Positions 1 through 64,000 of a stretch of 64,000 nucleotides of DNA are shown piece by piece. Under the pieces are notes generated by a model. The model was not told where the DNA came from, ran no database searches, and saw only the letters and a program-made list of their open reading frames with translations. The stretch is from Glaciecola nitratireducens FR1064 (GTDB lineage: Bacteria; Pseudomonadota; Gammaproteobacteria; Enterobacterales; Alteromonadaceae). The stretch lies in the NCBI RefSeq assembly GCF_000226565.1, contig NC_016041.1, positions 2,790,001-2,854,000 on the forward strand, in the 5' to 3' direction. The stretch's first letter is position 1. Every line of letters starts with the position of its first letter. The position numbers and the translations under genes were made by a program.

Positions 1-616
1 CATTTTCGCCACTTTGATAGTGTGCTAACCCATTAATAACGCTTACAAACGGAAAGTACGCTTCTTTATTTTTGATTTGAGAAAACTGTTCCGTTGCGAC
101 AGTAAAGTTCTCTAGTGAATAAGCAATCAAACCGTCTAATAATAATTTACTATCCTGCGTTATCAACTGAGGAATAACTGGGTCAACAACATCATTGAAC
201 CGGTTGGTGGAAGAAAACGTTATGAAAGCTTTTAATACTTTTGATAAATCAGTAGCTTTATCATCCAATTCAATATCGATGATTCTAAATCCATCTTGTT
301 GAAAATAAATAGCTAACAATAATTGCTCTTGCTCTTTCGGAGTATGTTTTCGCAAGTCCGTAACCCTAATCAACTCCTTTTCGGACTGTATAAAATCACC
401 ATTTTTAAAATAAGCATCTGCGAGTAAACTCCTCGCATCATCATTGTTCTTATTTTTAACGACAACATCTTTCAGCACGATAATGGCTTCAGCGTAATTC
501 GACTCTGCAATAAGCTTTTGCGACTGTTCAACTTGCTCTTCCTCTTTGGGCTCAGAACAACCAATTAAGGACACGGTGAATAAAGAAATTAATATAAATG
601 AGGATAGTTTGCGCAT
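1..616 (-). CDS. prsT: PrsT-like TPR-repeat lipoprotein, 3' part outside window
   Basis: This is a leftward reading frame open from the ATG at 616 to the window edge (about 205 residues seen). It starts with a lipoprotein signal peptide: basic MRK, a hydrophobic stretch, then a lipobox LIGC with the lipidated Cys at residue 20. Residues 30-85 form TPR-like helical pairs of the 'YAEAIIVLKDVV..NNDDARSLLADAYFKNGDF' kind. That pattern and its place at an exosortase A locus match the PEP-CTERM-system TPR lipoprotein PrsT, usually around 900 residues, thought to act in the periplasm in export or assembly. An SD-like GAAGAAGG lies a few bases before the ATG. It is divergent from the gene at 816. The family call is by pattern only; another TPR lipoprotein is possible. 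Confidence 0.72.
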   Translation of the reverse strand, partial: MRKLSSFILISLFTVSLIGCSEPKEEEQVEQSQKLIAESNYAEAIIVLKDVVVKNKNNDDARSLLADAYFKNGDFIQSEKELIRVTDLRKHTPKEQEQLLLAIYFQQDGFRIIDIELDDKATDLSKVLKAFITFSSTNRFNDVVDPVIPQLITQDSKLLLDGLIAYSLENFTVATEQFSQIKNKEAYFPFVSVINGLAHYQSGEN

Positions 617-815
617 AAACCTTCTTCCAGTGAGGTATTGTTAGGGCAAAGGCTATATGAATACTAAAAGTAAATCAATTTACGGTTTAGGAATTCCATT
701 AACACACAGTTTTCGAAGTATGAAAATAGCAAGTCATACGTAAAATAGTTAACTAAGTGGACATTCATCGCAGTAAACATCAGAATACTGAGAAACTCCA
801 TATGATTAATTGGCG

Positions 816-2870
816 ATGCATCAGATATTTGTAGAGCATAGAAATAGCTATTCAAAAGAAAAACTCAAGCAATTATGGCTGGCTCTATATAAAAAAAGTA
901 CCCCAAACTTTTTTCTATCTTGGAGTTGGATAGGAAATTGGCTAAATAGCCTCGATGGTGAGTACATTGTTTGTGAGGCAAGAATTAATGATGAAACTGT
1001 TGGCTTAGGGATACTAGTTCAAAAGTCAATTACCCGAAATATTTTCGTTAAATCTAAACAACTTCACTTACATCGAACCGGTAATGAAAAGCTTGATCAA
1101 ACTTGGATTGAGTACAATGATTTTTTGCTTGCTCAAGGCACTGAGAAGGCGGTAAGAAAGTCGATGGTAGACCATTTAGTTCAAAGCGATGAGTGGGATG
1201 AAATTATCATTGGCGCATCTCAAAAAGCAGCCTTAACACCTTTTCATATGGCTAATTTAAATGAACAATTGGTATGGCACAGTCACAGCTACCAAGTTGA
1301 TTTAACTCACTTGCGGGAGACTAAGAAAGAGTATTTAGCTACCCTATCCAAAAATACTCGATATCAAATCAATCGAAGCATCAGGTCATACGAAAAGTTA
1401 GGTGAAATTCAACTAAGTACTGCATCATCATCGCAAGAAGCCCTTTCATGGCTTGCAGAAGCAGCTCCGTTTCACATCAATCGTTGGCGAAACACAACTG
1501 TAGGAAGTGGATTTACTAACCCGGTATTCGTTAAGTTCCATCAAGATTTAATTTCCAAAAACTTTGACAGAGGTTTCGTTGACCTAATAAAAGTCAGTGC
1601 CGGTAAGCATGTTATATGTTACCTATACAACTTTATTCAAGACAATGATGTAAAGTTTTATTTGTCTGCAAATAACTACGACGAAAACGATGCAACCTAT
1701 AAACCGGGTTTAGTGTCTCATTACTTAGCCATCAAACACTACCTAAACAAGGGGTTTGATGTATACGATTTCATGGCTGGAGAAAGTCAGTACAAACGCT
1801 CACTTTCTTCAATGTCATCACCTATTTATTTATCAATATTCAGCAAGCCAAAACTGCGGTTTACACTCGAAAACAAACTGCGTAACTTAAAGGATAAATA
1901 TAAAAAGCGGTCAGCACTCTCAAGCCAAGCAAACGCAATAAAGGTGATTCTGACTGGAGGACAAGAAAACGCGTCAAAAGACGGACCTCAATACAATAAT
2001 GCAAAAATTCTGCACTGTGAGATTTCACCTGAAGGTGCTCTTAGCATATTAAATAGCGTCGACTATTCGCCCACAACGAGTTTGCAATCAAAAAACACCA
2101 ATATCATCTACAAATCAGGCTCTATAAACAAAGCAATACTCTCAGTTGTTACCGAAACTGAAGTACACAAATACTCACTGCCTGACTTTACCTTAATCAA
2201 GAACTATTCATTACCCTGCTTCAACGATTTACATCACGTATTTACTCACAACGAAAAAGATTACGTGGTTAACACCGGCCTAGATTCTGTTATTGAAGTA
2301 ATTGACGAAAAAGATACCAAGCACTTCTCTACTTTGAAAAGTAGCGAGCTTAGCAAGTATCAACCCAACAAAGACTATCGCCAAATTGAAAGCACTAAAC
2401 CACACCTAACCCATCCTAACTTTGGCTTTGTATTAAATAACAAACTTTGGGTGACGCGCTGCGATACTATGGACGCAATTTGCCTTGAGGACGACTCACT
2501 TCGCATCGATATTGGTCAGAATTTAGTGCACGACGGCATGGTTTATAAAAACAATATTTACTTTACCAATGTGGATGGTCAAGTTCAGGTTTTTGATACA
2601 GAAACCCGAAAACTAAAACTAACCAGTGACCTGAATCATTTCATTCCGGATCTAGAGGGATGGTGTAGAGGCGTTTTACCCGTTTCTGCAAATTTGGTCT
2701 TGGTTGGATTTTCGAAAAACAGAGCCTCAAAAAAATTAAACGCAACTGCCCATTCTTATGGAAAAATAATTTTAATTGATATTTTGAAACACCAAAAAGT
2801 GTGGGAAGTGAACACCAGCGCTCTTGGCTTAGACGCCATATTCAGCATACTACCTGGAGACCAATCATGA
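816..2870 (+). CDS. CelD/BcsL-type GNAT acyltransferase fused to a propeller-like domain
   Basis: A two-part protein of about 684 residues. Residues 1 to ~365 resemble CelD/BcsL (FemAB-like double GNAT) acyltransferases, with the typical 'LSKNTRYQINRSIRSYEKLG' stretch near 185 and 'YDFMAGESQYKRSL' near 325; such proteins are thought to acylate or aminoacylate sugars or peptides. Residues ~380-684 are rich in short beta strands ('LHHVFTHNEKDYVVNTGLDSVIEV', 'DGMVYKNNIYFTNVDGQVQVFD'), suggesting a beta-propeller, but I do not recognise the family. No signal peptide is seen, so it is probably cytoplasmic. ATG at 816 is preferred; a TTG at 810 would add two residues. The stop overlaps the next start (ATGA), so the two genes are translationally coupled. 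The fusion is unusual. Confidence 0.75.
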   Translation: MHQIFVEHRNSYSKEKLKQLWLALYKKSTPNFFLSWSWIGNWLNSLDGEYIVCEARINDETVGLGILVQKSITRNIFVKSKQLHLHRTGNEKLDQTWIEYNDFLLAQGTEKAVRKSMVDHLVQSDEWDEIIIGASQKAALTPFHMANLNEQLVWHSHSYQVDLTHLRETKKEYLATLSKNTRYQINRSIRSYEKLGEIQLSTASSSQEALSWLAEAAPFHINRWRNTTVGSGFTNPVFVKFHQDLISKNFDRGFVDLIKVSAGKHVICYLYNFIQDNDVKFYLSANNYDENDATYKPGLVSHYLAIKHYLNKGFDVYDFMAGESQYKRSLSSMSSPIYLSIFSKPKLRFTLENKLRNLKDKYKKRSALSSQANAIKVILTGGQENASKDGPQYNNAKILHCEISPEGALSILNSVDYSPTTSLQSKNTNIIYKSGSINKAILSVVTETEVHKYSLPDFTLIKNYSLPCFNDLHHVFTHNEKDYVVNTGLDSVIEVIDEKDTKHFSTLKSSELSKYQPNKDYRQIESTKPHLTHPNFGFVLNNKLWVTRCDTMDAICLEDDSLRIDIGQNLVHDGMVYKNNIYFTNVDGQVQVFDTETRKLKLTSDLNHFIPDLEGWCRGVLPVSANLVLVGFSKNRASKKLNATAHSYGKIILIDILKHQKVWEVNTSALGLDAIFSILPGDQS

Positions 2871-4612
2871 ATAAAAAAGTATTGGTACTCGGTGAAGATA
2901 CACGCAGTTTTTTGAGCGTTATTCGATCATTAGGTAAAGCAGGATATCAAGTAGATGTAGTTTGCTACGACAGGCAATCGCCGTCCTTAAAATCTGTTTA
3001 CATTAGCAATGCTTATTTTCTAAATTATCAGTCCTACACACAAAGCGAATGGCTCGAAGCGCTAATAGAACTCGTTAAAATTGAAAAGTACGACGCCCTC
3101 TTCCCTTGCGATGAAAGAGCGATATTTCCGCTATTTGAAAATAAAGACAAGTTTCCGCCCTCTTGTGTACTGGCGATCCCTAACCAAGAAGTTATCGAGC
3201 ACCTGTTCGATAAAAGTACCACCAAACAAATAGCGATTAAATGTGGTGTGCCCGTTGCACGCGGCGAAATCATTACACTTAAAGATAAAAGCCTAGATTA
3301 CCTACAAACGCATTTCGGCCAAAAGTTTGTGATAAAACCAACTTTATCCTTTAAGTCTGAACAACTTTCAAAGCGTCAAAAAGTGGAAATAGTTGATACT
3401 CAAGAGCAACTTTCACAATACACAAAATACATAGATGCCGAAGACCAATTTCTGATTGAAGAGTACTTTACTGGCATTGGCGAAGGTGTAAGCCTGCTAG
3501 CAATGAATGGACAAGTACAACATTTGTTCGCACACGCCAGAGTGAATGAACCTAGAGCTGGCGGTGGGAGCTCTTACCGTAAAGCGATTCCTGTTGATGC
3601 TGGCATGGCCGAGTCTTGCATTAAACTTTGCGAGGCGACCAAGTTCAATGGTGTTGGCATGTTTGAATTCAAAAAGAATCAAACAACTGGCGACTGGATT
3701 TTAATTGAGGTTAACGCGCGCTTCTGGGGTTCACTCCCATTAGCGATTCATGCTGGCATCGACTTTCCTGCCGACTATGCAAAAGCCCTCTTTGGTGAGT
3801 TAACACCGCATAAATTACCTAATCAACAGTATAATTTAAAAGCGTACGCACGAAGCTTAAGTAATGACTTATATGATACAAAAGCCGAATTTGAATATGA
3901 TTTGCAGCATGGTGATGTTTTAAAAGGCGTTTATCGTTTATTCAAAAGAGGTATTGGTTACGGCCGACTATTAAGCAACGAAACCATTGATAGTTATGAT
4001 GCAAAAGACAAAGCGCCGTTTAAAGAAGAAGTGAAGCAGTTTTATCGAAACACATTAGGCGGCAAAATACGCAAAGTATTATCCAAGCCCACACACACAA
4101 CATCCGAAATGAATAGATTAATGGCGATGCTTTATGTTGCGCCTAGTGTGTCGATAAAATTCGTGTGTTACGGCAATATCATGCGCAGCCCCATGGCGCA
4201 TAAAACGCTGCAAACACTTTGCAATCAAGTGGACTTAGATTGGCAAATTGATTCCTTTGGCTTTCATCAAAACGAAAACAGACAAAGCCCGGTTGAATGC
4301 ATCAAAGGTGCAAAAAATATCGGTATCGACCTAGACACTCATCGCTCACAATGGCTAAAACAGTCTGCAGTTAATCCGGACGATGACATTATTTTTATTT
4401 TCGATGAGCGCAATAGCGACTTGTTGAGCAGTTTTTATGATTGTAAAAATGTATTTAATCTTGCACACTTTGTACCCAGTGGCTTAGGCCAACACCAAGA
4501 AATAGCCGATCCATACGGAAATGGCGATGAAGCCGTTAAATATTGCTACCTACTTGTTGTTGAAGCAGTTAAAAATATTTTTGAACAGTATCTGAAAGTG
4601 AATTCAAAGTGA
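2867..4612 (+). CDS. ATP-grasp ligase fused to low-molecular-weight protein-tyrosine phosphatase
   Basis: A 581-residue fusion. Residues 1 to ~380 are an ATP-grasp enzyme: N-terminal Rossmann-like 'KVLVLGEDTRSFLSVIRSLGKAG', a lysine-bearing strand 'KFVIKP' at 153-158, and the metal-binding 'EVNARFWGS' from 281. Residues ~428-578 are a low-molecular-weight phosphatase with an intact CX5R loop (C434 to R440, followed by S) and the general acid in DPY (D548). ATP-grasp enzymes join carboxylates to amines or thiols; Wzb-type phosphatases dephosphorylate BY-kinases in exopolysaccharide loci. The start overlaps the upstream stop (ATGA). ATG 2867 is chosen over an upstream in-frame start at 2801 that lies inside the previous gene. 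The stop overlaps a GTG that begins a truncated deacetylase frame. The substrate of the ligase half is unknown. Confidence 0.85.
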   Translation: MNKKVLVLGEDTRSFLSVIRSLGKAGYQVDVVCYDRQSPSLKSVYISNAYFLNYQSYTQSEWLEALIELVKIEKYDALFPCDERAIFPLFENKDKFPPSCVLAIPNQEVIEHLFDKSTTKQIAIKCGVPVARGEIITLKDKSLDYLQTHFGQKFVIKPTLSFKSEQLSKRQKVEIVDTQEQLSQYTKYIDAEDQFLIEEYFTGIGEGVSLLAMNGQVQHLFAHARVNEPRAGGGSSYRKAIPVDAGMAESCIKLCEATKFNGVGMFEFKKNQTTGDWILIEVNARFWGSLPLAIHAGIDFPADYAKALFGELTPHKLPNQQYNLKAYARSLSNDLYDTKAEFEYDLQHGDVLKGVYRLFKRGIGYGRLLSNETIDSYDAKDKAPFKEEVKQFYRNTLGGKIRKVLSKPTHTTSEMNRLMAMLYVAPSVSIKFVCYGNIMRSPMAHKTLQTLCNQVDLDWQIDSFGFHQNENRQSPVECIKGAKNIGIDLDTHRSQWLKQSAVNPDDDIIFIFDERNSDLLSSFYDCKNVFNLAHFVPSGLGQHQEIADPYGNGDEAVKYCYLLVVEAVKNIFEQYLKVNSK

Positions 4613-4622
4613 AAAAAGTAAA
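4401..4622 (+). repeat. Left copy of a ~220 bp duplicated junction (phosphatase tail plus deacetylase start)
   Basis: The 3' end of the ATP-grasp/phosphatase gene is repeated in direct orientation at about 11073-11299. The outer (5') part is clearly diverged, while the last ~55 bases, running over the stop codon into the first codons of the next gene, are identical. Identity stops right after AAAAAAGTAAA at 4622. The two copies bracket the segment holding the IS3 tail, the split acyltransferase and the rml genes. Confidence 0.85.
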
Positions 4623-4659
4623 CGTTATCGGCCCAGCACTAACTTATTGCATAAATTAG
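4609..4659 (+). pseudogene. Truncated 5' end of the WalW-like deacetylase gene
   Basis: GTG at 4609 overlaps the phosphatase stop and starts MKKV, exactly as in the intact deacetylase gene at 11289. The frame then diverges and stops at 4657-4659 after 16 codons. It looks like the abandoned start of the deacetylase gene that once followed directly here, cut off when the following segment came in. Confidence 0.6.
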
Positions 4660-4740
4660 TAGAAAGGCCGGATTGCGCGAGCTTTTTAAAGGGATAATCC
4701 CGTTAACAAAGCACAACGAATTTGTAAACTCTAAGCAACT

Positions 4741-4929
4741 AGCGATATAAATTTCGTTACATCACATCAACGTCACACTGGTGAGGACATTGGAATATTA
4801 GAAAAAAGACAGACGCTTTATCTCAATAAGCAAAAAGAAAACCCCAATAGATGGTCGGGAAATTCAAAAAACTGGCAGCCGAAAGGCAATGGCCTGCTCA
4901 ATCCAGATATAAATGAAGTAGTTATTTAA
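4741..4929 (+). pseudogene. IS3-family transposase, C-terminal remnant
   Basis: Sixty-two codons ending at TAA 4927-4929 read like the extreme C-terminus of IS3-type integrase-core transposases: 'SDINFVTSHQRHTGED', then 'KRQTLYLNKQKENPNRWSG' and 'NWQPKGNGLLNP'. The part encoding the DDE core is absent and the frame upstream is closed (TAA at 4732-4734). It is an inactive tail lying between the duplicated junction and the split acyltransferase gene, a sign of past IS activity at this edge of the island. The rest of 4660-5013 holds nothing I recognise. Confidence 0.65.
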
Positions 4930-5132
4930 CTAATGAGGCGACATCTAGTTTGACAAACAACGGGTGCTAGCGCCAAATATTTCGATAAATAACAAAAAGA
5001 TCATGGATGTATCATGCGTATAGAATCATTAACATTTTTCAGGTTTATTGCTGGATCAATTGTGGTTATATACCACTTTGGTAAAGATGCAACAGGGTTT
5101 AAGGGAATCTTGATAGCAGGGCCGGAAATGGA

Positions 5133-5140
5133 GGCTGTAA
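5133..5140. repeat. 8 bp target-site duplication, left copy (GGCTGTAA)
   Basis: GGCTGTAA at 5133-5140 is repeated exactly at 6457-6464, directly flanking the IS256-family element. Eight bases is the usual duplication length for that family. Confidence 0.85.
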
Positions 5141-6456
5141 GAGCCTGTAACATATTCTGTGTAACTGCCATTAGTTAATATGTTTCTCGAGGCGGTTACC
5201 GAACTCGATAATAAAACGAACCATCGCCTGACGCCAGTTATGAATTGGCATCGACCACTTTTTCGATGCCTCGGTGATGGCCAAGTACACCATCTTCTTA
5301 GCTGAATCGTCACTTGGGAATATCTTCCGTTTCTTGATGGCCTTGCGAATAACGCTGTTGAGAGACTCAATGGCGTTAGTGGTGTAAATGGCTTTACGGA
5401 TATCCGCAGGGTAGTTAAATATCGTGTTTAAGTTCTGCCAATGCGCGTTCCACGACTTACTGATTTGCGGATATTGTTCATTCCAGGTATCACCAAAGCG
5501 CTCGAGTTCAAGCAAGGCTTCTTCCTCAGTGTTGGAGCGATAAACACGTTTTAAATCAGCCGTGACGGCCTTGTAGTCTTTCCACGACACATACTTCAAT
5601 GAATTACGCACCATGTGAACGACACACAGCTGAACGTTGGTTTCAGGGAATACGGCGTTAATTGCATCAGGGAAGCCTTTGAGGCCATCAACACAGGCAA
5701 TAAGGATATCTTCCACGCCTCGATGCTGCAGCTCCGTTAGCACGTTTAACCAGAACTTAGCGCCTTCGTTCTCAGCAATCCACATGCCCATTAATTCTTT
5801 TTGACCATCCGCGTTTATGCCTAATGCAAGGAAGATAGATTTGTTAATAACGCGTTTATCTTGCCTGATTTTAACTACAATACAGTCAAGGTAAACAATC
5901 GGATAGATAGGGTCTAGCGGGCGCGATTGCCATTCAATGACTTGGTCAATAACAGCGTTGGTGACTCTCGATATGAGGGTTGGCGATATCTCAGCACCAT
6001 ACCATTCGTCGAAGGCTTGAACGATTTCACGCGTGCTCATGCCTTGAGCGTAAAGCCACAATATCTTCTCGTCCATGGAGGTGAATCGGGACTGGTGTTT
6101 CTTGACTAATTTAGGCTCGAACGTGCCATCACTGTCGCGAGGAGTCTCAAGCTCGAACTCACCATCTTCCGTCTTGATGCGTTTGCTGGTTTTGCCGTTG
6201 CGGTTATTCTTTATGAGTGACTTAGCGTGTTTCTCATAGCCTAGATGCTCTTCCATCTCAGCATTCAACGCCGCTTCAACGGTAATTTTCTTAAGCATGA
6301 GACTGAATTCATTCAAGTCTTGCGGTGTTTTAATGCCTTTGGCTGCTTCCTTTGCGAAAGCTTCAAGTTCTTTTTTGTTCATCTGCATCTGCCTATCCTT
6401 AAACTCTCAATAGAGTAATTTATGATAAGCAGTTACACAAAATTAGTTACAGCCTC
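5141..6456 (-). mobile_element. Complete IS256-family insertion sequence, 1316 bp
   Basis: The element is bounded by 28 bp imperfect terminal inverted repeats: 5141-5168 and 6429-6456, matching at about 24 of 28 positions (GAGCCTGTAAC... against GAGGCTGTAAC..., both ending GTGTAACTGC). The direct repeat GGCTGTAA lies on both sides. One transposase gene fills it on the minus strand. All parts are intact, so it may be mobile and recent. It interrupts the acyltransferase gene. The target itself (GAGGCTGTAACT from 5131 in the rejoined site) matches the first 12 bases of the right inverted repeat. Confidence 0.9.
5171..6388 (-). CDS. IS256-family (Mutator-type) transposase
   Basis: A 405-residue protein with the length and motifs of IS256/Mutator transposases. 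The DDE residues are visible: D168 in 'YLDCIVVK', D234 in 'IACVDGLKGFPDAI', and E341 in 'TTNAIESLNSVIRKA'; the family 'C..H..RNS' signature appears as CVVHMVRNS near 255. It would catalyse cut-and-paste or copy-out movement of the surrounding element through its 28 bp ends. ATG 6388 is the first start; ATG 6382 (MNKKELEAF) is equally possible. The stop lies three bases from the left inverted repeat, as in compact IS elements. No frameshift or stop is seen. Confidence 0.95.
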   Translation of the reverse strand: MQMNKKELEAFAKEAAKGIKTPQDLNEFSLMLKKITVEAALNAEMEEHLGYEKHAKSLIKNNRNGKTSKRIKTEDGEFELETPRDSDGTFEPKLVKKHQSRFTSMDEKILWLYAQGMSTREIVQAFDEWYGAEISPTLISRVTNAVIDQVIEWQSRPLDPIYPIVYLDCIVVKIRQDKRVINKSIFLALGINADGQKELMGMWIAENEGAKFWLNVLTELQHRGVEDILIACVDGLKGFPDAINAVFPETNVQLCVVHMVRNSLKYVSWKDYKAVTADLKRVYRSNTEEEALLELERFGDTWNEQYPQISKSWNAHWQNLNTIFNYPADIRKAIYTTNAIESLNSVIRKAIKKRKIFPSDDSAKKMVYLAITEASKKWSMPIHNWRQAMVRFIIEFGNRLEKHIN

Positions 6457-6464
6457 GGCTGTAA
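6457..6464. repeat. 8 bp target-site duplication, right copy (GGCTGTAA)
   Basis: This is the exact match of 5133-5140 immediately after the right end of the element. The acyltransferase gene resumes here. Confidence 0.85.
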
Positions 6465-7531
6465 CTTTTTTTTCGTTCTTTCTGGCTTCGTCATGTCAAT
6501 ATCACATTTTGAACGTAATATTAAAATATCTTCGTATCTATGGGCGAGGGTATCACGAATAGTGCCTATCTACATGGTTGCTATTATATTGATAATTAGT
6601 ATAGATTTATACGAGGGTAAATCTATCTGATGGTCAGCATTATTGCTTAATGTAACTTTTCTGCAATCTTGGTTCTCACCATATCCCCTTTCAATAAACT
6701 ATCCAGGATGGTCATTATCAGTAGAAGCATTTTTTTATTTAATATTTCCATTTGTTTTATTATATATCAAGAAGAAAAAATGGTCTGTCAAATCTACTGT
6801 TTCAATTTCTCTAGCATGTTGGTTAATAACACAAGTGGTCTTAACCAATGCTTTATCAAATGGAAGTTATAATGGTTCTGGAACACTTTTACATGATTTA
6901 ATTTTCTACTTCCCAATTTCTCATTTATGCAGCTTTTTGATAGGGATATCTGGAGGGGTTTGGTTACTTAAAAACAAGGATTGCAATGTGAATTATAATT
7001 ATTCCCCTCAACTATTGGCAATCGTTTCAGCGCTGTCAATTATATTCATACTGGATAACAAGGGGCAATTGATAAACCTCATTGGATTTAAAGTTGCATT
7101 TGGATCAAGCTTTTTGGCTCCATAATTTTTGAGCTTTATTATTTCTTTGTCTCTTTGTTGTTCAAAAGTAATAAATTTATTAAGCTTAAAGACTTTAGTA
7201 CTGCTTGGTGAAGCTAGTTTTTCGCTATATATTCTTCAAGTACCAGTATATAGAATGCATAAGTTCCTCTTCTCAAGCTTCTTTTCTATTTCCCCTTTGG
7301 TGTATTTTTTAACATATTTAATGTCTTTGATATTAATTTCGATTTTAGCTTTTTTATATTTTGAAAAACCAGCTAATAAATTTGTAAGATACACCGTACC
7401 CAAATTAATCGAAAAATATATTGGTTGGCGTAATGCAAGAACAAGCAGATAATTTTTTATATTACCTTATTAAGTATTTATTATTGATTGATTAAGTATC
7501 TAAACTTTCCCCTAAACGTTTTTCGGGTAAG

Positions 7532-7666
7532 ATGATGGCTGTGCTCGTGCTAACTTATTCTATGGGAAGTATCATTGCAGAAATATTTGCGGGTAAATTC
7601 GACCCGTTACTACTATCAATGAAAACCGGAAAGTGGGAAAAGTTGGCGGGAAAAGCGCTGAGCTAA
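7532..7666 (+). CDS. Small unidentified ORF, possibly the tail of a lost gene
   Basis: Forty-four codons (MMAVLVLTYSMGSI..., ending KLAGKALS) with a hydrophobic N-terminal half. It sits between the acyltransferase pseudogene and a strong hairpin, with no SD sequence before the first ATG and a stop in the same frame just upstream. I do not recognise it. It may be the 3' remnant of a longer gene removed by rearrangement. Confidence 0.25.
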   Translation: MMAVLVLTYSMGSIIAEIFAGKFDPLLLSMKTGKWEKLAGKALS

Positions 7667-7675
7667 GAATAAAAT

Positions 7676-7727
7676 CAAGTAACAAAAATGACGATTATTG
7701 ATTAGTAATCGCCTTTTTTGTTACTTG
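7676..7727. terminator. Bidirectional hairpin terminator
   Basis: A 13 bp perfect inverted repeat, CAAGTAACAAAAA (7676-7688) and TTTTTGTTACTTG (7715-7727), with a further CGATTA/TAATCG pairing inside. A/T runs within the stem give a U-tract on both strands. It lies just after the stop of the leftward rml operon (rmlB ends at 7751), so it probably ends that transcript and any rightward one. Confidence 0.7.
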
Positions 7728-7750
7728 AGCAATTTACTGTAAGTGAACGT

Positions 7751-8812
7751 CTATTTTAATAGAGGCTTCCACCACACTTCATTATTTAAATACCACTGAA
7801 TCGTTTTATCAATACCCGATTCAAAAGTTTCTGTTGGTGCATAGCCCAGTTCATGATTCGACTTTGAAGGGTCAATGGCATAACGCCTATCATGCCCAGG
7901 TCTATCGGTTACAAAGGAAATCAGGCTTTCTGCAGTACCGTTAATGGCATGTTTAGCTAATGGGAAACGGCTATGCAACGAGCTATCAGCGCTAAACACC
8001 TTATTTAATTGCTTACAAAGTAACTTCACGATATCGATATTAGCCCACTCGTTATTACCACCAATGTTATAATTTTCTCCTATTCTACCCGACTCAAGCA
8101 CTAAATCTATGCCTTTGGCATGATCCGCAACATACAACCAATCTCTAATTTGCATGCCATCGCCATACACCGGTAGCGCTTTGTCATGCAAAATATTGGT
8201 TAAAATAAGCGGGATCAATTTTTCCGGAAAATGGAAAGGACCATAATTGTTTGAGCAATTACTGGTAGTCACGTTCAAGCCATAGGTATGATGATATGCT
8301 CTGACTAAGTGGTCACTTGCCGCTTTACTCGCGGAATAAGGTGAGTTAGGCGCATAGGGCGTATCTTCATGAAAAGCAGGATCGTTGGCTTCAAGGGTAC
8401 CGTAAACTTCATCAGTACTGACATGATGAAAGCGGTGATTTTCTAGCTTATCACCGTCCAACCACACTTTTTTCGCCGCTTTGAGCAAAGAATAAGTACC
8501 AATAATATTAGTTTCAATAAATTCATCTGGCCCAGTAATAGAACGGTCTACATGTGACTCAGCAGCAAAATGCACGATGGTACAAATTTGATGTTCTTCA
8601 AGTAAGCTTTCGATTAAGGCTTGGTCGCAAATATTGCCTTTTACAAAAACGTAGTTATCCGTATCTTTAACTTTATTTAAACTTTCAATGTTGCCTGCAT
8701 AAGTCAGTGCATCAATAACCACCACTAAATCGCTAGGATACTTTTCTTTCCAATAATGCACAAAGTTTGAGCCGATGAATCCTGCACCGCCTGTAACAAG
8801 TAGTTTTCTCAA
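7751..8812 (-). CDS. rmlB: dTDP-glucose 4,6-dehydratase
   Basis: A 353-residue extended short-chain dehydrogenase. The N-terminal NAD-binding motif is 'TGGAGFIGSNF'; 'HVSTDEVYGTL' near 133 carries the catalytic Thr-Asp-Glu, and 'YSASKAASDHLVRAY' near 168 the YxxxK pair. It converts dTDP-glucose to dTDP-4-keto-6-deoxyglucose, the second step to dTDP-L-rhamnose and the branch point for other deoxysugars. It overlaps rmlD by 4 bp and is last in the leftward operon rmlA-rmlC-rmlD-rmlB. It looks intact and is full length for the family. Confidence 0.96.
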   Translation of the reverse strand: MRKLLVTGGAGFIGSNFVHYWKEKYPSDLVVVIDALTYAGNIESLNKVKDTDNYVFVKGNICDQALIESLLEEHQICTIVHFAAESHVDRSITGPDEFIETNIIGTYSLLKAAKKVWLDGDKLENHRFHHVSTDEVYGTLEANDPAFHEDTPYAPNSPYSASKAASDHLVRAYHHTYGLNVTTSNCSNNYGPFHFPEKLIPLILTNILHDKALPVYGDGMQIRDWLYVADHAKGIDLVLESGRIGENYNIGGNNEWANIDIVKLLCKQLNKVFSADSSLHSRFPLAKHAINGTAESLISFVTDRPGHDRRYAIDPSKSNHELGYAPTETFESGIDKTIQWYLNNEVWWKPLLK

Positions 8813-9690
8813 TTTACATTCGTCCTATGTTGAGTTTTCTGAATAGTTAACAACACTGAGGCTAAAGCCTCCTGCCAATATGGCAAGGTTAGCGTCGGCA
8901 ATCCAGTCTTTAATGATTGCTTTGATAATACGCTATATAAGGGTCTTTTCGCCGGTGTTGGGTATTCGTTGGTGCTGATTGGCTTGATGGGTATTTGCTT
9001 TGAAATCAAGCCCTGTTGATACGCTATGCGCTGAATTGCTTTAGCAAAATCATACCAACTGGCCACGCCTTCATCGGTAACATGATGCACCCCGCGCAAC
9101 TGCTCTTGTGATGCAAGAATGCAAGCACGAGCCAAGGTATCGGCAGAAGTAGGCGTCCCTATTTGGTCGCAAATGATGCCTAATTGTTCTTTTTCTTCCA
9201 TAAATTTCAGCATGGAAGCCACGAAATTACCGCCAAACTCAGAATACACCCAGCTTGTTCGTAAAATGCAGCTTTTTTCATGTTTGCTAGAGAGAATGGC
9301 TTTTTCACCCAACATTTTGGTTTCGCCGTAAATATTTACAGGTTCGTAGTCGTCATCCGGTAAGTAAGCCGAGCCTTTATCTCCCTTAAATACATAGTCG
9401 GTTGATATATGCACGAAGTGAATATCATTTTTTTCGCAGTACTGATTTAAACGCGCCACCGCATGCTGATTAATGCTCAATGCTTGCTCTCGCTCACTCT
9501 CGGCTTTATCTACCGCGGTGTACGCTGATGCATTAATAATCGCACTGGGTTTGATTTCATCTAACACCGCAAAGGCGCTATCAGAAGTAATATCAATATC
9601 GCTTCGGCCAAGCGCGATGGCTTGTTTATCACCTAAAATCTCAATACATTTTTTGGCTAACTGACCGTTTTTTCCGATAATAACAATCAC
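8809..9690 (-). CDS. rmlD: dTDP-4-dehydrorhamnose reductase
   Basis: A 293-residue SDR protein with the N-terminal 'IIGKNGQLAKK' cofactor motif, 'HISTDYVFKGD' and 'VNIYGETKMLGEKAI' (YxxxK). It performs the last step to dTDP-L-rhamnose using NAD(P)H. It begins two bases after the rmlC frame ends and overlaps rmlB by 4 bp. The gene looks intact, but its substrate depends on rmlC, which is damaged here. Confidence 0.95.
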   Translation of the reverse strand: MIVIIGKNGQLAKKCIEILGDKQAIALGRSDIDITSDSAFAVLDEIKPSAIINASAYTAVDKAESEREQALSINQHAVARLNQYCEKNDIHFVHISTDYVFKGDKGSAYLPDDDYEPVNIYGETKMLGEKAILSSKHEKSCILRTSWVYSEFGGNFVASMLKFMEEKEQLGIICDQIGTPTSADTLARACILASQEQLRGVHHVTDEGVASWYDFAKAIQRIAYQQGLISKQIPIKPISTNEYPTPAKRPLYSVLSKQSLKTGLPTLTLPYWQEALASVLLTIQKTQHRTNVN

Positions 9691-9692
9691 AG

Positions 9693-10090
9693 CTATAAGT
9701 CCAAAGTTGGTGCTTTTTCAAATGCTAAGCCGTCGATATCTTTAGCAGAAAGCGAGGTTTCAACCCCATCCACAAAAGGCCATTGAATATTCAACGTTGC
9801 ATCATCATGTTTGATGGATATTTCAGATTGAGGATGATAATAATCGGTGCACTTGTAGTTAAAGTCGGCAAACTCTGTCATCACATAGAAGCCATGCGCA
9901 AAACCAGCTGGAACCCAAAGCTGGCGCTTATTATCAGCCGACAATTCAACGCTCACCCATTTCCCATACGTTGCTGAGTTCTTGCGCACATCGACTGCTA
10001 CATCAAAAACTGCGCCATCGGTCACGCGCACTAATTTACCTTGGGTTCAATAATTTTTACATCAGGTATTGCCGTCGAAATTAATTTCAT
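9693..10090 (-). pseudogene. rmlC: dTDP-4-dehydrorhamnose 3,5-epimerase with internal deletion
   Basis: The gene starts normally at ATG 10090, three bases after rmlA, and encodes MKLISTAIPDVKIIEPK, the usual RmlC beginning. It then runs out of frame into a stop (TAG). In the neighbouring frame the rest of RmlC resumes at GKLVRVTDGAVFDVAVDVR and continues to the normal end at 9693. About 52 codons are missing between them, including the region that holds the catalytic His ('RGLHYQ'-type) of this family. RmlC is normally ~180 residues; the surviving piece has at most 112 from a GTG at 10031. The junction near 10039-10046 has short homology (CCCAAGG). It should be inactive. Confidence 0.88.
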
Positions 10091-10093
10091 GTT

Positions 10094-10975
10094 TTATTTA
10101 ATCTTCTCGTCTGCTATTCGAACTAGGTATTCACCATAGCCACTTTTAATCAGCGGCTGTGCCACTTCAATCAACTGCGCTCGGCTAATAAAGCCTTTTC
10201 TAAACGCAATTTCTTCAGGACAGCATATTTTCAAACCTTGGCGTTTTTCAATCGCCGAGATGAAATTAGACGCATCAAGTAAACTATCAATAGTACCCGT
10301 ATCGAGCCATGCAGAGCCGCGGCCCATAAGCTGCACATTAAGATTGCCCGCTTCTAGGTATAAATTATTTAAGTCGGTAATTTCTAGTTCGCCACGCGGG
10401 CTTGGTTTAACTTGTTTAGCAAGCTCGACCACTTTATTATCGTAGAAATATAAACCGGTAACGGCGTAGTTAGATTTCGGCTTTTTCGGCTTTTCTTCAA
10501 TAGACAGGGCCTTCCAATCGTCATTAAAGTCAACCACACCATAACGTTGAGGATCCGTAACGTGATAACCGAATACAATAGCACCACTGGTCTGCGCCGC
10601 AGATTCTACTAAAGATTTTTGCAGATCATGCCCGTAAAACAGGTTATCCCCTAAAATCAAGGTGACACTATCATTACCAATGAACTCTTCCCCAAGCAGG
10701 AAGGCTTGTGCCAAACCATCAGGAGATGGCTGGGTAATGTATTCTAACTTAATGCCCCACTTCGAGCCGTCACCTAATAAGTCGATAAAACGTTGCGACT
10801 CTTCTGGCGTAGTAATAATAAGAATTTCTGAAATACCTGCCACCATTAACGTAGACAAGGGATAGTAGATCATCGGCTTATCATAAATTGGCATCAACTG
10901 CTTACTGACTACTTGTGTCAAGGGATGTAATCTGGACCCAGTGCCACCCGCAAGAATAATTCCCTTTCTGGCCAT
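10094..10975 (-). CDS. rmlA: Glucose-1-phosphate thymidylyltransferase
   Basis: A 293-residue nucleotidyltransferase. '[16 protein letters not shown]' at the N-terminus is the sugar-nucleotide pyrophosphorylase signature, and '[19 protein letters not shown]', '[10 protein letters not shown]' and '[20 protein letters not shown]' are typical of RmlA. It makes dTDP-glucose from dTTP and glucose-1-phosphate. The frame is open up to 11068, but family length and the conserved MARKGIIL start favour ATG 10975. It is the first gene of the leftward rml operon; its promoter should lie in 10976-11072. Confidence 0.95.
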
Positions 10976-11072
10976 GTGTCGTCTCGTTTTAGTGGTAAAT
11001 TTAGTTTGCATTGTAGCGGAAATCGCACCGCCTGAAAACTGACAATTAAATTCAGCAAATAGAGCCAATTAT

Positions 11073-11292
11073 CTTAATTCTCGATGAACCCAACAGTGAG
11101 TTATTGAGGGATTTTTATGGTTGTAAAAATGTGTTTAATCTTGCACACTTTGTTTCAATTGGTTTAGGACAAAAAGACAAGATTGCAGATCCATACTGAA
11201 ATGGCGGTGAAGCTGTTAAATATTGTTATCTTCTCGTTGTTAAAGCCGTTAAAAATATTTTTGAACAGTATCTGAAAGTGAATTCAAAGTGA
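11073..11292 (+). pseudogene. Second, broken copy of the phosphatase tail (right copy of the duplicated junction)
   Basis: This segment matches 4401-4612 without obvious gaps: 'ILDEPNSELLRDFYGCKNVFNLAHF' parallels the phosphatase tail. It has an in-frame TGA inside the otherwise conserved DPY (GATCCATACTGA), and no start or catalytic loop. The first two-thirds are diverged, the last ~55 bases are identical to the other copy, and its stop overlaps the GTG of the deacetylase gene. It is a scar left when the rml/IS segment was placed between the phosphatase and deacetylase genes, or a piece of a donor allele of the same operon. Confidence 0.85.
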
Positions 11293-12242
11293 AAAAAGTA
11301 AAGCTGTCTATTGTTATCCATACTGAAGAAGAGTTTGATTGGGCCGGCGGCTTTAATCGACACAACACTTCGGTTACCCACGGTAAAGAACTTACCGAAA
11401 TGTGTGTGGATATGCTGAAATTAGGCTGCTGCATTACTTTTGCCATGGACTGGTCGTTCGTGACCTCAGAGCAAGGCCAAAACGTTATTCGCTTTATGCA
11501 AGAGAACTACACAGAACAAGTTGAGTTTGCTGCCCATTTGCATCCGTGGGTAAATCCTCCGTTTGATGAGCAGTACTCGGATACTGATAATATAGATGAG
11601 AAGCTATCCTACCCTGGGAATTTGCCTGCCGAATTAGAAAAAGCAAAGCTAGCCATGTTGACGGACAAAATTGCTGAGTTGACTGGACGAAGCCCGACGA
11701 CTTATTTAGCAGGGCGTTATGGTGTGGGTGAGAACACTTATAAAATATTGAGTGAGTTGGGTTATAAGGTTGATGTGAGTATTAGTCCTTTTGCTGATTT
11801 TAGGCATCAGGATGGGCCTGATTTTTCGAATAAAAATAATGCAAGCTTCACGCAAAATGGCATTAAATGTATTCCCCACTCCTCTGGTTACATTAGTCAT
11901 ATCGGCGTCTTAGCTGACTGGCTCAATAGAGACACAGCTAACCTGCATAACTTAAATAATAACGTTGTTGGCAAGGTGATACTTAAGTTACTTGGTGTGG
12001 AGCGTGTGAGGCTTTCTCCTGAAGGTTTTGATGAAGCGCAAATGAAGAAGCTGGTTGCTTCACTTACCAGAACTGGGGTTGAGCATTTGATTTATTCTTT
12101 TCATTCTTCGACTAGTAAGTTGGGTGGGTCGCCTTATGTTGAAACGAAAGAAAGCGTGCAGCAAATGTATAAGAATAATAGCGATATACTAACCACTATT
12201 ACTTCTGTTACTACCCCATCTTTGTTCGCTGATCTATTATGA
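11289..12242 (+). CDS. WalW-like polysaccharide deacetylase
   Basis: A 317-residue protein starting at GTG, which overlaps the preceding phosphatase-fragment stop. 'LSIVIHTEEEFDW' at the start, 'EFAAHLHPWVNPPF' near 77 and 'TTYLAGRYGVGENTYKILSELGYKVDVS' near 137 fit the NodB-homology fold as seen in WalW-type deacetylases, where D/E and His residues bind metal. It would remove N- or O-acetyl groups from a sugar, probably of surface polysaccharide; no signal peptide is visible. The same first codons sit directly behind the intact ATP-grasp/phosphatase gene at 4609, so the gene probably formed an operon with it before the intervening segment arrived. Confidence 0.75.
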   Translation: MKKVKLSIVIHTEEEFDWAGGFNRHNTSVTHGKELTEMCVDMLKLGCCITFAMDWSFVTSEQGQNVIRFMQENYTEQVEFAAHLHPWVNPPFDEQYSDTDNIDEKLSYPGNLPAELEKAKLAMLTDKIAELTGRSPTTYLAGRYGVGENTYKILSELGYKVDVSISPFADFRHQDGPDFSNKNNASFTQNGIKCIPHSSGYISHIGVLADWLNRDTANLHNLNNNVVGKVILKLLGVERVRLSPEGFDEAQMKKLVASLTRTGVEHLIYSFHSSTSKLGGSPYVETKESVQQMYKNNSDILTTITSVTTPSLFADLL

Positions 12243-12375
12243 AGCTTCAAAGTTAATCCCAAAAGTGAAGTGTCAATCATCTGGAGATATAATGCCTATA
12301 TCGAATAAACTATTAACGCAACCTTTAGAAACAGACATGCGCCTTTCAGAAAAATACAGAGTAGTAATTTAAAAT

Positions 12376-13358
12376 ATGACGCCTCTAGCCCAAACACCGT
12401 TTTTAAGTTTAGTTGTTCCGACTAGGAACAGACCTCAGTTATTTAGAAGAGCAATTCTGTCTATCTTGAATCAGACGTTCACTAATATTGAAATAATTGC
12501 TGTGGTAGACGGTGCAACGAATGATGATTTACTTGAATATCAAAAGTTAGAGAAAAAATTTAGAACAGCCTTAACATTTATTTTCCTTCCACACAGAGAA
12601 AATGGGCATGGTCCAAGCTTTGCGCGAAACACCGGGATAAATGTCTCGAAAGGCCTATATATTGGCTTTTTGGATGACGATGACGAATGGACATGCAATG
12701 AACATCTAGCAAGGTTTTATAAATCTTATGAGAAATCTAATGCAAAGCTTGATATATATTTCTCTAACCAACGAGCATTAAAAACGAACGGTGACGAAGT
12801 TAACGGCCCAGTATGGATTGAGGACGTAATAAAAAAACAAATAGCCTAGAGCAAATAATAGATGATGTATTCATCGTAAAGTTAACAACATTACTAACCA
12901 GCAATGGTTTTTCACATCTTAATTGCACAATAATAAAAAAGGAGCTTGTTTCTAAAATCGAGGGGTTTAACGAGTCTTTGCGCTACGAAGAAGATAAAAA
13001 CTTTTATTTAAGGGCTATTGATCAAGCAAGGTATATACTTTTTCACTCTAAGTTTATAGGTACGCACTACGTTCCAGATTCTAAAAGCGCATCTACCAAT
13101 TTAGAAAATATTCGTAAACTTGAATGCCAAATATGCGGTGTGACAAACCTTCTAAATAAGCTAGACCATTTAGCTTTGCGCAAAAAATGTCAACTCCACT
13201 TGTCTACTTTTTATAAGCAGCTAACCGAAACAAAGAAAGCTAGCGGTGATTATCATAGTGCTTTGTTATTTAGCCGTTTAGCCCTCGCATCAAAATTTTC
13301 ATTAAAATGGTTTCTGTATAGCTGCTTTTTGCGCTTTAAATACGGTTGGGGAAAATAG
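12376..13358 (+). pseudogene. Family 2 glycosyltransferase, frameshifted at an A7 run
   Basis: The first frame (12376-12849) gives 157 residues with a GT-A start 'PFLSLVVPTRNRPQLFRRAI' and the acceptor/metal region 'FARNTGINVSKGLYIGFLDDDDEW'. At A7 (12831-12837) the frame runs into TAG. One extra A, or a -1 slip, continues into a second frame open to 13358: 'TNSLEQIIDD', then 'EGFNESLRYEEDKNFYLRAID', the typical second half of GT2 enzymes. Together they make a full-length enzyme of about 327 residues. It is either a recent pseudogene, a gene read by slippage on A-AAA-AAA, or a run-length error in the assembly. Sugar specificity is unknown. Confidence 0.8.
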
Positions 13359-13420
13359 AGAAGTATTATCCCTAGGGCTAATAGAATTGATCTGCTTTCA
13401 TTTAACTTATTCGCTTTAAT

Positions 13421-13810
13421 TCAATTACTTTTTAAATGCTGTTTGGTTGTAGTTGAACAAACATCGGGGGTTCGATCAAGATATATCACTTTACAATAGT
13501 TATTGAGATAATCGAACTTTCCCCTCCAATCATCGCCCATAACGAATATATCAGCATAATACTTCTTTATATCATCAACTTTTTGCTCCCAATTTACCTC
13601 GGGTACAACTAAATCAACATATCTACATGCTTCCAAAATTATTTTTCTTTGCTCATAAGGATAATAAGATTGTTTGTTTTTAATTTTATTAAATTCATCG
13701 CTAGAGAGGACAACTACTAAGTAATCTCCATATGATCTGGCTCTCTTTAACAGATTAATATGCCCATAATGAAGAACATCGAACGTTCCGTAAGTAATAA
13801 CTCTTTTCAT
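13421..13810 (-). CDS. tagD: Glycerol-3-phosphate cytidylyltransferase-like protein
   Basis: A 129-residue protein, the usual length of TagD/GCT. 'ITYGTFDVLHYGHINLLKRA' holds the HxGH motif of cytidylyltransferases, and 'DRTPDVCSTTTKQ' near the C-terminus corresponds to the RTxGISTT nucleotide-binding segment, with Asp-Val-Cys in place of the usual residues. It would make CDP-glycerol (or a related CDP-alcohol) for phosphodiester-linked decoration of a polysaccharide. It overlaps the upstream tagF-like gene by 4 bp, so the pair forms a unit. Activity on a different alcohol phosphate cannot be excluded. Confidence 0.85.
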   Translation of the reverse strand: MKRVITYGTFDVLHYGHINLLKRARSYGDYLVVVLSSDEFNKIKNKQSYYPYEQRKIILEACRYVDLVVPEVNWEQKVDDIKKYYADIFVMGDDWRGKFDYLNNYCKVIYLDRTPDVCSTTTKQHLKSN

Positions 13811-15137
13811 TTTGTACCTATAAAAAACTTTTCAAAATAATTTACAATTTCTTTCGCAACATAAGGGTGATTAATCATAATCTCTTGCTGTGCAAACTTC
13901 TCTCTGTCTTTTTGTTTTGGGTCGTTTTCGCCTAATATTATTTTTTCTATAAAATTAATAATTTCTTTTTGATTGTAAGCTAAATAACAGTGACTTAGAC
14001 ATTGCTTACCTAATTCAACAAATTTAGTATCTATGTCACAGGGGGACTTAAGTAAATAACATTGTGGTTTGAGAGTATAAAAATATTCTACAAGATAAGA
14101 ACCACAATCCTGAATTATTCCGTCAGATACTGCAAACTCTTCAAAGTAATCTCCACCATCACTAAAAATCATATTATTCTTATTTTTTATACTTGCTACG
14201 TAAGAGTCAACCTTAGATCTTCCCCAGAATTCTTCATCTGCTAACTGAAGAAATAACGATGGATGAGGACGAAATATAAAATCAATTTGCGGATACCTGT
14301 CTGGTAAGCTTTGAAATAAATCAGCATATTTAGTGAAGTTGGATAATCCTAAAACCTCATTATAACTTCCCTCAACTGAATGATGGGGAGCTATTAAAAC
14401 GGTTTTTCTTTTTGTTTCTTTTTTCTTTTTTGCTTATAACCATCCATTTTACAGTAGCCGACAAGTTTTGTATTTGTCCCATTAATTAATGAAAAACGTT
14501 TAAACTCATTTACATTATAATTCGTTTCGAGAAATACTTTCCAATATAGGCTATACATAGGTCTAGATATAAGAAAATCTCTGTCATAGATAGAACGAAA
14601 AAAACCATAATTTATCATTGCGGGAAGAATATTTAATTTAATCAAACTTTTCAGGTTATATTTATTATGAGATATGTCATATGGAGTTGGCAAAAATAAT
14701 ATATCTGCTAACTCACATATATTTGTATCGTCCTCTTTTTCTTCTACAGGAGCAACTTTGATTCTATCGCTAAACTCTTTTAATGCCTCAATGGTTCGTT
14801 TCTGATTTTCATTGGCATGTTCCAGTCCATACCTTAAGTCGGGAATGACTAAAAGATTCACATAAAAACTATTATTTTTGAGTAGGGATGCAAATAGAGG
14901 CTTACCTGGAAACATTGAAGGAGAATTAACCATGAAGGTAATGTTAACAGTTCGCCCATTACTAACCTTGTTTTTAATGCTGGCTTCAATCAGCCGATAG
15001 CTTTCTTGAGTGCTTTTAATATAGGAAATAGCATCAGCTTGCACAATATCTTTAGCTTTATAAGTAAATATTTTTATACCAGCAACGTAAATACATGTTC
15101 TAGCATTGGTTTCCAAACGTTTTTCGAATATCTTCAT
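13807..15137 (-). pseudogene. CDP-glycerol glycerophosphotransferase-like (TagF/TagB type) gene, frameshifted
   Basis: The first frame (15137-14394) gives 247 residues and ends just after a Lys-rich stretch (KQKRKKKQKEKPF). Past a cluster of A runs (14401-14432 on the plus strand as T runs) the adjacent frame goes on with 'KTVLIAPHHSVEGSYNEVLG', 'IDFIFRPHPSLFLQL' and 'SDGIIQDCGSYLVEYFYTL'. These are the APHH, RPHP and SD..I.D..S motifs of CDP-glycerol:glycerophosphate transferases. One missing A would explain the break. Whole length would be about 442 residues. It is coupled to tagD and would add glycerol phosphate to a glycan. The N-terminal 60 residues are unfamiliar. Confidence 0.82.
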
Positions 15138-15186
15138 ATAAATTTTTCCGTAAAACTAGGGCGTGTTAGTCTTTGTTGTAAATGAA

Positions 15187-15372
15187 TCAAAAATCCACAT
15201 TGGTAGCCACATAAAAATGTTCTATAACAGTTATAGACTGTATACATACCTGTATATCAAAGCTCAAATCAGTATGATCAGGAAATACCAAATTCTCTGT
15301 CTCGGAAATATACCAATCATCTAAAAATTTTAGCCTACCCTCGCGATAATCATTGATAACTAAGTCGCCTAG
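15187..15372 (-). pseudogene. Gene fragment, left member of an inverted pair; possibly the C-terminal end of a Wzt-like protein
   Basis: Sixty-one codons without a start read as coherent protein ending at TGA 15187-15189: 'REGRLKFLDDWYISETENLV', 'HTDLSFDIQV', 'HFYVATNVDF'. The pattern recalls the C-terminal beta-sandwich of Wzt-type polysaccharide ABC-transporter ATPases, but this is a weak call. Plus-strand positions 15282-15357 recur, inverted and ~90% identical, at about 19957-20029. The rest of 15138-15585 shows nothing I can support as a gene. Confidence 0.4.
15282..15357 (+). repeat. Inverted repeat, left arm (~75 bp)
   Basis: This segment is the reverse complement of 19957-20029 with only a handful of mismatches. 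The longest perfect block contains CTCTGTCTCGGAAATATACC and continues through ATCATCTAAAAATTTTA. The two arms face each other across ~4.6 kb carrying the sulfotransferase, IS debris and two glycosyltransferase genes. Confidence 0.8.
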
Positions 15373-15585
15373 TGGCTATTTATTCTTAAGAAAAATTAAT
15401 TTTAAAGACCTCCATGCTTTTACATATATCTCGACATTGGTTTACTTTAACAACTCAAATTTTAAACGGTTACTGAGTATAGGGCAAAGTAACAAAAACC
15501 GAGCACCTTTGAGATGGTTGAATAAGAATAATAAGTGAACTCGCTACTGTTCAAAAAAGATTAAGCTTTCTAGCGGGTAGGCAAT

Positions 15586-16554
15586 TCATTTAAATTCGCG
15601 ATATAACAAATCACTTTTTACTAATATCTTGTTTATATCATTAATTTGCCGGTCTGAAAGGTTTTCTTTCCACTTATCGAGCTGGCTTTTTGGTGACCGC
15701 ATTACACCAAAGTAATCACCTTGTCTCTGCTCAGATAGCAGCATTTCTTGAATTAACTTCTCCGTTTGTGCAGACCATGGTATCTCCAATTTATGAAAGA
15801 GTGTTGTTAATTCATTTTTTACTTCTGCAGCCATTTTATCATAGGAGACAAAAAAGTAGTTTCGATGATTTGAGCAATTAGCAATGACGTGATGATTATG
15901 AACCATCCATTCATAGGTATATTGTGCTTCGATACTAAGAGTATTTAATTCCTTAAGTGAAATATCGAACAGATTATTACCGTAAGATTCAAATACGTCT
16001 TGATAATATGATGTATTCGGCATTAACCCTAAGTTCGCCCCCCTAAGTCTAGAGTCTACAACTGCAAAAGGGTTTCGCACCAAGTGTACAATTTTAAGGT
16101 CAGGGCTACCTTGAAGGAACAAGCTTGCTCGTGAAACAGAGTCAACAGACTTAGCTACTCGAATAATATCGCTATTAGAGTTCTCTACAGTTAGTACTCG
16201 AACACTATTGACTCCGATTTTTTCGAATAACTTTGATGAAAATACACTACTCCTAAATATAAACTCAGCGACCGAAGAGCGGTAGTTTTTCGGAAAAAAA
16301 GGTCTCTTACCATGTGTTTTGTTATGGCTATTGATAAAAAGCTGGTTGATATAACACTCCGCGTTACGAATAACTTCATCATTCTCGCTGTTACGGGGCA
16401 AATAAGGAATACCAGACTGTTTGTTTATTGAATCAGGCTCATGGAAATACATGACATCGGGGCAGCTATCGAAGAGTTTTGCTAACCATGTAGTGCCTGA
16501 GCGGCCGGACCCCAAAATTACGATCTTATTTTTCTGTTTTTGAATATTTCTCAT
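15586..16554 (-). CDS. Sulfotransferase family protein
   Basis: A 322-residue cytosolic-type sulfotransferase. 'IVILGSGRSGTTWLAKLFDS' near the N-terminus is the 5'-phosphosulfate loop that binds PAPS, and 'LKIVHLVRNPFAVVDSRLRG' near 175 is the 3'-phosphate-binding segment with the conserved Arg and Ser. It would move sulfate from PAPS to a sugar hydroxyl, in keeping with sulfated marine exopolysaccharides. No signal peptide or membrane anchor is seen. It stands alone between an intergenic gene fragment and IS debris, reading leftward. It looks intact. The substrate is unknown. Confidence 0.88.
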   Translation of the reverse strand: MRNIQKQKNKIVILGSGRSGTTWLAKLFDSCPDVMYFHEPDSINKQSGIPYLPRNSENDEVIRNAECYINQLFINSHNKTHGKRPFFPKNYRSSVAEFIFRSSVFSSKLFEKIGVNSVRVLTVENSNSDIIRVAKSVDSVSRASLFLQGSPDLKIVHLVRNPFAVVDSRLRGANLGLMPNTSYYQDVFESYGNNLFDISLKELNTLSIEAQYTYEWMVHNHHVIANCSNHRNYFFVSYDKMAAEVKNELTTLFHKLEIPWSAQTEKLIQEMLLSEQRQGDYFGVMRSPKSQLDKWKENLSDRQINDINKILVKSDLLYREFK

Positions 16555-16752
16555 TCAACTTTTCTCGCTCATCATTGGCTTTCGCCATAAAAGAAACTAG
16601 CAATTTTAGTTTATCCCGATTTTCCGAATGTAATGTTTATAAACGCTGTATGCTAACATTTTTTTGCAGCTGCCTTTTAGCGTGGGTTCCTCTAAAATCA
16701 GAATAGCCTTCATACAGTTTTCAATTTATATTAACTCTAGTGGAAAACGAAG

Positions 16753-16974
16753 ATGAAAAAAAAACGTTTTAGCGAAAGCCAAATGATTAATATTTTAAAA
16801 GAAACCGAATCAGGTGCAATGATGCCTGACTTATGTCGATTACATGGTTGGAGCACCAACATCCCAATCCTCCAATTCTTGCACCTACTGTCTAACTACC
16901 CGACGAAGCTGAAGACTAACACGCCATACAAAACTTACCCCATTCGGTATTTATACAAACTAATCGAGTCATAA
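16753..16974 (+). pseudogene. IS3-family OrfA remnant (helix-turn-helix end)
   Basis: The first ~33 codons, 'KKRFSESQMINILKETESG' followed by 'MPDLCRLHGWS', are the N-terminus of IS3-type OrfA (transposase_8). From about 16855 the frame turns into unrelated sequence ending at TAA 16972-16974. OrfB and the element ends are missing. It marks the left edge of a ~0.9 kb patch of IS debris. Confidence 0.7.
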
Positions 16975-16983
16975 AGACAGCTG

Positions 16984-17298
16984 TCACAGAGGGTAGCCTC
17001 CTAACAACCAATTGAGCTGTTGTTCGCTCAATCTGATGTGATTCAGATCGTTCAACTTAGGCTGTTTGAACTTGTGTTTTTCGAGTCGTTTATGCAAAAG
17101 TGCAAGTCCAGTCGCTTCCCAGTAAAGTAATTTTGATTTATCTTGGTTTTTATCAATAAAGATAAATAGTGTGCCAGTGAAAGCATCAAGCTCAAGTTCC
17201 GTTTCCACAATATTCAGCAAGCCATTAATCGATTTTCTAAAATCGACCGCATCAATATGGAGGTAAATGTCGTCAGGTTGAGGAGGAGTGTATCCCAT
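16984..17298 (-). CDS. tnpB: IS66-family accessory protein TnpB (IS66 Orf2)
   Basis: A 104-residue protein matching the size and motifs of IS66 Orf2: 'IYLHIDAVDFRKSINGLLNIV' near 12, 'GTLFIFIDKNQDKSKLLYWE' near 41, and 'GLALLHKRLEKHKFKQP'. The reading frame is whole, but the rest of the element is not: a TnpA-like fragment lies behind it on the opposite strand (17480-17626) and no TnpC (DDE transposase) is present. It is a stranded piece of a rearranged IS66 and unlikely to work alone. Confidence 0.85.
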   Translation of the reverse strand: MGYTPPQPDDIYLHIDAVDFRKSINGLLNIVETELELDAFTGTLFIFIDKNQDKSKLLYWEATGLALLHKRLEKHKFKQPKLNDLNHIRLSEQQLNWLLGGYPL

Positions 17299-17335
17299 TG
17301 CTTACAGAAAATTAAAATATGGCCAAAGCTAAATT

Positions 17336-17407
17336 ATGGCTATCCTTAAACAAAATGAAGGTGGTGTCTCTGATCCAGACTTATATCGTGAGCACGTAAA
17401 CGTTCAA
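17336..17407 (+). pseudogene. Second IS3-type OrfA fragment
   Basis: About 24 codons read 'MAILKQNEGGVSDPDLYREH', an OrfA N-terminal pattern like that at 16753 but diverged and lacking both ends. It lies between the two opposed IS66 pieces. Short, so the call is cautious. Confidence 0.45.
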
Positions 17408-17479
17408 AATAGACCGTTCTTCCAATCTTAACCATACCCATTAAAATCTCGTCATTGATAAACACAGGAGATACTATCA

Positions 17480-17626
17480 ATGCTCAGACGAAGCGCTGAA
17501 GAATGGCAAGACCTTATCGATACTCAACAAGCAAGTGATATGACTGTCGCAGAATTTTGACTCGCTCACCAGATTAATCAACTCACCTTTTATTTACAAC
17601 GCAAAAAACGCAACAATCTAACTAAA
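17480..17626 (+). pseudogene. IS66 TnpA (Orf1) fragment with nonsense codon
   Basis: ATG 17480 starts 'MLRRSAEEWQDLIDTQQASD' then 'MTVAEF', stop, 'LAHQINQLTFYLQRKKR', the pattern of IS66 TnpA. The TGA at 17558-17560 replaces the codon where TnpA normally has Cys. It faces the tnpB piece on the other strand, so the element has been inverted or assembled from two copies. Its 3' end overlaps, antisense, the last codons of the glycosyltransferase gene that ends at 17590. Confidence 0.7.
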
Positions 17627-18351
17627 GTGTTCTCAGGCATTATTTTTTTAGAATCATAAAACGATGTTTTGAAAAACTCCCTTACAGATTCATGATTATC
17701 ACCTTGCCATTTTTGTAAAAATTGCCTAGCGCCTTCTTCTATACTCTCTTTGCGTTTCTCTCCAGCCGTTGCTCCGCATAGATGTTCCGCATTATACCTG
17801 TTTTTTACTAATCCAATGGTATAACCTTTTTTTATTGCTCTTAAACAATAATCATCGTCGCTGTAGTAACCTTTTTTAAACCGAGCATCTAATAAACCAA
17901 CATTTTCACAAACGGCTCTTGTAATAAGGGCACATGAAAACTCAAGTTTATTAACTTCCATGTGACTTAGATCTTCAATATTTACATTACCAGCGCCAAA
18001 GTAACCTGTAATTCCATAGTGCTCAGTTGCATTAACTAATAGCTCCAACCAATTTCCACTAACTAGCATGTCATTATTAAATAACACTACACTTTGACAG
18101 TCGCTTTGCGACAAGGCAAACTCAAAACCTTTATTCGTTGTAATTAAGTAGCCCTGATTAGAAGGATTTTCAAGATACATTAAATCATTTTGAGCTCGCA
18201 AATATTGCGCGATGTCGTATGCGCTTCCGTCATTCACAACTACCATAGTAAAAGAAGGGTTTTCTCTAACACTTATTCGCAGTGACTCGATACAATTTTG
18301 GGTCATTTGCAGGTTATTGTAAACTGGTATAATAATGTAATGTTTTTTCAT
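17590..18351 (-). CDS. Family 2 glycosyltransferase
   Basis: A 253-residue GT-A enzyme. 'HYIIIPVYNNLQMTQNCIES' begins the fold, 'MVVVNDGS' is the nucleotide-binding strand, 'SVVLFNNDMLVSGNWL' near 89 contains the DXD-like NND, and 'GYYSDDDYCLRAIKKGYTIG' near 163 is the GT2 acceptor motif (ED/DDD..R..). It would transfer a sugar to the growing repeat unit on the cytoplasmic face of the membrane. The last dozen or so codons run antisense through an IS66 TnpA fragment, so the natural C-terminus may have been replaced. It is divided from the next leftward gene (18420) by a 68 bp gap. Specificity is unknown. Confidence 0.85.
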   Translation of the reverse strand: MKKHYIIIPVYNNLQMTQNCIESLRISVRENPSFTMVVVNDGSAYDIAQYLRAQNDLMYLENPSNQGYLITTNKGFEFALSQSDCQSVVLFNNDMLVSGNWLELLVNATEHYGITGYFGAGNVNIEDLSHMEVNKLEFSCALITRAVCENVGLLDARFKKGYYSDDDYCLRAIKKGYTIGLVKNRYNAEHLCGATAGEKRKESIEEGARQFLQKWQGDNHESVREFFKTSFYDSKKIMPENTLVRLLRFLRCK

Positions 18352-18419
18352 TTTATCTACTATTTAATGCTGACTTGATAGACTGTTCCTTGGAATATTA
18401 TCTGGAATCAGTTGCTTTC

Positions 18420-19592
18420 TTACAACGAATTAGCTTTCTCAGATCTGTATCGAGACTTTAATGAAAACTCTATATTTTCGGCAGTACGCGCCAATTTAAT
18501 ATTTTGGATGTTTTTTTGCCACAGCGCCATATTTGATGATACTTTGGCAATCGCGGAAGAAAAGGTCTCAAGCATATTTTCTTTATTATCAAATAAAATA
18601 CCGATTTCGCCATATTTATCTTGCATTGCCCTATAACTATTATTGTTTAGTATAAAAACCGGCTTAGCATTTGAAATCGCATCCAGCACGCTTCCACTAG
18701 CAACAAAATTATAACCCGTTGACACTGGTAAACAAATAATATCCATATCGGCAACTAATTTTACGTATTCATCTCTGGGCACAGAGCTCAAAGATGGAGC
18801 TCTTTCCAATGCATCGAAGTTGTCATCTGAGCTTCCTGATTCCTTTTGCCCAATTGCGTAAAATGTTACCACATTACTTTGATATCGTTTTGCAATATCT
18901 AAGAAGGTATTGAACCCTTTATTTTTGCTGCAATGCCCAACAAAACCAATTTTTATATTTGCTTGGTCAAACGGCTTCCCTGCGTTACAGTCACTAGCTA
19001 ATATTGGATGTTCAAGTAGTCGGATGTTTTTTTTCAAATTTGGGTAAATCTCAAGTAATGACTCTCTTATGCCTAGTTCTAAAACAACAATGTTTAAATT
19101 ATTCGGCATGTTCAAAGTTAAGCTTGTACGTAAATCAAACGCTTTAACAAAAGGATTTTTAGACCTCCAGTCAAAATTTGCACTCAAGTCGTTATGAAGG
19201 ATTAAGTTAATATCGATTTCAACTTCGTGCTTATATAACTTCATCAAGTTGAGCAACAAAAACGAATTAAAACCCAAAAAACAATAGCTTTCCACTACAT
19301 GATCTTTTGCTAATCTCTCGCAAGTTTTGATGGCTTTTCTAGCAGCTAAAGTTCCAAAAATGGGATTATGTAGTGACCCTTTCGTTAGGTATTTCATTTG
19401 CAAAATTGAATGAAAGCTAACATTATCTATGTCAGTCAAACGTCCCTTCAAGTTTTCTATATGTTCACCGTTTGCAGCGAATAATATTTTATGCATCGGG
19501 TAATTAGTGGCTACAACTCTAATGAATCCCTCATTGAACGGCAAATGCATATTTGCATGACTAAAAAAATCGCAAACGACTATCGTTTTCAA
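18420..19592 (-). CDS. GT-B fold glycosyltransferase (GT4-like)
   Basis: A 390-residue protein. Its second half carries 'IKIGFVGHCSKNKGFNTFLDIA' near 214, the usual start of the nucleotide-binding domain, and 'VADMDIICLPVSTGYNFVASGSVLDAISNAKPVFI' near 276, which stands in for the E-x7-E region of GT4 enzymes with a Ser/Asp variant. The N-terminal half is less familiar. It probably adds a sugar to the surface polysaccharide unit. It begins the short leftward pair with the GT2 gene at 17590. AT-rich like its neighbours. Sugar and linkage cannot be told. Confidence 0.7.
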   Translation of the reverse strand: MKTIVVCDFFSHANMHLPFNEGFIRVVATNYPMHKILFAANGEHIENLKGRLTDIDNVSFHSILQMKYLTKGSLHNPIFGTLAARKAIKTCERLAKDHVVESYCFLGFNSFLLLNLMKLYKHEVEIDINLILHNDLSANFDWRSKNPFVKAFDLRTSLTLNMPNNLNIVVLELGIRESLLEIYPNLKKNIRLLEHPILASDCNAGKPFDQANIKIGFVGHCSKNKGFNTFLDIAKRYQSNVVTFYAIGQKESGSSDDNFDALERAPSLSSVPRDEYVKLVADMDIICLPVSTGYNFVASGSVLDAISNAKPVFILNNNSYRAMQDKYGEIGILFDNKENMLETFSSAIAKVSSNMALWQKNIQNIKLARTAENIEFSLKSRYRSEKANSL

Positions 19593-19956
19593 ACTAACTT
19601 CTCCTCAGAATTCGGTCGATTAAACTTAAAAAAACAAAAGCTATTTAAAAGTCTATGCATTTAAGTGGTATTGTCAGCAATGGCACACAACGCGTGCAAA
19701 TCGCTCAGATAAATGCATCAATTTATTTTGACTACATATTTTTTCAAACTTGCAATAAATTGTAACCCTTAGAAGCAGACCATAAAAGTCTTTAGTCAAA
19801 ATTAGACTGAAATATTAAAAGAGCACTAGGAATAAAATTCCAAATTTACTTGTATATCAAAAATGATGCGGCGGTATGACATCCGAATTTTCATTGGGTT
19901 AATCATTCAAGTAGTCGAGCCCTTCATCATATCTAACAATTTAACTGTTATAGCAC

Positions 19957-20029
19957 TAATTATCGCTAGGGTAGATTAAAATTTTTAGATGATTGGTATA
20001 TTTCCGAGACAGAGTATTTGGTATTTTCT
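19957..20029 (-). repeat. Inverted repeat, right arm (~73 bp), degenerate gene fragment
   Basis: This is the reverse complement of 15282-15357. Read on the plus strand it gives 'GRLKFLDDWYISETEYLVF' but with TAG just before and TGA soon after, so it is a decayed piece of the same coding sequence as the fragment at 15187-15372. Confidence 0.75.
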
Positions 20030-20189
20030 TACTTGACTAAAATATGAGTTTAATAATTACCGCTTAGTATCTCACTATCAAGATTTCAGTACTAATAGCC
20101 AGCTTACTCGTTCACATTAACGACAAGGATTTCTCTAATTTTTCCAACGCACCAAATGAGAAAACACAAAACCACCTAAAACTGCAGCT

Positions 20190-20241
20190 GTCGCAGAGGC
20201 TAGTAGATAACATTAGTCACAGAGGCTAGTAGATAACATTA
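20190..20241. repeat. 26 bp direct tandem repeat, two copies
   Basis: Units 20190-20215 and 20216-20241 differ at one base (GTCGCAGAGGCTAG... against GTCACAGAGGCTAG...). The preceding CAGCTG plus the unit start resembles the tail of the IS66 tnpB piece near 16978 (CAGCTGTCACAGAGGGTAG), so it may descend from an IS66 end. Confidence 0.75.
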
Positions 20242-20270
20242 ATTTGTCCTATACTCAGAGCCGTTCATTT

Positions 20271-20489
20271 ATGGGCAAGGTAATCACATGGAAACATCTC
20301 GTTTTAGGTAACTTTGGCTTTTTAGGTTTTATTGTGTTTTTTCGATTAGTTTTCTCTTGTTTTCGTCGTTTTGCAAAGTCATCGAAGAAAAGCCCTATTC
20401 CCTGAATCAAACAATTTGGCATGGTCGCGAAGTTGGCAATTGTAGGTTTCTTGATTGCTGGAGCCGCCCTGAGTGTTGCTTATAACTAA
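20271..20489 (+). pseudogene. Small membrane-protein ORF interrupted by one stop
   Basis: ATG 20271 begins 44 codons with one hydrophobic helix ('GNFGFLGFIVFFRLVFSCF') and a basic end, stopping at TGA 20403-20405. The same frame goes on past the stop into 'MVAKLAIVGFLIAGAALSVA' and ends at TAA 20487-20489. It could be one two-helix protein of 72 codons with a nonsense mutation or two tiny ORFs. I do not recognise it. Confidence 0.35.
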
Positions 20490-20533
20490 ACAATACTTAT
20501 GTTGATAGGTGTGTAGCGTATTCAGTAAAATTG

Positions 20534-20560
20534 AAAAAAAGAGAGTTAAACTACTCTCTT
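20534..20560 (-). terminator. Possible terminator hairpin for leftward transcription
   Basis: AAGAGAGT and ACTCTCTT form an 8 bp stem with a 6-base loop; on the minus strand it is followed by a T7 run. The stem is AT-rich, and no leftward gene is evident upstream of it, so its role is unclear. Confidence 0.35.
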
Positions 20561-20628
20561 AAGATATTAAAACGTGGCGAGTAGAATAATTGTAGGCGCT
20601 ATGCGATTCAACCATAGGCAATCTTAAA

Positions 20629-21699
20629 ATGAACAATCAGTTTTCAATTTACCTGGATTTTTTGCGTTTCTCTGCTTCAGTCGTTGTATTTTTAAGCCAC
20701 GTTACTATTATGGGCAACCCATTACTTTGGCGATTGGCAGTGTTCCCTGCGCATGAAGCTGTTGTATTGTTTTTTGTGTTGTCAGGCTACGTTATTGCGT
20801 ATGTGGTTTATGATAGGCAAGAAACTCTAAAGAACTTTTTTGTAAACCGTTTTAGTCGGGTTTACTCCGTTGTTATTCCTTCAATTATAATCACAATTGT
20901 TAGTTACAATGTTTGTTTAATTTATAAGCCGCAGTTGTTAGATTGGTTCGCTGGGCAGCTTGCATCGCCTAGTTATAGCTTGTTTTCAGTTTTTTTTATG
21001 CTTCATCAAAGTTGGCAGCAGGTTATTTACTATACAAATGCGCCTATGTGGTCGATTGCGTTTGAAATGTTTTACTATGTATTATTTGCATGTATATTTT
21101 ATTTAAAAGGTTTTAAGAGATTCTTATTCGCGAGTATTGTAATTATTGTAATGGGTCCTAATATTCTTTTTTACTTCCCGCTTTGGATGCTAGGAGTTGC
21201 TGCTTTTTTTATTAATAAAAAGAGAATGTTGAGTGTAAATAGATCGTTTTTATGTTTTATATTATCGATAGTCATGATTATTATTATTTTGCTGGATATA
21301 GGGGAAGCGTCTGCGTTATCTTTAACCCAAGCTATACTGCCAGCCAAGCTGTTAGCTTTATTCAATCCACAAACACAAAACATTGTTTATGATTACCTGT
21401 TCGGTTTAATCGTTGTTTTTCACTTCTGTAGTGCGTTCTCGTTATTTTCATATAAAGAGGTCGCTACCGAATATATGGGCAACCTTATTCGAAAAGCAGC
21501 AGGGTGCACATTTTCACTATATTTATATCACCTACCGTTATTATATGTAGTTACGGCTTTGGTATCGGCTCAAGACCAAAGTATTTTACATGCGATATTG
21601 GTTCTGGTGGTCTTGCCTATTGCAATGAATGTTTTAAGCTTATTCACTGAGCAACGAAAAGACATTTATAAGAAATTATTCTTAAAAGTGATAAATTAA
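20629..21699 (+). CDS. Acyltransferase-3 family membrane O-acyltransferase
   Basis: A 356-residue membrane protein with about ten hydrophobic segments. 'IYLDFLRFSASVVVFLSHV' at the N-terminus contains the conserved Arg and the His thought to be catalytic in this family, 'AHEAVVLFFVLSGYVIAYVV' near 45 is the second signature, and 'MWSIAFEMFYYVLFACIFY' near 145 the third. It would add O-acetyl or another acyl group to a lipid-linked or exported glycan. It is intact, unlike the related gene at 5014. ATG 20629 has no strong SD. The gene at 21788 follows on the same strand after 88 bp. Confidence 0.88.
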   Translation: MNNQFSIYLDFLRFSASVVVFLSHVTIMGNPLLWRLAVFPAHEAVVLFFVLSGYVIAYVVYDRQETLKNFFVNRFSRVYSVVIPSIIITIVSYNVCLIYKPQLLDWFAGQLASPSYSLFSVFFMLHQSWQQVIYYTNAPMWSIAFEMFYYVLFACIFYLKGFKRFLFASIVIIVMGPNILFYFPLWMLGVAAFFINKKRMLSVNRSFLCFILSIVMIIIILLDIGEASALSLTQAILPAKLLALFNPQTQNIVYDYLFGLIVVFHFCSAFSLFSYKEVATEYMGNLIRKAAGCTFSLYLYHLPLLYVVTALVSAQDQSILHAILVLVVLPIAMNVLSLFTEQRKDIYKKLFLKVIN

Positions 21700-21787
21700 G
21701 TAAACTAAAATGAGTAGGCTCTTCTAAAAAGCCTTAATCAAACTAGCAGTATATTTACAGTCACACTAAAATTATTAAAAGGCTATT

Positions 21788-22735
21788 ATGATGTACCCTA
21801 GAGTAACTATAGTTTTATTAAATTGGAACAATATACATGATACCCTGAAGTGCTTGAGTTCACTTGAGAGTTTATCATATACAAACTTTAACGTTATCGT
21901 TGTTGACAACGGTTCAAATGATAAAGATAAGCAAACGTTAGTTACAATAGATAACATTAGATTAATTAGTCTCAAAAATAATTTGGGGTATGCTGGCGGT
22001 AACAACATTGCAATGCAGGAGGCATTTAAAAACGGTGCTGACTATGTTTGGGCATTGAATAATGATGCAGTAACTGAACACGACACTTTGTGTAAACTCA
22101 TTGATGCAATAGGTAACAACAAAAATATAGGCTTAGCAAGCCCCGTTATAATGAGTATGAACGACAATACTGTGCAGCATGCAGTTACCTATTTTAACAA
22201 GGATACCAATACTATTGCAGAATCTTCATCGATTGACGACATCGACCATTCGACTGAAAGTCAAATAAATATGCTTTGGGGCACCGCTTTGATTATTAGC
22301 AAAGAATGCTATTTTAAGATTGGGGGCTTTCGTGAAGAGTACTTTGCGTATGTAGAAGATTCTGACCTGAGCATGCGAGCTTATAATGCAGGGTTTTCAT
22401 CAAAGGTTATAAAGAATTCCAGGATATACCATAACGCACATGAAGGTGAGCGTCCGCCACACTATTACTATTACACTACACGAAACGGTATCAGATTTTG
22501 GTTTGCCTACTCCAGTCCACGCTATAAAGCATTAAAAAACACGATTTGGTTGATTAAAAATTCATCAACCCAGATACAGTCATTGACAAGCAAGAGTCTA
22601 CCGTTACAGGTCGATGCTATTTATTTAGCCTATTGGCATTTATTCACGCAAAAAGATGGAGAGTTTAATAAAAAGACTTCTGCTCCCAAAGTATTTATTT
22701 TGTTAATAAAATTTTTATTAACAAAATTTGGATAA
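21788..22735 (+). CDS. Family 2 glycosyltransferase (rhamnosyltransferase-like)
   Basis: A 315-residue GT-A enzyme: 'VTIVLLNWNNIHDTLKCLSS' start, 'NVIVVDNGSNDKD' near 37, 'NNLGYAGGNNIAMQEAF' near 65, 'YVWALNNDAVTEHDTL' near 88 (NND as the metal site), 'MLWGTALIISKECYFKIGGF' near 160 and 'FAYVEDSDLSMRAYNAGF' near 183. This arrangement is that of WcaA/RfbF-like enzymes, many of which use dTDP-rhamnose. Since rmlC is broken here, the donor is open to question. SD-like AAAAGG precedes the double ATG. It converges with the flippase gene; 85 bp lie between them. Looks intact. Confidence 0.88.
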   Translation: MMYPRVTIVLLNWNNIHDTLKCLSSLESLSYTNFNVIVVDNGSNDKDKQTLVTIDNIRLISLKNNLGYAGGNNIAMQEAFKNGADYVWALNNDAVTEHDTLCKLIDAIGNNKNIGLASPVIMSMNDNTVQHAVTYFNKDTNTIAESSSIDDIDHSTESQINMLWGTALIISKECYFKIGGFREEYFAYVEDSDLSMRAYNAGFSSKVIKNSRIYHNAHEGERPPHYYYYTTRNGIRFWFAYSSPRYKALKNTIWLIKNSSTQIQSLTSKSLPLQVDAIYLAYWHLFTQKDGEFNKKTSAPKVFILLIKFLLTKFG

Positions 22736-22820
22736 CTGAATCGCCACTAGTAACCTAGACACTTCACTAGTTTCTGCTCATTCATTTAGGCTTTAATACC
22801 CAACATACAAATGCAGTCGT

Positions 22821-24302
22821 TCAGGCGGTATAACCGAAGTTTAATATTCTGTGTGCTTTTTCGGGTATCATCTGATTGACAAATTTACTTTTTAGGAAGT
22901 TGACCTGAATCAGGGCTATTAGAAGCAAGCAAGCTGAATATGCAAGTACTCCTACCCCAACTTGAATAAATAACTCCTCGAGTGCATTTCCCCCTAAGCT
23001 TTTACAAGCATCTATCGCAACATACATTATGGTTGAAGGAATTATTGGAATTATTAATATGATCGACATTTTAGTTAAAGATAAATCAGTCACTGCTTTT
23101 GCATGCATTAAACTAAACAAAAACATAAAAAAAGCTACTTGTAATCTTATATCTACAAACTCACTTAAGGTGTTTGGCACGAAATAGTATACAGAGACGA
23201 TAAGCGTAAAAATTCCAATTACATCGATCAAAATTGATTGGCGAACTTTATTTTTAGCATCATAAAGTATGTTTAAAATTGGCTGCGTTGTAAACGGGAA
23301 CATTAAGAATGCTAGCATCCCCAAAACAGAGTGCACATGAAGCCATTTCTCCCCTAAAACAATAGCAGTAAACGGGGCTGAAACCATATATGTCCCAATT
23401 GCTGCAGGTATAATGACTAAATACATTAAGAATAAAGCTTGAAAAGATTTTGTTTCAAGTTCTGCTGGCTTTCCTTTTAACTTTGACAGAGCGGAAAATA
23501 CAGGTGCCATCGCGGGCCCAATTAGCTCTCCCAGTGGAAGCATTGAAAAGTTTTTTGCAACAGAAAACTCACCAGTGACACTTTTTCCAAAGCTTGAGCT
23601 GATAATAAATAAATCCATTTGTGCGCGCGCATAGCCTATGAAATTCCGAACAAAGAGGAACATTGAAAATGTCACCAATTCTCGGTCAAATTTTAATAAA
23701 AACTTAGGGCGGTAAGAGCACAATATGTAACTAGCTATCAAAAATACTATCGAGTTAATTAACAAGCCGGCTAGCATTGCAAAATAACTCTGGAAATAAA
23801 AAGCTGCAGATAGGGTTGCAGCAAATGAGAATACTTTAGCAAGCATTAGTATTTTATTTTTTATTGAAAAATTTAATTCTTTTTCTAACTTAACAAGACC
23901 TATATTATTAAATGCGCCAATTACTTGTATTGAGCCTAAAAAAATAAAAACAAACTGAAGCTCAGGGTTGTCAAAAAATTGAGCTATAAACGAGCTAGCT
24001 ATAAGTAATGATAGAAATAATAAGATCCTTAAGCACACATTAAATGTCCATGCGCTGGAGTAATCCTGATGCGTTGGATCCTCTTTCAAAATAAGATAAC
24101 GATTTACCCCTATATTTGCCAACACATCAAAAAAGCCAACGACCATCATGCCTATAGCTACAATACCAAAGTCATCACTATCTAGAATTCTTACTAATAT
24201 GAGGGTACTTACAATACCGAAACTCCTTACAACTCCATTTGAAAGGAAGTTCCATAAATAAGCGGTCACAAGCAGCTTTGTGTCACTTGGTGAGTTAATC
24301 AT
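22821..24302 (-). CDS. Wzx-like polysaccharide flippase (MOP superfamily)
   Basis: About 493 residues with 12-14 hydrophobic segments and no catalytic motif. The start 'TAYLWNFLSNGVVRSFGIVSTLILVRIL' and the 'DDFGIVAIGMMVVGFFDVLANIGV' stretch are typical of WzxC-type flippases, which move undecaprenyl-linked sugar units across the inner membrane. ATG 24302 (MINSPSDTK) is chosen; an upstream TTG at 24329 would add nine residues without a better SD. It reads toward the variable island and is followed by the convergent glycosyltransferase. It is the only flippase seen in the window, so it should serve the exopolysaccharide built by the flanking operon. Confidence 0.88.
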   Translation of the reverse strand: MINSPSDTKLLVTAYLWNFLSNGVVRSFGIVSTLILVRILDSDDFGIVAIGMMVVGFFDVLANIGVNRYLILKEDPTHQDYSSAWTFNVCLRILLFLSLLIASSFIAQFFDNPELQFVFIFLGSIQVIGAFNNIGLVKLEKELNFSIKNKILMLAKVFSFAATLSAAFYFQSYFAMLAGLLINSIVFLIASYILCSYRPKFLLKFDRELVTFSMFLFVRNFIGYARAQMDLFIISSSFGKSVTGEFSVAKNFSMLPLGELIGPAMAPVFSALSKLKGKPAELETKSFQALFLMYLVIIPAAIGTYMVSAPFTAIVLGEKWLHVHSVLGMLAFLMFPFTTQPILNILYDAKNKVRQSILIDVIGIFTLIVSVYYFVPNTLSEFVDIRLQVAFFMFLFSLMHAKAVTDLSLTKMSIILIIPIIPSTIMYVAIDACKSLGGNALEELFIQVGVGVLAYSACLLLIALIQVNFLKSKFVNQMIPEKAHRILNFGYTA

Positions 24303-24489
24303 AAAAAGAAATTCTTGATAGTAGACCAATCATAGTTATGCAGTATTAAGCATGCTTTGCGCATTTTAAGGCTAAATAGATATGGCATGTTATTTGAGCA
24401 ATCCATATTTTAAGTGTAAAAAGTAATAATAAGAAAACATTTAAAAGAAAATTTGGTAAAGAACCCTAAAAAGAGTTTTTTATTACTCA

Positions 24490-26892
24490 TTATTGACTTT
24501 TCGCTTTACGATTAATAATCGTAATACCCTCGGTATATGTTACATTTAGATTGTCTTCGTTTTCTTCGAATATCATTGCTTCTCCTGCTTTTTCAGAAAC
24601 GAATACAATCGTGGTTGCGCCTTCTATGGAATCGATAACCTTCAAATTGTTGTGGTTATTTAATATTGACACGATCGCAAAATCTTCAACAATCCATAAC
24701 TTAAAGTCAGTGGCGATTTTTATTAACTTAGGCACTTTAAAACTGCCAGGTCGTAAAATTGTCAATGACGAAGCTTTCTTACCGTTGATCGCAAACGGAA
24801 TCTCTAATCGCCAATCTGATTTATCATTCCAAGGCTTTACTTCATAGCCTCCATCAAAATTGCTGCCAATAGGAGTATCTAAGCTCGGTGTATTTCTAAC
24901 GAAATTTCGATACGTTGGCCCTCCAATTAACATAATGCCAAAGTCAATTGAACTAAGAGCAGCAACACTTAAGCTTGCATCACCTTGTTCAATAAAAAAA
25001 TCACGTGAATTTGTCATCGTTATACCGTCATTAGATTTACCCAATCGCGTTACCTCGCTGCCAAAAAGCGTGGGGCGTTCGGAAAAAAAGATCACGTTAA
25101 CTGAGGGGAGTTCAGTTGAAGTAGTTAAAACTTGATCGAATATTAGTACGCTATCTGCAGCAGAGATATAAGCAAAATTGCGAGTTACACGACTAACTTT
25201 GGTATCGTCCGAACTTGTTGAAAATTTAATGCTGTTATATGCGTTTGTTAGGTCAACGCTTAAACTAACATTGTTTTGACTATCAATCTCATACTTCAAT
25301 AATTCAGCTTTATGATATTTGCCACTATCAAAGCTATCCTGCCAATCCTGGAAGCTTTTCACTGAACTTCCTAAGCCGATAGGTATTCGTTGTCCACCGT
25401 CCGCATTTTTGATGCTATATTGGCGACTAGGTTTAAAAGTTTCATTAGGATTCATTACTTTTATTGTATTTTTAGCAATAGAGCGAGAAGCAAAATACAT
25501 CCTATTTTCTGTGTTCATGCCACTATACGCACTGGAATTCACAATCAATGGGGCATTTTTAAAAAGAGTGAAATGCCCAGCGTCATTATGTTGGTGATGC
25601 GTAAACATTTGGCTTGCTCGAAACTGAATAAAGGTATCTTTGGGGCCCCATCCACTTCGTATAACAACGTGATTACTATATCCCCTGCCGAATATTTCAC
25701 TTAATGGTAGCAGGTGACTCAAGGGCTCGAGCGTTACATCCTTATTCCCCATAATGTTTAAATTTTCCGAAAACCACATGTCCGACGCAATAATAGGAAG
25801 GTACATTTTATAGCCTCGCCAATATGCGCGCGAACCAAAACGCTGCACTAACAAACTTGCATACGAGTCTATTTCAGGAGAATTGGTAACAAGAGCGAGA
25901 TAGTCGATAACTTTTGACGTTTCGTCTTTTAGATCTACTCTAGGGCCTTCGTCCCCCCAACCTTGTATTGTCCAGTCTGGACGAGTATTGTAAATATGCC
26001 ACAACCCAATCCTTTGCTGTAAAACCTCAATGTCTTTTGTTGATTGTATGTTATCTACTACCGCATACTTAAAAGCCTCGAGCGCCATAACTATAGGGAG
26101 AGCTCTTGAATTTATCCAGTAATTATAGCCCTCGGGCCAAATTTCGACTTTTTTCAATGCCTGGTAAAAATCTTGATAATGACCAACCGCACGCGAAACT
26201 AGTGCCTTGTTTTCTAAAGAAGATCCGTCTAATTGGCTAGCTAAAATAATCGCGTTTGACGCAAGTACAGAGCGCCCATGAAAAAGAGATGCGCTGTCGC
26301 CATCTAGCTTGCTCAAATAACTGCCTAGCATGTTTCGAAGGATGCTTTGTAGCGTTTCTTCATTATCCTTCGATATGTCAAAGCTGTATTTCAAGAGTTC
26401 ATAAGCAATAACGAAAGTAAGAGCATTACCGTACGAACCAACTTCTCTTGGCACTTCAAATGAATAATTAAGAACTAAGTTCAAAAAAACTGATTCCTCT
26501 ATTTCACCTTCAATCGAACAGTAATAGACAATAAGCAACTTAAACTGGTTTGCGTTATCGCATGAGTACCCCATAGCTCGTTGTTTTTTTAAAATAGACA
26601 ATCTATCTAAAAAATAACGTTTAACACTCGGTTGGTTCATACTACTTAAAAAAGGGAATAACTTTGATTCATTCGAATTCTGCCAGTAAGTATTCCCATA
26701 CGTATTTTCATATTGTTTTTCGTAACTAATAAGTCGTTGCTGTTCCTCAACCACACCCAACTTCACTGCAGACTTATTCACAACTTCGTAGAGCGTATAA
26801 TTATAGTGCCGCATTAAAAAGCCAATAGCACCGCCCGCAACAAGCGAAAGTAAAATAAATATAACTAATAAAAAAATCGAAATTTTCTTCAT
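24490..26892 (-). CDS. Heparinase II/III-like polysaccharide lyase, membrane-anchored
   Basis: An 800-residue protein with an N-terminal hydrophobic anchor (residues 4-26, MKKISIFLLVIFILLSLVAG), which places the rest in the periplasm or outside. Residues ~130-400 look like the alpha/alpha-toroid ('IWPEGYNYWINSRALPIVM' at 251), and 'TFIQFRASQMFTHHQHNDAG' ending near 439 with 'HF' following is the H-x-H-x-D-x-GHF signature of the heparinase II/III domain. Beta-sandwich sequence follows to the end. Such enzymes cleave uronic-acid-containing chains by elimination; in a synthesis locus one would trim or clear polymer, as AlgL does. It overlaps the acyltransferase upstream by 4 bp. Substrate unknown. 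Confidence 0.85.
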   Translation of the reverse strand: MKKISIFLLVIFILLSLVAGGAIGFLMRHYNYTLYEVVNKSAVKLGVVEEQQRLISYEKQYENTYGNTYWQNSNESKLFPFLSSMNQPSVKRYFLDRLSILKKQRAMGYSCDNANQFKLLIVYYCSIEGEIEESVFLNLVLNYSFEVPREVGSYGNALTFVIAYELLKYSFDISKDNEETLQSILRNMLGSYLSKLDGDSASLFHGRSVLASNAIILASQLDGSSLENKALVSRAVGHYQDFYQALKKVEIWPEGYNYWINSRALPIVMALEAFKYAVVDNIQSTKDIEVLQQRIGLWHIYNTRPDWTIQGWGDEGPRVDLKDETSKVIDYLALVTNSPEIDSYASLLVQRFGSRAYWRGYKMYLPIIASDMWFSENLNIMGNKDVTLEPLSHLLPLSEIFGRGYSNHVVIRSGWGPKDTFIQFRASQMFTHHQHNDAGHFTLFKNAPLIVNSSAYSGMNTENRMYFASRSIAKNTIKVMNPNETFKPSRQYSIKNADGGQRIPIGLGSSVKSFQDWQDSFDSGKYHKAELLKYEIDSQNNVSLSVDLTNAYNSIKFSTSSDDTKVSRVTRNFAYISAADSVLIFDQVLTTSTELPSVNVIFFSERPTLFGSEVTRLGKSNDGITMTNSRDFFIEQGDASLSVAALSSIDFGIMLIGGPTYRNFVRNTPSLDTPIGSNFDGGYEVKPWNDKSDWRLEIPFAINGKKASSLTILRPGSFKVPKLIKIATDFKLWIVEDFAIVSILNNHNNLKVIDSIEGATTIVFVSEKAGEAMIFEENEDNLNVTYTEGITIINRKAKSQ

Positions 26893-27965
26893 CGAGTCTT
26901 TTCAGCCCTGTTAACAAACTTGTTAATTAGAAATTTCTGAGATTTTTTTTCAACATATTGAAAACACAAGTGACTCAGTACTATTAGCAAAGCAAAGTAT
27001 AAAACTATCCAAATCAATGGCGTTTGTCCTTCTGGTAAAAACATCTTCATTACATCCCTAAGCAAATAATGCAGCATGTAAACTGAAAAGCTAATATCAC
27101 CTAGCCAACGCAAGGGGACTGGAACTTTGATATTATATGAAACCTCAAGCAAGGCGCAGAGCAACACGAGTATTGCAGATGCTAGCGCGATTACAACAAA
27201 CTCAGGAATCCTAAAATAATAGGAACACAAAACCACTAAAACAAACAACGCAGCCAAATTAGAACAAATTAAACCTCGCTCAGAAGAGACTAACATCAAT
27301 CTGTGATAAATATTCCACGTTAGTATTCCAATGAAAAACTCCAATGCACATCGAGTCACGCCGCTTAAAGGTAATCCATCGTCTATTGATGTAAAGTCCA
27401 TCGTGTGGAAGTAGAATGCTAACAAAGCACAACTAAACAAAACGCTGATAAGCAAACCAAAAAAACCTTTTAATGGCTTTACAAGTAAAAGCATTAAAGG
27501 AAACAAGCAGTAAGATAGAAATTCAACACTAATAGACCAAGAAGGTATATTCCAGGTCAAGGTACTTACAAAGCCCCAGCTATTTACTAAAAACAGGTTA
27601 GCAACAAAACTACCAACAGAAAACCTATTCAAATCAACTTCGCGACCGGTAGCGTAAAAGGCTAAAGGGATAATCAAATACAATAGCAACACAAAAACAT
27701 GCAAAGGATAAATTCTTGCAATTCGCTTAACGATAAAATCTCTAAACCGTGCTTTCTTGCTCAAAAACGCCTGCTGATAACTTAGCGCTATTACGAAACC
27801 ACTAAGAATAAAAAACAAATCAACAGCTAGGTAACCTACCGAAAAGAAACTAATTAAACTGGAGTGGAGATGTTCATCAAGACGACCACCAATATGGTAA
27901 AAAACCACCCACAAGGCGGCAAATCCTCGAATACTAGTGAGCAGATCTAAACTTTGTTTTTTCAA
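26889..27965 (-). CDS. Acyltransferase-3 family membrane O-acyltransferase
   Basis: A 358-residue protein with about ten membrane segments. 'DLLTSIRGFAALWVVFYHIG' contains the conserved Arg and His, 'VGYLAVDLFFILSGFVIALSY' near 43 and 'NIPSWSISVEFLSYCLFPLML' near 140 complete the family pattern. It would acylate the exopolysaccharide or its lipid-linked unit. It begins 32 bp inside the preceding ligase gene and ends overlapping the lyase start by 4 bp, so it belongs to the tightly packed leftward operon. It looks intact. This is the third gene of its kind in the window (with 5014 and 20629). Confidence 0.9.
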   Translation of the reverse strand: MKKQSLDLLTSIRGFAALWVVFYHIGGRLDEHLHSSLISFFSVGYLAVDLFFILSGFVIALSYQQAFLSKKARFRDFIVKRIARIYPLHVFVLLLYLIIPLAFYATGREVDLNRFSVGSFVANLFLVNSWGFVSTLTWNIPSWSISVEFLSYCLFPLMLLLVKPLKGFFGLLISVLFSCALLAFYFHTMDFTSIDDGLPLSGVTRCALEFFIGILTWNIYHRLMLVSSERGLICSNLAALFVLVVLCSYYFRIPEFVVIALASAILVLLCALLEVSYNIKVPVPLRWLGDISFSVYMLHYLLRDVMKMFLPEGQTPLIWIVLYFALLIVLSHLCFQYVEKKSQKFLINKFVNRAEKTR

Positions 27966-29226
27966 GCGTAGATTTCTCCAAAATTGAATAGTGTGAAATG
28001 GTAAGTGCTATTATCGTAAAGATTAGAGGCTGATACGCGATACTGATAAAAGCGCCTCCAACGCAGAATATAATAATAGCGTGGTTCATGTGCATAGCTA
28101 AATCTTTCGACCAATCATCATAAACAGTTGAACGCATTATTTTACGATTGGTCATAAAAGCAAGGAAAAGCATAAAAAAGTAAATGAAAAAACCACCATA
28201 ACCCTGTTCACCCAACAGCTGAAAGTAAATACTGTGGTAGGCTTTTGAGTTTGACAGATAAAAGTCCTCAGTATACTTGTTTAATTGCCCTTTATTGGCA
28301 ATAAAAGACCAAAACCCGCCCCCCATAATTGGTTTAGTGGCAACGTAATCTATAGTCCACTTCCAAACTACCACGCGCCCCATTGCCGAACTTTCCTCAC
28401 TTACGTTCTCCATTGTTCCCATTCGCTCTTTCCATGAATCAGGTGCAAAGTAGATAAAAGCAATAGCGCAAATAATCAAGACAGGAATAATCTTTAAAAT
28501 ATTTTTTGGTTTAATAAAATAAATAGCAATATATGCCGCAAGCGCCACCAGACCAGTTCTAGCAGACGTGCCAATGACGGTGCCCAAACATAATATGAGC
28601 GCGCCATACCATAGGTAATTTTTACCCTGCAGTTGAGTTATTAAAGTGATGTGCTTTTTTAAGAAAAAAATGATTGGCATCGCCACAACTGCGAATGTAG
28701 CGAGTGTTGAACTCTCTGCCATCCCAGAGTTTCCTCCGCCAACAATCAAAGTATTGCCATAACCTCCGCCGCCAGTAAGAGTTTTGGCACCCGCTGAAAT
28801 TATGTAAAAGCTCAAGGAAGAAATAAGTACAAGTATCATAAATTCAAGTTGCTTCCGTGTTTGTATTACAAATAACAAAAAGAACGCCATCAACACGGTT
28901 TTAAATGTAGTATCCCAAACTACCCAAGCAATGAAAGGAAATTGCGCATTATAAGTGGATAACGTGATCCAAACCGCAAACAGCACTAAAAAGAAGGGCA
29001 CTGCTTTTTGATGTGGCACTGATAATTTACGAAAACCTAAAACTAAGCTGATAAAGCACACTAGCGCCATGTATAAGGAGAGTGACTTGCCAGCCAAAAA
29101 ACCAAAAACAATGGTTTGTGGGGCCATTGTGTTAACCCATAAATAACCAGCAAAAGAAATATAGGGGCGAATTAGGCCAAAAATAGTAAATAAAATAAAT
29201 ACACCTAGTATCAAAAAATCAGTCAC
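27934..29226 (-). CDS. O-antigen ligase/polymerase-like protein, exosortase A-associated
   Basis: A 430-residue membrane protein with about eleven hydrophobic segments. 'GLIRPYISFAGYLWVNTMAP' near the start, 'TLTGGGGYGNTLIVGGGNSG' near 150 with 'MAESSTLATFAV' after it, and 'SNSKAYHSIYFQLLGEQGYGG' near 334 match the O-ligase-like (Wzy/WaaL superfamily) protein found beside exosortase A. It probably polymerises or ligates lipid-linked glycan on the periplasmic side. It starts three bases after the small membrane-protein gene ends and overlaps the acyltransferase by 32 bp. This is the only polymerase/ligase candidate in the window. Confidence 0.85.
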   Translation of the reverse strand: MTDFLILGVFILFTIFGLIRPYISFAGYLWVNTMAPQTIVFGFLAGKSLSLYMALVCFISLVLGFRKLSVPHQKAVPFFLVLFAVWITLSTYNAQFPFIAWVVWDTTFKTVLMAFFLLFVIQTRKQLEFMILVLISSLSFYIISAGAKTLTGGGGYGNTLIVGGGNSGMAESSTLATFAVVAMPIIFFLKKHITLITQLQGKNYLWYGALILCLGTVIGTSARTGLVALAAYIAIYFIKPKNILKIIPVLIICAIAFIYFAPDSWKERMGTMENVSEESSAMGRVVVWKWTIDYVATKPIMGGGFWSFIANKGQLNKYTEDFYLSNSKAYHSIYFQLLGEQGYGGFFIYFFMLFLAFMTNRKIMRSTVYDDWSKDLAMHMNHAIIIFCVGGAFISIAYQPLIFTIIALTISHYSILEKSTLEKTKFRSAH

Positions 29227-29228
29227 GT

Positions 29229-29372
29229 TTATTTGCTCTCATCTTTTATTTTTTGTACTTTATTTTTTATTTGTTTTTTATTGTCGGCTTCACTCTTCTC
29301 GTACTTCCAAAGCTGATAAATACTCCAACAAATAACAAAATTCGACACTAAAATGGCTAGCTTATCAATCAT
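29229..29372 (-). CDS. Small single-pass membrane protein
   Basis: Forty-seven codons: 'MIDKLAILVSNFVICWSIYQ' then 'LWKYEKSEADNKKQ' and a Lys-rich tail to KDESK. One hydrophobic helix (residues 5-22) is followed by a charged, probably coiled tail. The AAGG about 12 bases before the ATG is a reasonable SD. It fits exactly between the CapK-like gene (3 bp gap) and the ligase gene (2 bp gap) in an otherwise packed operon, which argues that it is real. Function unknown; it could be a small partner of the ligase. Confidence 0.6.
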   Translation of the reverse strand: MIDKLAILVSNFVICWSIYQLWKYEKSEADNKKQIKNKVQKIKDESK

Positions 29373-29375
29373 CTT

Positions 29376-30722
29376 TTATTCAACCTTACAAATAACATAC
29401 CGATACTTACCCGATTTTTCAGGCGTCAGCGCAGCAACAGAGAACACTTGAACATCCACCGAGTCACCTAATCGTTGTTTTAATCCATCAACAATGTAAT
29501 GCTCTATAGCGCTACTCATTTCCGTGGTTGGCACAACCTCAACATCAACTTTACCTAAGCTATGTTGAGTAATCTTAAACTCCTCAATACCATCAACTTC
29601 TCGCAGTACATAAATTAGCGACAAGCCATGCATTTTTGTTCCGTCAGTTTTGTAAACAAAGTCTGTACTGCGTCCTTGAATATTTTCTAATATAGGCAAA
29701 CCTCGTCCACACCCGCAAACTCGCTTGGAATAACTGGCAATATCGCCTGTTCTATATCGAATAAACGGAAAGTCTGACGTGGCCAAGTGAGTCACAACAA
29801 TCTCGCCTTCTTCACCATCAGGAAGCGGTTGTAGGTCGTCCCCCACAATCTCTACCACTATATCTTCAGCCGAAACATGTAAATTGCCTTTAGGGCACTC
29901 GTGCGCAATAAAACCAGCATCGCGGCCACCATAGCCATTTGCCACAGGCGCATTAAAAGCTTTTTCAATGTCTTGGCGTTGGTAGTCGTACAGACGCTCT
30001 GAAGTCACAAAAACCACTTTTATACCGCATTTGCTCATATCAATTTGTTTTTCAATGGCTTTTTTAGCTAACATGGCAAAAACGGAAGGGTAACCGAACA
30101 GCATCTTGGGGCGTTTCGACTTAATTTCATCCAAGAACGTCATCACGCTAGCATCCGATAAGTCAAAGGCAGGGATCAGGTGTGTTCTTAAAAATTTGTC
30201 GCGTATGGCTTTTACCTTATCTTGACTATTCAGTTCAATCGGCGAGCCCCAAGCAACAATTTCTGTATCGCCAATGTCAACATCCCACCAGCGTGTGGCG
30301 CGCCACTTTTCGGCTACGTCGTGGCTAACTCTTTCCTTACCTAATAAAAAGAGTAAAGGGTTACCGCTTGACCCTCCAGTGCTAAATTTACTGACCGATT
30401 TAGCATTTTTGGAAAGCAATTCTTCAAAATTTTCTTTAATTACCGACTTTGTCATAAACGGCAATTTTGATAAGTCAGCCGCTGTCTTAATATCACTGGG
30501 TGAGAGCTTATTATTATCGAACAGTTTTTTTACAAAGGTATTGTTAATATACAGCCCAGACAGAAACTGCTGTAGCTTATCATTTTGCAGCGCTAGCAGT
30601 TTGTCTGTTGATAACCATTGCGACTCCTCTAGCTGCTTGCGAATACTAACAGTGTCATGTTTTTTAAGTTTTTCATGCAATGGAAAAAAAACATTGGCAA
30701 CAAATTTTGTATAAAGACTCAT
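29376..30722 (-). CDS. CapK/PaaK-like adenylate-forming enzyme
   Basis: A 448-residue protein of the phenylacetate-CoA-ligase/CapK type. 'SVSKFSTGGSSGNPLLFLLG' near 110 is the ATP-binding P-loop (TGGSSGNP), 'VANGYGGRDAGFIAHECPKG' near 262 holds the adenylate-binding GYG, and 'FPFIRYRTGDIASYSKRVCGCGRGLP' near 318 the RYRTGD motif with a nearby Cys cluster. Such proteins in capsule and exopolysaccharide loci probably activate a carboxylic acid for attachment to sugar, though no reaction is proven. It lies after the glycosyltransferase gene with a 3 bp gap. No membrane segment. Intact. Confidence 0.85.
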   Translation of the reverse strand: MSLYTKFVANVFFPLHEKLKKHDTVSIRKQLEESQWLSTDKLLALQNDKLQQFLSGLYINNTFVKKLFDNNKLSPSDIKTAADLSKLPFMTKSVIKENFEELLSKNAKSVSKFSTGGSSGNPLLFLLGKERVSHDVAEKWRATRWWDVDIGDTEIVAWGSPIELNSQDKVKAIRDKFLRTHLIPAFDLSDASVMTFLDEIKSKRPKMLFGYPSVFAMLAKKAIEKQIDMSKCGIKVVFVTSERLYDYQRQDIEKAFNAPVANGYGGRDAGFIAHECPKGNLHVSAEDIVVEIVGDDLQPLPDGEEGEIVVTHLATSDFPFIRYRTGDIASYSKRVCGCGRGLPILENIQGRSTDFVYKTDGTKMHGLSLIYVLREVDGIEEFKITQHSLGKVDVEVVPTTEMSSAIEHYIVDGLKQRLGDSVDVQVFSVAALTPEKSGKYRYVICKVE

Positions 30723-30725
30723 TTA

Positions 30726-31952
30726 CTAATCCTTTCCTTCCAGTGAAGCACGCTCTAATGAGAAATGCTCCAACGCATTGTCAAATACCTGCTTTAACGC
30801 ACTTACTCGATTGTTCCAGTGATTATCACTAGCATACTGCACAAGCATGTTTTTATCCCAAGTCTTTTCAAGTGCTGTCAACGTGGCTTTTTTTAAGGCT
30901 TCTGAGTCACCAAAAGGAACAATAAAACCAATATGATCATTACATATCACCTCGCTGTTACCGCCAACATCTGTTGCAACAACGGGTGTAGCACAAGACA
31001 GCGATTCAAGAAAAACATTTGCCCACCCTTCATTCGCTGTCGGTAACACAAATAAATCAGCTGCAGACAAGTAATCCGTTAACTCATTGGATGGTTTGGG
31101 TCCCATAAATTTAACGTTATTAATTAAGCCTAAGTCAATCACTTGGCGCCTTAAGTCAGGCTCATTATTGCCCTCAGCAGTGGCACCGCCCACAATCAAA
31201 TAAACAAGGTCTGGATAATTTTGTAATACCGCAGGTAAAATTTCTAACACCCGATGAAAACCTTTCCGTGGCACTAAACCACCCACGGTAATCAGCACCT
31301 TCGTGCTGGCGTTTATACCTTGTTTGCTTTTTGCTTGTGCTTTGTCTTGAGCAAAAAACTTCTCGGTATCTATACCGTTTCCAATAACGGTTATTTTGTT
31401 AGCTTGCGCACCGTTGGCTACTGCTAACTCTTTTAACGAGGTGGAAACTGTCACTAACTTAGTGGCGCTGTTCCAAGCTTGTTGAACTTTGTTTCTTAAC
31501 TTAGGCGACTCAAGATGTTTCTTCTCGGTACCTCTTAACGTAATAGTACTGGGTATTCGAAGGTTGCTCGCAATCTGTGTGGCGGCAAATCCGTCAGGAT
31601 AAGAAAAGTGACTATCTATCGCATTGATATCGTATGTTTTATTTAATTTTTGAATAAACCGCTGACTAAACAAACGCATAAAGAATCCGTCAAAACGCCG
31701 TCCAACAGAAGGAAACGATAAAAATCGAGGATAATACACTTCAATACCGTCAACTATTTCCATTGCGGCGGGCATAAGTCGGTAATCAGGAAAAACAAGT
31801 CGCAGGAAGCTCTGCAGCGGAAACCACGGTACCGGGCTTACCACTTTAATTTCAGCAAACTCAGCCATTCTTTTTGCGCGTTCTTTTACAAACAAGCCCG
31901 CGTGGGGCCTTACGCTAGAGGGAAAAAGAGAGCTAAAAACCAGTATATTCAC
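30726..31952 (-). CDS. GT4 family glycosyltransferase
   Basis: A 408-residue GT-B enzyme. 'NILVFSSLFPSSVRPHAGLFVKERA' opens the N-terminal domain, 'ITLRGTEKKHL' near 138 and 'VLITVGGLVPRKGFHRVLEIL' near 213 mark the two domains, and 'ANEGWANVFLESLSCATPVV' near 306 is the E-x7-E donor-phosphate motif, followed by ATDVGGNSEVI. It overlaps the next upstream glycosyltransferase (31949) by 4 bp. It should add one sugar to the lipid-linked unit at the inner face of the membrane. It is intact; the donor sugar is unknown. Confidence 0.9.
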   Translation of the reverse strand: MNILVFSSLFPSSVRPHAGLFVKERAKRMAEFAEIKVVSPVPWFPLQSFLRLVFPDYRLMPAAMEIVDGIEVYYPRFLSFPSVGRRFDGFFMRLFSQRFIQKLNKTYDINAIDSHFSYPDGFAATQIASNLRIPSTITLRGTEKKHLESPKLRNKVQQAWNSATKLVTVSTSLKELAVANGAQANKITVIGNGIDTEKFFAQDKAQAKSKQGINASTKVLITVGGLVPRKGFHRVLEILPAVLQNYPDLVYLIVGGATAEGNNEPDLRRQVIDLGLINNVKFMGPKPSNELTDYLSAADLFVLPTANEGWANVFLESLSCATPVVATDVGGNSEVICNDHIGFIVPFGDSEALKKATLTALEKTWDKNMLVQYASDNHWNNRVSALKQVFDNALEHFSLERASLEGKD

Positions 31953-33178
31953 TGTTGCTTCCCTTGCACTTTTTTACCTGTTAAACGCTCATAAATTGGC
32001 AAATAATTACTCACCGACACTTTCCAGTTTCTCACTTCTTTCACAAAGCTTAAGCCATTATCTAAAATTCCTGCGTGCTCTTTACCTGATATTTCTATAA
32101 TCTTTTCAGCCAGCTCTTTTTCATCATCAGCAGCAAACAAATATCCATTGCTGCCATCTTCAATCAACTCTTTATGTCCCCCTACATCCGAGGCAAGCAC
32201 CAACTTCTTCTGCGCCATTGCCTCTAAAGGTTTCAGTGGTGTGACTAATTCCGTTAAGCGCATTGATTTGCGTGGGAATACCAACAGGTCAACAAGGTCG
32301 TAATAATTAGCCACTTCGGCATGAGCAACTCTGCCGGTAAAGATAATTTTATCTTCAACCTTCAGCTCTTTAGCTAAAGCTTTTAAATTAGCGTCTTGAG
32401 GGCCGCCACCCACTAATAATAGGCTAAAAGGCTTATCACTTGAAGCCAAGGTGTGCATGGCTCGCACTAATATATCTAGTCCTTCGTAGGCGTAAAAAGA
32501 ACCAATAAAACCAAGCACAAAAGCATCGCCCATATTGAGCTTGTCGCGCAATGCCTGCTTGGCGCTTTCATCCGGTGTTCTGTGAATAAACTTATCCAGT
32601 TCAACCGCATTTGGAATGAGCGTTATTTTGCTGCTCGCTACGCCCCTGGCAATCAAATCGTCTTTCAGGCCTTGGCATATTACGGTAACGGCATCAGCAT
32701 TTTTAACCACATTACTTTCCATTGCGCGTGTTAAGCGGTAGCGTAAGTCGCCTTCTTTACAGGTGCCGTGATCAACTGCGGCATCTTCCCAAAAAGCCCT
32801 TATTTCATACACAAATGGAATACCAAACTTCTTTGCCGCCCAATTAGCAGCTACGCCGTTTAATGAAGGAGAGTGCGCGTGAATAATGTCTGGATTTTCC
32901 GTTTTAATCACTTTGACTAAGGACTTCTTTAAGCTCGAAATAATTGCCATTTGACCAATCAAAGGCAGCTTGCTAAAAAAACCAGTAGGTACTTCACTTC
33001 GATAAAAAATGAGCTCGTCAATGGTTTCAGGATTAGTAGAAAAATCGCCTTGTTTAGCGCTTGTCACATGCACAGTGTCAATCCCAAAGCCGTGCTGCTG
33101 CTCTAAAATAGCTTTGGTCCTGAAAGTGTAACCACTGTGCAGGGGTATGGAGTGGTCTAACACGTGCAATACTTTCAC
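31949..33178 (-). CDS. GT4 glycosyltransferase, exosortase A-associated type
   Basis: A 409-residue GT-B enzyme. The start 'MKVLHVLDHSIPLHSGYTFR' is characteristic of the third sugar transferase found at exosortase A loci (the Daro_2409 kind). 'NPDIIHAHSPSLNGVAANWAA' near 95, 'FVLGFIGSFYAYEGLDILVRA' near 222 and 'ELVTPLKPLEAMAQKKLVLA' near 309 (the E-x7-E region) follow. It would add a sugar of the conserved core of the exopolysaccharide unit. It overlaps the following gene by 4 bp, and a 48 bp gap separates it from the amidotransferase gene upstream. Intact. Confidence 0.9.
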   Translation of the reverse strand: MKVLHVLDHSIPLHSGYTFRTKAILEQQHGFGIDTVHVTSAKQGDFSTNPETIDELIFYRSEVPTGFFSKLPLIGQMAIISSLKKSLVKVIKTENPDIIHAHSPSLNGVAANWAAKKFGIPFVYEIRAFWEDAAVDHGTCKEGDLRYRLTRAMESNVVKNADAVTVICQGLKDDLIARGVASSKITLIPNAVELDKFIHRTPDESAKQALRDKLNMGDAFVLGFIGSFYAYEGLDILVRAMHTLASSDKPFSLLLVGGGPQDANLKALAKELKVEDKIIFTGRVAHAEVANYYDLVDLLVFPRKSMRLTELVTPLKPLEAMAQKKLVLASDVGGHKELIEDGSNGYLFAADDEKELAEKIIEISGKEHAGILDNGLSFVKEVRNWKVSVSNYLPIYERLTGKKVQGKQQ

Positions 33179-33226
33179 ATTTAATCCTTACTAATTCATT
33201 CGTTCAAATGTTAGCCAAACTTGCGG

Positions 33227-35128
33227 CTACCAATACACATCATTTTTCCGCACAAACTGCGAAAACATAAACACCGTCCACAGTTCAGCACCATAATCGC
33301 GCTTATTGTTTTGATGCGCTTGAAACATTTTCTCAAGCTGCCGGCTATCAAATATATCCAGTGCTAATAACTTCGGCTCAGAAATGGCTTTTTGCAATTG
33401 TTCTTTCAAGGGCCCACGCAACCATTCCGACAACGGTATACTGAAGCCCATCTTGTCACGGTATAAGTTGTCGTGCGGTAAATGCGGCTCTAAGGCTTTT
33501 TTAAATAAGGCTTTACCGTTCGACCCTTCAATATTTTGCTCAGTCTGCAAACTAAAATAACTATCAATAAACTCATGATCAAGCATGGGCACGCGCACTT
33601 CTAGGCTATTTGCCATACTTACACGATCAACTTTGACTAAAATATCACTTGGCATCCAGGTTTTAAAATCAAGGTACTGCGCTTCTTTCACTGGGCAGTC
33701 AAACGACTTAGTTCGCAGGATATCAATGAAAACTTGCTCTGAATTGTACCCCTCTAGCTTTTGCTCAAAGCCAGTTGAATACAGTTTTTTGCGCTCATCT
33801 TCTCGAATTTTACTCACGCCATTCAAATAGCCTTTCCAACTGCTCATTGATAGCGACTGAAAGGTCGTTTTTGCCCTCAAGAAGCGAGGCGCCCAATCCG
33901 CCTTGGGGTAAATAATTGATAAGGGCTTAAACACCAATTGGCGAATAATACTGGGTATTTTCGAACGCAACTTTTCTTCGTTTTTATGCAGCTTATAACG
34001 TCTATAACCGCCAAATAATTCGTCACCCGCATCGCCAGATAAACAAACCGTGACGTATTTTCGCGCTACCTCGCATACTTTAAATGTGGGTAAGGCTGAG
34101 CTGTCGGAAAAAGGCTCGTCGTACATATCAATCAAACTGTCAATTAAGCCGAAATCATCATGACTTACGATATCTAGATGGTGATCAGTATTATATTTAT
34201 CAGCCACCGCTTGCGCGAACTCAGACTCATTAAATTCTGGCACATCAAAGCCAATAGAACAGGTAGTCACTTTTTTATCTGGATTAAGCTGCGCCATCGC
34301 CGCAACCACGCCGCTTGAATCAACACCGCCAGATAAAAAGGCACCTAAAGGAACTTCCGACATCATGCGCTGGCTGACTTTATGTTTAAAGTCGGCGTAC
34401 AGCGTTTCTGGGTTGCCGATTTTACTACTGCTGGTTTGTTCAATGTCCCAATATTGATGTTGGCGCAAACTGGCATCGCTCATATCATTGGAAATAGGAA
34501 AGTGCATAAAGTGCGCTGGCTGAAGCTTTTTAACATGCTTAAAAATAGAGCGTGTTTCTGGCACGTAGCCAAAGGTTAGATAATCTTCCACCGCTTGCGG
34601 AGACAGCGCTTGGTCAAACTCAGGGTGAGCCTGCAGCACTTTTAATTCTGATGAAAATAAGAAGCTATCGTTGATGATGGTGTAAAAGAAGGGCTTTTCG
34701 CCAACTCTATCGCGCGCCATAAACACCGCGTTTTGCGCTTTGTCGTATAGCACAAAAGCAAACATGCCGTTAAAGTGTTGCAAACAATCAGTGCCCCACT
34801 CTTGATAGGCACGAATGATGGTTTCGGTGTCGCTGTGAGTGTTAAATACGTGGCCTTTTGCTTCCAGCATGGCGTTCACGTCGAGGAAGTTATAGATCTC
34901 GCCGTTAAACACAATCACAATATCTTTGTTGTCGCTGAACATCGGTTGCTGGCCGCTCGACACATCAATAATCGACAAGCGACGATGTGCCAAACCAATG
35001 CCTTTATCGAAATAATAGCCTTCCGCGTCTGGGCCGCGATGTGCTTGCGTTCTGTTCATTTCTTTCAGTAAAGACTCGTCTATATTGTATTTACCCGTCA
35101 ACGATATAAAGCCGCTAATTCCGCACAT
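33227..35128 (-). CDS. Asparagine-synthetase-like amidotransferase, exosortase A-associated
   Basis: A 633-residue class II glutamine amidotransferase. Cys2 (MCGISGF) is the N-terminal nucleophile that frees ammonia from glutamine, with 'AHRGPDAEGYYFD' and 'VFNGEIYNF' in the glutaminase domain (1-200). 'PLGAFLSGGVDSSGVVAAMA' near 260 is the ATP-pyrophosphatase SGGxDS loop of the synthetase domain. The family member at exosortase A loci probably forms an amide on a sugar acid of the exopolysaccharide, not free asparagine. It overlaps the glycosyltransferase upstream by 14 bp. Full length and intact. Confidence 0.92.
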   Translation of the reverse strand: MCGISGFISLTGKYNIDESLLKEMNRTQAHRGPDAEGYYFDKGIGLAHRRLSIIDVSSGQQPMFSDNKDIVIVFNGEIYNFLDVNAMLEAKGHVFNTHSDTETIIRAYQEWGTDCLQHFNGMFAFVLYDKAQNAVFMARDRVGEKPFFYTIINDSFLFSSELKVLQAHPEFDQALSPQAVEDYLTFGYVPETRSIFKHVKKLQPAHFMHFPISNDMSDASLRQHQYWDIEQTSSSKIGNPETLYADFKHKVSQRMMSEVPLGAFLSGGVDSSGVVAAMAQLNPDKKVTTCSIGFDVPEFNESEFAQAVADKYNTDHHLDIVSHDDFGLIDSLIDMYDEPFSDSSALPTFKVCEVARKYVTVCLSGDAGDELFGGYRRYKLHKNEEKLRSKIPSIIRQLVFKPLSIIYPKADWAPRFLRAKTTFQSLSMSSWKGYLNGVSKIREDERKKLYSTGFEQKLEGYNSEQVFIDILRTKSFDCPVKEAQYLDFKTWMPSDILVKVDRVSMANSLEVRVPMLDHEFIDSYFSLQTEQNIEGSNGKALFKKALEPHLPHDNLYRDKMGFSIPLSEWLRGPLKEQLQKAISEPKLLALDIFDSRQLEKMFQAHQNNKRDYGAELWTVFMFSQFVRKNDVYW

Positions 35129-36272
35129 GAGCTAATCCTTGTTGGTATAACGCTAAATATTGATTGATCATGGTGTTTTGACTAAATCGTTCTTCCACTA
35201 ATTGCTGCGAGGCTGCCTGCATCTCTTGGAATACGGGCCCATATTCGCCTTCAGCTTTGTATTTATCGAACATAAGCAACAGTCCTTCGCTTAGTGCTTC
35301 CACCGATTTAGCATCGACTAAAATGGCTTGCTCCTTACTCGTTATTTCAGGGATGCCGCCAACACGTGTGCTAACAACTGGCAAGCCGCTAGACATTGCC
35401 TCAAGCATAGTCATTGGAACACCTTCAGCATCAGATGACATAACGAATACGTTAAGCGCTTGGTATACCGCTGGCATGTCGTGGCGTTCACCCCACATTT
35501 CTATATTTTGTGGGCATGATGAATTGGCTATCTGTTGCTCTAAGGCTTCTTGCAGCGGTCCTTTTCCTACAACAACAAGTTTTGTTTCCGCTTTGAATTT
35601 TTCGCTTTGCTCGCAGGCTAATACATAACTTGCAATCAGGTTCTTTTGATTCTTAATTGCTTGCAGTCGGCCTACGTGTCCAAAAATCAGCGCTTGTGCG
35701 GCAGTTGAACCTTCACTTACCGCAGCGCCAGTGTGCCGTTCTGCCGGTTTATATTGCGCAGTATCTACACCGTTTAAAATCAGATCGCATTTTTTGTCAG
35801 ACAAGCCTACGACATTTATTAGCCATTGATGTAAGTCATCACTTACCGACACAATCTTATGCACAAAAGGCGCAACAAGCTTGCGCAGTATTTGATATTT
35901 CTTATTTGTGCCATCCGGGTCGTGAACATCTCGTCCATGTTCAGCATGCAGTCGAAACGGCACTCTTGCTAGCGCAGCCATGGTTTGAAACTCCAAGCTA
36001 GCCAGATTATAAGAATGTAAAATATCGGGCTTCTCTTGTTTCAATACAGCATAAAACTGCTTAAACGTGCCCCAGCTCTGCCCTTGCGGTTTGTTTAAGG
36101 CTATCATTTTTACCGACTTAGCAAGTTGCGCCACAAACTCTTCCGAATAATTGGTAAGCGTCACAATGGTGTGCTCATAATTATCCGGCAAACTGGCGAT
36201 GCAGTTTGCGATAATACGCTCAAGGCCACCTACATCGAAGCTATAGACAAGGTGCATGAGTTTAATTTTCAT
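35115..36272 (-). CDS. GT4 sugar transferase, exosortase A-associated (second type)
   Basis: A 385-residue GT-B enzyme. 'IKLMHLVYSFDVGGLERIIANC' at the start, 'RLHAEHGRDVHDPDG' near 112 and 'DLILNGVDTAQYKP' near 165 are typical of the second sugar transferase in EpsH/XrtA loci. 'SDAEGVPMTMLEAMSSGLPV' near 285 is the E-x7-E donor site. It touches the XrtA gene (ends share one base) and overlaps the amidotransferase gene by 14 bp, so all are translated as a chain. It adds a sugar to the exopolysaccharide unit; specificity unknown. Confidence 0.92.
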   Translation of the reverse strand: MKIKLMHLVYSFDVGGLERIIANCIASLPDNYEHTIVTLTNYSEEFVAQLAKSVKMIALNKPQGQSWGTFKQFYAVLKQEKPDILHSYNLASLEFQTMAALARVPFRLHAEHGRDVHDPDGTNKKYQILRKLVAPFVHKIVSVSDDLHQWLINVVGLSDKKCDLILNGVDTAQYKPAERHTGAAVSEGSTAAQALIFGHVGRLQAIKNQKNLIASYVLACEQSEKFKAETKLVVVGKGPLQEALEQQIANSSCPQNIEMWGERHDMPAVYQALNVFVMSSDAEGVPMTMLEAMSSGLPVVSTRVGGIPEITSKEQAILVDAKSVEALSEGLLLMFDKYKAEGEYGPVFQEMQAASQQLVEERFSQNTMINQYLALYQQGLAHVRN

Positions 36273-37720
36273 TAGTACTGAAAACCTTCAATTGCCGCTT
36301 CCATCGCCTTTATCTTGGCTTCTCTTGATGGCAATTCGCTATTCACCTGAACGGCAATAAACACACCTGCCCCATGATTGCCCGCTAGCTTACTGATGGT
36401 TTGATTCACTTTTGTCGGAATTGAGCTTGCGGTGCGCTTGCCATCTACCTCGAACCAATAAACTAAAGCAACGTTGTTGCCTCGAATGTCGACCAACTCA
36501 ATCAGATTCACTTGGCCTTTTGACGTCATTTCTCTATCAATTGTTTTCCGCGTGAAGTTGTCAATATTGTAATAACGACTCAAGCCACTGACCATTTCAT
36601 GCTCATCGTTGTCAAAATAATACTTAGCAACGTAAATCGGCGTTTGGTTATTATTCGTCTTGTAAACGCCTGACCATTCTTCATGTGGGTTGGTCATATC
36701 AGGTTGCCAAGAAAGTTCTTGTGGCGTGAAGGCTTCATTAGCATTGAGCGTATTTGTTAAGTTGGACGAAGGCACTGGCGGTATGGAATTGATATAAAAA
36801 GTGGTGTAGGTGCCGACCGTCGCAACGACTAGCAGCGACATTATCAAGTTCTGGATAGGCATAACCTTAACAGTGCCTGTGGGCGCGCCTTCAATTTTCT
36901 CACTTTGGGTGTTTTCGCGACCAATTTGTCCAATGCCAAAAAGTAACAGCAAGACAAACGCAAAGAAGAACCAACCATACACTAAGTGATCGGCCCCTGT
37001 GGCATGCTCCATATCGGTTAGATAACCAATAACAACGATGCCAAACGCACGGATACCATTAGCAATAATTGGCACAATAAGCGACGCAAAAACAAACGCG
37101 ACAATTTTCCAACGCGTTTTATAGTTAAGATAGGCAAACAAAGTACCCAAGGCAAACGATGCAATTAAGAATCGAATACCAGCACATGCTTCAGCCACTA
37201 AGAACGTGCCGTTAGGCACATACAAATACAAACCTTCTCGGTAAATAGGAATACCTACTAGCTGCAGCATTTCGACGGTTAAATACGCCGTAATATCTTG
37301 CAGTACAGGTACCAATTCATCACCAAAAGGAATGGTAAAGGCTAAGAAAAACAAAGGAAAGGCGAATCGATATACAAATTGATTGCCAAAACAAAGCCAG
37401 ACAATAAGCACCAAAGACAAGTAGGCACTAGCATGAGTAAACAGATTGATGCCTAGCAATTCGCTGAACATGTTTATCACTTGCACAGCAAATAGAGCTA
37501 GCAGCACCCAGTAATTTGGCTGTAGCTGAGTATGCACAAACTCCGACTTACGTTCGTAGAATAAATACAGGACTACCGGCACGATAAAGAAGCAGTGTTT
37601 GTAGGTTTCAGATGAACCCCATACTTCCACCATGCTCACGAGTGTTGAGAAATAAAGCACAAACCAGGCAGCCAAAAATACGCCAAACTGCAAAACAATC
37701 CTTTTATTTTGACTCATCAA
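36272..37720 (-). CDS. xrtA: Exosortase A fused to EpsI
   Basis: A 482-residue fusion. Residues 1-~265 are an eight-helix membrane transpeptidase, exosortase A/EpsH. The catalytic residues are visible: C179 in 'EACAGIRFLIASFALG', R224 in 'NGIRAFGIVVIGYLTD' and H245 in 'DHLVYGWFFF'. It should cut PEP-CTERM tails and attach the proteins to a glycan or lipid at the membrane. Residues ~290-482 are the EpsI domain ('SNLTNTLNANEAFTPQELSW', 'GVYKTNNNQTPIYVAKYYFD'), periplasmic, needed for exopolysaccharide in related systems. It overlaps the upstream transferase by 4 bp. No PEP-CTERM substrate gene is in the window. Confidence 0.95.
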   Translation of the reverse strand: MMSQNKRIVLQFGVFLAAWFVLYFSTLVSMVEVWGSSETYKHCFFIVPVVLYLFYERKSEFVHTQLQPNYWVLLALFAVQVINMFSELLGINLFTHASAYLSLVLIVWLCFGNQFVYRFAFPLFFLAFTIPFGDELVPVLQDITAYLTVEMLQLVGIPIYREGLYLYVPNGTFLVAEACAGIRFLIASFALGTLFAYLNYKTRWKIVAFVFASLIVPIIANGIRAFGIVVIGYLTDMEHATGADHLVYGWFFFAFVLLLLFGIGQIGRENTQSEKIEGAPTGTVKVMPIQNLIMSLLVVATVGTYTTFYINSIPPVPSSNLTNTLNANEAFTPQELSWQPDMTNPHEEWSGVYKTNNNQTPIYVAKYYFDNDEHEMVSGLSRYYNIDNFTRKTIDREMTSKGQVNLIELVDIRGNNVALVYWFEVDGKRTASSIPTKVNQTISKLAGNHGAGVFIAVQVNSELPSREAKIKAMEAAIEGFQY

Positions 37721-38928
37721 ACTCGTACTCCATTAAGTAAATCTGAAAACTTGTGCATTTCACTTTCCCATGAAAAGTGTTCAACCACGAAGGCTCTGTT
37801 ACTTTCACTAACCAACGCTTCTTTCGCCAGTAAGTCACATATGATTTGTGCCATGGCCTCAGGGGAATCTTCAACTTGATAATCGCTACTTAGCGGCTTA
37901 GCAATACCTTCAGCCGCCATACTCGACAGCACAATCGGTTTGGCCATTGAGAGTGCTTCTAGCACTTTATTCTGAATACCACGTGCTATACGAAGCGGTG
38001 CTACCGACACTTTGGTTTGTGCAATGTAAGGTCGCACGTCCTCAACGCGCCCAGTAACCGTAATATTGTGTTTACCATGCAATGCTTGCACTTCTGCGCT
38101 AGGCTTCGACCCCACCACATAAAATTGAGCGGTGTTATCATGAGACAGGATAAGCGGCCATACGTTTTCCACAAACCACATCACTGCGTTCACATTCGCC
38201 CAGTAATCCATGGCGCCGGTAAAGGCAACGCTATTGTCCGCTATGTTATCAACGGCTTCAAGCCCCGCCTGAGGATCGAAGTAAGTTGTGTCAACCCCAT
38301 TCCTGACGCCTAGCACTTTATTATCGAGCGCCTTTGGAATAAGTGACGTAAACATGCTTGCTTCATCATCTGAAACAAAAGTACTAAAGTCGAACGCATT
38401 AGCCATATTAGTTTCATAACTTTGCAGCAAGCGTGCTTCGCGATTGTAAAACCACGCTTTGATGCCACTCTTTTCTGCCGCATACTGGCGCCACTTGTCT
38501 GAATCAACATCAACAAAATCAAGCACGCTATGCTTTATATTGGGTAAATGTGGCTCGACAAATTGAGCCATGGCAGCTGAAAAGATGAGAACACGCTGCA
38601 CTTGCTGCTCAACAATGGTTTCGTCAACCCAGCGCTGCATTTCATGGCTGTGATAGTAAGGTAAAGTAATAGGCTTGCTAGTCACAAACCCCGCCAAACC
38701 CTTTACTTTGCAGAGCAGTTTGTTTTGCTGAATGCACTTTATGCTTTTACAATACGCGAGTAAGTCTTTGTCGAAACCGAGATCTTCGTCATCGTCAATA
38801 AAACAACCGAGATGAATATCAAACGCCTGACTCAACTGCTTCATCATATTGAACGAACGAATTTTATCCCCCTTATTTGGCGGAAATGGAATTCGATGAA
38901 CTAGAAACAGTAGCGCCGGCTTCATCAT
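37717..38928 (-). CDS. GT4 sugar transferase, exosortase A-associated (first type)
   Basis: A 403-residue GT-B enzyme. 'ALLFLVHRIPFPPNKGDKIR' at the start is the hallmark of the first sugar transferase of EpsH/XrtA loci. 'DFVDVDSDKWRQYA' near 138, 'VAFTGAMDYWANVNAVMWF' near 228 and 'RIARGIQNKVLEALSMAKPIV' near 316 (the E-x7-E-like donor region) follow. It overlaps xrtA by 4 bp and starts 9 bp after the FemAB-like gene ends. It would act early in building the lipid-linked unit. Intact. Confidence 0.92.
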   Translation of the reverse strand: MMKPALLFLVHRIPFPPNKGDKIRSFNMMKQLSQAFDIHLGCFIDDDEDLGFDKDLLAYCKSIKCIQQNKLLCKVKGLAGFVTSKPITLPYYHSHEMQRWVDETIVEQQVQRVLIFSAAMAQFVEPHLPNIKHSVLDFVDVDSDKWRQYAAEKSGIKAWFYNREARLLQSYETNMANAFDFSTFVSDDEASMFTSLIPKALDNKVLGVRNGVDTTYFDPQAGLEAVDNIADNSVAFTGAMDYWANVNAVMWFVENVWPLILSHDNTAQFYVVGSKPSAEVQALHGKHNITVTGRVEDVRPYIAQTKVSVAPLRIARGIQNKVLEALSMAKPIVLSSMAAEGIAKPLSSDYQVEDSPEAMAQIICDLLAKEALVSESNRAFVVEHFSWESEMHKFSDLLNGVRV

Positions 38929-38937
38929 TACTTATCC

Positions 38938-39972
38938 CTATGCCACGTACTTGGACAAAAACGGACCGATTATTTGTGACACTTTCAACGGTAGCTTCTG
39001 CCAGGTATTGATCAACATCTGGTACTTAGGATTGTTGGGACTCAGGTTAGGCAGCTCTTGCGCCTTGACCAAATGGTAGTAGTGGAACAGTGGTTTTGGC
39101 TCAATGCCCCAAGTGTTCTTGTATTTAAACGCACCCGAATCGTTTTTACTTCGGCCAAAATCAAACAGCTTGCAGCCTCTTTTCGCAGCGTGACACATTA
39201 ATTGATAATACATGTGGTCGTTACTTTTAGCACCGCGCGCTGCCGTTAAGCCGCCGCCATAGTAAGGCATCACGGTGTCTTTATAGTAGAAGCTCATCAC
39301 GCTAGATAATGCAGTGTTGTCGTGTGAGACGGTCAACACATCAACCTTATCTTTGAATTCATCGAGCAACAGCTTGAATAGCTTTTTTGAAAATACCGGC
39401 GTTCCTAAATTTCGAACGCTTGTAGAATAAATGTGATAAAGGGTATCGATGTCTTGAGCGACAGTAGTAGATAATTCGTTTTTCAATGAGTGACGCACAA
39501 CGGCGCGTTGCTTCTTTTTAATGCTCAGTAAAATATCGTCATCGTTGTTTTTCAATTCAGTTTCAAAGTAGCTGTGTACCGACTTTTCAACAAAACCTTG
39601 CTCAACTAATTCAGCTTGTTGCGATTGATAGCGAAGCTCTAAATAGTCTACGCCTAAGTCTTGAGCAAGCTTGCAAGCCTGCTGCTCTAACGCGTTTTTA
39701 ACCTCTACTGAATTCGCAATGGCGCCGCCATACATACAAAATGGCGTGGAGCACAGCTGATGACCGAACAAAAAACTTTTGACTTCAAATAACGGCAAAA
39801 GGCCATCTAACAGGCCTTCTTCATTGATACTGAGCAAATAATGCGGTTTGTGGCCGCTAGAGTCGTGAATAACCCTGCGCCAACCAAACAAGTGGCAAAA
39901 GCTACCCAGTTCATGGTTTTCTACAAATGCGTTCCATATGGCCGCATCATCGTGTGTTGCTATTCTGATCAT
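38938..39972 (-). CDS. FemAB-like GNAT protein, exosortase A-associated
   Basis: A 344-residue protein of the FemAB/CelD fold. 'HELGSFCHLFGWRRVIHDSSG' near 20, 'LLLSIKKKQRAVVRHSLKN' near 146, 'VMPYYGGGLTAARGAKSNDH' near 233 and 'GCKLFDFGRSKNDSGAFKYK' near 267 fit the FemAB-related protein that marks PEP-CTERM/exosortase loci. FemX enzymes pass amino acids from tRNA to peptidoglycan; the role here is probably acylation or aminoacylation of a sugar. No signal peptide. Gaps to its operon neighbours are 9 and 32 bp. It is distantly like the N-terminal half of the fusion at 816. Confidence 0.9.
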   Translation of the reverse strand: MIRIATHDDAAIWNAFVENHELGSFCHLFGWRRVIHDSSGHKPHYLLSINEEGLLDGLLPLFEVKSFLFGHQLCSTPFCMYGGAIANSVEVKNALEQQACKLAQDLGVDYLELRYQSQQAELVEQGFVEKSVHSYFETELKNNDDDILLSIKKKQRAVVRHSLKNELSTTVAQDIDTLYHIYSTSVRNLGTPVFSKKLFKLLLDEFKDKVDVLTVSHDNTALSSVMSFYYKDTVMPYYGGGLTAARGAKSNDHMYYQLMCHAAKRGCKLFDFGRSKNDSGAFKYKNTWGIEPKPLFHYYHLVKAQELPNLSPNNPKYQMLINTWQKLPLKVSQIIGPFLSKYVA

Positions 39973-40004
39973 CTATTTTGTTAGTCCGTTACTTTGTCGT
40001 TCTG

Positions 40005-40850
40005 CTACTTGTTTATTCCGTAAACCTCGGCCATCGTTGACCATTCATGGTCTTTGATAAGTTTCACCAATTTCTTTTCCATTGCGTGCAGGTTAACGTA
40101 ATGTCGTAATTTTGATTTAAACGGAGCCCCTTCAACGCGAGGCTGATCTGCGTCTATTTCCCAAGGATGAAAGTAGAAGTTATACGGTTCTGTGGTTGTT
40201 TCCATGTATCTTTTTATACGTCGGTTTGATAACCAATAAGGATAAAGACGAAAATAGCCACCACCACCAATACCGGTGTTCTTGCCATTGCTGGCTATGG
40301 TCGGTACAGGTATTTCAATAATGCCTTCTTTGCGCACATGCTTAAATCTTGGCCAATCCGGCACGCCATATAGGTCATGTTCTATTGGGTAAGTACTTGA
40401 GCTGTATTTGAAGCCTTGTTCAACCAGAATATCAAACACCCACTCATTAGTTTTATTAATAGAAAAACTGGGCGCACGATATCCTAGCAATGCTTTGCCT
40501 GAGGCTTGTTCGAGCTTGTCTTTGCTAATACGAATATCTTCAAATACTTCGTCACGCGTCATGGTTGTTGTGCGTCGATGGTTAGAACCGTGACTGCCTA
40601 ACTCATGACCTTCATCAACAATTCGTTTCACGACATCTGGACAATGTTCCGCCACCCAACCAAGCGTAAAAAATGTGCCTTTTATGCCGTGTTCGTTAAA
40701 TAAGTCAATTAAGCGGTGTGTATTATTGCCAACGCGCGGCGTGATACTAGACCAGTCTGAGGGCGAAATAACCGATTCAAACGCAGATACGTGGAAGTAA
40801 TCTTCAACATCTACTGTCATCGCGTTAAGTCTTTTGGGGTGAACCTGCAT
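40005..40850 (-). CDS. Polysaccharide deacetylase with DUF3473-type tail, exosortase A-associated
   Basis: A 281-residue NodB-fold protein. 'LNAMTVDVEDYFHVSAFESV' near the start carries the metal/catalytic Asp pair (D14, D17), 'KGTFFTLGWVAEHCPDVVKRI' near 53 and 'GHELGSHGSNHRRT' near 81 the metal His residues. 'YNFYFHPWEIDADQPR' near 222 is the DUF3473-like tail. It would de-N-acetylate a sugar in the lipid-linked unit or polymer. No signal peptide is seen, so it probably acts in the cytoplasm. Gaps to neighbours are 32 and 35 bp. Intact. Confidence 0.93.
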   Translation of the reverse strand: MQVHPKRLNAMTVDVEDYFHVSAFESVISPSDWSSITPRVGNNTHRLIDLFNEHGIKGTFFTLGWVAEHCPDVVKRIVDEGHELGSHGSNHRRTTTMTRDEVFEDIRISKDKLEQASGKALLGYRAPSFSINKTNEWVFDILVEQGFKYSSSTYPIEHDLYGVPDWPRFKHVRKEGIIEIPVPTIASNGKNTGIGGGGYFRLYPYWLSNRRIKRYMETTTEPYNFYFHPWEIDADQPRVEGAPFKSKLRHYVNLHAMEKKLVKLIKDHEWSTMAEVYGINK

Positions 40851-40885
40851 AGTTTATTTTCCCTGTTCAAAAATCGATTTAACGA

Positions 40886-42298
40886 TTATCGACCTTTACC
40901 AAATAAAACAATCTCAACGGTTCTGATCAGTATTAAAATGTCTAAAAGTAAGCTTTGATGCTTCACGTAATATAAATCAAATTTGAGTTTTTCAAGTGAA
41001 TCTCTAACGCTAGCGCCGTAGGGGTAATTCAATTGTGCCCAGCCAGCTAGGCCTGGTTTTACATTGTGGCGCTGATTGTAATAAGGCACTTCCTTCACCA
41101 ACTGCTGAACAAACTCGGGGCGCTCTGGCCGCGGGCCGATGAATGACATTTCACCTTTGAGCACGTTCAGCAATTGCGGTAGTTCGTCGATGCGATACTT
41201 GCGAATAAAGTTACCAATTCCTGTAACCCTATTGTCATTTTTGGTAGCCCATTTAGCGCCGTCTTTTTCAGCGTCTGGCCGCATACTTCGGAATTTTAGA
41301 ATGTTGAACAGTTTACCGTCTTTGCCCACCCGCTCTTGCTTATAAAAAACGGAAGCGCCAGTGCGAAAACCATCATCGATGTAAATAATGAGTGCAGTGA
41401 TCAGCATAAATGGCCAGGCAAAAAACATTACAAAAGTGGCGAGTGTAATGTTAAGCACGTAGTCGACTGACTCACGCAGATAATTTTGAGAATGAAACCC
41501 GTTTGAATAAATCACCCAACTTGGGTACATCAGGTCAACCACTATTTGGCCGCGTTCGCGCTCCATGAAATCGAGCAAATCGGTTACTTCTATGCCTCTT
41601 AAGCGGCAATCAAATAATACCGATACAGGCAAAGTGCCACGGCGCTGGTCACAGGCGACAATAATTTCTTCAATATTATTGTCAGTTAAAAATTGTCTAA
41701 AGGAATCGTCCACTTTTACATGGATGATTTTTTCTCTCAGTACACCGCTTTGGCGGTCATCACCAGGGATCGGAACAAAACCGACTAATTCAAAGCCTAA
41801 ACGGTCGACGTCTCGGCGCATTCTGCTTTCGATAATAGAAGCTCTAACGCCAGCGCCCAGCACCAAAATGCGCGAACTGCTCAAACCCATCAGGCCTAAA
41901 CGATTCGTAAAGTAGCGGAAAAAAACTAGGGTCACTATATTGAAGCAAACAGCGGTAGGCAGAAAGTAGGCGTCTAGATCAAGTTGTGTAAAGAGTGCAC
42001 TCGTTACAATTTCGACGATGAAGAAGCTTAAAACTAAACTCACAAAAATGCGTCGAATAATGCCCCTAAACGTTTCTCGAAGTTTGGTTTCGTATAAACC
42101 AACGGACAAAGAGCAGACTAAGATTGCCATCATGAGGAGGAAAATATTTATTGCCAGCGCTTCAGAGTTTGGCTTAGCCGTAATTTGTAGACTGACCAAA
42201 ACGAAGCTCGCAATATAGCTTACATACGATACAAGTACTGCTTCAGTTAGCACTAGCGCCGTTGAACGTTTATTCTGTCTTTTGTTTGACGATGCCAT
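40886..42298 (-). CDS. Priming undecaprenyl-phosphate sugar phosphotransferase (EpsB-like)
   Basis: A 470-residue polyprenyl glycosylphosphotransferase. Four N-terminal membrane helices (residues ~15-150) precede a CoA-binding-like domain ('RILVLGAGVRASIIESRMRR' near 142). The C-terminal bacterial sugar transferase domain has 'SVFYKQERVGKDGKLFNILKF' near 319, 'RMDELPQ'-type 'RKYRIDELPQLLNVLKGEMS' near 373, and 'HNVKPGLAGWAQLNYPYG' near 420. It loads the first sugar phosphate on the lipid carrier. It is first in the long leftward operon and divergent from the export gene at 42485, so both operons share the 42299-42484 control region. Confidence 0.94.
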   Translation of the reverse strand: MASSNKRQNKRSTALVLTEAVLVSYVSYIASFVLVSLQITAKPNSEALAINIFLLMMAILVCSLSVGLYETKLRETFRGIIRRIFVSLVLSFFIVEIVTSALFTQLDLDAYFLPTAVCFNIVTLVFFRYFTNRLGLMGLSSSRILVLGAGVRASIIESRMRRDVDRLGFELVGFVPIPGDDRQSGVLREKIIHVKVDDSFRQFLTDNNIEEIIVACDQRRGTLPVSVLFDCRLRGIEVTDLLDFMERERGQIVVDLMYPSWVIYSNGFHSQNYLRESVDYVLNITLATFVMFFAWPFMLITALIIYIDDGFRTGASVFYKQERVGKDGKLFNILKFRSMRPDAEKDGAKWATKNDNRVTGIGNFIRKYRIDELPQLLNVLKGEMSFIGPRPERPEFVQQLVKEVPYYNQRHNVKPGLAGWAQLNYPYGASVRDSLEKLKFDLYYVKHQSLLLDILILIRTVEIVLFGKGR

Positions 42299-42352
42299 AA
42301 CTTCCCTTTACCAACGACTATTATACAAACTCTCGTTTTAGACGTATGATAA

Positions 42353-42381
42353 TTGATTTATTTAAGATAAACTTATATTAA
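42353..42381 (+). promoter_or_regulatory. Candidate sigma-70-type promoter of the export operon
   Basis: TTGATT (42353-42358) and TATTAA (42376-42381) lie 17 bases apart, ahead of the Wza-like gene at 42485, leaving a ~100-base leader. The 186 bp between the two divergent operons must hold both promoters. No sigma-54 (-24/-12) pattern was noticed in it. Confidence 0.4.
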
Positions 42382-42484
42382 TTCGTCGAGCATTATAATA
42401 GGTTTCACGCTCGGGTAAATGACTGATTTATGATTTATGATAAACTTTGTGAATATCATCAACATCTGTGAAGGAAATTTAGGG

Positions 42485-43114
42485 ATGAAAAAAGCACGTC
42501 AATTAGGCATCGTCGGACTGGTTCTTACCACCTTTGTTATGACAGGATGTAGCGTTAATAAGCTGCCGGAAGCAACAACGCGAGCGTCATTAACAACCAA
42601 CGTTAATGATTACCAATACCTTATAGGCCCAGGAGACAACCTCACGATTTTTGTTTGGCGAAATCCAGAAATATCTGGCAGTTTTGTTGTGCGTCCAGAT
42701 GGGAAAGTCACCACGTCATTGGTTGAGGATGTTGAAGTATCTGGCAGAACCCCAACCATGCTTGCGCGCCAGCTAGAAGAACAACTTTCCACCTACATAA
42801 ATAATCCGAGAGTGACGGTGAGTGTTGCCAGTTTTCAAGGACCGTTCAGCGAACAAGTTCGCGTGATTGGTGAAGCAACAAACCCCAGCGCCGTTAATTA
42901 CACTGAGAACATGACCCTACTCGATCTGATGATCGCGGTAGGTGGTTTGACTGAATTTGCAAGCGGTAATAACGCGAAATTGGTGCGTGTTATCGAAGGC
43001 CAACAAACCACATATGAGATAAATATCGAAGCCCTCATAAAAGACGGCGATATTAGGGAAAATATCGATATGCTCCCAGGCGACATCATCATCATTCCAG
43101 AAGCTTGGTTTTAA
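42485..43114 (+). CDS. Wza-like polysaccharide export lipoprotein, exosortase A-associated
   Basis: A 209-residue outer-membrane/periplasmic lipoprotein. The signal peptide MKKARQLGIVGLVLTTFVMTGC ends in lipobox MTGC. 'YLIGPGDNLTIFVWRNPEIS' begins the polysaccharide export domain, 'VRPDGKVTTSLVEDVEVSG' continues it, and two SLBB-like segments follow ('VIGEATNPSAVNYTENMTLL'). The length fits the short Wza relatives of exosortase loci. ATG 42485 is chosen over an upstream ATG at 42437 because it has a proper SD (GGAAATTTAGGG) and signal peptide. It should form the periplasmic part of the export channel with the barrel encoded at 45784. It begins a four-gene rightward operon. Confidence 0.93.
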   Translation: MKKARQLGIVGLVLTTFVMTGCSVNKLPEATTRASLTTNVNDYQYLIGPGDNLTIFVWRNPEISGSFVVRPDGKVTTSLVEDVEVSGRTPTMLARQLEEQLSTYINNPRVTVSVASFQGPFSEQVRVIGEATNPSAVNYTENMTLLDLMIAVGGLTEFASGNNAKLVRVIEGQQTTYEINIEALIKDGDIRENIDMLPGDIIIIPEAWF

Positions 43115-43136
43115 TCTAATTTAGAGAAGTACATAC

Positions 43137-44714
43137 ATGCAAGATTTAGAACAAACCATTCAAATGGTGCTCGACTTTATCCGAGGGATATGGATAAAGA
43201 AAAGATACGTGATGATATGTTCATGGCTGATATGTCCTATTGGCTTTTTTTATGTTTCTACTTTGCCCGACGTTTATGAGTCAGATGCACAGGTATTCGT
43301 GGATACTCGCTCAGTGCTACAGCCAATACTCAGGGGTTTAGCATTCGGGACTAATCCTGAACAAGAAATTCAGATGATGGCAAAAACGCTGCTAAGTCGC
43401 TCAAACGTAGAAACGATTGCTCGCGAGTCTGATTTAGACATCACCGTAACTACCGACGAAGCATACAATAAACTCATTACTAACTTGACCGACGATATAA
43501 ACCTTGCGGGAACAGGTCGCGACAACATCTACACCATTTCATATTCTAATCAAAACCCTGGAATGGCAAGAACTGTAGTACAAGAAACACTTGATTTGTT
43601 TGTTGAAGGCTCATTAGGCAACTCCCGTCGCGACGTTGATACAACCACTCGATTCCTTGATGACCAAATTGCAGAATACGAATCCAGCTTATCAGAGAGC
43701 GAGCAACGCCTTGCTGACTTCAAAAAACAGTATGCTGAGATCCTCCCCGGAGAAGGCACCTTCTACAACAACCTTCAGTCTTTGCGCAGCCTGCTGGAAG
43801 GTACCGAACTCACGATTAAAGAAACTCAGCAGCAAATTAACGCGATGAGAGGACAAACTCGTCAAGCACAAAAGGCAGCCGACGGTTTTGGCGTTCGCAG
43901 CAATGACGGAGAACAAGTATTAACTACGCGTTATGACGACCGTATACTGGGTTTGGAAGGACGTTTGGACGAACTGAAGCTGCGATTTACCGAAAAACAT
44001 CCTGACGTTATTGAATCACAAAATTTGTTAGACTCACTCAAAGAACAGCGAGAAAAAGAAATTAATGCGTTTATGGCACAAGACACCGGTGATGCCCCGT
44101 CTATGCTGACCGAGTCAGACCGTCAACTAAGCCTTGAAATTACCCGCTTAGAGGGGCTGCTCGCGTCATTGAATGTCAGAAAAACTGATACCAAGCGCAA
44201 GATTGAAGATTTACAATCCAAAATTGACTTAGTGCCGCAAATAGAAGCGGAACAAACTGCTCTCAACCGCGATTACGGAATTAAAAAGCAGAAATATGAA
44301 GAACTGCTGTCGCGTCGAGAGTCTAACGACTTAACGCGCCGCGCAGATGTTCAGTCTGAAGATTTGCAGTTCAGGATTATTCGACCGCCTCTGATTGCCA
44401 GTCAACCTAGCGGTCCAAAACGTATCTTATTCTACACAGGTATTTTGTTTGTTGGTTTCGGTATGGGGGTGGGCATTGCGTTCTTAATGAGCATGGTTAA
44501 GCCGGTTTTAGTTCGCGGCCAACAGCTCAGTGACTTAACCGGTTTCCCTATTTGGGGCATGGTGGGTCACTTAGATATAGTAAAAATCAAAAAACGAAAC
44601 AAAATGCGTATCTTTATTTTTGCATTATCGTCCGGTGCTATTCTTTTGCTATACGCTGGCTTAGTAGTGGTAGATGTAATGAACATTGATTTAGCGAGCA
44701 AATTTCCATTATGA
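43137..44714 (+). CDS. Chain-length determinant (Wzz/GumC-like), exosortase A-associated
   Basis: A 525-residue inner-membrane co-polymerase. One helix near 20-40 ('YVMICSWLICPIGFFYVSTL') and another near 425-450 ('ILFYTGILFVGFGMGVGIAF') enclose a large periplasmic coiled-coil domain (residues 160-375), with a third helix at ~480-505. 'LPDVYESDAQVFVDTRSVLQPIL' near 48 is the conserved Wzz start; the PQAP-like segment appears as 'LIASQPSGPKR' before the second helix. It sets chain length and links the kinase to the export channel. The stop overlaps the kinase start by 4 bp. Confidence 0.93.
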   Translation: MQDLEQTIQMVLDFIRGIWIKKRYVMICSWLICPIGFFYVSTLPDVYESDAQVFVDTRSVLQPILRGLAFGTNPEQEIQMMAKTLLSRSNVETIARESDLDITVTTDEAYNKLITNLTDDINLAGTGRDNIYTISYSNQNPGMARTVVQETLDLFVEGSLGNSRRDVDTTTRFLDDQIAEYESSLSESEQRLADFKKQYAEILPGEGTFYNNLQSLRSLLEGTELTIKETQQQINAMRGQTRQAQKAADGFGVRSNDGEQVLTTRYDDRILGLEGRLDELKLRFTEKHPDVIESQNLLDSLKEQREKEINAFMAQDTGDAPSMLTESDRQLSLEITRLEGLLASLNVRKTDTKRKIEDLQSKIDLVPQIEAEQTALNRDYGIKKQKYEELLSRRESNDLTRRADVQSEDLQFRIIRPPLIASQPSGPKRILFYTGILFVGFGMGVGIAFLMSMVKPVLVRGQQLSDLTGFPIWGMVGHLDIVKIKKRNKMRIFIFALSSGAILLLYAGLVVVDVMNIDLASKFPL

Positions 44715-45757
44715 ACAATACAATAGAAAAAGCCTTACTTCGCCAAAAAGAAGCTGAGCGTTTGAAAAAGGAAGCTGAACTCTTAAATGATGAAGCAAAG
44801 GAACTTGAAAATTTAGCTGCAGAGAGTTTGTCTCAGGATGAACCTGAACCTACCCTAGCCCGCGCAATTGAAGCCAGTGCAATTAAGGCCAGTGAAGTTG
44901 AAGCAAATGCAATTGAAGCAAATGCAATAGTGTCGCCTGCTAGCGCAGAAGCTGGGAGTAGCGGGCAAAGCGACGATACGCTTACCACAGAGCGGTTTTT
45001 TGACATTGATATTGCTAGCTTAGAAAAACGCGGATTTGTCTCTTTGCACAGCACCCGCAGCCAGATTAATGAAGAGTATCGCGAAATAAAGCGCAAGCTT
45101 TTATCCAACGCATTCGGGGCACTGTCGAAAACAATCACTAATGCCAATATTATTATGGTTACCAGCGCGCGTCCAAGCGAAGGAAAAACCTTCACAGCCG
45201 TTAACTTAGCATTAAGTATTGCTGCAGAAAAAGACAAACGCGTGTTGCTTGTCGACGCTGATGTTTTAAAACCGAATACGCTGCGAACCTTAGGCCTAAC
45301 AGAGCGCTCCGGTTTGATGGAGTATTTACTAGGTGATGTGAAGAAAATTGGGCAAGTCATGTTTCGTTCTAACATCGATAAATTACGGATTATTCCAGCT
45401 GGACGGTCGCATCACTTATCAACAGAATTGTTAGCCAGTCAGGCGATGCACGATCTAATTACAGAGTTCTCCACGCGCTATGCTGACCGCGTTGTGATCA
45501 TAGACACACCACCCATTATTGGTATCAATGAGTCTGCTGTATTGGCCAACTTCGCTGGTCAAGCCGTTGTTGTAGTAGAAGAAGGCCGCTCAAGATTATC
45601 GGACATTCAAAAGACAGTGGAACGTTTAAATCCTAATATGGCAATTGGCTTTGTTGTTAATAAATCGCTCAATACATCAGAGCAAACTGGTTATTATGGC
45701 TACCACTATTACGGATCCGACAGAGAAGGCGAAGAACAGCCTGCTCCAAAAGCGTAA
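44711..45757 (+). CDS. BY-type tyrosine kinase, exosortase A-associated
   Basis: A 348-residue cytoplasmic autokinase. Residues 5-40 are a charged coiled coil. Walker A 'SARPSEGKT' ends at 160, Walker A' is 'VLLVDADVLKP' (177-187), Walker B 'VVIIDTPPI' lies near 261-269. The C-terminal cluster YYGYHYY supplies five tyrosines (328, 329, 331, 333, 334) for autophosphorylation. It controls the chain-length protein encoded just upstream. Residues ~52-71 are a four-unit repeat from 15-bp tandem repeats (44864-44923). No stand-alone phosphatase is nearby; the only one seen is the ATP-grasp fusion at 2867. Confidence 0.94.
   Translation: MNNTIEKALLRQKEAERLKKEAELLNDEAKELENLAAESLSQDEPEPTLARAIEASAIKASEVEANAIEANAIVSPASAEAGSSGQSDDTLTTERFFDIDIASLEKRGFVSLHSTRSQINEEYREIKRKLLSNAFGALSKTITNANIIMVTSARPSEGKTFTAVNLALSIAAEKDKRVLLVDADVLKPNTLRTLGLTERSGLMEYLLGDVKKIGQVMFRSNIDKLRIIPAGRSHHLSTELLASQAMHDLITEFSTRYADRVVIIDTPPIIGINESAVLANFAGQAVVVVEEGRSRLSDIQKTVERLNPNMAIGFVVNKSLNTSEQTGYYGYHYYGSDREGEEQPAPKA
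44864..44923 (+). repeat. Four imperfect 15 bp tandem repeats in the kinase gene
   Basis: Units at 44864, 44879, 44894 and 44909 encode AIEAS, AIKAS, EVEAN, AIEAN in the linker between coiled coil and kinase domain. Gain or loss of a unit would keep the frame. Confidence 0.8.
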
Positions 45758-45783
45758 CTTAAACAAAAGGAAGTGATTAACTG

Positions 45784-47469
45784 ATGCAGTTTAAAAGGAA
45801 GTACTTAGCGACATCAATACTTGCTTGCACGCCTTTGATCATGCAAACGGTCAACTCTACCGCGGTTGCTAATGAGCTGGATTGGACCATTGGTGTCGAC
45901 AACGAATTTGTCTATCAAGATATTTATTCTGATGAGCGACAAGAAACCATTAACTCTGAAAATTACATTTTACGCCCTCAGATATCACTTAACTTTAAAT
46001 CGAAACGCAGCAATGGGTTTTGGCGAGCAACTCACAACCATGTTCGACGCAGTTTGCAAGATGCAAATATCACCAATAATTATACTAACTACGCTTATGG
46101 CGGCAGTTTTGCTGCGATCCAAAACCTGTTAACGTTTACCGCTAGTGGCGCTTTAAATTATCAAAGCGCAGCTGCAAACGGCTTTTTAGTCGATAGCTTC
46201 CTGCTGAATGCTGAGAACTTATCAAAAACACGCTCTAATCGCTTCGGCGCTGATTTCACCCTGCCGAGAGGCGATTATTTTGGGCATACAACCAAAGTTA
46301 ATTATTCTATTACGGAAAGCGAACGGCGTGAAAATTCGTTCAATCGCCTAGACAGCAACGTTCTGAGCGTAAATACAAATACCTACACAGGAGATAACTT
46401 CGAACGTTTCAGCGCTCAAGTTAACACCGACTTTAGTATATCCGAACGCAGCGTTAACGGAGACTATACGAACCGCCGCGCTAACGGCGACATGTCTTAT
46501 CGACTTATCAGCAACCTAGGTGTTATTGCTACGGCCAGTCACGAAGCCAATCAGATAAAGTCACAAAACAATGTTTTTTCCAACGCGCGACAGTTTAATT
46601 CTGTGGGCGCTGGGTTGGTTTGGCGAGAAGCCGAAAATAAAAGAATTGCCCTTACATGGAACAGAGCCGACAACGATTCCGTGGCAGAAGATGAAAATAA
46701 CAAAGGATATGTTGGGGCTGATATAAACTGGCAATTTACACCAAGAACACAAATAAGCGCGGGCTACACACGCCGCTTCTTTGGAGAAAGCGGTAATTTT
46801 AGTTTTCAGCACCGCCTCAAAAAACTGAGAACTCAGGTCACGTATTCAGAAGAAGTTACTAGTTTCTCAAGATTAATTGCCGAGCCCGGTAATTTAGGCG
46901 TTTTTGTTTGTGTCGACGGTATTTCAGATCTAGCGGCTTGCTTTCAACCAAGTTCGCTCAATTATCAATTGCAGCCTAATGAGCAATTTGTGCAATTTAG
47001 CGGTCAAAACTCAGAGATTAATGATGACCTGATATTGCGAAAAGCGCTTTCGTGGCAGTTAGGCACAGAATTGCGCAGAACAAAAGTATCTATCAATGGT
47101 CGTTATGCAACTAATGATTATTTAGAGTCGGATCGCTTATCAAGAACTTACTCTGGTGGTACATCAATTGCCTTTGCCATTGGCCAGAAAACGAATATTA
47201 GCTGGACCACCAACGCGGCGGTCACAGACGACATATTTAATGGTGAAAGAGGAACTTCAGAAGTACTCACCAGTAAAATAGGGCTTGATCGTAAAATCGG
47301 ACGCTATTTTGACTTATCCCTGGCTTTTTCTTACTTACAACGCGAAACAGAAGGTAGCGTAATTGGTGGCAGTTTGGGTGGCAGTTTGGGTGGCGGTTTC
47401 GGCGGCCTCAGTGGCGACATTCAAGAACGCCGCGTTTCACTGACCCTGAAATACAATTTATCTAAGTAA
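45784..47469 (+). CDS. Outer-membrane beta-barrel protein, exosortase A-associated
   Basis: A 561-residue secreted protein: signal peptide of about 31 residues ending near VNSTAVANE, then alternating amphipathic strands typical of a large barrel ('ENYILRPQISLNFKSKRSNG', 'NITNNYTNYAYGGSFAAIQN'), and a C-terminal strand 'RRVSLTLKYNLSK'. It matches the uncharacterised PEP-CTERM-locus barrel normally found after the kinase gene and likely forms the outer-membrane pore for polymer export. A Gly-rich loop (GGSLGGSLGGGFGG, near 528-541) comes from 12-bp repeats. It follows the kinase gene by 26 bp and faces the ATPase gene. Confidence 0.85.
   Translation: MQFKRKYLATSILACTPLIMQTVNSTAVANELDWTIGVDNEFVYQDIYSDERQETINSENYILRPQISLNFKSKRSNGFWRATHNHVRRSLQDANITNNYTNYAYGGSFAAIQNLLTFTASGALNYQSAAANGFLVDSFLLNAENLSKTRSNRFGADFTLPRGDYFGHTTKVNYSITESERRENSFNRLDSNVLSVNTNTYTGDNFERFSAQVNTDFSISERSVNGDYTNRRANGDMSYRLISNLGVIATASHEANQIKSQNNVFSNARQFNSVGAGLVWREAENKRIALTWNRADNDSVAEDENNKGYVGADINWQFTPRTQISAGYTRRFFGESGNFSFQHRLKKLRTQVTYSEEVTSFSRLIAEPGNLGVFVCVDGISDLAACFQPSSLNYQLQPNEQFVQFSGQNSEINDDLILRKALSWQLGTELRRTKVSINGRYATNDYLESDRLSRTYSGGTSIAFAIGQKTNISWTTNAAVTDDIFNGERGTSEVLTSKIGLDRKIGRYFDLSLAFSYLQRETEGSVIGGSLGGSLGGGFGGLSGDIQERRVSLTLKYNLSK
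47365..47400 (+). repeat. Three 12 bp tandem repeats in the barrel gene
   Basis: GGTGGCAGTTTG occurs twice (47365, 47377), then GGTGGCGGTTTC (47389), encoding GGSL, GGSL, GGGF in a loop near the C-terminus. Confidence 0.8.
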
Positions 47470-47476
47470 CTGGCAC

Positions 47477-48526
47477 CTACTCATCGTTGTCCTTCAATCT
47501 GACGTAAGCTTGGTACTTCTTCTTCAACAACTTATCAATATACTGGGTTAGCTTGATCTTATGCTTCAACGCATCATCTAAAGCATCCACTAGCTCGTGT
47601 AGCATATCTTTGTAGTACTTTGCCTCGTGAATTTCTGTCCCCTTGGCGGTAAACCTCAGTTCCTCAGCACTAGCATCAAATACTTCATCTTTTGCTGGTA
47701 TCGTGTTTTCAGGTACAAACATCTCCGACTTCACTTCATCAATGACCACATCTACCTGCTCTTTTTCGAAAAAGACAACTTCTTCCAAAAATCCATACAG
47801 CAAAATACGATCCATGAGGGTGTTCATGCGCCTCGGTACACCACGAGAAAATTCATGGATAACAGTAAACGATTCATCGCTGAATAAGCCTTCACCAGAG
47901 TAACCCGCATGCTGCAAACGAAATTCAATGTATTCTCGAGCTTCGTCGGCATTCAGTGGGGCCAAATGACATGAGGCAACAATACGTTGGCGAAACTGCT
48001 CCATATTCGGTGCACGCAGTATCGGTTGAAGCTCGTCTTGCCCCAACAGAAAGCTTTGTAATAAAGGCTTACCTGCTTTTTGGAAGTTGGACAGCATGCG
48101 CAGTTCTTCTATCGTTTCTAAGGGCAGGTTTTGGGCTTCATCAACCAATAGTAAGGCGCGTTTGCCCTGAGCAGCTAATTGATTCAAAAAACGCTCTAAG
48201 TCTTCAAGTATTTCGCTTTTGCTTTTGCCTGACACGTTAAGGTCGAACTTAGATGCGACCATTTTCACGATTTCATCGGGTGACAGCTTGGGTGTGACAA
48301 TTTGTGCAGCAAAAATTTCTTCTCCGAGGCTATCTAAGAGACTGTTAGCTATTGTGGTTTTACCGGTGCCAATGTCACCCGTAATGACAATAAAACCTTC
48401 TGCCTGCGATAGCCCATACTGCAAATATGACATAGCGCGTTTATGCAGTTTACTGGCATAAAAAAAGCTTGGGTCAGGCGTTAGCTGAAAAGGTTTTGAA
48501 TTAAGTCCGTAATAACTTTCGTACAT
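47477..48526 (-). CDS. ExeA-like AAA ATPase, exosortase A-associated
   Basis: A 349-residue ATPase. 'MYESYYGLNSKPFQLTPDPS' is the hallmark start of the ExeA/GspA-type ATPase of PEP-CTERM loci. Walker A is 'ITGDIGTGKTT' near 48-58, Walker B 'RALLLVDEAQNLP' near 125, and the sensor region 'EQFRQRIVASCHLAPL' near 184. A C-terminal charged helical tail (300-349) follows. It probably energises or gates assembly of the export machinery. It is convergent with the barrel gene (7 bp between stops), whereas in many loci it follows on the same strand. Downstream is hldE, the first gene of the housekeeping flank. Confidence 0.92.
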   Translation of the reverse strand: MYESYYGLNSKPFQLTPDPSFFYASKLHKRAMSYLQYGLSQAEGFIVITGDIGTGKTTIANSLLDSLGEEIFAAQIVTPKLSPDEIVKMVASKFDLNVSGKSKSEILEDLERFLNQLAAQGKRALLLVDEAQNLPLETIEELRMLSNFQKAGKPLLQSFLLGQDELQPILRAPNMEQFRQRIVASCHLAPLNADEAREYIEFRLQHAGYSGEGLFSDESFTVIHEFSRGVPRRMNTLMDRILLYGFLEEVVFFEKEQVDVVIDEVKSEMFVPENTIPAKDEVFDASAEELRFTAKGTEIHEAKYYKDMLHELVDALDDALKHKIKLTQYIDKLLKKKYQAYVRLKDNDE

Positions 48527-48569
48527 GGTTTTATTGTATGTCCCTATTTAAAATCGTGGATAATATACA

Positions 48570-49991
48570 CTATTTTACGTCTGCATTCACAATCTGTGAA
48601 ATAATTCCGGTGGTTGATACGCCCTCTTCGAATAAAAGCACGCGCACCTCGCCACCATTGGCGATAACCTCTTTGCCACCGGCTATTTCATGTATCTGGT
48701 AGTCACCGCCTTTTACCAGCACATCAGGCAAAATATCAGCAATCAGTGACTGCGGTGTCTCTTCGCTAAAAGGCACCACCCAATCCACTGCGCTTAAGCC
48801 TGCCAACACCGCCATTCTGCGCTGCAGGTTATTAATGGGTCGGCCTTCTCCTTTTAATTTACGCACTGAATCGTCTGTATTAACGGCAACGATCAAACGG
48901 TCACCCAATGTTGCAGCTTCTGTTAAATAAGCAACATGACCCGAGTGTAAAATATCGAAACAACCGTTGGTCATGACCACCCGCTCGCCTTTCAGCTGTG
49001 CTTGCTGTACAGCAAGACGAAGCCGCTGTGCATTCATCACACCGCCGCCCTGATGCACCTGCGTGCTGACCGCTATGGCAAGCTCGGTAGTGGATACTGT
49101 AGATGTTCCAAGCTTACCGACAACAACGCTAGCAGCATGATTGGCAAACTGACATGCTCTTCCAAGAGGCAGGCCAAGCGCTATGCAGCACGCTAGGGTA
49201 GAGATAACCGTATCGCCAGCGCCGGTTACATCATAAACTTCTTTAGCATGCGCGGGTAAATGATAGGCCTGCTCTTGGAACAGCGACATCCCTTTTTCAG
49301 AGCGCGTGATCAATACCGCCTCAAGCTCACATTTTTGCTTCAGGACTTGAGCGCTATCAAACAATTCATCTTCGCTTTCACAAACCCCCATTTCACCTTC
49401 AAATTCCGACATATTGGGCGTAATTAGCGTTGCCCCTTTATATTTGGCAAAATCACTGCCTTTAGGGTCAACGATAATCGGTTTATTGTATTTACGCGCA
49501 AGGGAAATAATTGACTGGGGGTCTGACAAACACCCTTTACTATAATCAGACAGCACCACGAGGTCGGTGTGCTGAACACGCTCTTCAAACTTAGCGAGTA
49601 ACTCTGATTTATCGTCCTTAGCAAAGCTCTTTTCGAAGTCTAAGCGCAGCAATTGCTGATTACGGCTCATTATTCGCAGTTTTGTAATGGTGTCCTGATG
49701 CGCTACTTTCGAAAATTCACAGGTGACGTTCATCGCCGCTAAGCGATCGATGAGTATTTGAGCAGCTTCATCCTGCCCCGTCATTCCCATCAATACCACG
49801 TTAGCACCCAAAGTCGCGGCGTTAATAGCCACGTTTGCAGCGCCGCCGGGACGGTCTTCCACATCGTCTACACGCACTATGGGAACAGGTGCTTCAGGGG
49901 ATATTCGCGCAGTAGGTCCGGTCCAATAACGGTCGAGCATTACGTCGCCAATAATGAGAATGTTCGCTTTGCTAAAATCAGGTATTTGCAT
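48570..49991 (-). CDS. hldE: Bifunctional heptose 7-phosphate kinase / heptose 1-phosphate adenylyltransferase
   Basis: A 473-residue two-domain enzyme. Residues 1-~320 are a ribokinase-like kinase ('GDVMLDRYWTGPTARISPEA', 'GAGDTVISTLACC' near 265 with the catalytic Asp). Residues ~340-473 are the nucleotidyltransferase, with 'VVMTNGCFDILHSGHVAYL' holding HxGH and 'VVPFSEETPQSLI'. It makes ADP-heptose precursors for the LPS inner core, so the cell very likely has heptose-containing LPS. Full length and intact. It is divergent from the GIY-YIG gene. Confidence 0.96.
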   Translation of the reverse strand: MQIPDFSKANILIIGDVMLDRYWTGPTARISPEAPVPIVRVDDVEDRPGGAANVAINAATLGANVVLMGMTGQDEAAQILIDRLAAMNVTCEFSKVAHQDTITKLRIMSRNQQLLRLDFEKSFAKDDKSELLAKFEERVQHTDLVVLSDYSKGCLSDPQSIISLARKYNKPIIVDPKGSDFAKYKGATLITPNMSEFEGEMGVCESEDELFDSAQVLKQKCELEAVLITRSEKGMSLFQEQAYHLPAHAKEVYDVTGAGDTVISTLACCIALGLPLGRACQFANHAASVVVGKLGTSTVSTTELAIAVSTQVHQGGGVMNAQRLRLAVQQAQLKGERVVMTNGCFDILHSGHVAYLTEAATLGDRLIVAVNTDDSVRKLKGEGRPINNLQRRMAVLAGLSAVDWVVPFSEETPQSLIADILPDVLVKGGDYQIHEIAGGKEVIANGGEVRVLLFEEGVSTTGIISQIVNADVK

Positions 49992-50044
49992 GATTAACTG
50001 TCTTGTGAATTGCTATTTTTTTTGAATTGCTGGAGAGTATAACA

Positions 50045-50428
50045 ATGAATCAGAAAAAGTCCGATAAACCTTGGTTTATCTATCTCATAAAAAACAAATT
50101 AAATCAGCTGTATTGCGGCATTTCAGTAGATGTATCGCGGCGTTTTCTTGAGCACGCGACTAACAGTCCCAAATGCGCAAAGGCTTTGAAAGGAAAAGGC
50201 CCCTTGGTATTACTATTTTGTGCTCAGGTAGGCAGTCAATCAGACGCTTTAAAATTGGAACGTTGGTTAAAAAAGCAAACAAGAGAATTTAAAGACCGCC
50301 TTATTGCGGGCTCCTCAAAGCTGCCATCAGAGTATGAACTGCTTGATACTAAGCTTATTCAGGAAAATGTTATGCTCAAAGCAGCGGATACCTTAGCCAG
50401 AAAACAGTCCTGCAATCAACAATGCTAA
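50045..50428 (+). CDS. GIY-YIG domain protein (YhbQ/UPF0213-like)
   Basis: A 127-residue protein. 'WFIYLIKNKLNQLYCGISVD' carries the GIY-YIG pattern in degenerate form (IYLI...YCG), 'VSRRFLEHATNSPKCAKALKG' the Arg and His region, and 'ALKLERWLKKQTREFKDRLI' the conserved Glu. Small stand-alone GIY-YIG proteins bind or cut DNA, with a poorly known role. ATG 50045 is preferred because GGAGAG lies just upstream; a TTG at 50027 would add six residues. Its 3' end overlaps the convergent DUF350 gene by 36 bp. Confidence 0.85.
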   Translation: MNQKKSDKPWFIYLIKNKLNQLYCGISVDVSRRFLEHATNSPKCAKALKGKGPLVLLFCAQVGSQSDALKLERWLKKQTREFKDRLIAGSSKLPSEYELLDTKLIQENVMLKAADTLARKQSCNQQC

Positions 50429-51298
50429 ACCGATGCTCAACACAAACTCGATGCTCGCAATACCAACGTTATGCTGCAAATCTACTTCTCTTTTCCAGTT
50501 AACACCGGCCAATATGATGCGTTTAGACACGCTTGCTAATATAATAAGTGAAACTGCAAACGTCAGTCCAACCAATAGCCACCCCGTTATGTTGCTAACG
50601 TAGGACTCTGGTTCGTAAGCTAAAATCGACCCTGCTGACGACACCGCTATAGCTGTACCAATTAAGTTTCCTGAATGCTGAATTGCAAGTGCCAGATGGC
50701 CTTTACATAGAGTATCCTGAAAACTGTTGTCTTGATTGTTGTTGGCAAATCGACGCTCATACAAACGAGTTGTTAATAGCAATACACTTAACACCACCGT
50801 TGTACCAGAAAAAATCGCAATCAAGGTGTTCACATCGGTTCCTACTGCCCAGTCGATAATACTCTTGATAATAATTGCGCTGGCAATTGAACTAGCAGCA
50901 TCCACCAAGGCTACTGATACGTTCTTTTCAGCGATCATTTGGTTTTTGTCGAGGCGGTTAAGCACCACTTTATCGTGGGCAAAGCGACCCGCTCTGACCA
51001 ATACGATACCGACAGCACCAAATACCACCATACCTAATGCGGCAACTTCATAGCCCAAATGCATATGACGTCCAACTACTGCTGATAAAACGATAGTGAG
51101 CGATAACATTCTACCGGCCATGCTGATACCAAATGCAAAGTTATCTTTTTCACCCAATTCATTTCTCACGCTTACCTTTGAGAACACGCCGGAAAATGAG
51201 CGAATTGCGAGTAACAGAAGAACGGCGATTGAAAGATCAATGGCTAAATAAATCAAAAGATCTGATGAGAATGGTACAAATTTTACCAGTTGTTCCAT
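50393..51298 (-). CDS. DUF350-family membrane protein (YjfL/UPF0719-like)
   Basis: A 301-residue protein with eight hydrophobic helices in two similar halves, each with a 'VSVRNELGEKDNFAFGISMAG' or 'FQDTLCKGHLALAIQHSGNL' segment, the duplicated layout of DUF350 proteins. Function unknown; relatives often accompany potassium-channel or glutathionylspermidine-synthase-like genes, neither of which is here. It overlaps the GIY-YIG gene at its 3' end and is divergent from glnE with 79 bp between. Confidence 0.82.
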   Translation of the reverse strand: MEQLVKFVPFSSDLLIYLAIDLSIAVLLLLAIRSFSGVFSKVSVRNELGEKDNFAFGISMAGRMLSLTIVLSAVVGRHMHLGYEVAALGMVVFGAVGIVLVRAGRFAHDKVVLNRLDKNQMIAEKNVSVALVDAASSIASAIIIKSIIDWAVGTDVNTLIAIFSGTTVVLSVLLLTTRLYERRFANNNQDNSFQDTLCKGHLALAIQHSGNLIGTAIAVSSAGSILAYEPESYVSNITGWLLVGLTFAVSLIILASVSKRIILAGVNWKREVDLQHNVGIASIEFVLSIGLALLIAGLFSG

Positions 51299-51377
51299 AT
51301 TGGGATAATCCTAACTTCACATTTAATCGAAAACTGTACCATAATACCCGTATTGAAGAATAAGCACATGTTGTTAA

Positions 51378-54300
51378 ATGCAAAAATTACCGAATATTTT
51401 AGATGAGCGCGCAAAATCTCACTTTGACGATTTTACAGCTAAGTTGCAGAGTGCGATATCAGGCAACGAGCAAGCTGCCGACCTCCACGCTAGCTATCTT
51501 GAGTTAGTCAGCGAACACCAAGCCGATATTCAGCTTGCATTTGGACTGAGCGATTTTATTGCCAGAACCGCTCAACTCTATCCTCTGCAATTTATGCAGA
51601 AACTGCCCGCTATCATCAAGCAAAGAAATCACGATGGCCAACAATACCAAGAATACTATGAGGCTTTGCAGGGACAGCTTGAGCAAAGAGGGATTGAGCA
51701 GAGAGGGATTGAGCAAAGAGGGATTGAGCAGAGAGGAATTGAGTATAAACCTGCCGCAAAAAATGACGAAGCGACCCTGCATGCAGTATTACGACAGTTT
51801 CGACATATAACGATGCTGTCGATTGCGTGGCGCGATATGCTTTACAACGCAGACATTAAACAATCCTTATTAGCGATTTCCCATCTCGCAGACGCGCTAA
51901 TTAACACAGCAAATGCCTGGCTTTACCAAAAAGCCTGCGAACGCTACGGCAAGCCAGCAGCTGTTAGTCAGACTGTAGACAATCCAAACGCCTCTTCCCG
52001 CGTGTCGCAACAGCAACAGGAATTACTTATCATTGGTATGGGTAAATTAGGCGGCCGTGAGCTCAACTTCTCTTCAGATATTGATTTGATATTCGTTTAT
52101 CCCGAATCCGGTGAAACCGACCATCCTCGCAAGCCGATTGATCACCAGACCTTTTTTACTCGCCTAGCGCAAAAACTAATAGCCGCACTGCATCAAACCA
52201 CCCTAGACGGACAAGTTTATCGTGTTGATATGCGCCTTCGTCCACTCGGCGACAGTGGCCCTCTGGTCGTCTCGATGCCGGCATTTGAATCGTATTACCT
52301 CGAGCAAGGCCGCGAATGGGAAAGATTCGCCATGCAGAAAGCGCGCGTTATTAATCCTGATTCAGAAGCGGTGCAAGAACTTCAGAGCATTATTACCCCC
52401 TTTGTATATCGCAAGTACCTTGATTTCACCACTATTGAGTCATTGCGAAATATGAAGCAATTGATCGCGAATGAAGTAGCAAGGCGCAATTTGACGAACA
52501 ATATCAAGCTAGGCAAAGGCGGCATTCGAGAAGTGGAATTTTTTGTTCAATCCCTGCAAATGATCCACGCTGGTAAAGTGACTGAATGTCAAACTAAGTC
52601 GATATTAGCTTCATTCGCGGCCTTAGTTGAACATGAGTTTTTGCCACCCAAAGATGCGGCCGAGCTGCAAGAAAGTTACCTATTTTTGCGTCAAATAGAG
52701 AATTACCTTCAAGCATTCAACGATGAGCAAACTCAGCAATTACCCGATGATGAAGTGGATCAAGCTCGACTTTCGTATTTGTTAGCGAATATGCTGTACG
52801 CCAACACACAAGCGTCCATCAAGTCAGACGGCGCGTCTATCGAAATTGAGCTAGATGCGCCATTAGAAAAAATTGACCCCATACACCAGCACATGAAGCG
52901 CATTAACCACCACTTTATGCTGTTGATTGAAGACAACAACGAAAGTAAAGATGAGAACCAAGCCTTAAATCAAATTTATCGCGATTTGTGGTCATTAGAG
53001 CTAGACGTACACGAGATGCAGAGCTTGTTTTTTACCCTAATAGACGAGTCAGAAGTAGCTGAAAAACTCAGCTCGCAACTAGTCGAGTTTAAACGCAAAT
53101 GCACCAAACACGACATTGGTCAGCGAGGCAACAACACGCTTAACAAACTCGTGCCTCAGTTGCTTTACGAAGTGCTGACTTATGAGGAAAACGCTGAGCA
53201 AACTGACGCGACTCTTGCTAGCCACAATACAGCCGATGCATTAGTCACTGATATCGACAAATCAGGTACTGTTACTAACGACGATGAAATCAAGCATGCT
53301 AGCGAGTTGTTTGAGCGAATCTTCGATATTCTCTTAACCATTGTTGGTCGCACAACTTACCTAGATTTACTGCTCGAAAATCCTGCGGTAAGAAAGCGTT
53401 TAATGAGCCTTTCTGCGAACAGTCACTGGGTAGCTAAACAAATCAAAGCCTTCCCACTGCTGTTAGACGAGCTTCTGCATCCAGCCTATTTACAGACTGA
53501 TCATGCGGGTATATCAACATGGCGCGACGAGTATGAAAATGAGCTTCGCCTTCAGTTGCTCCGAGTCGAGCCTGATGATGTTGAAGCGCAAATGGATGCT
53601 TTGCGCTATTTCAAGTTAACCCAACAGTTGCGCATTGCAGCAGCAGACATTACCGGCACACTGCCTATTAATAATGTCAGCGACAAACTCACCGTACTCG
53701 CAGAAGTATTGCTGGGTCAGGTCATTGATATTGCATGGGTGCAGATTGCAACTCGCTACGGCACGCCTGAAGGCTATTCGATGCAACACAAAGGACTCGG
53801 AGTGCTTGCCTATGGGAAGTTAGGAGGCATTGAATTAGGCTATGGCTCTGATCTCGATATCGTTTTTGTACATGACGTTAACCTATCTGTCATGACCAAT
53901 GGCCCGAAAGTAGTGTCGTGCAGTGAGTTTTTTGTAAAGCTGATACAGCGCGTCACGCATATTTTCACTACAAAAACGTATTTAAACGAACTCTACGAAA
54001 TAGATTTACGATTACGTCCATCAGGTAATTCAGGCCTATTGATAAGCCATATTGATAGTTTCGATAATTATCAAAAAAACGACGCTTGGACTTGGGAACA
54101 TCAAGCATTAGTGAGAGCTCGCTATGTTTATGGTCACGATGCTCTTGAAAATACATTTAAAAAAATTCGCCAAGAGGTGCTTTCGAAAAAAAGAGTCATG
54201 AGTGAATTGCGCAAAGACGTTGCGGACATGCGCGAAAAGATGCGGGTTCACCTCGACAAGTCTGATGAAAACAATGCAGACTTAAAGCAAACGTCGGGTG

Positions 54301-54587
54301 GTATTACAGATTTGGAATTTTTAACGCAATATTGGGTGCTGCTTCACAGTCATCAATTTAATGAATTGACACAGTGGACCGACAATTTGCGGATACTCGA
54401 CTCCCTTGCACATGTTGGCGTTATCAGCGAAGATGAAAACCATGCGCTGCAGCAAGCTTACTTATTTATTCGCAATCAGCTGCATAAACTCAGCTTAGGC
54501 GCTTTTGGTCGACATAAACCAGTCCCAGATTTAGACAAGCACATGGCCATTATTCAACACACTTTTGTAAAGGTATTTGAGGGCTAG
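51378..54587 (+). CDS. glnE: Glutamine synthetase adenylyltransferase/deadenylylase
   Basis: A 1069-residue enzyme with both active halves. The N-terminal adenylyl-removing domain has 'GMGKLGGRELNFSSDIDLIF' near 217-236; the C-terminal adenylyltransferase has 'AYGKLGGIELGYGSDLDIVF' near 812-831. Both keep the GSD/SSD-x-D metal residues. It modifies glutamine synthetase in response to PII. It is about 120 residues longer than the E. coli protein, through insertions at ~100-118 (EQRGI repeats), ~198-210, and an acidic stretch near 600-630. Start at ATG 51378. The stop overlaps the convergent TcpQ-like gene by 4 bp. Confidence 0.96.
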   Translation: MQKLPNILDERAKSHFDDFTAKLQSAISGNEQAADLHASYLELVSEHQADIQLAFGLSDFIARTAQLYPLQFMQKLPAIIKQRNHDGQQYQEYYEALQGQLEQRGIEQRGIEQRGIEQRGIEYKPAAKNDEATLHAVLRQFRHITMLSIAWRDMLYNADIKQSLLAISHLADALINTANAWLYQKACERYGKPAAVSQTVDNPNASSRVSQQQQELLIIGMGKLGGRELNFSSDIDLIFVYPESGETDHPRKPIDHQTFFTRLAQKLIAALHQTTLDGQVYRVDMRLRPLGDSGPLVVSMPAFESYYLEQGREWERFAMQKARVINPDSEAVQELQSIITPFVYRKYLDFTTIESLRNMKQLIANEVARRNLTNNIKLGKGGIREVEFFVQSLQMIHAGKVTECQTKSILASFAALVEHEFLPPKDAAELQESYLFLRQIENYLQAFNDEQTQQLPDDEVDQARLSYLLANMLYANTQASIKSDGASIEIELDAPLEKIDPIHQHMKRINHHFMLLIEDNNESKDENQALNQIYRDLWSLELDVHEMQSLFFTLIDESEVAEKLSSQLVEFKRKCTKHDIGQRGNNTLNKLVPQLLYEVLTYEENAEQTDATLASHNTADALVTDIDKSGTVTNDDEIKHASELFERIFDILLTIVGRTTYLDLLLENPAVRKRLMSLSANSHWVAKQIKAFPLLLDELLHPAYLQTDHAGISTWRDEYENELRLQLLRVEPDDVEAQMDALRYFKLTQQLRIAAADITGTLPINNVSDKLTVLAEVLLGQVIDIAWVQIATRYGTPEGYSMQHKGLGVLAYGKLGGIELGYGSDLDIVFVHDVNLSVMTNGPKVVSCSEFFVKLIQRVTHIFTTKTYLNELYEIDLRLRPSGNSGLLISHIDSFDNYQKNDAWTWEHQALVRARYVYGHDALENTFKKIRQEVLSKKRVMSELRKDVADMREKMRVHLDKSDENNADLKQTSGGITDLEFLTQYWVLLHSHQFNELTQWTDNLRILDSLAHVGVISEDENHALQQAYLFIRNQLHKLSLGAFGRHKPVPDLDKHMAIIQHTFVKVFEG
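51681..51740 (+). repeat. Four 15 bp tandem repeats in glnE
   Basis: Units at 51681, 51696, 51711 and 51726 (GAGCAAAGAGGGATT alternating with GAGCAGAGAGGGATT, last with one change) encode EQRGI four times. The alternation gives a 30 bp higher-order period, so the latest duplication probably copied two units together. Confidence 0.9.
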
Positions 54588-55198
54588 TCGAAACCTGCCT
54601 TTTTGCAGTTGTCTGTAACGTAAGTTCCTGCGTTTTCGGCGATAACGATAGCGCGTTTTTTGTTGCAAAAATACACGTTAACTTGTGGTATGAAGTTAGC
54701 GTCAATAGCGCCTGCAATTTCATCGAGCGTTGCCACTAAACTATTTTCGGACAAGAAACGCTGGCGAATAATGAAATCTTGATTAAGATCCCAAATTAGC
54801 TGCATTCCTTCTTGTTCTGCATATTTCATTGCTTCAGTTCTAATTGTCGTGCCTTGTGCAAAACTTCGATATTTGTATTGGCCTTGCCAATTCTCTTCAG
54901 GCGGTGAATTAACGGTTGAGATGGCTATCAGCTGCTCAGTTTGACTCGCTTCTGGCGCCTCTAGCGCAATCACATAGTCGCCGTACTGTTCTTGTATCGG
55001 GTCCTTTGAAGACAGGCGAAACTCTTCATAAAAGCGGGCAAGGTTATCAGAAATATTTTCTTTTGAATCAGCACCACCCGCACCCGACTCACCGGTGTCT
55101 TCAGGTACATACATCAAAACGATTAAGGCGCCCGCCAAAACGATAAACGCCAGCACTAAATGTTTTATCCAAAACGCGGATACTTTCTTATCTGCCAT
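54584..55198 (-). CDS. Membrane-anchored protein with TcpQ/PilL-like C-terminal domain
   Basis: A 204-residue protein. A single N-terminal helix (residues 11-30, 'IKHLVLAFIVLAGALIVLMY') anchors it; the rest should be periplasmic. Residues ~118-200 ('TIRTEAMKYAEQEGMQLIWD', 'FLSENSLVATLDEIAGAI', 'NVYFCNKKRAIVIAENAGTY') resemble the TcpQ C-terminal/PilL-N domain, found in pilus and secretion partner proteins. No pilus gene is near. It overlaps glnE's 3' end by 4 bp, convergent. Two Cys near the C-terminus (in FCNKK and DNCKK) could form a disulfide. Function not known. Confidence 0.6.
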   Translation of the reverse strand: MADKKVSAFWIKHLVLAFIVLAGALIVLMYVPEDTGESGAGGADSKENISDNLARFYEEFRLSSKDPIQEQYGDYVIALEAPEASQTEQLIAISTVNSPPEENWQGQYKYRSFAQGTTIRTEAMKYAEQEGMQLIWDLNQDFIIRQRFLSENSLVATLDEIAGAIDANFIPQVNVYFCNKKRAIVIAENAGTYVTDNCKKAGFD

Positions 55199-55272
55199 TT
55201 TTACCTCTGTAACAAAGCCAGTGTCGACAAAACTGGCTTCACTTTCAATTCAGGCGCATCCCTAAGTTGAAA

Positions 55273-56358
55273 CTACTTGTACAAAGACTCAGGTGCATTT
55301 TCAGGCCTGGTTTTAAAACGCTTGTGCATCCACAAGTAGCTGTCTGGCTGCTGATTGACTATCGCTAACACATCTTCGTTAAGTTTAGTCAACGCAAGCT
55401 CTTGGTTCTTATCGGCCAAATACTCGATTGGTGTACCTATTTTTACTTTGTAACCCTTTTTGCTGTATTGCGACACAACCATTAGCGGTATGCAGTTAGC
55501 TCGATTCGCAAACATAAGCGTTGCTGTGGTCGTTGCCGTTTGCTCAACACCACCAAAGGGAACAAATATACTGGTATTTTTGCCATAGTCTTGATCAGGG
55601 AAATACAAACAAAATTCATTTTCGTTCATGGCTTGAATAAGCGCTTTAGCATTGCGTTTATCAATCATGTATTTATTTGAACGATTACGACCGTGATACT
55701 GCATATAATCGATTAGGGGGTTGTTATGCTTGCGATAAAAAGCAATGCAAGGGTAAGCATAACCAATAATGCGACAGCCAATTTCCAAATTAACGTTATG
55801 CAAGGTTAAGCCAAATACGCCCTTCCCCGACTCGAGCACCTTGAGCGCATTTTCCAGACCTTCAACTTCGGCATGACGACGAACCCGCCACTCGGGCCAC
55901 CACCAACCCATGCCAGTTTCGAATAAGCCCATTGATGTACGAAAAATATTATCCTTTAATACCTTTTCACGTTTTTGTACAGACCATTGGGGATAGCAAA
56001 GCTCGAGATTGCGTCTGGCAATTTGAATGCGTTTGGGAACGAAAACAGTAATGAGTTTGGCGATGACTCTCGCTAACAATTTAATGATGGACAAGGGTAG
56101 CCAAGTAACAATGTAAAGCAAAGCAGCGCCGAACCATACACCCCAATACTTCGGATGAAAGAACGCAGCAGTGAAGCGAGGTGCCATGACTGTTTTGACG
56201 GGTTTATAGGGCTTTGCTGATTTAGGCGATTTTTGTGACGCAGCTGCGGCATCTTGCTCATTTGCCGTCGTGTGTTCTGACACAACTACGCTCTGTTCAG
56301 CGTTTACTGCTCCCTTTGCGTAGTTGTTATTCTTGTTATTCGTTTCAGGCGTATCCAC
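55273..56358 (-). CDS. Lipid A biosynthesis acyltransferase (LpxL/LpxM family)
   Basis: A 361-residue frame whose residues ~58-361 match late lipid A acyltransferases. 'FFHPKYWGVWFGAALLYIVT' near 65, the HX4E catalytic pair in 'GVFGLTLHNVNLEIGCRI' near 187, 'QYHGRNRSNKYMIDKRN' and 'FCLYFPDQDYGKNTSIFVPFGG' (the DxDxG region). It moves an acyl chain from ACP to the lipid A precursor at the inner membrane. The first ~57 residues are polar and low in complexity; the real start may be the Met at 56187. Whether lauroyl or myristoyl is used cannot be told. Confidence 0.9.
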   Translation of the reverse strand: MDTPETNNKNNNYAKGAVNAEQSVVVSEHTTANEQDAAAASQKSPKSAKPYKPVKTVMAPRFTAAFFHPKYWGVWFGAALLYIVTWLPLSIIKLLARVIAKLITVFVPKRIQIARRNLELCYPQWSVQKREKVLKDNIFRTSMGLFETGMGWWWPEWRVRRHAEVEGLENALKVLESGKGVFGLTLHNVNLEIGCRIIGYAYPCIAFYRKHNNPLIDYMQYHGRNRSNKYMIDKRNAKALIQAMNENEFCLYFPDQDYGKNTSIFVPFGGVEQTATTTATLMFANRANCIPLMVVSQYSKKGYKVKIGTPIEYLADKNQELALTKLNEDVLAIVNQQPDSYLWMHKRFKTRPENAPESLYK

Positions 56359-56426
56359 AATAGACTCATTGACGTATTTTTCGTTATTCTACAACGTCAC
56401 AGCGAGCATATAAAGCAAGACTGAGC

Positions 56427-56690
56427 CTATTCATATTCTTTATCTATGCTCTCTAGTTTTTTTTCAAACGATTCATAGTTGCCAGGGCTGTCGTAGTCAA
56501 AGTGGTATTGGTTATGAAAACCGTAGCTAAGTTTAACCAAAGCATCTTCCAAATAAAGCGTGTAACCATCGAAATCAGTAAACGCTTTTATGCCGTTTAA
56601 GTGATATGAACCGTCATCGTGGTGCTCTCCATGTTGACGAATTTTCTCGAAGACTCGAAGTATCATTTTACTGTCTAAACTATTTTTCAT
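56427..56690 (-). CDS. DUF3081-like small protein
   Basis: An 87-residue protein: 'SKMILRVFEKIRQHGEHHDD', 'FTDFDGYTLYLEDALVKL', 'FHNQYHFDYDSP', ending in a charged helix. This pattern recalls DUF3081, a small family of marine gammaproteobacteria with no known function. No signal or membrane segment. It lies leftward between the LpxL-like gene and the fadE control region and is probably singly transcribed. About 330 bp upstream (56691-57021) hold no gene, only the fadE promoter candidate. Confidence 0.7.
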   Translation of the reverse strand: MKNSLDSKMILRVFEKIRQHGEHHDDGSYHLNGIKAFTDFDGYTLYLEDALVKLSYGFHNQYHFDYDSPGNYESFEKKLESIDKEYE

Positions 56691-56955
56691 TTTTTTCCCT
56701 TTGCGCTTTTTTGAACTACATCGCAGTATTCAATTGATATTGTATAAACCAAGTCAAGTATGTACTCATAATAGTTTATTACGACGTTCTTGCATGCACA
56801 TTGATACAGCCAATGCCAAGTTACAAGATCAGAATTATCACAGCAGCCATTATCATGACTAAAAGTTTGCGTCCCCTTTTTATCAGTAAATACGCTATAT
56901 ACACTGCTGTCATTGATTACTTAGATTTAATTGCGCACTTTTTAATCAAATATTT

Positions 56956-57009
56956 TTGATCTTTACTTATTTTCATGTAGTATAGATTATTCAACTGGTC
57001 AGATGAGCG
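56956..57009 (+). promoter_or_regulatory. Candidate fadE promoter with a FadR-like operator
   Basis: TTGATC (56956-56961) with TAGTAT (56978-56983) or TATAGA (56981-56986) may be the -35 and -10 boxes. Just downstream, AACTGGTCAGATGAGCG (56993-57009) is close to the left half of the FadR operator known from enterobacteria (ACTGGTCnGAC). A repressor there would block early transcription of fadE. PsrA-type sites, more usual in Alteromonadales, were not seen. Confidence 0.4.
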
Positions 57010-57021
57010 GATAAGTTAATT

Positions 57022-59295
57022 ATGAGTATTAGAACAAACCTTAAAAAAGTGTTACCACCAATTTCAGTCACAGAGCAAGAAGCATTAGATGCTGGCGACG
57101 TGTGGATTGAATCGTCTATTTATCAAGGCAAACCTGACATGCATGCCCTGCGCAGCCTTCCTCAAGCAGTATTGCGCGCAGACGAGCAAGCTTTCTTAAA
57201 CGGTCCGGTTGTTGAGCTGTTAACCATGATCGACGAATTCGAACTCGGTAACAGCAAACACATTCCACAAGAAATTATCGATTTCCTTGGTAAGAACAAA
57301 TTTTTCTCAATGATCATTCCAAAGAAATTTGGTGGTCTTGAATTCAGCCCTTTCGCAAACTCGACAATTGTTGCCACTATTGCAGCAACGAGTGGCGCAA
57401 TAGCCGTTACGGTAATGGTACCGAACTCTTTAGGCCCAGGCGAGCTGCTAATGCATTATGGTACTGAAGCCCAGCAAAATTACTGGTTACCTAAATTATC
57501 AGTTGGCGAAGACATTCCATGTTTTGCCTTAACAAGCCCAGAAGCAGGCTCTGATGCTGGTTCAATTCCAGATGCAGCGATTGTGACTAAAGGCATGTGG
57601 GAAGGCAAAGAAGTTGTCGGCCTTAGCGTTACTTGGGACAAGCGCTACATTACGCTTGCACCAATCGCGACAGTGCTTGGTTTAGCATTCAAGGTATTCG
57701 ATCCTGAGCACTTGCTAAGCGATAAAGTTGAGCGCGGCATTACATGTGCACTTTTACCAAAATCTCACCCAGGTGTTGAACTAGGTAATCGCCACGACCC
57801 AATGGGCGTGAAATTCTATAATGGTACAACTCGCGGCAAAGATGTATTCATTCCAATGGACTTTATCATTGGCGGCGAAAAGAACATCGGTCGCGGTTGG
57901 CAAATGCTAGTGAGCTGCTTAGGTGCAGGTCGCGGTATTTCATTACCAGCAATGGGCGTTGCATCTGCGCAGTCTGCATTTAAATCAACTGCTGAGTACT
58001 CTTTTGTACGTGAGCAATTTGGTGTGCCAATCGGCCGTTTTGAAGGTATTCAAGATAAGCTAGCCGATATTGCGGGTAAAACATTCTTACTTGAGTCAAT
58101 GCGTGTATTAACTACCGAAGGTTTGGGCGAAGGTCTATCTCCGGCAGTAGTAACAGCAATAGCTAAATATCACATGACTGAGCTAGGTCGTGACGTACTG
58201 AATTCAGCCATGGATGTACAAGCCGGTAAAGCCATTCAGCGTGGGCCTCAAAATACATTGGCAAACGGTTATGCTGCGCTACCAATCGCGATTACGGTTG
58301 AAGGTGCAAACATATTAACGCGTAGCTTGATGATTTTTGGTCAGGGCACAATGCGTTGTCACCCACATTTGAAAGAAATGGTTGACCTGATCCACAGTGA
58401 TGACAGCAAAGCTGATGCAGAATTTAACAAGGTACTTGGTAAGACAATCAAGTTCAGCGTTAATAATGCGTTTAGAAGCATGGCAAATAGTTACTTACCG
58501 TTTTTACGTTCAACAGAGTCGAACTTCCCAATCGTTCGTCCTTACGAAAAACGTGTAAATGCACTTGCTGCTAAACTTGCACCGCTTGCCGATTTATCAT
58601 TGTTAGTACTAGGCGGCGAACTGAAGAAAGCGGAATTACTGTCTGCTCGTTTAGGCGACGTAATGAGCTACTTGTACGGTGCAATGGCATCAATTCGTTT
58701 CTTTGAACAGCGCGTTAAAGACCGTGCACAAGCTGAAGCCTACTTCCGTTACGCAATGGAGTGGTCACTTCAACAAGCAGAAAAAGCGATTGTTGATTTC
58801 ATCAATAACTTCCCGAATACACCAACGCGTGGTTTGATGAGATTATTGACCAATACTTATACGTCTTCAGTCAGCCATATTTCTGATGACTTGGTACGTG
58901 AACTGTCAGCAGCATCAATGCAAGACAGCAGTATCAAAGAACAGTTAACGCACCTTGTTAAGGTAATGCCAGGCGACGGAAACGATATCAACGAACAAGC
59001 ATTTAAAGCGAAGCACGCTGCAATGCCGTTGTTGTCGAAAGTACAAAAAGCCCTACGCAAGTCACCTGTTGTGCCATTCATTTCGTTTGAACACGCGGTG
59101 AATACAATGCACACAGCGGGTACCTTAACTGACGCAGAACGCACAACATTGTTAGAATACAACGATAAACGTAAGCTTTCTGTACGTGTTGATGAGTTTA
59201 CTTTTGACATGGAATTATTAAGTGCGGAAGAGACTGACGGTCCAAGTGCAAGCAACACCGCGGTCAAAGGCGATAGCAACACCGAAGCAGCGTAA
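57022..59295 (+). CDS. fadE: Acyl-CoA dehydrogenase FadE (DUF1974-type C-terminus)
   Basis: A 757-residue flavoenzyme of the large FadE class. Residues ~50-480 are the acyl-CoA dehydrogenase core: 'FFSMIIPKKFGGLEFSPFAN' near 93, 'CFALTSPEAGSDAGSIPDAA' near 173 (FAD/acyl-CoA signature) and 'YSFVREQFGVPIGRFEGIQD' near 328. Residues ~480-740 form the FadE-specific helical C-terminal region. It starts fatty-acid beta-oxidation by making the 2,3-double bond in acyl-CoA. Codon use is visibly more biased than in the island, suggesting high expression. A hairpin terminator follows. Slightly shorter than E. coli FadE. Confidence 0.95.
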   Translation: MSIRTNLKKVLPPISVTEQEALDAGDVWIESSIYQGKPDMHALRSLPQAVLRADEQAFLNGPVVELLTMIDEFELGNSKHIPQEIIDFLGKNKFFSMIIPKKFGGLEFSPFANSTIVATIAATSGAIAVTVMVPNSLGPGELLMHYGTEAQQNYWLPKLSVGEDIPCFALTSPEAGSDAGSIPDAAIVTKGMWEGKEVVGLSVTWDKRYITLAPIATVLGLAFKVFDPEHLLSDKVERGITCALLPKSHPGVELGNRHDPMGVKFYNGTTRGKDVFIPMDFIIGGEKNIGRGWQMLVSCLGAGRGISLPAMGVASAQSAFKSTAEYSFVREQFGVPIGRFEGIQDKLADIAGKTFLLESMRVLTTEGLGEGLSPAVVTAIAKYHMTELGRDVLNSAMDVQAGKAIQRGPQNTLANGYAALPIAITVEGANILTRSLMIFGQGTMRCHPHLKEMVDLIHSDDSKADAEFNKVLGKTIKFSVNNAFRSMANSYLPFLRSTESNFPIVRPYEKRVNALAAKLAPLADLSLLVLGGELKKAELLSARLGDVMSYLYGAMASIRFFEQRVKDRAQAEAYFRYAMEWSLQQAEKAIVDFINNFPNTPTRGLMRLLTNTYTSSVSHISDDLVRELSAASMQDSSIKEQLTHLVKVMPGDGNDINEQAFKAKHAAMPLLSKVQKALRKSPVVPFISFEHAVNTMHTAGTLTDAERTTLLEYNDKRKLSVRVDEFTFDMELLSAEETDGPSASNTAVKGDSNTEAA

Positions 59296-59328
59296 ACTCT
59301 GGTGTAAATGTTTTAAAATGCAGATTAG

Positions 59329-59356
59329 AAGGCGTCCCATAGAGGACGTCTTTTTT
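59329..59356 (+). terminator. Rho-independent terminator after fadE
   Basis: GGCGTCC and GGACGTC form a GC-rich stem with a short CATAGA loop, followed by TTTTTT. It lies ~33 bases past the fadE stop. Confidence 0.85.
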
Positions 59357-59568
59357 ATTTAATGCGAATATTAGATTGACTCACCCTTCACATGTTTGCA
59401 TTATCAACGTGTAAAGCAGTAGCAAATGGAATCATTGCCTAGTAATTTATTATAGAGTCGAGTATTGCCAAGAAGTAGAGTGTCGCATTAATCAAGTTAT
59501 CAACCGAATATTGCGACATTATGTTGAGGCAATTTTATAGTTAAAAGACACGACCAACAGGCAGATTA

Positions 59569-61614
59569 ATGCGTCACAGCGATATTTATAATTCAACAAA
59601 ACAAGATACAAAAGCTCGATTGCAGCTCCTCAATGGGAATGCGTTGGGAGGCTTAGCGATTACGCTGTTGTGCATGGCAGTTTTTTGTTTTGGTTTTGAA
59701 AGTGATGAATACCAACAAACAAAGACGACTATTTTTATTGCGTTACTTTGTTCTCATACTCTGCGTTTATTCGAAAATTTATATACAAAAGCTCAAATCA
59801 AAAAAGATAACTTCAATGTTCGCGCTGCCGCGGTCCGATTTACCCTAGGTATCATAGTAAATAGCTGTATTTGGGCAACTTATAGCATTATGCTAGCGCT
59901 ACACATGCAAGACACGGAGATTTTAGTTACGACTATCGTTTTGTCCGCACTTGCGGGCGGAACAACCACGATCCTTGCAGCTTCAAGAAGCTTATCCATA
60001 TTTTATATATCAAGCTTAATACTTCCTTTTGCGATTATGGGCTTTTTTAGTCAATATAGTTACTTTCCTCTCATTTCATCATTAGGCATTGGATTTTGGG
60101 CCGTAATGGTGATTTCGTCGGGGCACGCAAGTAAATTTGTTACAGAAACACTCGCGCTAAAAAACAAAAACGCATCGCTGTTAGCACTAATGGATGTTGA
60201 GAAGAAAGAAGTGGATCGCGTAAACCGTGAGCTTTTGTCAGTTAATCAGCAGTTGGACAATTACAATCACTTGCTCGAGAGTAAGGTAGATAAGCGGACT
60301 GAAGAAATTTACCGGCTCTCGAATTTAGATCCCTTAACTAGCTTAATGAATCGTAATGCCTTTTTACAAAGTTTAAAGAAAACCCTGCAAAGCAATTCGA
60401 ATAACAATCCTCATTCCACTGAACAATACGCCCTCTTATTTGTCGACCTCGATGGTTTCAAAGATGTCAACGACGGCTTTGGTCATAAAGTGGGTGACTC
60501 CGTATTAAGCGAAATTGCCATGCGCTTGCAGGAAGTGGAAGTACTGATGAACTTGGACAACAGAGCTGAAAACTTACTGTGCCGTTGGGGTGGAGATGAA
60601 TTTTTAATTTGCACCAAGTACTTAGGCGAAACCAACCTTTCTAGCTTAGTGAAAGACATTATGACCAGTATTGTCTGCCCTATCTCCATTGCCTCTAATG
60701 AAATTACCCTTGGCGCAAGCATCGGTATCGCGAAGTACCCCGACGACAGCAAAGAACCGCATGAATTAATCCAATATGCCGATATCTCGATGTACTATCA
60801 GAAGAAACATCAGAAAGGAGATGCGACCTATTTCTCTCCCGCCTTGTTCGACGACTTTCAACATGACCAAGTTATTCGTGATGGTTTAAAAAGCGCCCTC
60901 GCTAACAATGAATTTTCGCTAGTGTTTCAGCCCATTGTTGATATCCAAGAACATGCTCCGTGGGCAATTGAAGCCTTGTTAAGATGGGAACATAAAGGCA
61001 AAAGCATCTCACCTGCAGAATTTATTCCGATCGCAGAAAAGTCGGGACGTATTATCGAGATTGGCGCATGGGTGTTACACCAAGCATGTGGCATTGCTGC
61101 CAAATGGACGTTTACGAATAAGCCATCAGTGTCGGTTAACGTGTCTTCACTGCAATTATTAGATTCGCAGTTTATTGACCTTATTGACGAGGTTTTAGAG
61201 AATACTGGACTACCAGCAGATCGCCTGCACTTAGAAATCACGGAAAGCGTGATGCTTGAAAACGGAGAACTTGCGCAATCCCAGTTAAAAGCAATTACCG
61301 AGCGCGGCATTCACGTATCAATCGACGATTTTGGTACCGGTTTTTCATCCTTAAATCAACTGCAAACCATGTCGTTCGATGTTATCAAAATTGACCGTAG
61401 CTTTTTACAGGCCCTCAATAAAAAAGATCTCACCATTATTTCCGCAACAAAGTTAATCGCTGACGAATTCCAAGCCATAACGGTTGCTGAAGGAATTGAA
61501 ACCGAAGAAGAATTGGCTGTTCTAAAAGACTTAGGAATTAGGTATATTCAAGGTTATCTATTTGCGCGGCCTATGAAAAGTGACGAACTCAGCACTTGGG
61601 TTGACAGTTTTTAA
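59569..61614 (+). CDS. Membrane GGDEF-EAL protein (c-di-GMP turnover)
   Basis: A 681-residue protein. About six N-terminal helices (residues ~24-190) form a membrane sensor I cannot name; a coiled coil (200-250) leads to a GGDEF domain with an intact GGDEF at 341-345. The EAL domain starts near 450, with EAL at 468-470 in 'AIEALLRWEHKGKSISPAEF' and 'SIDDFGTGFSSLNQLQTM' near 585, which holds the metal-binding DD. Both synthesis and breakdown of c-di-GMP are possible. c-di-GMP commonly controls exopolysaccharide, so a link to the neighbouring locus is plausible but not shown. The gene stands alone after the fadE terminator. Confidence 0.93.
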   Translation: MRHSDIYNSTKQDTKARLQLLNGNALGGLAITLLCMAVFCFGFESDEYQQTKTTIFIALLCSHTLRLFENLYTKAQIKKDNFNVRAAAVRFTLGIIVNSCIWATYSIMLALHMQDTEILVTTIVLSALAGGTTTILAASRSLSIFYISSLILPFAIMGFFSQYSYFPLISSLGIGFWAVMVISSGHASKFVTETLALKNKNASLLALMDVEKKEVDRVNRELLSVNQQLDNYNHLLESKVDKRTEEIYRLSNLDPLTSLMNRNAFLQSLKKTLQSNSNNNPHSTEQYALLFVDLDGFKDVNDGFGHKVGDSVLSEIAMRLQEVEVLMNLDNRAENLLCRWGGDEFLICTKYLGETNLSSLVKDIMTSIVCPISIASNEITLGASIGIAKYPDDSKEPHELIQYADISMYYQKKHQKGDATYFSPALFDDFQHDQVIRDGLKSALANNEFSLVFQPIVDIQEHAPWAIEALLRWEHKGKSISPAEFIPIAEKSGRIIEIGAWVLHQACGIAAKWTFTNKPSVSVNVSSLQLLDSQFIDLIDEVLENTGLPADRLHLEITESVMLENGELAQSQLKAITERGIHVSIDDFGTGFSSLNQLQTMSFDVIKIDRSFLQALNKKDLTIISATKLIADEFQAITVAEGIETEEELAVLKDLGIRYIQGYLFARPMKSDELSTWVDSF

Positions 61615-61660
61615 GCCATCTGAAAAGAACCATGCAACAACAATATAAGAATCACGATTA

Positions 61661-62242
61661 ATGGCACAGCTTTACTACTACTACTCGGCAATGAACGCCG
61701 GCAAATCAACCTCACTACTTCAGTCTGCATACAACTACAAAGAACGTGGTATGCATATTACTTTATTCACCGCTGCGCTCGATAACCGCTACGGTGAAGG
61801 TAAAATAGCGTCGCGTATTGGACTTGAATCGCCAGCGAATTTATTTACCTCAGAAACCGACCTCTTTGCTGAAATGCGCAAGGAGTGCGACAAACATAAA
61901 ATCAGCTGCTTGTTTATTGATGAAGCCCAATTCTTAACTAAACAGCAGGTTATACAGTGCCTCAAAATAGTAGATGCACTAAAAGTCCCTGTATTAGCTT
62001 ATGGTTTGCGCACCGACTTTAAAGGCGATACTTTTGAAGGCAGTCAATACCTACTTGCATGGGCTGATAAGCTTTCAGAGCTGAAAACCGTATGTCACTG
62101 CGGACGCAAAGCAAATTTTGTGGCACGTCTCGACATCAACGGCGATCCTATTTCTGAGGGCGCTCAGGTGGACGTGGGCGGCAATGAGAAATATGTGTCC
62201 TTGTGCCGCAAACACTTCACAGAAAAAGTGCCGCTTTTGTAG
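61661..62242 (+). CDS. tdk: Thymidine kinase
   Basis: A 193-residue type II thymidine kinase. '[20 protein letters not shown]' is the P-loop, '[20 protein letters not shown]' near 80 the Walker B/DEAQF segment, and '[20 protein letters not shown]' near 109 the substrate lasso region. Zinc-binding Cys are in VCHCGRKA and the late CRKHF. It phosphorylates thymidine to dTMP in salvage. It lies 46 bp after the GGDEF-EAL gene. Full length. Confidence 0.96.
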
Positions 62243-62275
62243 CATTAGTAGCGCTAGTAGCGCTAGTAGCGTTAA
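62240..62275. repeat. Four imperfect 9 bp tandem repeats after tdk
   Basis: TAGCATTAG, TAGCGCTAG (twice) and TAGCGTTAA follow each other, beginning at the tdk stop codon. The units are palindromic-like (TAGCGCTA), so they can fold. The rest of the 182 bp gap shows nothing else clear. Confidence 0.75.
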
Positions 62276-62424
62276 TATCATTCAAATTTATCAATTAACC
62301 CAAATAAAACAAAGTTCGCTGATGTCCGATTATCGTCTAGTATGTAGTTTAGCAATTGAATGTTTTATCAATTCAGTGCTTCTCAATGTAACTACTTTTA
62401 CACGCTGACAATAAGGGACATCAC

Positions 62425-63645
62425 ATGGACTTTTCGCACAATGCAAAAACGCAAGATTATCTCACTCGAATTCGCGATTTCTTAAGCACCCACGTTGCCC
62501 CAATTGAACAGCAGGTATATCAAGAATTAGCCGAGCTGAATCCAACAGGCGATTGGACAACTTGGAAAGTACATCCGGCTATAGAGCCCCTTAAAGAGAA
62601 AGCAAAAGAAGCAGGTCTATGGAATCTTTTTCTGCCCGATGCTGAGCTTGCGCAAGGCTTAACAACACTCGAATATGCTCCGCTTGCTGAAGAGACAGGA
62701 CGTTATGTTTTTGCACCCGAAATTTTTAACTGCAACGCGCCCGACACTGGCAACATGGAAGTGTTGTATCACTTTGGTAATAAACAGCAGCAAGATAAAT
62801 GGCTTACACCGCTATTAACCGGTGAAATACGCTCCGTGTTTGGCATGACAGAACCTGATGTAGCATCATCTGACGCTACCAACATGGCGGCTACTATTGA
62901 GTTAGACGGCGATGAATTAGTATTAAATGGCAAAAAATGGTGGACCACTGGACTAGGCCACCCAAATGCAAAAGTGTGCATATTCATGGGGCTGTCAAAC
63001 CCTGAAAACGACAAGCACAACCAGCACAGTATGGTCCTTGTACCGCTGGACACAGCGGGTATAGAAATCAAAAGAATGCTCACAGCCTACGGCGACTATG
63101 ATGCGCCATTCGGTCATGGTGAAATGCATTTCACCAACGTGAGAGTACCAAAAGAAAACCTATTAGTTGGCATGGGCAAAGGCTTCGCCATCGCTCAAGG
63201 ACGCTTAGGCCCGGGCCGCATTCACCATTGCATGCGAGCAATTGGTGCTGCAGAAAAAGCCCTCGAATTAGCGATTAAGCGTGGTTTGTCCCGCGTTGCG
63301 TTCGGCTCACCAATTATCAAGCTAGGCGGTAATGGTGAACGCATCGCAATGGCGAGAATGAAAATTGAACAGGCTCGCTTGCTAACACTTCAAGCCGCTT
63401 GGAAAATTGACAATTTAGGCGTCAAAAATGCCATGGTTGATATTTCTGCGATAAAAGTTGTGGTGCCACAAATGATGGAAGAAGTGGTTGATATGGCGAT
63501 TCAAATTCACGGTGGTGCAGGCATGTGTGAAGACTTCCCATTAGCTCGCTTTGCTGCTGGTGCACGTTCATTACGACTAGCCGATGGCCCTGATGAAGTG
63601 CACATGGGCATGGTCACGCGCTTAGAGCTGAAGAAATACAGATAA
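62425..63645 (+). CDS. Acyl-CoA dehydrogenase (ACAD10/11-like partner)
   Basis: A 406-residue acyl-CoA dehydrogenase. 'SVFGMTEPDVASSDATNMAA' near 137 is the FAD/substrate signature, 'LNGKKWWTTGLGHPNAKVCI' near 167, 'LGPGRIHHCMRAIGAAEKAL' near 259 and 'QIHGGAGMCEDFPLARFAAG' near 357 complete it. It would oxidise an acyl-CoA, perhaps a 4-hydroxy or branched type, because the next gene encodes a kinase-like protein of the kind fused to such enzymes in ACAD10/11. The stop overlaps the next start (TAATG). An SD-like AAGGGA precedes the ATG. Intact. Confidence 0.92.
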   Translation: MDFSHNAKTQDYLTRIRDFLSTHVAPIEQQVYQELAELNPTGDWTTWKVHPAIEPLKEKAKEAGLWNLFLPDAELAQGLTTLEYAPLAEETGRYVFAPEIFNCNAPDTGNMEVLYHFGNKQQQDKWLTPLLTGEIRSVFGMTEPDVASSDATNMAATIELDGDELVLNGKKWWTTGLGHPNAKVCIFMGLSNPENDKHNQHSMVLVPLDTAGIEIKRMLTAYGDYDAPFGHGEMHFTNVRVPKENLLVGMGKGFAIAQGRLGPGRIHHCMRAIGAAEKALELAIKRGLSRVAFGSPIIKLGGNGERIAMARMKIEQARLLTLQAAWKIDNLGVKNAMVDISAIKVVVPQMMEEVVDMAIQIHGGAGMCEDFPLARFAAGARSLRLADGPDEVHMGMVTRLELKKYR

Positions 63646-64000
63646 TGACAGACAAGATTATTGATAAAGCGGGAGCCGTTCGCCCTGGTGAAGAGCTTCC
63701 CGTTGCCTCTCTAGTGGAATGGATAAATATTCATATTCCTGATTTAAAAGGCACACCGACCGTTACACAATATTCAGGAGGCGCTTCTAACTGGACATAC
63801 TGTCTCGACTTTGAAAACAAGTCGGTCATTCTGCGCCGCCCGCCCGCAGGCACCAAAGCGAAAGGCGCACACGACATGGGTCGTGAGTACCGCCTGCAAA
63901 AAGCATTGCAGGAGGTATATCCCAAAGTACCTGAAATGTTGGGATATACTGATGACGAGTCGGTTATTGGTGCAGAGTTTTACATTATGCAAAAGTTTGA
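63645..64000 (+). CDS. APH-like phosphotransferase (ACAD10/11-type kinase), 3' part outside window
   Basis: A frame open from ATG 63645 to the window end (118 residues seen): 'SLVEWINIHIPDLKGTPTVT' and 'QYSGGASNWTYCLDF' with 'SVILRRPPAGTKAKGAHDMG' and 'REYRLQKAL' are the N-lobe of the aminoglycoside-phosphotransferase-like family seen beside, or fused to, acyl-CoA dehydrogenases. Such kinases phosphorylate 4-hydroxyacyl-CoA before the dehydrogenase acts. It is coupled to the preceding gene by a one-base start/stop overlap. The catalytic loop lies beyond the window. Confidence 0.85.
   Translation, partial: MTDKIIDKAGAVRPGEELPVASLVEWINIHIPDLKGTPTVTQYSGGASNWTYCLDFENKSVILRRPPAGTKAKGAHDMGREYRLQKALQEVYPKVPEMLGYTDDESVIGAEFYIMQKF

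Follow-up and report, generated by a model that had tools for sequence, protein, structure and literature searches.

An ATP-grasp ligase fused to an LMW-PTP phosphatase in an exosortase A locus of Glaciecola nitratireducens: a candidate polysaccharide-tailoring enzyme

The stretch of 64,000 nucleotides of Glaciecola nitratireducens FR1064 DNA analysed here (the window) encodes a single chain in which homology shows the fold of an ATP-grasp ligase joined to a phosphatase of the LMW-PTP family with all its catalytic residues in place. Comparison of gene content between genomes shows that this type of phosphatase goes with a putative tailoring module, namely the ATP-grasp gene and the deacetylase and GNAT genes that often adjoin it, more than with the BY-kinase of the exosortase A (XrtA) locus. 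It is probable that the phosphatase is dedicated to the ATP-grasp module. The fusion can tentatively be read as a bifunctional enzyme that tailors the XrtA exopolysaccharide and whose phosphatase domain would strip phosphate from a pathway intermediate.

The open reading frame at 2867-4612 on the forward strand is uninterrupted and encodes 581 amino acids (aa), with an alternative GTG start in the same frame at 2801. An earlier note on this DNA had described it as an ATP-grasp enzyme fused to a phosphatase with intact CX5R and DPY motifs, within an exosortase locus that also encodes a BY-kinase with a five-tyrosine tail. All of this is borne out by the following features and by the conservation of the catalytic residues described below.

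810-2870, forward: GNAT (Acetyltransf_6; PF13480, 80.9 bits) with a C-terminal extension of no assigned type
2867-3826, forward: ATP-grasp domain, fusion aa 1-320 (Pfam; E281 and N283 invariant)
3827-4150, forward: linker, fusion aa 321-428, the least conserved part (29-42% identity, five fusions against that of the window)
4151-4609, forward: LMW-PTP domain, fusion aa 429-581 (PF01451, E = 4.6e-19; motifs in 12/12 fusions; tree clade I)
4166-4189, forward: P-loop CYGNIMRS of the fusion
4508-4516, forward: acid DPY of the fusion
4610-4612, forward: stop codon of the fusion
11041-11289, forward: remains of another copy of the 3' end of the fusion (71% over aa 499-581; in-frame stops)
11289-12242, forward: gene unmatched in Pfam and NCBIfam, resembling a deacetylase by eye only
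12376-13358, forward: glycosyltransferase of the downstream set, split into two frames (12376-12849 and 12978-13358)
33227-35128, reverse: XrtA/PEP-CTERM system amidotransferase (TIGR03108, 887.5 bits)
36272-37720, reverse: exosortase A (TIGR03109, 321.4 bits)
40005-40850, reverse: XrtA system polysaccharide deacetylase (TIGR03006, 390 bits)
43137-44714, forward: XrtA chain-length determinant (TIGR03007, 494.7 bits)
44711-45757, forward: XrtA-associated BY-kinase with a five-Tyr tail (TIGR03018, 251.7 bits; cut-off 230.65)

The phosphatase domain matches the Pfam LMWPc profile over aa 430-571 with 69.5 bits against a cut-off of 23.2, and this profile is the basis of its predicted membership of the LMW-PTP family. 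The P-loop (C434-YGNIM-R440-S) and the acid (D548-P-Y) are invariant across six aligned fusions. The catalytic Cys and Arg in C-x5-R spacing and the Asp-Pro-Tyr are retained in all 12 full-length fusions, every one of which has CYGNIMR; loss of the catalytic Cys was looked for in these homologues and not found. In the other half of the protein, ATPgrasp_Ter (aa 194-322, 32.5 bits) and CPSase_L_D2 (aa 247-299, 23.5 bits) match above their Pfam cut-offs, while the NCBIfam ATP-grasp models that cover aa 3-311 score below theirs. E281 and N283 are invariant in six fusions and also in 16 fused and unfused homologues, and the profile match and these E-x-N residues, both shared with ATP-grasp ligases of the PRK12767 or carbamoyl-phosphate-synthase-like type (PDB 2pn1; L-amino acid ligase BL00235, 3vot), place the domain in the ATP-grasp superfamily. 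The relationship is nevertheless distant, a 16-row profile scoring 72 bits to 2pn1 and 36 to 3vot, and no ATP-grasp enzyme of known product close enough for transfer of function was found among the matches. An AlphaFold2 model of the fusion, built from two sequences only, has a mean pLDDT of 47.

With the LMW-PTP family (PF01451, including Wzb, Etp and AmsI) the domain shares the profile match, the P-loop pattern C-x-G-N-I-x-R-S, the Asp-Pro-Tyr acid and the context of a polysaccharide locus with a BY-kinase. It differs in being joined to an ATP-grasp domain, in the Tyr at the first P-loop position, in an Arg of the presumed W-loop that is constant in clade I, and in its second P-loop Cys. In PMC7948962 the family motif is given as CxGNxCRS, the second Cys of which is Met in 12/12 fusions and Tyr in the five solo members of clade I. 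The best solved relative scores 41 bits and Wzb 23.5 bits. The label 'Wzb-type' used in the earlier note therefore proves loose: the domain is an LMW-PTP by profile, but reaches only 21.9 bits with the Wzb equivalog model (NF007520) against a cut-off of 243, and falls outside the housekeeping clade in a tree that contained no Wzb of known function. LMW-PTPs of known function have phosphotyrosine, phosphoarginine or arsenate as substrates. The exchange of the second Cys in clade I would fit a passenger domain, or one of decayed or altered chemistry (arsenate reduction, for instance), with no part in making the polysaccharide. So would the lower identity of the phosphatase to that of the window in the two most distant fusions compared (39%, against 49-50% for ATP-grasp), although the phosphatase is not the less conserved domain in two of the nearer ones. 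This seems very improbable, as C, R and DPY are found in all 12 fusions, C, R and Asp-Pro are kept in all 27 phosphatases within clusters, and phosphatases of this kind occur in fusions with two different tailoring enzymes, related ones being fused to a polysaccharide deacetylase in genomes G720, G493 and G620 (by Pfam in G720 and G493).

The surroundings of the fusion are those of an XrtA/PEP-CTERM system, of which the exosortase A, chain-length determinant, kinase and export protein are present above cut-off, as are FemAB, deacetylase, glycosyltransferase and amidotransferase. Relative to this core, the ATP-grasp/phosphatase pair is accessory: among 395 family genomes searched, full-length fusions are present in 12 and the kinase in 259. 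The GNAT gene lies directly 5' of the fusion, overlapping its start by four bases, and in 10/12 fusion loci a member of its similarity cluster is upstream, adjoining or one gene off. A gene of the 11289-12242 type is found 3' of the fusion, again adjoining or one gene off, in nine other fusion loci; a proven deacetylase it is not, comparison with the profile of the deacetylase cluster (12%) being unsupportive. No described system with this pairing emerged from the open-access literature searched (titles and the starts of abstracts, with few subscription journals), in agreement with the earlier note.

A role proposed in the earlier note was that of counter-enzyme to the BY-kinase, linking kinase signalling to the ligase. 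The phosphatase domain would then remove phosphate from the Tyr tail of the kinase, in the way that Wzb acts on Wzc. PMC7948962 describes such Wzb/Wzc cycling for capsules. In favour of this role, the kinase is present in 12/12 fusion genomes (and in 247 of 383 other family genomes), and lies 30-40 kb from the fusion in the six with both on one contig (G000, G011, G035, G138, G269 and G395); the two are on separate contigs in G027 and G218, and the place of the kinase is not listed for the remaining four. The kinase of the window, 40 kb from the fusion, has five Tyr among its last 45 residues, and Tyr-rich tails are found in the kinases of all eight fusion genomes read. The tail is not a special mark, as 4/4 kinases read from genomes lacking the fusion also have one. 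The fusion is, as had been claimed, the only LMWPc match in the window. It is not the only phosphatase of the genome: a whole-genome search with LMWPc found two more such genes, so the fusion is not the sole candidate. One of these (C1:1476131) is a housekeeping gene by score and, by eye, by its lipid A/murein neighbours, and likewise misses the Wzb cut-off (72.1 bits). The other (C1:263383) matches arsenate-reductase models below their cut-offs. The presence of another LMW-PTP elsewhere in 12/12 fusion genomes, and of a second one of at least 120 bits in all 89 family and class genomes checked, argues against the counter-enzyme.

The distribution of the phosphatase between genomes also bears on its partner. 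Of the family genomes that have the kinase but lack the fusion, 62 were examined, chosen from listed kinase places with few contigs favoured and with the fusion genomes, G231, G352 and G400 excluded; a phosphatase is found within 60 kb of the kinase only in G301 and G127. These two, alone among the 62, encode an unfused ATP-grasp close to that of the fusion (502-515 bits), at 1.4-1.8 kb from the phosphatase, and no cluster phosphatase was found in the 60 with neither fusion nor close ATP-grasp (Fisher p = 5e-4, kinship ignored). The remaining family genomes with such an unfused ATP-grasp, G231, G352 and G400, have a phosphatase 1.4 kb from it in all three cases, the kinase being 32-34 kb away from the phosphatase. 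In the class as a whole, 9/10 ATP-grasp genomes have a cluster phosphatase, counting as a miss G581, which could not be judged from its 7.3-kb contig, against 2/51 kinase-bearing genomes without ATP-grasp, kinship again being ignored and the rules differing between the two sets (up to 30 kb from ATP-grasp or kinase in the former, up to 60 kb from the kinase in the latter). The 51 controls came from 84 kinase genomes, after exclusion of ATP-grasp genomes and of kinases near a contig start. Some genomes are fragmented, and clusters split between contigs hide phosphatases, more so among the class controls than among the 62 family genomes. In control G630 a phosphatase lies at 77 kb, beyond the 60-kb rule, and no LMWPc match above 90 bits was found in four of the 51 (G552, G630, G748 and G772). 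The phosphatase thus does not travel with the kinase in the manner expected of Wzb.

No phosphatase gene directly beside the kinase was found, yet in three class genomes, G493, G620 and G717, the cluster phosphatase is 5.9, 4.7 and 8.3 kb from the kinase and 12.3, 15.9 and 8.5 kb from the ATP-grasp gene, respectively. These loci make the counter-enzyme slightly more likely, and the pathway-intermediate reading slightly less so, than they otherwise would be; the former is nonetheless weakened by the family counts and is, on balance, unlikely. It also sits poorly with G619 and G750, where an intact phosphatase is retained beside a degenerate-looking kinase homologue that has neither the Walker A lysine (by eye) nor a Tyr tail, although these homologues score below the kinase-model cut-off and may not be true orthologues. 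Alternatively, a kinase might place Tyr phosphate on the ATP-grasp domain or on a tailoring enzyme encoded nearby, to be reversed in cis by the attached phosphatase. This would account for the phosphatase tracking ATP-grasp and fusing to either tailoring enzyme, and most clusters with a phosphatase that were read have kinases with three to six Tyr in the tail. It is doubtful in view of G619, where the cluster homologue has no Walker A lysine and the four weaker matches resemble other P-loop ATPases.

The observations counted for the tailoring module were the family and class distributions, the three genomes with an unfused pair, the deacetylase fusions, G619 and G750, and the spare LMW-PTP of all 12 fusion genomes. 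Counted against it were the constant presence of the kinase in fusion genomes, the placements in G493, G620 and G717 and in G432, where a phosphatase was found on the contig of the kinase only, and also G048 and seven family genomes in which a distant ATP-grasp lies near the kinase and no cluster phosphatase was found. Counted with these were the dissimilarity of the two phosphatase lineages in their pocket residues and the substrates of LMW-PTPs of known function, given above. In relatives, the phosphatase accompanies ATP-grasp more than the XrtA BY-kinase, and this co-occurrence may mark a type of cluster rather than a direct partnership.

Under the preferred reading as a tailoring enzyme, a deacetylase would free an amine, or a uronic acid would provide a carboxylate; the ATP-grasp domain would couple an amino acid or another acid through an amide bond; and the phosphatase would take phosphate off an intermediate of this short pathway, the steps of which the fusion would hold together. 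Polysaccharides decorated with amino acids occur in other marine bacteria, according to PMC5852497. That the substrate is such an intermediate rather than a phosphoprotein is put forward with reserve. The fusion module can be likened to the mycothiol pathway, in which a phosphatase, a deacetylase, a ligase and a GNAT act successively on an amino sugar; the ligase and deacetylase families appear to differ, however, and the setting of the fusion is a polysaccharide locus. It is a more speculative and improbable extension that an LMW-PTP was recruited as a biosynthetic enzyme in a mycothiol-like route (dephosphorylation, deacetylation, ligation of an amino acid, acetylation) decorating XrtA exopolysaccharides, with two phosphatase lineages recruited separately and fused one to ATP-grasp, the other to the deacetylase.

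As Rheinheimera maricola MA-13 carries the fusion, these proposals are open to testing. An LMW-PTP encoded in a bacterial polysaccharide locus is usually taken as the partner of a BY-kinase. The phosphatase described here tracks the ligase above the kinase, and its relatives are fused to ligase or deacetylase; it is predicted to provide a step of phosphate removal, or one of dedicated regulation, in the decoration of an exosortase A-associated polymer.

In the window (G000:C1:2790001-2854000, from a genome of one 4.13 Mb contig), the ATP-grasp and phosphatase domains are joined in a single gene.

2867-4612 (+), fusion gene encoding a 581-aa protein, with ATP-grasp toward the N-terminus and a low-molecular-weight phosphatase (LMW-PTP, PF01451) at the C-terminus (Pfam)

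The earlier note's description of an intact phosphatase in an exosortase locus is borne out: the P-loop CYGNIMRS and acid motif DPY are both complete, and curated models give an exosortase A (XrtA) locus around the fusion, with exosortase A, chain-length determinant, export protein, autokinase, FemAB, deacetylase, glycosyltransferase and amidotransferase genes all above model cut-offs. To the left of the window, an HprK-related kinase A gene (TIGR04352, 361.5 bits) lies at 943-1806 of extracted locus L033.

A search of the family at E <= 1e-30 matched 15 of 395 genomes, 12 with the full fusion and three with an unfused ATP-grasp; the fusions other than the window's own have 44-60% identity. 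The class search, over 369 genomes, found the fusion in the window's genome and G035, both members of its family, and an unfused ATP-grasp in 10 further genomes. As the fusions form a single group in the trees of both domains (support 100/99 for the PTP, 99/98 for the ATP-grasp), the simplest reading would be that one fusion event lies behind them all. A GNAT gene is upstream of the fusion, adjacent or one gene off, in 10/12 loci, and a gene of the type at 11289 is downstream in 10/12, counting the window, where a rearrangement displaces it; the G296 locus stops at a contig edge. Between the fusion and the remnant copy of its 3' end stand a transposase, an rml-like block and fragments of broken acyltransferase genes (all named by eye), indicating that the locus has been rearranged.

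5171-6388, gene that by eye looks like an IS256-type transposase, situated between the fusion and the rml-like block
7751-11068, rml-like sugar block (names by eye)
11041-11289, remnant with in-frame stops that duplicates the 3' end of the fusion (71% over aa 499-581), abutting the gene at 11289-12242
12376-13358, glycosyltransferase belonging to the downstream set, split over two reading frames here, in a single frame in the compared relatives

The 43 PTP domains placed in a tree include 27 from clusters, which fall into two groups: clade I (96/94), of the 12 fusions and five solo genes, and clade II (99/97), of seven solo genes and three deacetylase fusions. Housekeeping PTPs form a third (100/98). 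In all 17 clade I members the first P-loop position is Tyr, the second Cys is replaced by Met or Tyr, and one site of the presumed W-loop is Arg. As the first P-loop position flanks the bound ring in Vibrio Wzb, according to an excerpt of PMC7948962, the clade I substrate may have changed. The ATP-grasp tree agrees broadly: the fusions form one group, the solo partners of clade I another (all five, 89/94) and 8/10 clade II partners a third (96/93), with G025 (on a very long branch) and G619 lying elsewhere; inheritance of whole clusters would also produce such agreement.

The domains also recur in other arrangements. Unfused ATP-grasp adjoins a polysaccharide-deacetylase-cluster gene in 11/17 unfused loci (Pfam names two cluster members). 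In G720, G493 and G620 a deacetylase carries the PTP as its C-terminal half (Pfam check on the first two), an NAD-synthase-like gene precedes the PTP in G432, G717 and G750 (name obtained for G432), and G025 has a second, distant ATP-grasp fused to GNAT (Pfam ATP-grasp score under cut-off).

L080:8242-9795, L088:4794-6386, L089:10760-12349, polysaccharide deacetylase-LMW-PTP fusions in clusters of three class genomes
L036:6997-9249, distant ATP-grasp and GNAT in one 751-aa protein, adjoining a solo PTP
L091:1054-2683, L082:7735-9286, L094 end with L076 start, gene resembling an NAD synthase, immediately 5' of a clade I PTP

Where the two domains are unfused, their genes are immediate neighbours or have one gene between them in G025, G231, G352, G400, G301, G127, G720 and G750. 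Regulation in cis by the phosphatase is unlikely, but about as worth entertaining as an action on the kinase.

The earlier note had proposed the PTP half as counter-enzyme of the XrtA-associated BY-kinase (44711-45757 (+), five-Tyr tail). This autokinase is present in 259/395 family genomes, comprising 12/12 with the fusion and 247/383 others. The co-occurrence in fusion genomes stands, but the proposed partnership is weakened elsewhere: in 62 kinase-bearing family genomes without the fusion, all of which encode an LMW-PTP scoring 120 bits or more, a PTP lies within 60 kb of the kinase in only two, G301 and G127, and likewise in 2/51 kinase-bearing class genomes without ATP-grasp (G535 at 41 kb; G730 at 57 kb, where the PTP scores like a housekeeping one). 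The ATP-grasp profile gave strong matches in the same two of the 62, and seven distant matches (81-125 bits), all without a cluster PTP. In these two and in G231, G352 and G400, 1.4-1.8 kb separate the PTP from the ATP-grasp, and 27-34 kb separate it from the kinase. In G619 and G750, cluster kinase homologues under the model's cut-off lack the Walker A lysine (by eye, SRGGGAS and TQRAGNT, versus SEGKT or similar elsewhere) and have one and no Tyr, respectively, in the last 40 residues, and their cluster PTPs retain C, R and DPY. G619's four weaker kinase matches look by eye like other P-loop ATPases without a Tyr-rich tail; G750 has a further homologue, encoded on a different contig, whose Walker A is intact but which has no Tyr tail, and three of its five weaker matches were read, none with such a tail. 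Judged from these sequences, the PTP is thus kept where no Tyr-tailed kinase was found. Loci L109 and L110 show such kinase homologues, apparently degenerate, without Walker A lysine or Tyr tail. Action of the PTP on the kinase is unlikely, if still worth entertaining.

In the class, nine of the ten ATP-grasp genomes have a cluster PTP, within 30 kb of the ATP-grasp or kinase (G432, G493, G619, G620, G691, G717, G720, G750 and G765), and the tenth, G581, could not be judged. Several class loci count against a tie to the ATP-grasp: the PTP is closer to the kinase (5.9, 4.7 and 8.3 kb) than to the ATP-grasp (12.3, 15.9 and 8.5 kb) in G493, G620 and G717, is 9.8 kb from the kinase in G432, with the ATP-grasp on a different contig, lies 18 kb from the ATP-grasp in G765, with the kinase on a different contig, and in G691 is separated from the ATP-grasp by 28 kb and from the kinase by 48 kb; no cluster PTP accompanies the distant ATP-grasp of G048. 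The PTP and the ATP-grasp are therefore linked by occurring in the same cluster, a link that is tight within the family and looser across the class.

LMW-PTPs, ATP-grasp enzymes and XrtA loci are of known kinds, and the putative ATP-grasp/PTP pathway may resemble mycothiol synthesis. In keeping with the earlier view of the pairing as undescribed, a search of an open-access library, by titles and openings of abstracts, found no account of an ATP-grasp-PTP fusion or of PTP coupling to ATP-grasp and deacetylase, although domain databases may list the fusion architecture. Marine polysaccharides decorated with amino acids are documented in Colwellia (Thr, Ala) and Vibrio, as excerpted from PMC5852497. 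On the likeliest reading, the ligase half of the fusion would form an amide bond on an exopolysaccharide precursor, and the phosphatase half would remove a phosphate within the ligase's pathway.
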